From: an uncultured Blautia sp.
Lineage (GTDB): Bacteria > Bacillota > Clostridia > Lachnospirales > Lachnospiraceae
Assembly: GCF_937880195.1 (NCBI RefSeq)
Contig: NZ_CALFLA010000061.1
Coordinates: forward strand, 1-29,285
Direction: 5' to 3'
Length of the DNA: 29,285 bases
Shown here: one piece after another, positions 1 to 29,285 of the stretch
Layout: each line of letters begins with the position of its first letter
How positions within the stretch are numbered: the first letter of the stretch is position 1
Made by a program: the position numbers and the translations under genes
The notes under the pieces: model-generated
Seen by the model: the letters and a program-made list of their open reading frames with translations, nothing else
What the model was told of the DNA's origin: nothing
Databases searched by the model: none

Positions 1-1055
1 TGCTCTGCGGAGACGGCAAATATACAAAACTGTGTTCCCAGTGGATGAAGGAACGATTTCAGGTAAATCAGGTATTTCTGACCACTTCCTGCACCCATGC
101 CCTGGAAATGGCAGCATATCTCTGTGATATCCAGCCGGGGGACGAGGTGATCATGCCTTCTTATACCTTTGTGTCCACAGCGGATGCGTTTGTTCTCCGG
201 GGGGCAAAGATCGTATTTGTGGATATCCGCCCAGATACCATGAATTTAGACGAAAACCTGATCGAACAGGCGATCACAGATAAAACCAGAGCCATCGTTC
301 CGGTTCATTATGCAGGAGTTGCCTGTGAAATGGACAAGATTATGGAACTGGCAGAAAAATACCATCTGAAGGTAGTGGAAGATGCAGCTCAGGGTGTGGA
401 AGCCTATTATCACGGCAGGGCTCTGGGAACCATTGGGGATTTTGGCTGCTACAGCTTCCACGAAACTAAGAATTATACTATGGGTGAAGGCGGCGCTCTT
501 GTTTTCCAGAAGAACGAATACCAGGAAAAGGCAGAGATCCTCAGAGAAAAGGGAACAGACAGAAGCAAGTTTTTCAGGGGACAGGTGGATAAATACCGCT
601 GGATCGACTATGGATCATCCTATCTTCCCAGCGAAATGAATGCCGCATATCTTTATGCTCAGTTGGAAGAGGCAGAGAAGATCAACCGGAAAAGACGACT
701 GATCTATGATTCATATCACGAACGGCTGGAAGATCTGGAAGCCCAGGGCAAACTTTTACGGCCTGTTGTGCCAAAAGGCTGTGATCATAACGCTCATATG
801 TATTATATTAAACTGAAAGATCTGGAAACAAGAAGCAGGTTTATCGCCTATCTGAAGGAAAGGGGTATTTACAGCGCCTTTCATTATGTGCCTCTTCACA
901 GCTCTCCGGCAGGACAGAAATTTGGCAGATTTGCAGGAGAGGATCGTTACACCACAAGGGAGAGCGAACGTCTTGTCCGGCTTCCGATGTTTTATGACCT
1001 GACCATAGATCAGGTGGACTATGTTACAGAAAAGATCAGAGAATTTCCATTCTGA
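1..1055 (+). CDS. wecE: dTDP-4-amino-4,6-dideoxygalactose transaminase, 5'-truncated by the window edge
   Basis: PLP-dependent sugar aminotransferase (DegT/DnrJ/EryC1/StrS family, WecE/RffA type). It converts dTDP-4-keto-6-deoxyglucose to dTDP-Fuc4N in the cytoplasm. The frame is open from position 3 with no stop, and the first codons read LCGDGKYTKLC, matching the region near residue 30 of E. coli WecE. The real start therefore lies upstream, and the ATG at 45 is internal. From memory, long stretches are near-identical to E. coli WecE, including PGDEVIMPSYTFVSTA and PVHYAGVACEMD. The PLP lysine sits in FHETKNYT (codon 468-470), and GQVDKY and GEDRYTT-ESERL-RLP follow. The C-terminus is complete. 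It is followed after 31 bases by dacA and then the dTDP-rhamnose genes, which suggests a glycan with both rhamnose and Fuc4N. A close 4-keto-sugar aminotransferase with another stereochemistry is the only real alternative. Confidence 0.93.
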   Translation, partial: LCGDGKYTKLCSQWMKERFQVNQVFLTTSCTHALEMAAYLCDIQPGDEVIMPSYTFVSTADAFVLRGAKIVFVDIRPDTMNLDENLIEQAITDKTRAIVPVHYAGVACEMDKIMELAEKYHLKVVEDAAQGVEAYYHGRALGTIGDFGCYSFHETKNYTMGEGGALVFQKNEYQEKAEILREKGTDRSKFFRGQVDKYRWIDYGSSYLPSEMNAAYLYAQLEEAEKINRKRRLIYDSYHERLEDLEAQGKLLRPVVPKGCDHNAHMYYIKLKDLETRSRFIAYLKERGIYSAFHYVPLHSSPAGQKFGRFAGEDRYTTRESERLVRLPMFYDLTIDQVDYVTEKIREFPF

Positions 1056-1086
1056 TCCATAAGATGTTTATGACGGAGGCAGATAT

Positions 1087-2358
1087 ATGACGAAAAAAAT
1101 ATGCAGGGGAATAGCGTTTGCCATAACGGCGTTTCTTGCGGCAGCCCAGCCGGTGAAGGCGGCGGCTGTGAACTTTGGAACAGCGGCATCTGTAAATTCA
1201 GACAGCATACCAAACTGGCCAAAAGGCCCGGACACGGTTTCGGAGACGGCGGTTCTTATTGACGCTGATACAGGAGCAGTGCTTTATGATAAAGGAAAGG
1301 ACGAGCTTCGATATCCGGCAAGTACAACAAAAATGATGACGGTTCTTGTGGCAATGGAAAACAGCAAGCCAAAAGATTCGGTGACATTTACAGAAACAGG
1401 CATCCGGGACATTACCTGGGACAGCGCTCATATTAATATGAAGCTGGGTGAAACCATCACCATGAAGGACTGCTGGTATGCGGCTATAATTGCGTCTGCC
1501 AACGAGGTTTGCGCGCAGATAGCAGAGCATGTAGGCGGTACGGAAGCGCAGTTTGTAGAAATGATGAATCAGAAAGCGCAGAAACTTGGGTGTACCAACA
1601 CGCATTTTACTAACGCAAGCGGTCTTCCAGATCCCAACCACTATACGACAGCCCATGATCTGGCAAAGATTTTACGGGCAGGACTTAGAAATAATCGTTT
1701 TCGGAAAGTGCTTCAGACGCCAAGCTATACTATTCCGGCAACGAATTTAAGTGAAGCAAGAAATCTTCACACCCATATGCCGCTGATAGCCAAAGAATCC
1801 AATTTATATTACGAAGGCTGTATTGGCGGAAAGACAGGTAATACCAATGACGCAGGACACACCCTGGCAGTGGCGGCAGAAAGAAACGGCAGAACCTATA
1901 TTGCAGTAACGCTGCGGGCTGCAGACTTGGGCGGAAACTGTACAGACAGCAGAGCGCTTTTTGACTATGCTTTTAACAGCTTTGATACCATTGATGTAAA
2001 CGGCAGGGCTGTTACGGTTCCAAAGGGAGTGACGGTCAGTGATCTGACTGTACAGGAAATAGAAAAAAACGGCAAGATCTATAATCGGTATTTCTACAGC
2101 GGCCAGTATGTCGGTATGGTGGCAGCGCCGGAGCCTACGCCTGTGCCGGAGGTTGTAGAGAATCCACCGGAGAATAACGCCATAGATCAGGGAAGCTCTG
2201 AAGGTCAGGCTTCGATCATAGAAGAAGAGGAAGAAGACGGACTTTCCACTATGTCTAAAATTCTTCTGGGTGTCATGGCAGGAATGGCTGTGATCCTTGT
2301 GGGGCTTATGATCGCCCTTCACTTTAAAGAAAAAAGAATGTACAGGTCAAGAAGATAA
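1087..2358 (+). CDS. dacA: D-alanyl-D-alanine carboxypeptidase (S11 family, PBP5/6-like), catalytically intact
   Basis: A 423-aa exported serine D,D-carboxypeptidase that removes the terminal D-Ala from peptidoglycan stem peptides. It has a signal peptide (residues 1-26, ending PVKA-A), then the S11 domain with all three motifs: SxxK as S79-T-T-K82 in YPASTTKMM, SxN as S137-A-N139, and KTG as K249-T-G251. A Pro/Glu-rich linker (about 345-385) leads to a C-terminal membrane segment (about 391-412) and a basic tail. The ATG at 1087 has GGAGG at 1075-1079. Unlike classical PBP5 with its amphipathic C-terminal anchor, it ends in a true transmembrane helix. It lies between wecE and rfbA in an otherwise sugar-polymer operon, so it may trim acceptor stem peptides where the glycan is attached (inference). 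Compare the minus-strand paralogue at 16952-18187, in which two of these motifs are lost. Confidence 0.93.
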   Translation: MTKKICRGIAFAITAFLAAAQPVKAAAVNFGTAASVNSDSIPNWPKGPDTVSETAVLIDADTGAVLYDKGKDELRYPASTTKMMTVLVAMENSKPKDSVTFTETGIRDITWDSAHINMKLGETITMKDCWYAAIIASANEVCAQIAEHVGGTEAQFVEMMNQKAQKLGCTNTHFTNASGLPDPNHYTTAHDLAKILRAGLRNNRFRKVLQTPSYTIPATNLSEARNLHTHMPLIAKESNLYYEGCIGGKTGNTNDAGHTLAVAAERNGRTYIAVTLRAADLGGNCTDSRALFDYAFNSFDTIDVNGRAVTVPKGVTVSDLTVQEIEKNGKIYNRYFYSGQYVGMVAAPEPTPVPEVVENPPENNAIDQGSSEGQASIIEEEEEDGLSTMSKILLGVMAGMAVILVGLMIALHFKEKRMYRSRR

Positions 2359-2370
2359 AGGAGGAGAAAC

Positions 2371-3249
2371 ATGAAAGGTATTATATTAGCAGGAGGTTCA
2401 GGAACCAGATTATATCCCCTGACAAAAGCGATTTCCAAGCAGATCATGCCGGTGTATGATAAGCCCATGATCTATTATCCACTTTCTACACTGATGCTGT
2501 CAGGTATCAGGGAGGTACTGATCATTTCCACACCGAGAGATCTTCCGGTATTTCAGGAACTTCTTGGAAGCGGAGAGCAGTTGGGAATGAGATTTGAGTA
2601 TGCAGTTCAGGAACAGCCAAGAGGTCTTGCAGACGCCTTTATCATTGGCGCTGATTTTATTGGAAACGATGCGGTTGCTCTTGTTCTGGGCGATAATATT
2701 TTTTACGGCCAGAGTTTTTCCAGAGTTCTTCAGAATGCTTACAAAAGAACTGAGGAGGAGAAAGGCGCTACGATTTTTGGATACTATGTAAGAGATCCAA
2801 GAGAGTACGGAGTAGTAGAGTTTGACGAAAACGGCAAAGCCCTTTCCATTGAGGAAAAGCCGGAGCATCCTAAGTCTAATTATGCAGTGCCGGGACTTTA
2901 CTTCTATGACAATGATGTTGTGGAAATTGCAAAAAATGTAAAGCCTTCTGCAAGAGGTGAGATCGAGATCACAAGCATCAATAACGAATACCTGAACAGG
3001 GGAACTCTGAAGGTAGAAACTCTGGGAAGAGGATTTGCATGGCTGGATACAGGAAACCATGATTCTCTTCTTGATGCGGCTGATTTTGTGTCTGCGTTCC
3101 AGAAACGCCAGGGACTTTATATTTCCTGTATTGAGGAGATTGCATATAAGAGAGGCTTTATCAATAAGGAGCAGCTTGTAGAACTGGCGCAGCCTCTTCT
3201 TAAAACTGCTTATGGAAAATATTTGATCGAAGTAGCGGAGGGCTTATAA
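2371..3249 (+). CDS. rfbA: Glucose-1-phosphate thymidylyltransferase
   Basis: First step of dTDP-L-rhamnose synthesis: dTTP plus glucose-1-phosphate gives dTDP-glucose and pyrophosphate. The 292-aa length is normal for RmlA/RfbA. The N-terminal nucleotide-binding loop is G8-G-S-G-T-R13 followed by LYPLT. Other family marks are [56 protein letters not shown] and the late [13 protein letters not shown]. It is preceded by an AAGGAGGAG ribosome site and followed by rfbC after one base, so the pair is probably translationally coupled. dTDP-glucose also feeds the dTDP-4-keto-6-deoxyglucose pool used by WecE upstream. The function is certain at family level. Confidence 0.97.
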
Positions 3250-3250
3250 A

Positions 3251-3820
3251 ATGGGTAAAATTACAGTAGAAACCTGTCATATTGAAGGACTTAAGGTGAT
3301 CACTCCCACTGTATTCGGAGATGAACGCGGATATTTTATGGAAACTTATAATTATAATGATTATAAGGCTGCAGGGATTGACCAGGAATTTGTGCAGGAC
3401 AATCAGTCCAGCTCCTGTAAGGGCGTGTTAAGAGGTCTTCATTTCCAGATCAATTATCCTCAGGATAAGCTGGTCCGGGTAGTCAGCGGAGAGGTTTATG
3501 ATGTTGCTGTTGACCTTAGAGAAGGCTCTCCTACTTATGGACAGTGGTATGGAGTGCTGCTTTCTGCAGAAAACAAAAAGCAGTTCTTTATCCCCAAGAA
3601 TTTTGCACACGGCTTCCTTGTGCTTTCTGATTCTGCAGAATTTGCATATAAGTGTACAGATTTTTACCATCCGAACGACGAGGGTGGACTTGCTTACAAC
3701 GATCCTGATATCGACGTAGAATGGCCCATACCAGAGGGAATGAAGCTGATCATGTCTGAGAAGGACCAGAAATGGGGAAGTTTTCAGGAATATTCCGCAA
3801 ACAGGAGTAAAAAGGATTGA
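3251..3820 (+). CDS. rfbC: dTDP-4-dehydrorhamnose 3,5-epimerase
   Basis: Third step of dTDP-L-rhamnose synthesis: epimerises dTDP-4-keto-6-deoxy-D-glucose at C3 and C5. It is 189 aa, typical of RmlC cupin enzymes. The catalytic His is H64 in LRGLHFQ and the catalytic Tyr is Y133 in FAYKCTDFY. Also present are DERGYFMETYN, QDNQSSS, GEVYDVAVDLR and IPKNFAHGFLVLSD. GGAGGG at 3237-3242 lies inside the end of rfbA. Its stop overlaps the TTG start of wzm. The dehydratase RfbB that makes its substrate is not in this window. Confidence 0.96.
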   Translation: MGKITVETCHIEGLKVITPTVFGDERGYFMETYNYNDYKAAGIDQEFVQDNQSSSCKGVLRGLHFQINYPQDKLVRVVSGEVYDVAVDLREGSPTYGQWYGVLLSAENKKQFFIPKNFAHGFLVLSDSAEFAYKCTDFYHPNDEGGLAYNDPDIDVEWPIPEGMKLIMSEKDQKWGSFQEYSANRSKKD

Positions 3821-4623
3821 AAAAAGAAACATGTCTGATCAGGGAACTGTACCGAAACAGAAGGCTGGTATTCTCCCTGGCAAAAAATGACTTTAAAACA
3901 AAATATGCAGGTTCCTATTTTGGAACTATCTGGGCCTTTGTTCAGCCTGTGGTGACAATCTGCGTTTACTGGTTTGTTTTTGGCCTGGCTCTTCGGGGCG
4001 GCGCAGATAGAGGAGTGCCTTTTGTACTCTGGCTGGTGGCAGGACTTGTTCCCTGGTTCTTTTTTCAGGATGGTTTGGTAGGAGGAACCAGCTCCCTTTT
4101 GGAGTATAATTATCTGGTAAAGAAGGTAGTTTTTAATATCAGGATCCTTCCTGTAGTAAAGGTGATCTCCGCAGGCTTTGTACACTGTTTTTTTGTATTG
4201 ATCGTTCTGGTGATATACACCTGCATGGGATATCCGCCAACCCTTTATGCGCTGCAGTTAATTTATTACAGCTTTTGCATCTTTATGCTGATTCTTGCAG
4301 TAACTTATTTTTCCAGCGCAGTAGTGGTGTTTTTCCGGGATCTCAGCCAGATCATCAACATCGGCCTTCAGGTAGGGGTGTGGGTAACGCCTATTATGTG
4401 GAATTTCAGCGACCTGGGACTTACAGGGATCCTGACAAAGATCCTGAAGCTGAATCCGGTATTTTACGTTGTCCAGGGATATAGGGAATCTCTGATCGAT
4501 CATGTGGGATTCTGGCAGCATCCGTGTTTAACCCTGTATTTTTGGGTATTTACACTTCTGCTGTTTTTCCTGGGAACCAGACTGTTCAAAAAACTTCAGG
4601 TGCATTTTGCAGATGTACTGTAG
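3817..4623 (+). CDS. wzm: ABC-2 type polysaccharide/teichoic acid exporter, permease subunit (Wzm/TagG-like)
   Basis: A 268-aa integral membrane subunit of an ABC exporter that moves undecaprenyl-linked glycan out of the cytoplasm. The amphipathic start contains LAKNDFKTKYAGSYFGTIWA, a hallmark of Wzm/TagG/KpsM permeases. About six membrane segments follow, with the signatures LVPWFFFQ and NPVFYVVQGYRE. It begins at TTG (3817), overlapping the rfbC stop TGA at 3818-3820. GGAG at 3804-3807 supports this start, and no in-frame ATG lies nearby. wzt follows after 12 bases. Because the partner Wzt carries a C-terminal glycan-binding domain, O-antigen-type export of a capped polymer is more likely than plain teichoic acid export (inference). 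Confidence 0.92.
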   Translation: MKKETCLIRELYRNRRLVFSLAKNDFKTKYAGSYFGTIWAFVQPVVTICVYWFVFGLALRGGADRGVPFVLWLVAGLVPWFFFQDGLVGGTSSLLEYNYLVKKVVFNIRILPVVKVISAGFVHCFFVLIVLVIYTCMGYPPTLYALQLIYYSFCIFMLILAVTYFSSAVVVFFRDLSQIINIGLQVGVWVTPIMWNFSDLGLTGILTKILKLNPVFYVVQGYRESLIDHVGFWQHPCLTLYFWVFTLLLFFLGTRLFKKLQVHFADVL

Positions 4624-4635
4624 AAGGAGAGAAGC

Positions 4636-5889
4636 ATGAGCGAATTTGCAATTCAGGTAAAGCATCTGGACAAGATGTATAAATTATATAATAAACCTTC
4701 AGACAGGCTCCGGGAAACCCTGGGGCTTAAGGTTCCTGTAAGGGAACATTACGCTCTCCGTGACGTCAGCTTTGATGTAAAACGGGGAGAAACTGTAGGA
4801 ATCATAGGAACAAACGGATCAGGCAAGTCTACGATCCTTAAGATTATTACCGGGGTTCTGAATCCTACAGACGGAGAGGTAACTGTAGACGGAAGGATTT
4901 CTGCCCTTCTTGAATTGGGAGCCGGATTTAATATGGAATATACAGGAATCGAAAACGTATATCTTAACGGAACCATGATGGGATTTTCCAAGGAAGAGGT
5001 AGAGGCAAGACTTCAGGATATTCTTGATTTTGCAGATATCGGAGATTTTGTTTACCAGCCGGTAAAATCATATTCCAGCGGTATGTTTGTCCGTCTGGCC
5101 TTTGCGGTCGCCATAAATATCGACCCGGAGATCCTGATCGTTGACGAGGCTCTTTCTGTGGGAGACGTGTTTTTTCAGGCAAAGTGTTACCGTAAGTTTG
5201 AGGAGTTCAAAAAACTTGGCAGGACAATACTTTTCGTAAGCCACGATCTCAGCAGCATTTCCCGGTATTGCGACAGGGTAATCCTTCTCAATAAGGGTGT
5301 GAAGCTTCAGGAAGGCTCGCCGAAAAAAATGGTGGATATGTATAAGCAGCTTCTGGTCGGACAGGACCCTGTAAAAGAGGAAGAAAAAAAACAACAAAAA
5401 GAAAACTGGAGCCAGCAGTTTCAGACAAATCCCAATATGCTGGAATATGGAAGCAAGCTGGCGGAAATTGTGGATTTTGCTGTTCTTGACGATAAGGGAC
5501 TGTGTACAAACACCATTGAAAAGGGCAGCAGCTTTCAGATACGGATGAAGATTGTTTTTCACGAAAATATCCAGGAGCCGATCATGGCTTATACCTTTAA
5601 GGATATTAAGGGAACGGAAATTACAGGGACAAACACACTGTTTGAAAAAATGAACGTGGAGCATTCTGACGCAGGAGATTCCTGTACCATAACCTTTACT
5701 CAGGATATGTTCCTTCAGGGAGGGGAATATCTTCTTTCCTTTGGCTGCACAGGCTACAGGGAAGGGGAATTTACAGTGTTCCACAGACTTTATGACGCAT
5801 GTAATATTACGGTTGTTTCCACAAAGAACACCGTAGGCTTTTTTGACATGGATTCAAAGGTGGAAATCCACTACGGAGAAGAATTATGA
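4636..5889 (+). CDS. wzt: ABC exporter ATPase with C-terminal carbohydrate-binding domain (Wzt)
   Basis: A 417-aa ATPase partner of Wzm. Its ATPase domain (about 1-245) has Walker A G58-T-N-G-S-G-K-S-T66, signature Y146-S-S-G-M, Walker B I166-L-I-V-D170-E171 and a switch His in FVSHDLSS. A charged linker (about 246-270) leads to a beta-sandwich Wzt C-terminal domain (about 275-417). That domain reads YGSKLAEIVDF-VLDDKG, an EPIMAYTFKD segment, and GTEITGTNT, the usual Wzt-C pattern. In the E. coli O9a and O8 systems this domain binds the modified non-reducing end of the finished chain and permits export. The next gene, overlapping by ATGA, encodes a methyltransferase/kinase-like protein of the kind that makes such an end cap. 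TagH-type ATPases usually lack this domain. Confidence 0.94.
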   Translation: MSEFAIQVKHLDKMYKLYNKPSDRLRETLGLKVPVREHYALRDVSFDVKRGETVGIIGTNGSGKSTILKIITGVLNPTDGEVTVDGRISALLELGAGFNMEYTGIENVYLNGTMMGFSKEEVEARLQDILDFADIGDFVYQPVKSYSSGMFVRLAFAVAINIDPEILIVDEALSVGDVFFQAKCYRKFEEFKKLGRTILFVSHDLSSISRYCDRVILLNKGVKLQEGSPKKMVDMYKQLLVGQDPVKEEEKKQQKENWSQQFQTNPNMLEYGSKLAEIVDFAVLDDKGLCTNTIEKGSSFQIRMKIVFHENIQEPIMAYTFKDIKGTEITGTNTLFEKMNVEHSDAGDSCTITFTQDMFLQGGEYLLSFGCTGYREGEFTVFHRLYDACNITVVSTKNTVGFFDMDSKVEIHYGEEL

Positions 5890-8072
5890 AAGAAAAGATC
5901 GGACAGGTAACTCTGGATGATACTTATTATCCGGGACAGGATTTATACAGCGACGGAGAGATAGAGGACGAAATGCTGGAAATTGCAAAAACATATTCCC
6001 AGGATCAGTGGAACGAAGTGATCGCCCAGCGCAAAAGCTGGCCTATTCTCTATCATTTTTCTCATGTGAGGGAAAATATTTTAAGCTGGCTGCCTTTTAC
6101 CGGCAAAGAAAGCGTGCTGGAAATCGGCTCCGGCTGCGGAGCCATTACAGGCGCCCTTTGCAAAAAGGCAAAGCAGGTGACTTGTATTGAACTTTCAAAA
6201 AAGAGAAGTGAGATCAATGCCTGGAGACATAAGGACTGCGGAAATCTAACCATTCTTATGGGTAACTTCCAGGAGATCGAGCCTGCGCTGACGGAGAAGT
6301 ACGACTATATTACTCTGATCGGCGTTTTTGAGTATGGAGAAAATTATATCCAGAGCAAAACGCCATACATTGATTTTCTGAATACCATTTCCCGCCATCT
6401 GAAACCGGGGGGACAGATCATCCTTGCCATCGAAAACCGTTTTGGTCTGAAATACTGGGCCGGATGTACGGAAGATCATTTTGGCACTCTTTTTGAAGGA
6501 CTGGAAGGATATCCAGAAACCAAAGGCGTCAAAACCTTTACTAAAAAAGAACTTACAGCTATTTTGGAAAAGGCTGGAAATTTAAAGGCAAGCTGGTATT
6601 ATCCATTCCCTGATTATAAGCTGCCAATGACTATTTATTCTGACAGAAGACTTCCCCTTAAGGGAGAGCTGAACCGGATGGAGGAGAATTTTGACAGGCT
6701 TCGTCTGCAGCTTTTCCAGGAGTCTGCTGTATATGATTCCCTTTTGGATAATGAGATGTTTCCTGAGTTTTCCAACTCTTTTCTGCTTCTGATCGGCAAA
6801 GAAGAGCAGAAGCCGGAAATAGTATATTCCAAGTTTTCTAATGAAAGAGATCAGAGATTTGCCATTCGCACAGACATTTGTGAACCGGGAAGGTTTGCCC
6901 GCTATGTAAAAAAACTTCCTGCCGTCCCTTCGGCAATGCCTCATATTAAGAATCTGGAATACATCCAGAGGGAACTGAACAGCCTTTACGAAAAAGAAGG
7001 TCTGGAGCTGAATAACTGTCGTTTTGAAAAAGACGGGGCTGTTCTGGAATATCTGGAGGGAGTTACACTGGAAGAGCGTCTGGATCAGCTTCTTTCTCAG
7101 GGAAAGACCGAGGAACTGGAAGAATTATTTTTCTTCTATCTCAAAAAGATCCGAAGTCTTCACGGAAAAACAAAATTTGAAAAAACACCGGAATTTATCA
7201 GGGTATTTGGAGACGCGCCGCTGGAGGATAAGAATTATGTGGCTTCCGGCATGTCAAATATTGACCTGGTTCCGGCAAACCTTTTGATCCAGAAGGACAG
7301 ACAGGTAGTGATCGATTATGAATGGACCTTCCGCTTCCCTATTCCGGCAAAGTTTATCCAGTATCGGATGATCCATTATTATCTGGAAACAGACAGCAAA
7401 CGTCACATACTGAAAGAAAGAGATTTCTATGGAAAAGCCGGAATCTCAGAAGAAGACCAGGCTGTTTTTGCAGAGATGGAGCGTAATTTCCAGAAATACA
7501 TGCAGGGAAATCATGTGCCTCTTCTTGCTATGTATGAGGACGTATCTCCGGGCAAGGTAGAAGTCCTTTCTTATTATGAACAGCGTCGGCTTGCCTGCGC
7601 AGAAAGAAGACTGCAGGTGTTTGCAGACTGTGGAAAGGATTTTAGAGAGGAGGATTCTCTTCTTTATCCTATGAGCCGTTTCGGCATTTCTATGGAGATG
7701 GAAATTCCTGAAAATGCTGAAAGACTTCGCCTTGATCCAGGGGAAGCAGCAGGAGGGCTGATGGTAAAGAGACTTGTCTTTGAGGACGGAGAAGCAGCCG
7801 CTTTTAGCACAAACGGATTCCCTATAGGAGAAAATGCCTGGTATTTTGGGGCTGGAGATCCTCAGCTGGTTATAAGCAATTTAAGAGGAAAGAAAAAACT
7901 TCAGATAGAAATTGAGATCATGAAGGAAAAAGAGGCAAGAGATGCTTTCTGGCAGAACTTATCCACGGTTTCAGCCCAAAAGGATGAAGAAATCCACAGA
8001 TTGAAAGATCAGATCCACCAGATGGAAAATACAAAGATCTGGAAATTATACAGAACAATCAGAAAAAAATAA
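5886..8072 (+). CDS. Methyltransferase plus kinase-like protein, WbdD-like candidate chain terminator
   Basis: A 728-aa cytoplasmic multidomain protein. Residues about 40-290 are a class I SAM methyltransferase: motif I is E79-I-G-S-G-C-G85, an acidic strand end follows at CIELS, then ITLIGVFEY (142-150) and LKPGGQIILAIENRFG. Residues about 310-520 look like a protein/aminoglycoside-kinase fold: EYLEGVTLEERL as a hinge-like strand, a catalytic-loop-like D460-L-V-P-A-N465, and a DFG-like D477 in VVIDYEW. The D, +5 N and later D pattern matches APH and choline kinases. Residues about 590-680 form a probable beta-sandwich (ERLRLDPGEAAGG, WYFGAGDPQLVI). The end is a short coiled coil and a basic tail with WKLYRTIRKK. 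The domain order and the link to Wzm/Wzt recall E. coli WbdD, which methylates and phosphorylates the O9a chain end. The kinase domain was inferred by eye, so its activity is uncertain. Confidence 0.72.
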   Translation: MKEKIGQVTLDDTYYPGQDLYSDGEIEDEMLEIAKTYSQDQWNEVIAQRKSWPILYHFSHVRENILSWLPFTGKESVLEIGSGCGAITGALCKKAKQVTCIELSKKRSEINAWRHKDCGNLTILMGNFQEIEPALTEKYDYITLIGVFEYGENYIQSKTPYIDFLNTISRHLKPGGQIILAIENRFGLKYWAGCTEDHFGTLFEGLEGYPETKGVKTFTKKELTAILEKAGNLKASWYYPFPDYKLPMTIYSDRRLPLKGELNRMEENFDRLRLQLFQESAVYDSLLDNEMFPEFSNSFLLLIGKEEQKPEIVYSKFSNERDQRFAIRTDICEPGRFARYVKKLPAVPSAMPHIKNLEYIQRELNSLYEKEGLELNNCRFEKDGAVLEYLEGVTLEERLDQLLSQGKTEELEELFFFYLKKIRSLHGKTKFEKTPEFIRVFGDAPLEDKNYVASGMSNIDLVPANLLIQKDRQVVIDYEWTFRFPIPAKFIQYRMIHYYLETDSKRHILKERDFYGKAGISEEDQAVFAEMERNFQKYMQGNHVPLLAMYEDVSPGKVEVLSYYEQRRLACAERRLQVFADCGKDFREEDSLLYPMSRFGISMEMEIPENAERLRLDPGEAAGGLMVKRLVFEDGEAAAFSTNGFPIGENAWYFGAGDPQLVISNLRGKKKLQIEIEIMKEKEARDAFWQNLSTVSAQKDEEIHRLKDQIHQMENTKIWKLYRTIRKK

Positions 8073-8108
8073 AATGCCGGACAAAAAGCGGCAGGATGAG
8101 GATAGAAC

Positions 8109-10526
8109 ATGGAAGAATTGCGATTCAGTATTGATGAACAAAAATATGACTTTAGACATGGAAAACGTCTTACCCTTGTAGGGTGGTACGTATCGCCTTT
8201 GGATCAGAAGATGGAATTTCGTCTTCTGGGCGACGGAGACGTACTTACGCTTCCTGATCCGCAAAGATATGAAAGGCCGGATGTAATAAATGCCCTGGGA
8301 AGAGAACAGGGGGAGTTCCTTCCAGGTTTTACATTGGAAATTACAGACGCAGACAAGCTGGCAGAGCAGTATGCTTCTGTGGAAGTGCTTCTGACAGACG
8401 GGAAAAGCTCTGTGGTTATCTGGAAAAAGACAAAAGAGGAGCTTCGAGAATTTCTGAGAGAAAGTCTCATCGAATACCATATTGACAGAGAAGAGGTTCT
8501 TTACGACACCATGTTAGAAATCCAGGGATGGGTCATGGATCAGATAGGAGAGGCAGAAGTCCTGTTTTTGAACGAGGATAAAAGCCCTGTTCCCTGCCGG
8601 ATGAGTCATGGAAGACGGCCTGACGTGGTGGAGAGACGCTCCCTGGATGAAGAATACAAAAATCAGGAAATAGGATTTCGGATTTCTGCCTCTCTGAAAG
8701 ATATTTCCGGCAAAAAAGCGCTTCTTTGCTTTCAGGGTTCTGCCGGAACAAAAACATATGAGATAGATCTTAAGAAGCTTAGAAAGGAAATGAATCCAGG
8801 AGGCTTTTTGGGACGATTCCGAAAAAAATCAGCACAGGGCACAGGAGATTATGAAAGCTGGCTTCGGAAACATTCTGTAAGCCGCAGAGAAATGCTTTTG
8901 CAAAAGCATGTGAAATTTCCCAAAAAACCTTTGATCAGTATTGTAATCCCTTTGTACTGTACTCCCCTGCCTTATCTTAAGGAACTGATCGATTCCATCA
9001 GGAAGCAGACCTACAAAAACTGGCAGCTTTGCCTTGCAGACGGAAGCCCTGACGATACGGTTTATGATTATCTCAGAAAGAATTACCGTCATGAGGTGAG
9101 GATCAGCTACAAAAAACTAAAGAAAAACGGCGGTATTTCTATAAATACCAATAAGGCCATTGAGCTTGCAAGAGGAGAGTACCTTCTGCTCTGCGACCAT
9201 GACGATACCCTGGAGCCAGACGCCCTTTATGAGATTGTCAAGGCCATCAACAGCCATGAACATCCTGATGTAATTTATACAGATGAGGATAAGATAAGCA
9301 TGGATGGGAAGCATTATTTTGATCCTCATTTTAAATCAGATTTTAATCTGTTCCGTCTCCGGGAAAACAATTATATCTGCCATATTTTTGCGGTAAGGCG
9401 AGAAATAGCAGAACAGACAGGATATTTCAGACCTGAGTTTGACGGCGCCCAGGATTTTGATTTTATTTTCCGGTGCTGTGAAAAGGCAGAGGAGATCATT
9501 CACATTCCCAAAGTGCTTTATCACTGGCGGTGTCATATGGAATCTACGGCAGCAGATCCGGAAAGTAAGGCATATGCTTTTGAAGCCGGAAGAAAGGCAG
9601 TAGAGGAGCATTACAGGAGAATGGGAATTGGGGCAGAAGTGGAAATGACAGAGCGCCCAGGCTGGTACAGAAGCCGGGTGGCAATTGAAGGGAATCCCTT
9701 AATTTCTGTGATCATTCCCAATAAGGATCATATTGAAGATCTTGAACTTTGCGTTTCTTCCATAGAAAAACGAAGCTCTTATAAAAATTATGAGATTCTG
9801 ATTGTAGAAAACAACAGCGAGGATGCTGCTACATTTGCCTTTTATGAAGAACTGCAAAAGCGTTTTCAAAGAGTAAGAGTTCTTACCTGGACAAGAGAAT
9901 TTAATTATTCTGCCATTAATAATTTTGCCGCAGAAAAGGCAAATGGGGAGTATCTGCTTTTCCTGAATAATGACGTGGAGATCCTTAGCTCCAGATGGAT
10001 GGAGGAGATGCTCCAGATCTGTCAGCAGAAAGCGGTTTCTCTTGTGGGGGCAAAGCTGTACTACCCGGATGATACCATTCAACATGCAGGTGTTGTTCTT
10101 GGTCTTGGCGGAATTGCCGGACATATTATGTGCCGCGCTTCCAGAGAGGATGCAGGATATTTTGGACGGATGATCAGCGTTCAGGAGATAAGCGCAGTAA
10201 CGGCAGCCTGTATGATGACCAAGGCAGAAGACTTCCGGGCTGTGGGAGGCTTTGACGAAGGCTTCCAGGTGGCGTTTAACGATATTGACCTTTGTATGAA
10301 GATCAGGGCAGCAGGCAAAAAGGTGGTCTTTACTCCATATGCAGAGCTGTACCATTATGAATCAAAATCCAGAGGACTGGAAGATACGCCTGAAAAGCAG
10401 TTCCGCTTTGACAAGGAAGTGAAGCGTTTTGAAGAAAAATGGGGAGAGCAGCTAAAGGAAGGCGATCCTTATTACAGTCCTAATCTATCAAAAACAGAAG
10501 GGGACTGCTCCCTGAAAGAAGACTGA
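8109..10526 (+). CDS. Large tandem GT2 glycosyltransferase with N-terminal beta-sandwich modules
   Basis: An 805-aa cytoplasmic or membrane-associated glycosyltransferase, probably extending the lipid-linked glycan and possibly a rhamnosyltransferase. Residues about 1-230 hold two similar modules, each with a GW turn, an R-x-DV motif and a following GF: LVGWYVS..RPDV..PGF and IQGWVMD..RPDV..IGF. A first GT-A domain starts at P274 (PLISIVIPLY) with DGSPDD and D363-H-D-D366. It continues through FDGAQDFDFIFRC and HIPKVLYHWR. A second GT-A domain starts at P530 (PLISVIIPNKD) with VENNSED and N620-N-D-V-E624, then IQHAGVVLG, FNDIDLC and YHYESKSRGLEDTPEK. The acceptor and linkage cannot be read from sequence. 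It is followed after 15 bases by a paralogue of the same design, and a third copy lies at 18345. Two active sites in one chain could add two sugars or alternate linkages (inference). Confidence 0.88.
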   Translation: MEELRFSIDEQKYDFRHGKRLTLVGWYVSPLDQKMEFRLLGDGDVLTLPDPQRYERPDVINALGREQGEFLPGFTLEITDADKLAEQYASVEVLLTDGKSSVVIWKKTKEELREFLRESLIEYHIDREEVLYDTMLEIQGWVMDQIGEAEVLFLNEDKSPVPCRMSHGRRPDVVERRSLDEEYKNQEIGFRISASLKDISGKKALLCFQGSAGTKTYEIDLKKLRKEMNPGGFLGRFRKKSAQGTGDYESWLRKHSVSRREMLLQKHVKFPKKPLISIVIPLYCTPLPYLKELIDSIRKQTYKNWQLCLADGSPDDTVYDYLRKNYRHEVRISYKKLKKNGGISINTNKAIELARGEYLLLCDHDDTLEPDALYEIVKAINSHEHPDVIYTDEDKISMDGKHYFDPHFKSDFNLFRLRENNYICHIFAVRREIAEQTGYFRPEFDGAQDFDFIFRCCEKAEEIIHIPKVLYHWRCHMESTAADPESKAYAFEAGRKAVEEHYRRMGIGAEVEMTERPGWYRSRVAIEGNPLISVIIPNKDHIEDLELCVSSIEKRSSYKNYEILIVENNSEDAATFAFYEELQKRFQRVRVLTWTREFNYSAINNFAAEKANGEYLLFLNNDVEILSSRWMEEMLQICQQKAVSLVGAKLYYPDDTIQHAGVVLGLGGIAGHIMCRASREDAGYFGRMISVQEISAVTAACMMTKAEDFRAVGGFDEGFQVAFNDIDLCMKIRAAGKKVVFTPYAELYHYESKSRGLEDTPEKQFRFDKEVKRFEEKWGEQLKEGDPYYSPNLSKTEGDCSLKED

Positions 10527-10541
10527 TAAGTGAGGTTGGAT

Positions 10542-12986
10542 ATGTCAAGAGAGATTTTTGAAGTAACAAAAGACCGATTTCATTTAAAGGATTCCTGCCA
10601 GTATATTTTGCAGGGAACCTGGCCGAAAGAGGCGAAAATGCATGCGTTTCTGGATGGGGTGGAGCTTAAATCCCAGATTCAGTGCTATGAGGTGGTCAGC
10701 GCGCTGGAGCGGTTTAAGGACCCGGATCTGATGCGGGGAGAGAGGATCACTGCTTCTGTAGAGCTTCCCGAATCTTTGGAGGGAAGCAGAAAGCTGTCTG
10801 TTTATGCAGACCTTCCAGATAAGAGGATCTGCTGGTTTCAGGTTTCTGCAAGGGAGCTTGAAGCAAGAAGAGGACGTCCCCAGTTTTTTATTGAGGAAGA
10901 AAAGGTTCAGCAGGGCTTTTTGCGCGTCAGAGGCTGGGCGATAGCGGACGAACCGGTAAAGATTCAGATTTTTGATGAAAATAAAAATAAGGTTTCCGCA
11001 GAGATCTTAAGAACAGAGCGTGTGGATGTAGAACAGCTTTATGAAGAAATGGATCATGAAGACAAAACAGGATTTTTTGTAGAGCTTACCAACCTTACAG
11101 GAAAACTTGTTTATCTTGTGTTTTATGCAGGTGATACAAAGTCTGTTCATGTAGTTCATTTGAATCCTGCAGTTGTTTTACGCAAAAAAGTCCAGAAATA
11201 TGCAAAAAAAGGGCTGCGTTACTGGAAAAGCCAGGGAAGCGCGGCAATGGCAGGAAAAATCATTTCAAAGGTAAAGACAGCTTCTACAAGAGAGATCCCT
11301 TATCAGAAATGGATTCTTCGTCATCTTCCAAATAATAAGGAACTGGAAAAACAGAGAAAGACCCAGTTTGAATATCAGCCGAAGATCTCTATTATAGTGC
11401 CTTTATATAAAACACCGGAAAAATATCTCCGACAGCTTGTGGAAACAGTAAAGGCGCAGACATATACCAACTGGGAGCTTTGTCTTTCTGACGGAAGCGG
11501 GGAGAACTCTCCCATTGAGAAACTTTTAGAAAATCTTGCGGCTTCTGATAAGAGGATCAAGGTGATTTCCCATAAGGTGCCTCTCCAGATCTCGGAGAAT
11601 ACAAACGCCGGAATAGAATCCAGTACAGGCGATTATATTGCTTTTGCAGACCATGACGACGAGCTTACTCCTCATGCGCTTTTCCAGTGTGTGAAGGCGC
11701 TCAATGAAAATCGTGATATTAGGATTCTTTATTCAGATGAGGATAAGATGTCCATGGACGGACATAAATTTTTCCAGCCGCATTTTAAGCCGGATTATAA
11801 CCCGGATCTTCTCTGTACAGTAAATTATATCTGCCATCTTTTTGTGGTGGACAAAAAGATTATTGATCAGGTGGGAATGCTTCGGAAGGAATTTGATGGA
11901 GCCCAGGACTATGATTTCATTTTCCGCTGTGTAGAAACGGTAAAGCCGGAAGAAATTTATCATATTCCAAAGATCCTTTATCACTGGCGCTGCCACGAGG
12001 ATTCCACGGCCGAAAATCCAGAAAGCAAAACCTATGCTTTTGAGGCGGGAAAAAGAGCTATAGAGGAGCATTATAAAAGAACGGGAATCCATGCAGAGGT
12101 TCTGCAGGGAGAGTTTCTGGGACTTTACAGAACCAGGTTTATCCGTGACCATGATCCCTTGATCTCGATTATCATTCCCAATAAGGATCATATTGATGAT
12201 CTGAAGCGATGCATGGATTCTATTGACAAAAAATCCACCTACCAGAATTATGAATATATCATTGTGGAAAACAACAGCACCCAGGAAGAAACTTTCCAGT
12301 TCTATAAGAAACTGGAGGCGGAAAATCCAAAAGTACATGTGGTGTACTGGGACAGGGAATTTAATTATTCTGCTATCAATAACTATGGCGCGGGATTTGC
12401 AAAGGGAGAATATATTCTTCTTTTGAATAATGATACGGAGATCATCAACGAAGACTGTCTGGAGCAACTTCTGGGTTACTGCATGAGAAGCGATGTAGGG
12501 GCAGTAGGAGCAAGGATGTACTACGAGGACGATACCATCCAGCATGCAGGTGTTGTGATCGGATTCGGCGGAATTGCAGGACACTGTTTTGTCCTTCAGC
12601 CAAGAGGTACCACAGGATACTGCCATAGGATCATCTGCGCTCAGGACTACAGCGCGGTAACGGCAGCTTGTATGATGGTAAAACGGTCTGCTTTTGATGA
12701 AGTGGGAGGCCTTACGGAAGAGCTGGCAGTTGCTTTTAACGATATTGATTTCTGTATGAAGCTGAGAAGCGCAGGCTATCTGATCGTCTATAATCCTTAT
12801 GCGGAGCTGTATCATTATGAGTCAAAGTCCAGAGGACTTGAGGACACGCCGGAAAAGGTGGCGCGGTTTAACAAAGAGATCCAGATCTTTGAGAGACGCT
12901 GGCCGGACATTATGAGAAACGGGGATCCATATTATAATCCCAATCTGACGTTGAAAAGCCAGGACTTTTCACTGAAAAGAATATAG
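10542..12986 (+). CDS. Large tandem GT2 glycosyltransferase, paralogue of the preceding gene
   Basis: An 814-aa paralogue of the upstream enzyme. I chose the ATG at 10542 because GAGG at 10532-10535 sits six bases before it. The GTG at 10530 would add four residues but has no convincing ribosome site. The N-terminal part (about 1-215) again has a beta-sandwich module with RGWAIAD, R-VDV and TGFFVEL. The first GT-A domain begins at P280 (PKISIIVPLY) with DGSGEN and D370-H-D-D373. The second begins at P539 (PLISIIIPNKD) with VENNS and N629-N-D-T-E633. The C-terminal block YHYESKSRGLEDTPEK is shared with the other copies. Divergence is strongest in the N-terminal region and after the first active site, consistent with a different donor or acceptor. 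It probably acts with the neighbouring enzyme on the same polymer, since the two are adjacent and co-directional. Confidence 0.87.
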   Translation: MSREIFEVTKDRFHLKDSCQYILQGTWPKEAKMHAFLDGVELKSQIQCYEVVSALERFKDPDLMRGERITASVELPESLEGSRKLSVYADLPDKRICWFQVSARELEARRGRPQFFIEEEKVQQGFLRVRGWAIADEPVKIQIFDENKNKVSAEILRTERVDVEQLYEEMDHEDKTGFFVELTNLTGKLVYLVFYAGDTKSVHVVHLNPAVVLRKKVQKYAKKGLRYWKSQGSAAMAGKIISKVKTASTREIPYQKWILRHLPNNKELEKQRKTQFEYQPKISIIVPLYKTPEKYLRQLVETVKAQTYTNWELCLSDGSGENSPIEKLLENLAASDKRIKVISHKVPLQISENTNAGIESSTGDYIAFADHDDELTPHALFQCVKALNENRDIRILYSDEDKMSMDGHKFFQPHFKPDYNPDLLCTVNYICHLFVVDKKIIDQVGMLRKEFDGAQDYDFIFRCVETVKPEEIYHIPKILYHWRCHEDSTAENPESKTYAFEAGKRAIEEHYKRTGIHAEVLQGEFLGLYRTRFIRDHDPLISIIIPNKDHIDDLKRCMDSIDKKSTYQNYEYIIVENNSTQEETFQFYKKLEAENPKVHVVYWDREFNYSAINNYGAGFAKGEYILLLNNDTEIINEDCLEQLLGYCMRSDVGAVGARMYYEDDTIQHAGVVIGFGGIAGHCFVLQPRGTTGYCHRIICAQDYSAVTAACMMVKRSAFDEVGGLTEELAVAFNDIDFCMKLRSAGYLIVYNPYAELYHYESKSRGLEDTPEKVARFNKEIQIFERRWPDIMRNGDPYYNPNLTLKSQDFSLKRI

Positions 12987-12998
12987 GAGGGTAAGGGA

Positions 12999-13859
12999 AT
13001 GAAGGTCTTAGTAACAGGAGTAAAGGGTCAGCTTGGCCACGATGTAATGAATGAGCTTGCAAAGCGGGGATATGAGGGCGTTGGCGTAGATGTAGAAGAA
13101 ATGGACATTACAGACGCTGAGGCAGTCCGCAGAGTAATGGAGGAAGTCCGCCCTGATAAAATGGTTCACTGCGCCGCATGGACGGCTGTGGATGCAGCAG
13201 AAGACCAGCAGGAGATCTGTCGTAAGGTAAATGTGGACGGAACAGAAAATATTGCAAAAATGTGTGGAGAACTGGACATTCCAATGATCTATTTAAGCAC
13301 AGATTATGTGTTCGACGGAGAGGGAACACGCCCTTGGGAGCCGGATGATCCGGTGGTAAAACCTCTGAACGTTTATGGACAGACAAAATACGAGGGTGAG
13401 CTTGCCGTAGAGAAATACACAGATAAATATTATATTGTCCGTATTGCCTGGGTATTTGGCATCAATGGAAAAAACTTTATCAAGACCATGCTGAACCTTG
13501 GAAAGACTCATGATACACTGACAGTTGTTGACGACCAGATTGGAACGCCTACTTATACTTATGACCTTGCAAGACTTCTTGTGGATATGCTGGAAAAAGA
13601 AGAGTATGGAAAATACCATGTGACAAATGAGGGCGGATATATTTCATGGTGCGATTTTGCCAAAGAAATTTTCCGTCAGGCTGGAATGGAAGTAAATGTA
13701 ACCCCGGTAAGTTCAGATCAGTACCCGGCTAAGGCAAAACGTCCTTCTAACAGCCGTATGGAAAAGAAAAAGCTGGAAGAACGCGGCTTTGCGCCTCTTC
13801 CAACCTGGCAGGATGCCCTTTCCCGTTATCTGGAAGAACTGAAAAAGGCAGAAGCATGA
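12999..13859 (+). CDS. rfbD: dTDP-4-dehydrorhamnose reductase
   Basis: Final step of dTDP-L-rhamnose synthesis: NAD(P)H-dependent reduction of dTDP-4-keto-L-rhamnose. It is a 286-aa short-chain dehydrogenase of the extended RmlD type. The Rossmann motif is G7-V-K-G-Q-L-G13, followed by MDITD. The catalytic Y126-x3-K130 pair lies in NVYGQTKYEGE, and STDYVFDGEG and DDQIGTPTYTYDLA are RmlD signatures. A GGAGGG ribosome site precedes it. It is separated from rfbA and rfbC by the exporter and glycosyltransferase genes, but the spacing on both sides fits one operon, and its stop overlaps the next start (ATGA). Its presence makes rhamnose the best-supported sugar of this glycan. Confidence 0.96.
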   Translation: MKVLVTGVKGQLGHDVMNELAKRGYEGVGVDVEEMDITDAEAVRRVMEEVRPDKMVHCAAWTAVDAAEDQQEICRKVNVDGTENIAKMCGELDIPMIYLSTDYVFDGEGTRPWEPDDPVVKPLNVYGQTKYEGELAVEKYTDKYYIVRIAWVFGINGKNFIKTMLNLGKTHDTLTVVDDQIGTPTYTYDLARLLVDMLEKEEYGKYHVTNEGGYISWCDFAKEIFRQAGMEVNVTPVSSDQYPAKAKRPSNSRMEKKKLEERGFAPLPTWQDALSRYLEELKKAEA

Positions 13860-15265
13860 TGAAAAAGGGAAAAAAATTAACATGGGAAACAAAAGTGGAG
13901 ATTCTTTTCTTTGCCTTTTTGTTTATCTTTTATCTGATGTGGGCAAGAGTTCAGCCAATGGGGGCGGCCCCGGATGAACAGATGCGCTACCAGATCGCAG
14001 ATTATATTTATCAGCATGGCTCTCTTCCTGTGGGAGACGATCCGGCTGTGCGAAACCCTGTATGGGGGATTTCCTATGCCTTTTATCCTATTCTGAATTA
14101 CATGGTGGCGGCAGTATTTATGAAGGCAGTGAGCCTTGTAAGCGCAGCGCCTTTTGCTCTTTTGATGGCGGCCCGCCTTGTAAGTGTTCTTCTGGGACTG
14201 GGAACAGCTTATCTTGCCCTTAGCATGGGAAAGAAGCTGTTTTCTCGGAGAAAGGCCTGGATCTTTACCGCTTTTATCAGCCTGATGCCAGGTTCGCTTT
14301 TTGTATTTACCTATGTAAACTGCGACGCTCTGGCTGTTTTTTCCACAGCGGTTATGGCCTATGCATGGGTCTGCTATTTAAAAGAGGGATGGACCTATCG
14401 AAACTGCGTGATCCTGGGGCTTGGCGTAGCGGCCTGTACGCTGTCCTACTATAATGCCTATGGCTTTATTCTGGCAAGCATTGTCTTTTTTGGAGCAACC
14501 CTTCTTCTGGAGGTCAAAAAAGAAAAAACCTGGGCAGGTTTTGTAAAAAAAGGCGGTCTTGTCTGTGGAATCGTGCTGATTCTTGCCGGATGGTGGTTTG
14601 TGCGAAACGCAGTTCTCTATAACGGGGATTTTCTTGGTATGAATGCCTCCACGATCTGCGCCAACAAATATGCAAAAGACGGCTTTAGGCCTTCAAACAG
14701 AGTAACGCCGCAGATGGAAGGACTTTCTCTTATGGATATGCTGACAAAGGGATATCCGGAAAAAGACGGATTTTCCTGGGTGGAGCTTGTATGCGACAGC
14801 TTTGTAGGCCGTTTTGGAATGATGGATATTTTTATGCCAAAGTGGCTTGTAAACAATTACCTGGATTTTATTAAGATGGGATGCCTTCTGGTATTTCTCC
14901 ATCCGGTAAAGACCTTTGCGCTCCGCCTTAAAAAACAGTGGAACATTATGGGAATCTTTAACTGGTGCATGGTGATCGCCATGGTGATTCCCAATATCCT
15001 GAACGTTTACTATTCTTACTGCAACGATTACCAGCCTCAGGGAAGATACAGTCTTCCTATGATCGTGCCTATGGTATATTTTATGATCCTGGGATATGGA
15101 AATCTTTTTGATGTTCAGATCAAGGATCTGAAAATACGTAATAGTATCTACGGGGCAGTTTGTGTAATACTGATTGTTTTGGCGCTGTTTGTATTCTTTG
15201 GAATCATATGGCCGGAATACAGGGACGTGCCCTTTAGTATCGGAGCTTTTTTAAGAGGAAGCTGA
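13856..15265 (+). CDS. Polytopic membrane protein, DUF2142/GT-C-like glycosyltransferase
   Basis: A 469-aa protein with about ten hydrophobic segments. After the first membrane helix comes the extracytoplasmic loop GAAPDEQMRYQIADYI with D40-E41. This acidic pair after helix 1 is typical of DUF2142 and GT39-like GT-C enzymes, which transfer sugars from polyprenyl phosphate carriers outside the membrane. Later stretches such as LMPGSLFVFTYVNCDALAVF and GWWFVRNAVLYNGDFLG also fit this group, as does the final QGRYSLPMIVP. It starts at the ATG overlapping the rfbD stop. It could decorate the exported glycan with a side sugar (inference). No GtrB/DPM1-like donor synthase is recognised next to it. 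It is the last gene before a bidirectional terminator. Confidence 0.75.
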   Translation: MMKKGKKLTWETKVEILFFAFLFIFYLMWARVQPMGAAPDEQMRYQIADYIYQHGSLPVGDDPAVRNPVWGISYAFYPILNYMVAAVFMKAVSLVSAAPFALLMAARLVSVLLGLGTAYLALSMGKKLFSRRKAWIFTAFISLMPGSLFVFTYVNCDALAVFSTAVMAYAWVCYLKEGWTYRNCVILGLGVAACTLSYYNAYGFILASIVFFGATLLLEVKKEKTWAGFVKKGGLVCGIVLILAGWWFVRNAVLYNGDFLGMNASTICANKYAKDGFRPSNRVTPQMEGLSLMDMLTKGYPEKDGFSWVELVCDSFVGRFGMMDIFMPKWLVNNYLDFIKMGCLLVFLHPVKTFALRLKKQWNIMGIFNWCMVIAMVIPNILNVYYSYCNDYQPQGRYSLPMIVPMVYFMILGYGNLFDVQIKDLKIRNSIYGAVCVILIVLALFVFFGIIWPEYRDVPFSIGAFLRGS

Positions 15266-15288
15266 AAGAAGATCATATGAGAAATAAT

Positions 15289-15320
15289 AGGAAAGTTAGT
15301 ACAGAATGTACTACTTTCCT
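15289..15320. repeat. Inverted repeat hairpin downstream of the first glycan block
   Basis: The left arm 15289-15303 and right arm 15307-15320 pair almost perfectly, with one bulged base and a three-base loop (GAA). No U-tract follows on either strand, so it is not a classical terminator. It lies 24 bases after the membrane-protein stop and just before the terminator at 15329-15365, and could shield the mRNA 3' end. Confidence 0.6.
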
Positions 15321-15328
15321 GATAAATA

Positions 15329-15365
15329 AAAAAGGACTGAGCCTTTTGGGGGTTCAGTCCTTTTT
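15329..15365. terminator. Bidirectional intrinsic terminator between convergent operons
   Basis: A 15-bp stem (arms 15329-15343 and 15351-15365, one G-U pair) encloses a seven-base loop. Oligo-T runs follow on the plus strand and oligo-A runs precede it, so it can end the plus-strand glycan block and the minus-strand oad operon. The plus-strand gene ends at 15265 and the minus-strand microprotein ends at 15377. Confidence 0.87.
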
Positions 15366-15376
15366 GTCCCTGGTTT

Positions 15377-15496
15377 TTATTTCAGAAATTTGTTGATCAG
15401 GTATACGAGAAGTGTGAGGATTACAATTACAGTAAAGATACTCAGCATTCCCTTCCACATAACCTCAAGTGCCTGCATGATAAGCTCTGTATTCAT
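15377..15496 (-). CDS. OadG-related small membrane subunit (39 aa)
   Basis: A 39-residue protein beginning MNTELIMQALEVMWKGM, then one membrane helix with SIFTVIVILTLLVYLI, and ending in NKFLK. The ATG (complement of 15494-15496) has AGGAG seven bases upstream. It starts 18 bases after the oadB stop on the same strand, so the two are co-transcribed. The size, the single N-terminal helix and the position after a decarboxylase beta subunit match the OadG-related small transporter subunits of Clostridia. OadG in the oxaloacetate decarboxylase pump holds the alpha and beta subunits together. This one lacks the longer C-terminal tail that contacts the alpha subunit. The assignment rests on context and topology. 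Confidence 0.8.
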   Translation of the reverse strand: MNTELIMQALEVMWKGMLSIFTVIVILTLLVYLINKFLK

Positions 15497-15514
15497 ATTG
15501 TTTTCTCCTTTCTC

Positions 15515-16651
15515 TTAGAGAATGCTTGCAACAACGTTCAGGATAACGCCTCCGGCAACAACAGAAGCGATCTGGCCGGATACGTTGGTTCCGGTAGCCT
15601 GCATGATCAGAACGTTGCTTGGATCTTCTTTAAGGGCCATTTTCTGTACTACACGGGCTGCCATTGGGAAAGCAGAGATTCCGGCAGCGCCAATCATAGG
15701 ATTGATCTTTTCTTTGGAGAAAACGTTCATAAGCTTTGCAAAAAGAACTCCTGCAGCAGTATCAAAGATAAATGCGCTAAGACCGATCAGCATAATAAGG
15801 AGAGTCTCCTTATTTACAAAGGTGTCTGCCTTCATACTGAAAGCAATGGTAATTCCCAGAAGAAGGGAAACCAGGTTGGAGAGAATATTCTGGGCTGCGT
15901 CAGAAAGATTATTCAGCACACCGCATTCTCTGAGAAGGTTTCCAAACATAAGGAATCCCACCAGCGAAACAGACATTGGGGCAACAAGACCTGCGATAAA
16001 GGTAACAACGATTGGGAAAATGATCTTTGCTTTTTTGGAAACAGTAGCCGGTTTGTACTCCATATGGATGCAGCGTTCTTTTTTTGTTGTGAGAAGCTTG
16101 ATGACCATAGGCTGGATGATGGGTACAAGAGCCATGTAGGAGTAGGCGACCACTGCAATGGGCCCGATATAGTTGGATCCGAGAACCTGAGATACCAGGA
16201 TGGATGTAGGGCCGTCGGCTGCTCCGATAATACCAATAGAAGCAGCGTCCTTTAAGTCAAAGCCAAGCATACATGCAACCACGATGGCAGCAAAAATACC
16301 AAACTGTGCAGCAGCTCCAAAAAGGAACAGCTTCGGATTGGAAAGAAGAGGACCGAAGTCGATCATTGCGCCGATTCCGATAAACAGAAGAAGGGGCATT
16401 GCTTCAGAAGCTTCGATTCCTACGTTAAAAAGCCACTCAATGATACCGTTTGTCTCTCCGATTCCTTCAAGTGTCTGATTCAGAACACCGGAAGCGGGAA
16501 GGTTGACAAGAATTGCTCCGAATCCCAGCGGCAGGAGCAGTACCGGTTCCAGATCTTTATTGATAGCGAGCCAGATAAGAATGGCTCCGATCACGTACAT
16601 GACGATCTGCTGGGGGGTAATGGATGTGATGCCGGAAATTAAAAAGTCCAT
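15515..16651 (-). CDS. oadB: Sodium ion-translocating decarboxylase subunit beta (OadB/GcdB family)
   Basis: A 378-aa polytopic membrane protein. In oxaloacetate, methylmalonyl-CoA and glutaconyl-CoA decarboxylases the beta subunit couples decarboxylation of carboxybiotin to Na+ export. The conserved motif IIGAADGPTSI carries D146, the region linked to Na+ transport. INKDLEPVLLLPLGFGAILVN near the N-terminus and FGNLLRECGV also fit the family. Full length for the family. AGGAGG lies seven bases before its ATG. No alpha (carboxyltransferase) or biotin carrier gene is adjacent, so the substrate is not set by context. The leader carries a Mn2+-type riboswitch and a terminator, so expression is likely controlled by metal level. 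It is flanked on the far side by the defective carboxypeptidase gene, which has its own promoter. Confidence 0.93.
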   Translation of the reverse strand: MDFLISGITSITPQQIVMYVIGAILIWLAINKDLEPVLLLPLGFGAILVNLPASGVLNQTLEGIGETNGIIEWLFNVGIEASEAMPLLLFIGIGAMIDFGPLLSNPKLFLFGAAAQFGIFAAIVVACMLGFDLKDAASIGIIGAADGPTSILVSQVLGSNYIGPIAVVAYSYMALVPIIQPMVIKLLTTKKERCIHMEYKPATVSKKAKIIFPIVVTFIAGLVAPMSVSLVGFLMFGNLLRECGVLNNLSDAAQNILSNLVSLLLGITIAFSMKADTFVNKETLLIMLIGLSAFIFDTAAGVLFAKLMNVFSKEKINPMIGAAGISAFPMAARVVQKMALKEDPSNVLIMQATGTNVSGQIASVVAGGVILNVVASIL

Positions 16652-16708
16652 ACAGATTTCCTCCTAAAAATTTTCATGGGACAGTCTGACCTTGGATAAT
16701 TCGACCGT

Positions 16709-16746
16709 AAAAAAGGACCTGCGCTCCTAAGATTGGAACACAGGTC
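16709..16746 (-). terminator. Riboswitch expression-platform terminator of the oadB leader
   Basis: On the minus strand, arms 16735-16746 and 16716-16727 form a 12-bp stem with two G-U pairs and a seven-base loop, followed by C and six U (16709-16714). The 5' arm includes the 3' strand of aptamer helix P1 (16738-16744), so P1 and the terminator exclude each other. That is the layout of a transcriptional ON switch: ligand-stabilised P1 should allow oadB transcription. Confidence 0.85.
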
Positions 16747-16845
16747 TTGTCGTATACCAAAGTGTAAAGGTATAGATTAAGCCAGGACCACAGGCCCACG
16801 GTGTTGACTTAATCGCACCGGATGATGCTGACTACTCCCCTATAT
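16738..16845 (-). promoter_or_regulatory. yybP-ykoY (Mn2+-sensing) riboswitch aptamer upstream of oadB
   Basis: Read on the minus strand, the leader contains the family hallmarks GGGGAGUAG at its 5' end and ACAAGACC at its 3' end. P1 pairs AUAUAGG (16839-16845) with CCUGUGU (16738-16744). A small hairpin (GCAUC/GGUGC) follows the first hallmark. The second long helix opens with GAUUAAG and closes with CUUAAUC, with GUC just inside. A last helix (UAUACC/GGUAUA) precedes the second hallmark. Order and internal loops match the L. lactis yybP-ykoY aptamer as I recall it. Known members sense Mn2+ and mostly control metal exporters. Here the only gene directly downstream is an OadB-type pump subunit. 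Confirmation would need a covariance-model match to RF00080. Confidence 0.87.
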
Positions 16846-16852
16846 CAAGTGT

Positions 16853-16881
16853 ATTGTACCGTATGGGAAGTTTCTTTTCAA
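16853..16881 (-). promoter_or_regulatory. Sigma-A promoter of the riboswitch-oadB operon
   Basis: On the minus strand: -35 TTGAAA (16876-16881), 17-base spacer, -10 TACAAT (16853-16858). The predicted start near 16846 coincides with the first base of riboswitch helix P1. The 300-base stretch 16652-16951 is thus filled by leader, riboswitch, terminator and promoter. Its remaining part, 16882-16951, holds only a weak five-pair hairpin (about 16908-16921) that could poorly terminate the next gene upstream. Confidence 0.87.
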
Positions 16882-16951
16882 GATAATTTTATAAAAAATT
16901 AATATTAGGATAAAAATCCTTACTGTAAAGGGAGTGAACAGCCACTGAAGA

Positions 16952-18187
16952 TCAGGAGCGGGCAATCTTAATGATCATGAACAGAAGGAACAAAAGGACA
17001 AGAGCGCCTCCTCCTGCGATCAGATAATAAGGAAGGTTTGTGTGGGACTGGGAAAAGTCCTGGGCAGCCTTTATATTCTGCTGGCTCTGATCCAGAAGAG
17101 CAGTGTCCTGTTCAAGTTCCGCGGCCATAACAGAAGTGCCTACCTGGGCGCCGCCAAAGAAATAGGTTCTTGTATACTGGCTGTTTTCTACAGTTCCGTC
17201 CTGTGTGGTAAGACTTTCCGCTGCGGCTGAGGCTGGAATATAAACATTTCCGCCGGAAATCATATTAAAATCCGTATCTCCAAGAGAAAGCATCTGAAAA
17301 TTGTCAAATCCGTAATTGAGAAGAGCGCCGGCTTCTGTTCCTGTGGTTCCTGAGGCGCCCTGAAGAACCACTGCGATCAGGGTGACTCCGTTTTTTTCTG
17401 CTCCGCAGACAAGGGTGCTTCCTGAAGCTTCTGTAAATCCTTCACGGCCTCCGAGACAGTTCTGGTAATAGGCTGCGTTAGCGGCGTTCATCATGGAAAA
17501 GTTATTTGTAAGAACTCTTTCGCCTCCAGAAACATTCGTAGCGGAAATGGTATAAGAAGGAGCGCCTGCAATGGTGCGGAAACTTTCGTTTTCAAGAGCT
17601 GCCTTCATGATCAGGGCCATGTCGTGGGCAGTGGTATGCTGGTTTTCGTCAGGAAGACCTGTAGGATTGGTAAATACCGTATTAGTACAGCCAAGTTCAG
17701 CGGCTCTGGCGTTCATCATCTGAACAAAGCCCTCTACAGAACCTCCCAGATGTTCCGCAACCTGTAAGGCAATGTCATTGGCAGATACCATCATAATGGC
17801 ATAGAGGCACTGCTCCATGGTAAATACCTCGTCAAGCTGGGCGGAGATGTTGGCTCCTCCGTCTGTAACGCCGGAAACTCCAGTGGAAGTCATAGTCACT
17901 GAGTCTGTAAGCTGGCTGTTTTCCAGAGCCAGAAGAGTGGTCATAACTTTGACGGTTCCTCCTGGAAAAAGGGGCTGGTCCATATTTTTGGCATAAACTA
18001 CTGTGTTGGTAGATTCCTCCATAACCACGGCGGCAGTGGAGGTGATATCGCTTCCCTGGGGCCAACCGGAAATAGCGTTGGTAGTGATTCCCACAGAGGC
18101 TTCCGCCGCCAGGACCGGAGTCTGGAGAATAAGGGAAAGGGTCATTCCCAGGGCGAAAAATCCTGTGATCAGTTTTTTTATTTTCAT
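16952..18187 (-). CDS. S11 carboxypeptidase paralogue lacking catalytic motifs (pseudoenzyme)
   Basis: A 411-aa exported, membrane-anchored protein with the S11 D,D-carboxypeptidase fold and the same layout as the protein at 1087: signal peptide (1-28, ending VLAAEA), S11 domain, and a C-terminal membrane helix (about 386-407). The SxxK box is replaced: PASTTK in the intact paralogue is here PGGTVK, so the nucleophile position is G77 (codon at 17957-17959). The KTG box is R248-E-G250 in GGREGFTEASG. The SxN motif survives as S135-A-N137. The frame is open, with AGGAG eight bases before the ATG and its own promoter, so it is a maintained gene and not a decaying one. Carboxypeptidase activity by the usual mechanism should be absent. 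A role in binding peptidoglycan or regulating a partner is possible (inference). Confidence 0.88.
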   Translation of the reverse strand: MKIKKLITGFFALGMTLSLILQTPVLAAEASVGITTNAISGWPQGSDITSTAAVVMEESTNTVVYAKNMDQPLFPGGTVKVMTTLLALENSQLTDSVTMTSTGVSGVTDGGANISAQLDEVFTMEQCLYAIMMVSANDIALQVAEHLGGSVEGFVQMMNARAAELGCTNTVFTNPTGLPDENQHTTAHDMALIMKAALENESFRTIAGAPSYTISATNVSGGERVLTNNFSMMNAANAAYYQNCLGGREGFTEASGSTLVCGAEKNGVTLIAVVLQGASGTTGTEAGALLNYGFDNFQMLSLGDTDFNMISGGNVYIPASAAAESLTTQDGTVENSQYTRTYFFGGAQVGTSVMAAELEQDTALLDQSQQNIKAAQDFSQSHTNLPYYLIAGGGALVLLFLLFMIIKIARS

Positions 18188-18234
18188 ATGTCTGTCTCCT
18201 GTGATTCGATTACAAATCTGCTGCTACAAAATCT

Positions 18235-18263
18235 ATCATATCCCATTTTAGGCGGTAATTCAA
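18235..18263 (-). promoter_or_regulatory. Sigma-A promoter of the S11 pseudoenzyme gene
   Basis: On the minus strand: -35 TTGAAT (18258-18263), 17-base spacer, -10 TATGAT (18235-18240). It gives a leader of about 40 bases before the ATG at 18187. Its -35 lies only nine bases from the -35 of the divergent plus-strand promoter, so the two share one short control region. Confidence 0.8.
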
Positions 18264-18271
18264 TATCTGCC

Positions 18272-18300
18272 TTGCAAAAACGAAGTCAGAATGATAAAAT
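18272..18300 (+). promoter_or_regulatory. Sigma-A promoter of the second glycan block
   Basis: TTGCAA (18272-18277), 17-base spacer, TAAAAT (18295-18300), giving a start near 18307 and a short leader to the ATG at 18345. It drives the third tandem-GT2 gene and the next GT2 gene. Confidence 0.8.
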
Positions 18301-18344
18301 AGAGCCGGATTCTATGTAAAAAATAAGAAAAACTGAGGTTTATT

Positions 18345-20201
18345 ATGGATAAAAAAAACAGTTCAGCAGGCAGGATCCAGTGGGGGAAAATGTTCAAAAA
18401 ACTGAATCCCTATACAATCCAAAAGGGATTCCGCTACCTGAAGCATTATGGGCCAAAGGAGTTCTGGATCCGCCTTCATGAGCGATTTGAGCCGGAAGAG
18501 GTTCCTTACGGTCCTTGGTATGAGGCATACATTCCAACAGAGGCAGAGCTGGAAAAGCAGAGAAAGCGCCGCTTTGCATATGAGCCGCTGATCAGCGTGG
18601 CTGTTCCTGCGTATTGTACGCCGGAGAAATTTCTGGTTCAGATGATCGATTCGCTGAAGGCGCAGACTTACGGAAACTGGGAGCTTTGTATTGCCAATGG
18701 AAGTCCGAAGGACGAAGCCATGAAGCGCGTTCTGGATTCTTATGCAGGAGATGCCCGCATTCGTGTCAGCATTCTTACAGAAAATAAAGGGATCGCAGGC
18801 AATACAAACGCGGCGCTTGATATGGCAAAGGGGGAGTTTGTAGGGCTTTTGGATCATGATGATCTTCTTGCGCCAAACGCCCTTTACGAAGTCGTAAAGG
18901 CTTTTAATGAAGATCAGGAGCTGGATGCTGTTTACACAGACGAAGATAAGGTTACTACGGAGCTGGACGAGCATTTCCAGCCCCATCTGAAACCGGATTT
19001 TAACCTGGATCTTCTGCGTTCTAACAATTATATCTGTCATTTTTTTGTGGCGCGTCGAAGCGTAGTGAAAAAGGCAGGAGGCTTCCGACAGGAATTTGAC
19101 GGAGCCCAGGATCATGATTTTATTTTCCGCTGTGTGGAAAATTCCAGAAAAGTAGGTCATATTCCAGAGATTTTGTATCACTGGAGAACTCATAAGGCAT
19201 CTACGGCAGACAATCCCGCCAGCAAGATGTATGCCTTTGACGCAGGAAAGAGAGCCATCGAGGCTCATCTTAAGAGAACCGGCTCTGAGGGAACTGTAAG
19301 TCATACGCCGGATCTTGGCTTTTTCCGGGTAAAATATCCGGTACAGGGAGAACCTCTTGTTTCCATAATCATACCCAATAAGGATGAAAAAGAAACTCTT
19401 AAGGCATGTATCCAGTCCATTCGGGAAAAAACAGAGTATTCCAATTATGAGATCATCATTGTAGAAAACAATAGTACCACAGAGGAGATTTTTCAATATT
19501 ATAAGGAACTGTCCAAAGATCCGAAGATCCGTTTGATCCGCTGGAAAAAAGAATTTAATTATTCTGCCATTAACAATTACGGCGTTCGTCATGCTAAGGG
19601 AGACTATCTTCTGTTCCTGAATAATGACGTTACAGTGATCACACCTGGCTGGATCAAGGAAATGCTGGGGGTCTGCCAGCGGCCTGAGGTAGGGGCTGTG
19701 GGCGTGAAACTAATCTATCCTGACAATACCATTCAGCATGCAGGCTGCGTGATCGGAATTGGAGGAATTGCAGGCCATATGTTTGTAGACATGCCTGCAA
19801 ACCGCACCGGATATCTCCATAAGGCGTCGATCCTTCAGGATATGAGCGCAGTTACAGCCGCTTGTATGATGATGAAGAAATCCGTATTTGATGAGGCAGG
19901 AGGTTTTACAGAAAAATTAAGCGTTGCCTTTAATGATGTGGATCTCTGCCTGAAAGTGCGTAAAAATCATAATCTGATCGTTTATGATCCCTATGTGCAG
20001 CTTTATCATATGGAATCAAAGACAAGAGGCGCAGAGGACAGCACAGAAAAAGTACGCAGGTTCCAGGAAGAAATCGAGTATATGCGTTGTCAGTGGATCG
20101 ATATTCTGAAAAAAGGAGATCCCTATTATAATAAGAATCTTTCTCTGACAAAATGGAATTATTCCCTCCGTCCTCTTCCGGGGATGGGGAAGAAGCAGTA
20201 A
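18345..20201 (+). CDS. Tandem GT2 glycosyltransferase, shorter third paralogue
   Basis: A 618-aa paralogue of the enzymes at 8109 and 10542. It lacks their roughly 200-residue N-terminal beta-sandwich region and instead starts with about 60 residues that are basic and aromatic (KGFRYLKHYGPKEFWIRL). The first GT-A domain starts at P81 (PLISVAVPAY) with NGSPKDE and D170-H-D-D173, then FDGAQDHDFIFRC. The second starts at P337 (PLVSIIIPNKD) with VENNS and N426-N-D-V, then IQHAGCVIG and FNDVDLC. The C-terminal block YHMESKTRGAEDSTEK aligns with the others. GAGG lies six bases before the ATG. It probably builds the same glycan from its own promoter. Donor and linkage are unknown. A rhamnosyltransferase role would fit the rml genes. 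Confidence 0.88.
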   Translation: MDKKNSSAGRIQWGKMFKKLNPYTIQKGFRYLKHYGPKEFWIRLHERFEPEEVPYGPWYEAYIPTEAELEKQRKRRFAYEPLISVAVPAYCTPEKFLVQMIDSLKAQTYGNWELCIANGSPKDEAMKRVLDSYAGDARIRVSILTENKGIAGNTNAALDMAKGEFVGLLDHDDLLAPNALYEVVKAFNEDQELDAVYTDEDKVTTELDEHFQPHLKPDFNLDLLRSNNYICHFFVARRSVVKKAGGFRQEFDGAQDHDFIFRCVENSRKVGHIPEILYHWRTHKASTADNPASKMYAFDAGKRAIEAHLKRTGSEGTVSHTPDLGFFRVKYPVQGEPLVSIIIPNKDEKETLKACIQSIREKTEYSNYEIIIVENNSTTEEIFQYYKELSKDPKIRLIRWKKEFNYSAINNYGVRHAKGDYLLFLNNDVTVITPGWIKEMLGVCQRPEVGAVGVKLIYPDNTIQHAGCVIGIGGIAGHMFVDMPANRTGYLHKASILQDMSAVTAACMMMKKSVFDEAGGFTEKLSVAFNDVDLCLKVRKNHNLIVYDPYVQLYHMESKTRGAEDSTEKVRRFQEEIEYMRCQWIDILKKGDPYYNKNLSLTKWNYSLRPLPGMGKKQ

Positions 20202-20210
20202 GGAGGACCT

Positions 20211-21164
20211 ATGGAAGCATCGGTTGTCATACCGAATTTTAACGGGATTGCTTTTCTGGACAGCGTTCTTGGAAGTCTGGAAGGGCAGACAGAAAGAAAT
20301 TTTGAAGTGATTTTTGTTGATAACGGTTCTACAGACGGAAGCTGCTCTTTTGTGGCGGCAAATTATCCCTGGGTCCATCTGATTGAGCTTTCGGAAAATT
20401 TTGGATTCTGCAGAGCTGTCAATGAGGGAATCCGCGCTGCAAAGGCTCCTTATGTGCTTCTTCTGAACAACGATACAGAAGTGGCGGAGAATTTTGTAGA
20501 GGAAATGCTTGCGGCCATAAAACGTCATGAGAACGCTTTTTCCTGCGCTGCCCGTATGGTGCAGTATCACGACAGAGACCGCATAGATGATGCAGGCAAT
20601 TATTACTGCGCTCTGGGCTGGTCCTTTGCAAGAGGTAAGGGAAAGGACGTCCACAGATACGAAAAAGAAGAAAAAATCTTTGCTGCCTGTGGAGGCGCGG
20701 CAATTTACAGAAAGAAGATCCTGGATAAGATCGGGTTGTTTGACGAAGAGCATTTTGCTTATCTGGAAGACACAGATATTGGATATAGGGCAAGAATCCA
20801 GGGCTATGAAAACTGGTATGCGCCCAGAGCAATAGTCTATCATGTGGGAAGCGGTACAAGCGGTTCCAGATATAATCAGTTTAAAACCAGATATTCTTCC
20901 AGAAACAACGTTTATCTGATCTACAAGAACATGCCCCTTCTTCAGATTCTTCTGAATCTTCCTTTTCTTATTGCGGGATTTGGGATCAAACTTCTGTTTT
21001 TTGCAGTAAAGGGCATGGGAAGAGAATATATCGCAGGGATCAAAAATGGATTTACCATCAGCCATAAAGGAAAAAAGGTTCCGTTTGAGCTGAAGAATCT
21101 TCCAAATTATCTGAAGATCCAGGTGGAACTTTGGGTGAATATGTTCCGCCGACTTATGGCGTAA
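20211..21164 (+). CDS. GT2 glycosyltransferase, WbbL-like (probable rhamnosyltransferase)
   Basis: A 317-aa single-domain GT2 enzyme. The N-terminal nucleotide-binding strand is SVVIPNFNG, followed by VDNGSTDGS and the metal-binding LLNNDTEV. The acceptor half has YLEDTDIGYRARIQGY followed by APRAIVYHVGSGTSG, a pattern typical of WbbL rhamnosyltransferases. The C-terminal part is hydrophobic (about 237-265, LLQILLNLPFLIAGFGIKLLFF) and likely sits at the membrane. An AAGGAGG site lies seven bases before the ATG, and it is nine bases after the previous gene, so they form one transcript. WbbL-type enzymes often add an early rhamnose to the lipid-linked primer, which fits its place just upstream of the initiating sugar transferase. 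The assigned sugar is an inference. Confidence 0.87.
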   Translation: MEASVVIPNFNGIAFLDSVLGSLEGQTERNFEVIFVDNGSTDGSCSFVAANYPWVHLIELSENFGFCRAVNEGIRAAKAPYVLLLNNDTEVAENFVEEMLAAIKRHENAFSCAARMVQYHDRDRIDDAGNYYCALGWSFARGKGKDVHRYEKEEKIFAACGGAAIYRKKILDKIGLFDEEHFAYLEDTDIGYRARIQGYENWYAPRAIVYHVGSGTSGSRYNQFKTRYSSRNNVYLIYKNMPLLQILLNLPFLIAGFGIKLLFFAVKGMGREYIAGIKNGFTISHKGKKVPFELKNLPNYLKIQVELWVNMFRRLMA

Positions 21165-21218
21165 AGTGTATTTTACAGGGATTTATGAGAATTTTATAAA
21201 ATAAACCGTAAGAAAACA

Positions 21219-21247
21219 TTGATTTTAAAAAGCAACTATTATAAGAT
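21219..21247 (+). promoter_or_regulatory. Sigma-A promoter of the sugar transferase-LCP unit
   Basis: TTGATT (21219-21224), 17-base spacer, TAAGAT (21242-21247), with start near 21254 and a leader of about 30 bases. A perfect 12-base AT-rich palindrome (ATTTTATAAAAT) lies just upstream at about 21190-21201 and could be chance. It suggests the initiating transferase is transcribed separately from the preceding GT genes. Confidence 0.72.
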
Positions 21248-21282
21248 AGGCACAATGAAATAAATCGAGGTGTCAGAAATTC

Positions 21283-22683
21283 ATGCAGGATAATCAAAAG
21301 ACTTTTGCACAGCGCATGATGTTGCTGGATATCTTTGTCCTTGTTGTTTCCTACATTATCGCGTGGTATCTGCGATTTATGGGACCTTTTGCCTATTCGG
21401 CAGAAAAAGGACTTAGTTTTTCTCAGTATATGCTTGCGCTGGTGTTTATCGTGCCGGGATATATGCTGCTTTATCAGGCTTTTACCCTTTATGAGCCTCT
21501 GCATATGCAGGGACGCAGGCTTATGCTTGCCAATATCATAAAGGCCAATGTTCTGGGAATGCTGGCTTTTGTATTCCTTTTGTACATGCTGAAAGAAGAG
21601 CATTATTCCCGACTGACCGTATATATTTTCTGCGCAGTAAACATTCTTTTGGAATGGGGCGCAAGAATGGCGGTTTTCCTTTTTCTTCAGAATATGCGGA
21701 AAAAGGGTCTGAACCAGAAGCAGATGATACTGGTAGGGTACAGCAGGGCTGCGGAGGAGTATATTGACAGGATCGAGGCCAATCCCCAGTGGGGTTACGT
21801 GGTCAGAGGCATCTTGGATGACAATGTCCCTGCAGGCACAGTATATAAAGGAATTAAGGTGATCGGCAGAATTGCCAATCTGACAGTGATCCTTCCGGCA
21901 AACAGGCTGGATGAGATCGCCATTACCCTGGGGCTCAGCGAATACTACCGTCTGGAAGAAATTGTGGCCATGTGCGAAAAATCAGGCGTGCATACAAAAT
22001 TTATTCCTGATTATAATAAGATCATACCTACAAAACCATACACAGAGGATATCCTGGGACTTCCGGTGATCAACATCCGATACGTGCCTTTAAATAATAC
22101 CTTTAACGCCATGGTGAAGCGAGTGATGGACATTTTGGGCTCCATTGCCGCCATTATCGTGTCTTCTCCGGTGATGCTCCTTATGTGCATCCTGATCAAG
22201 GCTACCTCTCCGGGGCCGCTGATCTATAAGCAGGAGAGGGTAGGACTTCACAACAAAACCTTCTGGATGTACAAGTTCCGCTCCATGGAGCTGCAGCCGG
22301 AAGCTGAGGAAAAAAAGGCGTGGACAGTGAAGAACGATCCCAGAGTAACAGGGATCGGCAAATTTATGCGAAGGACAAGTATTGATGAGCTTCCGCAGCT
22401 TTTTAACATTTTAAGAGGAGACATGAGCCTTGTGGGGCCAAGACCGGAGCGTCCTTTCTTTGTGGAAAAGTTCCGGGAGGAGATTCCCAGATATATGGTA
22501 AAACACCAGGTTCGTCCGGGACTGACCGGATGGGCCCAGGTCAATGGATATCGTGGAGATACCTCCATCAGGAAACGTATTGACTGTGACCTTTATTACA
22601 TTGAAAACTGGAGCATTGGATTTGATATCAAGATTCTGTTCCTGACAATTTTTAAAGGTTTCATAAATAAAAACGCATATTAA
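21283..22683 (+). CDS. Polyprenyl-phosphate sugar-1-phosphate transferase (WcaJ/WbaP-type initiator)
   Basis: A 466-aa membrane enzyme that starts glycan synthesis by moving a sugar-1-phosphate from a nucleotide sugar to undecaprenyl phosphate. Four N-terminal membrane helices (about 12-120) are followed by a Rossmann-like middle domain (about 145-250, QMILVGYSRAAEEYIDRI). A fifth hydrophobic segment at about 280-305 precedes the catalytic domain. That domain has KQERVGLHNKTFWMYKFRSM (YKFRSM from Y330), the D368-E-L-P box in RTSIDELPQLFNILRGDMS, V384-G-P-R-P388, and VRPGLTGWAQVNGYRGDTS. It ends in the usual FDIKILFLTIFKGF. The first sugar (glucose, galactose or an N-acetylated sugar) is not clear from sequence. 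A GAGGTG site precedes the ATG. The LCP gene follows after 16 bases, pairing chain initiation with chain attachment. Confidence 0.93.
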   Translation: MQDNQKTFAQRMMLLDIFVLVVSYIIAWYLRFMGPFAYSAEKGLSFSQYMLALVFIVPGYMLLYQAFTLYEPLHMQGRRLMLANIIKANVLGMLAFVFLLYMLKEEHYSRLTVYIFCAVNILLEWGARMAVFLFLQNMRKKGLNQKQMILVGYSRAAEEYIDRIEANPQWGYVVRGILDDNVPAGTVYKGIKVIGRIANLTVILPANRLDEIAITLGLSEYYRLEEIVAMCEKSGVHTKFIPDYNKIIPTKPYTEDILGLPVINIRYVPLNNTFNAMVKRVMDILGSIAAIIVSSPVMLLMCILIKATSPGPLIYKQERVGLHNKTFWMYKFRSMELQPEAEEKKAWTVKNDPRVTGIGKFMRRTSIDELPQLFNILRGDMSLVGPRPERPFFVEKFREEIPRYMVKHQVRPGLTGWAQVNGYRGDTSIRKRIDCDLYYIENWSIGFDIKILFLTIFKGFINKNAY

Positions 22684-22699
22684 GATAAGGGGAAAGAAA

Positions 22700-24376
22700 A
22701 TGGCAAAACCAAGATCAAAAACCAAGAAGATTCTGTTTGCAGTGGAAATCCTGGTGCTTCTTCTGTTTATCGGCGGACTGTATGTCTATGGACAGTTTAG
22801 TTCCAAGATGGACAAGATCCAGCAGCCGGCGGCAGATACCAGCCAGATTGAAGTCAATCAGGAAGTGCAGGATTCTATTGATTCCGAGACGTCCAAACTC
22901 ACCGGATATACAACCTATGCTCTTTTCGGCATTGACCATAGAGATAAGAGCTCTGCAGGCGGTATGAACAGCGATACGATGATCATTGCCTGTGTCAACA
23001 ACGACACAAAGGACGTGCGGCTTGCTTCTGTATACAGAGATACGCTTCTGAACGTATATGGAGACACCTACTCCAAGGCTAACGCAGCCTATGCAAAAAG
23101 CCCTGCAGATGCAGTGAGTATGCTGAACAGAAACTTTGACCTGAATATCCAGCACTATGCAACTGTTAATTTTAATGCGCTGGCATCTATTGTAGACGCT
23201 CTTGGCGGTCTTGATATTGCCATGTCCTATGCGGAGATCGTACACATGAACAACTACTGTGTGGAGACTTCTGAGGATATCGGCAAGAGCTATACGCCTA
23301 TCGAGCTTCCAGAAAGACCGGAAGATATTGAAAAGATTGATTATACTTACCGTCTTAACGGCGTTCAGGCAACATCCTACTGCCGTATCCGTTATACTGC
23401 AAGTCTGGATATGGGACGTACAGAAAGACAGCGTAAGGTAATTCAGCTTATTGTACAGAAGGCGAAAAAGGCCGGACTGTCTACGATCTTTGATATTATG
23501 GATCAGGTATTCCCTATGGTGGAAACTTCTGTAAGCAAGACAGAGATCCTTCAGCTCCTTCCGGCAATGATCGGCTACAGCTTAAACGAGACTACAGGCT
23601 TCCCGTCATCCTTTAAGTTTGCAAGGGTAAATAAAGCCAGTATGATCGTTCCTACTGCAGCGGGAAGCTCTGATGTGGATCTTGTATCTAATGTTATTGA
23701 ACTTCACAAATTCCTTTACGGAGACGAGGCGTATACGCCTTCCAGTACGGTACAGGAAATCAGTGACAAGATCAAAGAGATCACCAGCGAGATGAGTCTT
23801 GAAGATACTCAGGTTGTAGATCCTGAGATTGAGAATACTCCGGCAGATAACATTATTTTTGAAAATGACGGAAACGGCTGGACAGATAATTCCGGCGGAG
23901 ATACCGGAAGCGAAGACGTTGGAAGCGGTGATGGATCCAGCGACGGAGAGTGGACAGATCCGGGAACAGGAGACGGAAGCGGATCCGGTGACGGAGAATG
24001 GACAGATCCGGGAACAGGAGACGGAAGCGGATCCGGCGACGGAGAATGGACAGATCCGGGAACAGGAGACGGAAGCGGATCCGGTGACGGAAGCACAGGC
24101 GGTGGAGATACCGGAAGCGGAGACGGAAGCACTGGCGGCGGAGACACATCCGGCGGTGATGGAAGCACTGGAGGCGGAGATACCTCAGGTGGGGATACTG
24201 GAGGCGGAGATGCGCCTGTAGATCCAGGAACCGGAGGCGGAGATACATCCGGCGGTGATACCTCAGGCGGCGATATGGGCGGCGACATGGGAGAGCTTGT
24301 GCCGGACGGCGGTAGTTCAGACGGCGGAGCTGTTTCAGAGGGAGAATCTGCTCCGGCAACAGAAGAAGCAGCCTGA
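22700..24376 (+). CDS. LCP family (LytR-CpsA-Psr) glycan-peptidoglycan ligase with repeat-rich tail
   Basis: A 558-aa membrane-anchored protein. LCP enzymes move undecaprenyl-linked polymers onto peptidoglycan outside the cell. A basic N-terminus and one membrane helix (about 10-31) lead to the LCP domain (about 68-290). It shows D92 in MNSDTMI, R113 in ASVYRDT, and D237-M-G-R240-T-E-R243-Q-R245, the conserved acidic and arginine residues that bind pyrophosphate and metal. The C-terminal 170 residues are Gly, Ser, Asp and Thr rich, with three exact-length 16-residue repeats ([16 protein letters not shown]) and then many GGDTSGGD and GSTGGGDT variants. Such a flexible acidic tail is unusual in length for this family and may extend through the wall. 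A terminator follows 22 bases after the stop. Confidence 0.92.
23942..24085 (+). repeat. Three tandem 48-bp repeats in the LCP tail
   Basis: Three contiguous 48-bp copies begin at 23942, 23990 and 24038 and differ at only a few third-codon positions. They keep the reading frame and encode 16 residues each. A degenerate Gly-Asp-Ser-Thr stretch (24086 to about 24300) follows with shorter units. Copy number could vary between strains by slippage without breaking the frame. Confidence 0.93.
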
Positions 24377-24398
24377 AAGACAATGTAAATAAGACAGA

Positions 24399-24434
24399 AG
24401 AGACTGTTGTAAAATGTGCAGCAGTCTCTTTTTT
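24399..24434 (+). terminator. Intrinsic terminator after the LCP gene
   Basis: An 11-bp stem (24399-24409 with 24419-24429, one G-U pair) with a nine-base loop is followed by a run of T to 24434. It ends four bases before the ribosome site of the next gene, so that gene depends on read-through, on relief of termination, or on a promoter inside the LCP tail. Confidence 0.82.
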
Positions 24435-24450
24435 GCAGAAAGGATCGTGT

Positions 24451-25371
24451 ATGATACAAAAGAAAATAGATGTGATCATCCCTGCCTATCGTCCGGGAGC
24501 AGAATTTGAAGCTCTCCTGAACAGGCTGGAAGGGCAGTCTTATCCTGTCAGCAGGATCATTGTAATGAATACAGAGGAAAAATTCTGGAATCCCTGCTGG
24601 GAAAAGGAACATCCCCTTGTAGAAGTATACCATTTGAAAAAAACAGAGTTTGACCATGGAGGAACAAGAAACAGAGCCGCGCAGATTTCTGATGGAGAGA
24701 TTATGGTATTTATGACACAGGATGCTCTTCCTGCTGATGAAAATGTAATCAGAGAGCTGGTGTCTGCCCTGGAAAAAGATCCGAATATCGGGGCTGCTTA
24801 CGGGAGACAGCTTCCTTCTCCTTCCTGCAGTTTTGTGGAGGCATATACCAGATCTTTTAACTATCCAGAGGAATCCTCAGTAAAAACAAAAAAAGATCTG
24901 CCTGTATATGGAATCAAAACTTTTTTCTGCTCCAATGTATGCGCGGCATATAAAAAAGAGATCTATCAGAAACTGGGAGGCTTTGTAAAAAAGACGATTT
25001 TTAATGAAGACATGATTTATGCAGGAGGGCTGATCCGCCAGGGATATGGGATTGCGTATGCCGCACAGGCCAGGGTGATCCACTCCCACAATTATACCTG
25101 CTGCCAACAGTTTCACAGAAATTTTGATCTGGGTGTGTCCCAGGCCCAGTATCCTGAGATTTTTGCAGACGTGCCTTCAGAAGGAGAGGGAATGCGCCTT
25201 GTAAAGAAAACCTTTGCCCATCTTCTGAAAAGCGGAAAATGGTATCTGATCCCGGGATTTGTGCTTCAAAGCGGATGCAAGTATGCCGGTTATCTGGCAG
25301 GAAAACGATACCAAAAGCTGCCGCGGAAACTGATTCTTAAATTTACTATGAACAGGTCGTACTGGGAATAA
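24451..25371 (+). CDS. GT2 glycosyltransferase, rhamnosyltransferase-like
   Basis: A 306-aa GT-A family 2 enzyme. The start is the ATG at 24451, eight bases after AAAGGA (24438-24443). The TTG at 24433 would begin inside the terminator U-tract and has no ribosome site. The N-terminus [11 protein letters not shown] binds nucleotide, followed by [12 protein letters not shown], a pattern seen in rhamnosyltransferases of the RfbF/RfbN type, and FMTQDALPA as the metal-binding region. Later come [21 protein letters not shown] and [15 protein letters not shown] as the probable catalytic half. A basic, aromatic C-terminus may touch the membrane. The gene stands alone between the LCP terminator and htrA, so its link to the glycan is by function and distance only. 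Confidence 0.85.
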
Positions 25372-25413
25372 GAGGGAGGTCTTTTGGGGAACACTGATTT
25401 TTAAAGGAGTTGT

Positions 25414-25431
25414 CACATTTTGAACACAATT
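25414..25431 (+). promoter_or_regulatory. Candidate direct-repeat operator upstream of htrA
   Basis: CACATTT (25414-25420) and CACAATT (25425-25431) repeat with an 11-bp period, and a looser copy (CACTGATT) lies 22 bp upstream at 25392. Spacing of one helical turn is typical of OmpR-family regulator sites. No good -35 to -10 pair was found between 25372 and 25482, which would fit an activator-dependent promoter. This is a weak call from short repeats. Confidence 0.35.
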
Positions 25432-25482
25432 CCCTGATAAACTTTAGGCATACGATGAAAAATGACGGAGGCGGGCGAAACC

Positions 25483-26922
25483 ATGGAGAATAATAAAGAA
25501 TGGGGTCAGGATGCTCCGCAGGACAATAACAGAGAAAATTCAAATGAAATACTTAAGGAGCCGGCACCCCAGTACGGCCGTTATGAGATGCACCGGATGC
25601 CTGTGGAACCGGAACAGACCCCCAAAAAACATAAAAAAACCAAAAGAAAAAAAACTGGAGGAAGCCTTGCGGGAACTCTTGCCCTGGCAGTTGTTTTTGG
25701 AGTAACAGCCAGTGCAGTCTTTCAGTTATCTAATATGGCAGGAGAGAAGCTTTTTGGATTTAATACAGAAACAAAGACAGAAACTGTACGACTTGCAGCA
25801 GCAGAGGATGTACAGAAAGGAACGTCCGATACAGGCAGCACTGGATCGGTTTCTCAAGTAGCAGCTTCGGCAATGCCTTCTGTAGTTGCAATTACGTCGG
25901 TAAGTGTACAGGAGATTCCAAGCTTTTTTGGAATATACGGTTTTGGAACATATGGAACACAGCAGTATTCCAGTGAAAGCAGCGGATCAGGAATTATTGT
26001 AGGTGAGAATGATAAGGAGCTGCTGATAGCAACCAATAATCATGTGGTGGAGGGAGCCACAACCCTAAGCGTTTGCTTTATTGGAAATGATGTGATTAAT
26101 GCAGAGGCGGAAACCAGGGATCTTGCCAGCGGAGATATTAATGTAGAGGACGCTGTAAGCGCCAAGATCAAAGGAACAGACGCAACAAACGATCTGGCTG
26201 TTGTGGCGGTTAAAAAGGGAGATATCCCGGAAGACACTCTTTCAGAAATCAAGATTGCCAGTCTTGGAGATTCAGACAGTCTTCAGGTAGGGGAGCAGGT
26301 AGTTGCTATTGGAAATGCTCTAGGATATGGACAGTCTGTTACTTCTGGATGGGTCAGTGCTCTGGATCGTAGTATTGCTGCAGATGATGTAACAACTTCT
26401 GGGCTGATTCAGACAGATGCGGCCATCAATCCTGGAAACAGCGGAGGAGCTCTTCTGAATATGAAGGGCGAGCTGATCGGTATTAATTCAGCCAAGTATG
26501 CAGATAACGCGGTGGAGGGTATGGGATATGCTATTCCAGTTTCCACGGCAAGCCCGATTCTGGAGAATCTTATGAACCGGGAAACACGAGATAAGCTGGA
26601 TAGTTCAGAATCCGGCTACCTGGGTGTTCGCGCAGGCGATATGACAGAGGAGGCTCTGGCAATGTATAATATGCCGGAAGGCGCTTTTGTTTTTGAAGCA
26701 TTGGAAGGCGATGCGGCGGCTAATGCGGGAATTCAGAGAGGCGATGTGATTGTGGGAATTGACGGCCAGACCGTGACAGGTCAGGAGGATCTTTATAATA
26801 AGCTGGCCTATTATGCAGCAGGCGAAACAATAGAGATGGCGATTTCCAGAGCTGTGAATGGAGAATATACAGAACAGACTCTCGAGGTAACTTTGGGATC
26901 CAGACCGGATTATCAGCAGTGA
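25483..26922 (+). CDS. HtrA/DegP-family serine protease with one PDZ domain
   Basis: A 479-aa membrane-anchored protease that clears misfolded proteins outside the membrane. A charged cytoplasmic N-terminus (1-60, KKHKKTKRKK) is followed by a membrane helix (about 62-82). The trypsin-like domain (about 115-355) has the triad H187 (TNNHVVEG), D237 (TNDLAVV) and S320 (NPGNSGGALL). A PDZ domain covers about 380-470 (GYLGVRAGD, AGIQRGDVIVGIDGQTV). I chose the ATG at 25483, 11 bases after GGAGG (25467-25471). The ATG at 25462 would place that site inside the gene and lacks one of its own. The protein is complete and typical. The next gene is a ClpX-like unfoldase, giving a small protein quality-control cluster. 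Confidence 0.93.
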   Translation: MENNKEWGQDAPQDNNRENSNEILKEPAPQYGRYEMHRMPVEPEQTPKKHKKTKRKKTGGSLAGTLALAVVFGVTASAVFQLSNMAGEKLFGFNTETKTETVRLAAAEDVQKGTSDTGSTGSVSQVAASAMPSVVAITSVSVQEIPSFFGIYGFGTYGTQQYSSESSGSGIIVGENDKELLIATNNHVVEGATTLSVCFIGNDVINAEAETRDLASGDINVEDAVSAKIKGTDATNDLAVVAVKKGDIPEDTLSEIKIASLGDSDSLQVGEQVVAIGNALGYGQSVTSGWVSALDRSIAADDVTTSGLIQTDAAINPGNSGGALLNMKGELIGINSAKYADNAVEGMGYAIPVSTASPILENLMNRETRDKLDSSESGYLGVRAGDMTEEALAMYNMPEGAFVFEALEGDAAANAGIQRGDVIVGIDGQTVTGQEDLYNKLAYYAAGETIEMAISRAVNGEYTEQTLEVTLGSRPDYQQ

Positions 26923-26956
26923 CGCAGATCCATTGATATTTTTATAAAAACTTTAG

Positions 26957-26984
26957 TTTACACTCACAAAGGTTATGTTATAAT
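26957..26984 (+). promoter_or_regulatory. Sigma-A promoter of the clpX-like gene
   Basis: TTTACA (26957-26962), 16-base spacer, perfect -10 TATAAT (26979-26984). The expected start near 26991 falls inside the left arm of the leader hairpin described next, so the mRNA would begin with a base-paired 5' end. Confidence 0.78.
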
Positions 26985-26985
26985 G

Positions 26986-27039
26986 AACGCATGGGCTGAA
27001 ATACTTGGAAAATTCCCAACAGCAGCCTGTGCGTTTTTT
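26986..27039 (+). terminator. Leader hairpin with U-tract before the clpX-like gene (attenuator or htrA terminator)
   Basis: Arms 26986-26998 and 27023-27035 pair over 13 positions (two G-U), with a 24-base interior that can form a further four-pair stem (TTGG/CCAA). Six T follow at 27034-27039. For transcripts coming from htrA this is a full terminator. For transcripts starting at the local promoter about eight to nine pairs remain, giving a possible attenuator. It ends nine bases before AAGGAG of the next gene. Confidence 0.7.
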
Positions 27040-27058
27040 GTTATGGAAAGGAGTTTAT

Positions 27059-28489
27059 ATGAGCGATAAATACGATGATGAGATCATTCAGGAAGAGGAT
27101 CATGACCAGGAAGAGGAGCAGGATCATGGTCCAGAGAAATTCTGTACTCTGTGCCGCAGATCAGAGCGGCAGGCAGGGCGGATGATCGATCTGCCAAACA
27201 ATATACATATCTGTTCAGACTGTATGCAGAAAAGCTTTGACACCATGAACACTCAGATGAGCAACGGAAACTTTAATTACAACGATCTCTTTAATATGCC
27301 AGGGGTCAGCATGATCGACCTGGGAAGTTTCCAGAACCAGATGACCCAGAAGAAGGCCCCTAAGAAGAAAAAAGCCGAAAAGCAGAAACCGGTTCTTGAC
27401 CTCAAAAAGATTCCGGCCCCCCATAAGATCAAGGCTACCCTTGACGAATATGTGATCGGACAGGAATATGCAAAAAAGGTAATGTCCGTAGCGGTTTACA
27501 ATCATTATAAGAGAGTGGCTACAGATACTATGGACGAAATCGAAATTGAGAAATCCAATATGCTGATGATCGGGCCTACAGGAAGCGGCAAGACCTATCT
27601 GGTAAAGACTCTGGCTAAACTTCTGGACGTGCCTCTTGCTATTGCAGACGCCACTTCCCTTACAGAGGCTGGATATATCGGCGATGATATCGAAAGCGTA
27701 GTATCGAAACTTCTTGCAGCTGCAGACAACGATGTGGAGAAGGCGGAACATGGCATTATCTTTATAGATGAGATTGATAAGATCGCCAAAAAGAAAAACA
27801 CAAACCAGAGAGACGTAAGCGGAGAAGCAGTACAGCAGGGGATGCTGAAGCTTCTGGAAGGCAGCGATGTGGAGGTTCCTATTGGCGCCAACAGCAAAAA
27901 CGCCATGGTTCCGCTGACAACAGTGAACACAAGGAATATTCTGTTTATCTGCGGAGGCGCCTTCCCGGATCTGGAGAATATTATCAAGGAGCGTCTGAAC
28001 AAGCAGGCGTCTATTGGATTTTATGCTGATCTGAAGGATAAATATGACAATGATCCCCACATCTTGGAAAAGGTGACAGTAGAAGATATCCGTAATTTTG
28101 GCATGATACCGGAATTTATCGGCAGACTTCCCATTATCTTTACCTTGGAGGGCCTGTCTGAGGATATGCTGGTGAAGATATTAAAAGAGCCTAAGAATGC
28201 GATTTTGAAACAGTATCAGAAGCTTCTTGCCCTGGACGAGGTAAAACTGGAGTTTGACGAGGGCGCGCTTCATGCTATTGCAGCAAAAGCCATGGAAAAA
28301 GATACAGGGGCCAGAGCGCTTCGCGCGATCCTGGAGGAATATATGCTTGATATTATGTATGAAATTCCCAAGGACGACAGTATTGGCCAGGTGATCATCA
28401 CCCGCGAGTATATTGAGGGAACAGGAGGACCGCAGATCCTTTTGAGAGGACAGGAGGTTCCTCTTCTTGAAACAACAGCGATTTCATAA
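27059..28489 (+). CDS. Divergent ClpX-like AAA+ unfoldase
   Basis: A 476-aa ClpX-family ATPase. An acidic 25-residue N-terminal extension precedes the zinc-binding domain (C29-x2-C32, C52-x2-C55). A basic linker (about 100-118, KKAPKKKKAEK) leads to the AAA+ domain: Walker A G172-P-T-G-S-G-K-T179, pore loop GYIG, Walker B D237-E238 in IIFIDEIDK, GRLP with the arginine finger, and the sensor-2 stretch DTGARALRAILEEYMLD. The ClpP-docking loop keeps I319-G-F321. The RKH pore loop of classical ClpX is absent: its place reads G276-A-N-S-K-N-A-M-V-P. The ATG at 27059 has AAGGAG at 27048-27053; an upstream TTG at 27005 lies in the leader hairpin and is rejected. No clpP is adjacent, so this is probably a second ClpX with different substrate choice (inference). 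Confidence 0.87.
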   Translation: MSDKYDDEIIQEEDHDQEEEQDHGPEKFCTLCRRSERQAGRMIDLPNNIHICSDCMQKSFDTMNTQMSNGNFNYNDLFNMPGVSMIDLGSFQNQMTQKKAPKKKKAEKQKPVLDLKKIPAPHKIKATLDEYVIGQEYAKKVMSVAVYNHYKRVATDTMDEIEIEKSNMLMIGPTGSGKTYLVKTLAKLLDVPLAIADATSLTEAGYIGDDIESVVSKLLAAADNDVEKAEHGIIFIDEIDKIAKKKNTNQRDVSGEAVQQGMLKLLEGSDVEVPIGANSKNAMVPLTTVNTRNILFICGGAFPDLENIIKERLNKQASIGFYADLKDKYDNDPHILEKVTVEDIRNFGMIPEFIGRLPIIFTLEGLSEDMLVKILKEPKNAILKQYQKLLALDEVKLEFDEGALHAIAAKAMEKDTGARALRAILEEYMLDIMYEIPKDDSIGQVIITREYIEGTGGPQILLRGQEVPLLETTAIS

Positions 28490-28506
28490 AGAGAGGAGTA
28501 GAGAAT

Positions 28507-29274
28507 ATGGCAAAGGACTTTTTTGACAGTATTGGAAAATCACTTGCGAAGACAATGCGCGAGGTAGGCGGACGTGCAGAGAACTTTTACAGTGAACAGA
28601 AGCTGAAAGGAAACATTTCAGGAGAGGAAAAACAGATACAGAAGATCATGGAGGAACTGGGAAAGATCGTTTACAGACGCTACTGCGACGGCGCTCCTCT
28701 GGAGGACATGCAGAAAAGACTTTGTGAACAGATTGACCAGCGAATGGAGCGTATTGCCCAGTTTAAGGAAGAGATTGCCGGAGTAAAATCTAAGAAGATC
28801 TGCTCCTCCTGCGGAACGGCAGTTGAGGAAGGCATGGCCTTCTGTCCTCACTGCGGAACAGCCTGCACTACAAAAGAAAAAGAAGAGTATGCCGGAGATG
28901 TGGTTGCAGACAGTGGGGCAGAAGAGATCGTGAGTGAGATTTCTCCAGAAATTGTAGGAGAAACGACCCCGGAACCGGAAGAGGCTTTAGAGGAAGTAAA
29001 GGAAGCGGTGGAGGAACCGTCAGAAGAGTCAGTAGAAGAAGCCGGAGAAGAGGCGGCAGGGGAAATAGTGGAAGAGGTTGTTGCAGAAGAGATAAAAGAA
29101 ACAACAGAGGAACCTACAGAAGAAGTTGTGGGAGAGGTAGAAGAAACAGTAGAGGAACTTACAGAATATAGCGCTGAGAAGGAAAAAACAACAGGATTTG
29201 GAATGGAAGCTTTTCTGAAAGAGGCAAGAAAAGAAAAAGAAGAGGCAGAGAAGGCGCAGGAAATATCAGAATAA
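28507..29274 (+). CDS. Zinc-ribbon protein with long acidic tail
   Basis: A 255-aa cytoplasmic protein with no signal peptide or membrane helix. Residues 1-95 are helical and charged (FFDSIGKSLAKTMREVGGRAENF, then EEKQIQKIMEELGKIVYRRY and probable coiled coil to about 95), resembling the start of other clostridial zinc-ribbon proteins. A zinc ribbon follows at C99-x2-C102 and C113-x2-C116 (CSSCGTAVEEGMAFCPHCG). Residues about 125-255 are Glu/Val/Ala/Thr rich, very acidic and likely disordered. A good ribosome site (AGAGGAG) lies 17 bases after the clpX-like stop, so they are co-transcribed. Its function is unknown. It could be a partner or substrate of the ClpX-like protein (inference only). 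Confidence 0.8.
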   Translation: MAKDFFDSIGKSLAKTMREVGGRAENFYSEQKLKGNISGEEKQIQKIMEELGKIVYRRYCDGAPLEDMQKRLCEQIDQRMERIAQFKEEIAGVKSKKICSSCGTAVEEGMAFCPHCGTACTTKEKEEYAGDVVADSGAEEIVSEISPEIVGETTPEPEEALEEVKEAVEEPSEESVEEAGEEAAGEIVEEVVAEEIKETTEEPTEEVVGEVEETVEELTEYSAEKEKTTGFGMEAFLKEARKEKEEAEKAQEISE

Positions 29275-29285
29275 GTACCTAAAAT

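Follow-up and report, generated by a model that had tools for sequence, protein, structure and literature searches.

Gene content and domain architecture of the locus

The window (the whole stretch of 29,285 nucleotides analyzed here) carries dTDP-rhamnose supply genes, a Wzm/Wzt exporter, GT2-GT2 glycosyltransferases, an LCP gene, and a gene for a 728-aa methyltransferase-kinase (Table 1). The Wzt and 728-aa open reading frames are both present as originally predicted, overlapping by ATGA, and Wzt does carry the C-terminal carbohydrate-binding domain claimed for it, scoring 146 bits against Wzt_C (cut-off 30.4) and 86.1 bits against ABC_tran (cut-off 25); the best PDB sequence match to its residues 6-397 is 8dku, a 404-aa ABC transporter ATPase. 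The LCP gene is 14.6 kb downstream of the 728-aa open reading frame and is tied to the putative terminator by position, with two minus-strand genes in between.

Table 1. Genes of the window and domains of the 728-aa protein
Feature	Position	Strand	Basis
RmlA-like glucose-1-phosphate thymidylyltransferase, dTDP-rhamnose supply	2371..3249	+	ORF; identity by eye from sequence
RmlC-like epimerase, dTDP-rhamnose supply	3251..3820	+	ORF; identity by eye
Wzm, ABC-2 permease of glycan exporter	3817..4623	+	Pfam ABC2_membrane E 1.7e-13
Wzt, exporter ATPase with C-terminal carbohydrate-binding domain, 417 aa	4636..5889	+	Pfam ABC_tran E 4e-24; Wzt_C E 9.9e-43
Wzt_C carbohydrate-binding domain, presumed cap reader	5440..5850	+	Wzt residues 269-405
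728-aa methyltransferase-kinase, presumed chain terminator	5886..8072	+	ORF, 42-sequence alignment, model, profile comparison
SAM methyltransferase domain, residues about 16-307	5931..6806	+	Pfam, model, fold search, hhalign
APH-like kinase domain, residues about 308-572	6807..7601	+	Model
Catalytic loop D460....N465 and metal-binding D477-x-E479	7263..7322	+	Invariant in 42/42
Beta-sandwich, residues 575-678	7608..7919	+	Model; aligns with its counterpart in ORF6-O7-like proteins
One helix of 34 residues (681-714), putative short coiled coil	7926..8027	+	Model
Short basic C-terminal helix, residues 717-727	8034..8066	+	Model
GT2-GT2 glycosyltransferase, presumed polymerase part	8109..10526	+	Pfam; 41% identity to GT2-GT2 tail of Pseudomonas ORF6-O7-like protein
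Second GT2-GT2 glycosyltransferase	10530..12986	+	Pfam
RmlD-like reductase, dTDP-rhamnose supply	12999..13859	+	ORF; identity by eye
Third GT2-GT2 glycosyltransferase	18345..20201	+	Pfam; 42% identity to GT2-GT2 tail of same Pseudomonas protein
Undecaprenyl-phosphate sugar-1-phosphate transferase, presumed chain initiation	21283..22683	+	TIGR03023, 502.8 bits vs cut-off 410.75
LCP-family glycopolymer transferase, presumed wall attachment	22700..24376	+	LytR_cpsA_psr E 1.5e-27

A whole-protein model of the 728-aa product (pLDDT 88.5), a kinase fold search, and domain profiles give the order methyltransferase, kinase, Ig-like/beta-sandwich, and coiled coil, with the coil being short. The first two domains thus follow one another as had been proposed, and the SAM methyltransferase is recognized by Pfam (Methyltransf_12, E 3e-10 at residues 78-177). 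The kinase matches no Pfam or NCBIfam family above cut-off, and there is no kinase among the 13 Pfam families at E<=1 or the best 25 of 26 NCBIfam families at E<=0.1. Because methyltransferases fill the fold search with the whole model, a kinase-only model was made, and its fold search places a kinase fold in region 310-520, where the original prediction expected one; the protein has the bilobal fold, D....N, and D-x-E of an APH-like kinase. The predicted pattern of D460, N465, and D477 sits as described and, together with E479, is conserved without exception in the 42 aligned sequences (the window protein and 41 homologues, 39-81% identity). The motif is also present in 116 of the 120 homologues listed, with the other four (430-563 aa) not spanning it, and in all 55 hits of a further protein search. 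The locus also gives a likely function to a kinase family that is invisible to Pfam.

The coil appears in the model as one 34-residue helix, in keeping with the short coiled coil predicted, and no ruler is evident in the protein; because the coil is short, the WbdD ruler is not transferable as such. The sandwich, which the original prediction did not describe, is separated from a terminal Trp by 61-80 residues in 98 of 121 proteins (those measurable). Amphipathicity of the C-terminal helix is not significant, with 364 of 2000 shuffles scoring equally high.

Relationship to known chain terminators

The protein had been proposed to be a WbdD-like capping protein. The methyltransferase-kinase order and the kinase fold agree with this, but WbdD is not its closest known counterpart: it is absent from the 23 PDB chains matched at E<=1 (phmmer, 728-aa protein), which are methyltransferases and one chance hit. 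Domain by domain, ORF6-O7-like proteins of Pseudomonas do match. In Foldseek comparisons with the whole model, WbdD ranks 4, 6, 8, and 23 over 504-538 columns, although with low TM-scores (0.28-0.30 by target), and a Rickettsia protein methyltransferase (5dpl) aligns over 610 columns, longer than WbdD, such that long alignments are not WbdD-specific; with the kinase-only model, WbdD is not among the 50 matches listed, which speaks neither for nor against a WbdD-like kinase. As described for E. coli O9a and K. pneumoniae O3 (PMC3482155), WbdD shares a methyltransferase, a kinase, a helical tail, and a partner Wzt that reads the cap. However, its kinase is described as Src-like, whereas the window kinase matches the APH group; its coiled-coil region lies in residues 460-708, whereas the window protein has a single 34-residue helix and no long ruler; and the available part of that paper describes no sandwich of the kind at residues 575-678. 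The WbdD methyltransferase has a phosphate site at H132, H133, and R203; in the window methyltransferase, K189 and H198 are candidate residues for a positive patch that may accommodate phosphate.

A better comparator than WbdD is the N-terminal half of ORF6 from Klebsiella pneumoniae O7, described in 2024 as comprising a methyltransferase, an APH-like kinase, an Ig-like module, and a coiled coil, and shown to place methyl-phosphate on terminal rhamnose as a methyl-phosphate terminator (PMC11231755). Terminators of this type have been proven only recently, in Gram-negative bacteria. As a stand-in for Klebsiella ORF6 we used the ORF6-O7-like Pseudomonas protein P0122, taken as an orthologue because its residue numbering agrees with the published ORF6 positions; the 728-aa protein aligns with it over three domains (E 2e-45), at 25% identity to this Pseudomonas counterpart. 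All three globular domains match Pseudomonas ORF6-O7-like proteins, with hhalign giving 100% (E 2e-56) for the methyltransferase and 95% (E 2e-8, 62 columns) for the sandwich; the kinase profile match is limited to 142 columns that start at the hinge and reach into the C-lobe. Residues at the catalytic sites are also at equivalent positions, as mapped via P0122: D460 aligns with P0122 D443, the ORF6 catalytic Asp being D441, and six SAM-site residues (Y21, Y56, G81, G83, E102, and Y150) correspond to ORF6 Y28, Y66, G91, G93, E112, and Y158, with position 102 being Asp in some relatives. The two systems further share a domain order that includes an APH-like kinase without prior annotation, homologous GT2-GT2 enzymes, a Wzt with a binding domain, and a rhamnose glycan (PMC11231755). 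They differ in that the window host is Gram-positive, its GT2-GT2 enzymes are on separate genes, its coil has 34 residues, its cluster includes an LCP gene, and Bacillota members are often split or have a decayed methyltransferase.

The terminator type demonstrated in Klebsiella thus has Bacillota relatives. What is new, going by gene and domain comparisons, is a Bacillota branch that lies in rml/Wzm/Wzt-C clusters, often with LCP, and has a short coil and, in several genera, split genes. Among the matches listed in a literature search with subscription papers mostly outside its scope, no title or abstract opening reports the ORF6-O7 terminator type in Bacillota, and in the available part of the glucorhamnan-cluster literature we found nothing on a methyltransferase-kinase enzyme (PMC10112845). 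The predicted Lcin_0519 family of Legionella and others is a kinase-methyltransferase, frequently with a coiled coil, that adjoins Wzt and Wzm in some of the genomes (PMC9758233); by description it resembles the window protein, and it may be the same family or another one.

Linkage to Wzt-C exporters and LCP genes

A search of 196 genomes gave 136 with a match at E<=0.001, mostly short and to the methyltransferase alone, and 23 carriers at the cut-off of E<=1e-30, counting the center genome G004, a known carrier. The predicted association with Wzt-C exporters holds up well, with such an exporter nearby in 20 of these 23 carriers and, in a separate count, in 4/4 in the Paenibacillus class, so that the family is not found mostly elsewhere; the other three of the 23 (G014, G121, and G167; loci L047, L049, and L050) have no nearby Wzt_C. 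Two additional carriers (G255 and G325), missed at E<=1e-30 and found from the Wzt_C side, are excluded from this count. Separately, L051, a distant relative, is not situated near an exporter. In 8 of the 16 related flanks retrieved, an LCP gene directly follows a sugar-phosphate transferase gene; no LCP gene is seen in the other eight, of which two were taken on the wrong side and some reach a contig end.

A distinct Wzt-C group accompanies the methyltransferase-kinase family. Over 52 Bacillota rows, the label changes once on the tree of the binding domain and three times on that of the ATPase domain. Of these rows, 19 lack the family: 18 are regions that score highly for Wzt_C, drawn from 46 genomes with Wzt_C but no match at E<=1e-30, and one is the second Wzt_C gene in G392. 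L069 was excluded because its genome (G121) has the family on another contig; L053 and L054, which lie outside Bacillota, were also excluded. A single clade is not rejected on the ATPase tree (AU p 0.69), so plain co-inheritance of the whole module could account for the pattern, and we dropped the idea that the terminator is followed more closely by the binding domain of Wzt than by its ATPase domain. Because Citrobacter and Pseudomonas Wzt-C domains group apart from those of Bacillota, the two sets need not recognize the same cap.

These patterns bear on whether methyl-phosphate instead decorates side or internal sugars, neither ending the chain nor gating export, which we regard as unlikely. 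The three loci with no Wzt_C nearby, the position of L051, and the shortness of a coil that in WbdD is the ruler are all consistent with decoration, but the linkage in 20/23 carriers and the accompanying Wzt-C group argue against it, as does the Klebsiella homologue, which modifies the chain end in a way on which export depends (PMC11231755).

Proposed chain termination and the possible nature of the cap

Both modeled folds, the conservation of catalytic residues, the domain homology to ORF6-O7-like proteins, the Wzt-C linkage, and the partial LCP linkage are observed; from these we infer a reaction and where it acts, the sequence of steps, gating, and wall attachment. We consider it likely that the 728-aa protein is a chain terminator making a methyl-phosphate cap that is read by Wzt-C, prior to LCP-mediated wall joining. 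The protein would terminate a rhamnose-containing, ABC-transporter-dependent surface glycan: its APH-like kinase domain would phosphorylate a hydroxyl on the sugar at the non-reducing end of the lipid-linked chain, and its methyltransferase domain would next methylate that terminal phosphate. The methyl-phosphate would halt elongation and act as the tag bound by the Wzt C-terminal domain for export through Wzm/Wzt, and the LCP enzyme would then join the exported chain to the wall. Put simply, the two-headed kinase-methyltransferase of a Blautia-like gut bacterium probably caps a surface sugar chain for recognition by the neighboring exporter. This locus is a named, testable candidate, in common gut bacteria, for the means by which Gram-positive bacteria judge a wall glycan to be finished.

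The cap could instead be a methyl group on a sugar hydroxyl, with the kinase fold a structural relic, although we think this improbable. The literature does include a methyl cap for an ABC-exported rhamnan in a Gram-positive bacterium: WsaE of Geobacillus stearothermophilus has a methyltransferase fused to rhamnosyltransferases, is encoded beside Wzm/Wzt, and is proposed to add a 2-O-methyl cap to an S-layer glycan, with no kinase mentioned in the available part of the source (PMC2943079), which differs from the cap proposed here; the methyltransferase is also the sole domain of the 728-aa protein recognized by Pfam. However, conservation in the family is highest at the catalytic residues of the kinase, whereas decay affects the methyltransferase, and kinase activity has been demonstrated for the homologue ORF6-O7 (PMC11231755).

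A plausible alternative, though not the one we favor, is that termination is really the work of the kinase and the cap is a phosphate, plain or cyclic, read mainly as such by Wzt-C, with methylation optional and lost in some lineages although still performed by the window enzyme. Asp460 is present in 39 and Asn465 in all 40 of the kinase-bearing rows read, whereas 9/38 rows fail a crude test of the methyltransferase site, seven of them in loci with the family-group Wzt-C (the 595-aa copy of L048, L059, L065, L066, L068, L073, and L074), and in L067 the methyltransferase is reduced to a 187-aa remnant. The Klebsiella enzyme in vitro gives complete phosphorylation and incomplete methylation (PMC11231755). 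Moreover, the ABC-exported rhamnan of the C. difficile SLCT-11 S-layer is reported from MS and NMR to carry 2,3-cyclophospho-rhamnose at its non-reducing end, a cyclic phosphate without methyl (PMC6254364). In favor of a methyl-phosphate cap, the window methyltransferase site is fully conserved, and L048 retains both activities on two proteins, as its second copy has an intact methyltransferase and no kinase loop. In addition, five of the eight decayed loci (L048, L065, L068, L073, and L074) form one group in both trees, so the losses are fewer than the loci, and a methyltransferase may be encoded elsewhere in those genomes.

Since some members keep the kinase while the methyltransferase is decayed, phosphorylation looks like the core step. 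More tentatively, and with some doubt, the end phosphate rather than methyl-phosphate as such may be the general export ticket in Bacillota: a Pfam-dark APH-like kinase, often on its own gene, would write it, methylation would be optional and lost in some, a cluster-specific Wzt-C group would read it before LCP fixation, length would be set without a long ruler, and the same kinase family would make the SLCT-11 terminal phosphate. The family suggests where to seek the enzyme behind the C. difficile phosphate cap; the word kinase occurs zero times in the main text of the SLCT-11 paper (PMC6254364), and C. difficile is not among the names in the 55-hit protein search (a Clostridium relative as query, most hits nameless). 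Separate methyltransferase and kinase genes occur in several Bacillota genera, and hits named as Clostridium beijerinckii in the 55-hit search include a fused form of 787 aa and a separate one of 482 aa, perhaps from different strains. These natural splits provide ready single-activity proteins, such as the naturally separate kinase half of Blautia hansenii (L011, 10909-12198).

The glycan cluster and its exporter linkage

The 728-aa protein lies in the glycan cluster of a Blautia-like Lachnospiraceae host (see the table), and is 77-81% identical in the nearest named genomes. Among 391 genomes from the class that includes Blautia caecimuris (Clostridia), its methyltransferase-kinase family is found in 23 (E<=1e-30) and Wzt_C in 67 (E<=1e-5), with Wzt_C present in 21 of the 23 family carriers against 3.9 expected (hypergeometric, 8e-16). 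In 20 carriers Wzt_C is on the same contig, at most about 4.1 kb away and mostly adjoining; the exceptions are G014, with an adjoining exporter ATPase that has no binding domain, G121, with Wzt_C on a different contig from the family member, and G167, a third carrier lacking a linked Wzt_C. A second set of 299 genomes, from the class of Paenibacillus (Bacilli), has four carriers at E<=1e-20, all with an adjacent Wzt_C, although two of them (G006 and G008) were known as carriers before the count. With 20/23 and 4/4 linked, the family keeps company with Wzt-C exporters, as originally predicted, rather than occurring mostly away from them; no exporter is near the distant relatives L050 and L051. 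An LCP gene directly follows the sugar-phosphate transferase gene in 8 of 16 related flanks; among the 16, two (L098 and L106) cover wholly or mostly the upstream side and some others stop at a contig end.

Features of the glycan cluster in the window
Feature	Coordinates	Remarks
rml-type genes		within the 29 kb window; recognised by eye
Wzm	3817-4623	
Wzt	4636-5889	Wzt_C 146 bits (cut-off 30.4)
728-aa protein	5886-8072	ATGA overlap with the Wzt gene
GT2-GT2 glycosyltransferases		three in the window
Undecaprenyl-phosphate sugar-1-phosphate transferase	21283-22683	
LCP protein	22700-24376	

For the roughly 280 residues ahead of the first GT2 domain in two large glycosyltransferases (8109-8936 and 10530-11387), no Pfam match exceeds the cut-off. 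The cluster is broken at 15515-18187 by two genes on the minus strand, whose products look by eye like a decarboxylase beta-subunit and a D-Ala-D-Ala carboxypeptidase; a carboxypeptidase similar to the latter is encoded at 1087-2358. The LCP gene closes with Gly/Ser/Asp-rich tandem repeats (23933-24275; periods 48, 36, 21 and 15), and LCP tail length may therefore differ among strains.

Likeness to ORF6-O7 terminators

As described in PMC11231755, Klebsiella O7 ORF6 comprises a methyltransferase, an unannotated kinase similar to AmiN (an aminoglycoside kinase), an Ig-like module, a coiled coil and two GT2 modules, and in vitro it phosphorylates and methylates O3 of the terminal rhamnose; the D441A variant is inactive and fails to restore exported O antigen. 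The orthologues named there are from alpha- and gammaproteobacteria and cyanobacteria.

Searching plasmids with the 728-aa protein (tblastn) yielded five matching records, two of them strong: Citrobacter braakii pF217-3 (rmlBACD, a transposase, Wzm, Wzt and a 649-aa protein) and Pseudomonas asturiensis pCC1524 (Wzm, Wzt and the 1457-aa protein P0122). P0122 is taken as a stand-in for ORF6-O7, as its Y28, Y66, G91, G93, E112 and Y158 carry exactly the published numbers and its catalytic Asp is at 443 rather than 441; these six SAM-site residues, the catalytic Asp and Asn448/Asp461/Glu463 (P0122 numbering) are kept in all 100 aligned rows, which include P0122 and were drawn from 121 proteins of suitable length. 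P0122 and the 728-aa protein align in one main HSP spanning three domains (BLASTP, 25% identity, E 2e-45). Against ORF6-O7-like proteins, hhalign gave 100% for the methyltransferase domain (E 2e-56), 97.0% for the kinase (E 8e-11, over 142 columns that take in the hinge and C-lobe only) and 95% for the beta-sandwich (E 2e-8), compared with 0.13-0.33% for three mismatched domain pairs. P0122 also shares 41-42% identity, through its GT2-GT2 tail, with the 805-aa and 618-aa glycosyltransferases of the window. Overall, this Gram-negative protein looks like a window-type presumed terminator fused to window-type glycosyltransferases. The core of the capping-protein idea is sound, but its WbdD comparison is not the closest one; the family is better filed with the ORF6-O7-N terminators (the N-terminal half of ORF6-O7).

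There are Gram-positive precedents. In Geobacillus, WsaE is proposed to terminate a rhamnan through 2-O-methylation so that Wzm/Wzt can export it (PMC2943079). In Clostridioides difficile SLCT-11, a 2,3-cyclophospho-rhamnose identified by MS and NMR ends an ABC-exporter rhamnan, giving chemical support for a phosphate end cap in Clostridia; its authors compare the cap's role to that of the O9a phosphate, naming no enzyme for it in their Discussion (PMC6254364).

Split enzymes and methyltransferase decay

Methyltransferase and kinase are separate ORFs in Paenibacillus (L010 and L012), Blautia hansenii (L011, four-base overlap at 10909-10912) and Clostridium weizhouense (L061, whose kinase is identical to protein P0243), and also at loci L045, L046, L047, L064 and L066. 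The split falls at about residues 302-310 (728-aa numbering) throughout, except at L045, where some 98 bases are shared between the two ORFs; at L046 a stretch weakly matching coiled-coil families comes after the separate kinase, and then GT2-GT2. Separate methyltransferase and kinase genes of the family also accompany Wzm and a Wzt with Wzt_C (3783-9724) in L107, a human faecal record deposited as 'UNVERIFIED: Bacteriophage sp.' (MT836085.1), which is probably bacterial DNA because reading by eye recognised no phage gene.

Among 40 kinase-bearing rows, many closely related and two (L053 and L056) read by eye, Asn465 and Glu479 are invariant, and Asp460 and Asp477 are each kept in 39, with Glu replacing the former in L051 and the latter in Citrobacter L053. 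Among the matches listed in wider searches, the kinase motif is present in 116/120 and 55/55 homologues and in 120/120 ORF6-O7-like proteins. A crude methyltransferase site test (Y21, G81, G83) is passed by 29 of 38 rows, a count excluding L052, L053 and L054; the site is altered in L048 (595-aa copy), L050, L051, L059, L065, L066, L068, L073 and L074, and L067 has a methyltransferase remnant only. Telling is L048 (7346-11605), where an intact methyltransferase without the kinase loop lies near a decayed methyltransferase with an intact kinase, the two copies apparently dividing the work. Relative to the known ORF6-O7-N terminators, the Gram-positive clusters, short coil, splits and an apparently optional methyltransferase would be new.

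Wzt binding domains

In a tree of binding domains from 52 Bacillota Wzt proteins, one branch (support 89.7) separates the 33 family-linked domains from the others, and Gram-negative binding domains are set apart from the Bacillota ones. Co-evolution of binding domain and terminator could produce the family-linked grouping; for the ATPase domain of the same 52 proteins, a single clade of family-linked members is not rejected (AU p 0.69), and co-inheritance would account for the binding-domain grouping as well as co-evolution does. The L088 Wzt (2351-3607), with no adjoining family member, has its ATPase domain among the family-linked ones and its binding domain outside them, a possible domain swap, although long branches make this reading unsure. 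At six Wzt-C loci without the kinase family (L076, L081, L082, L087, L089 and L090), adjoining methyltransferase-like proteins recognised by eye, with openings including MEFTGERFIP and EYWDERF, may represent another type of terminator.
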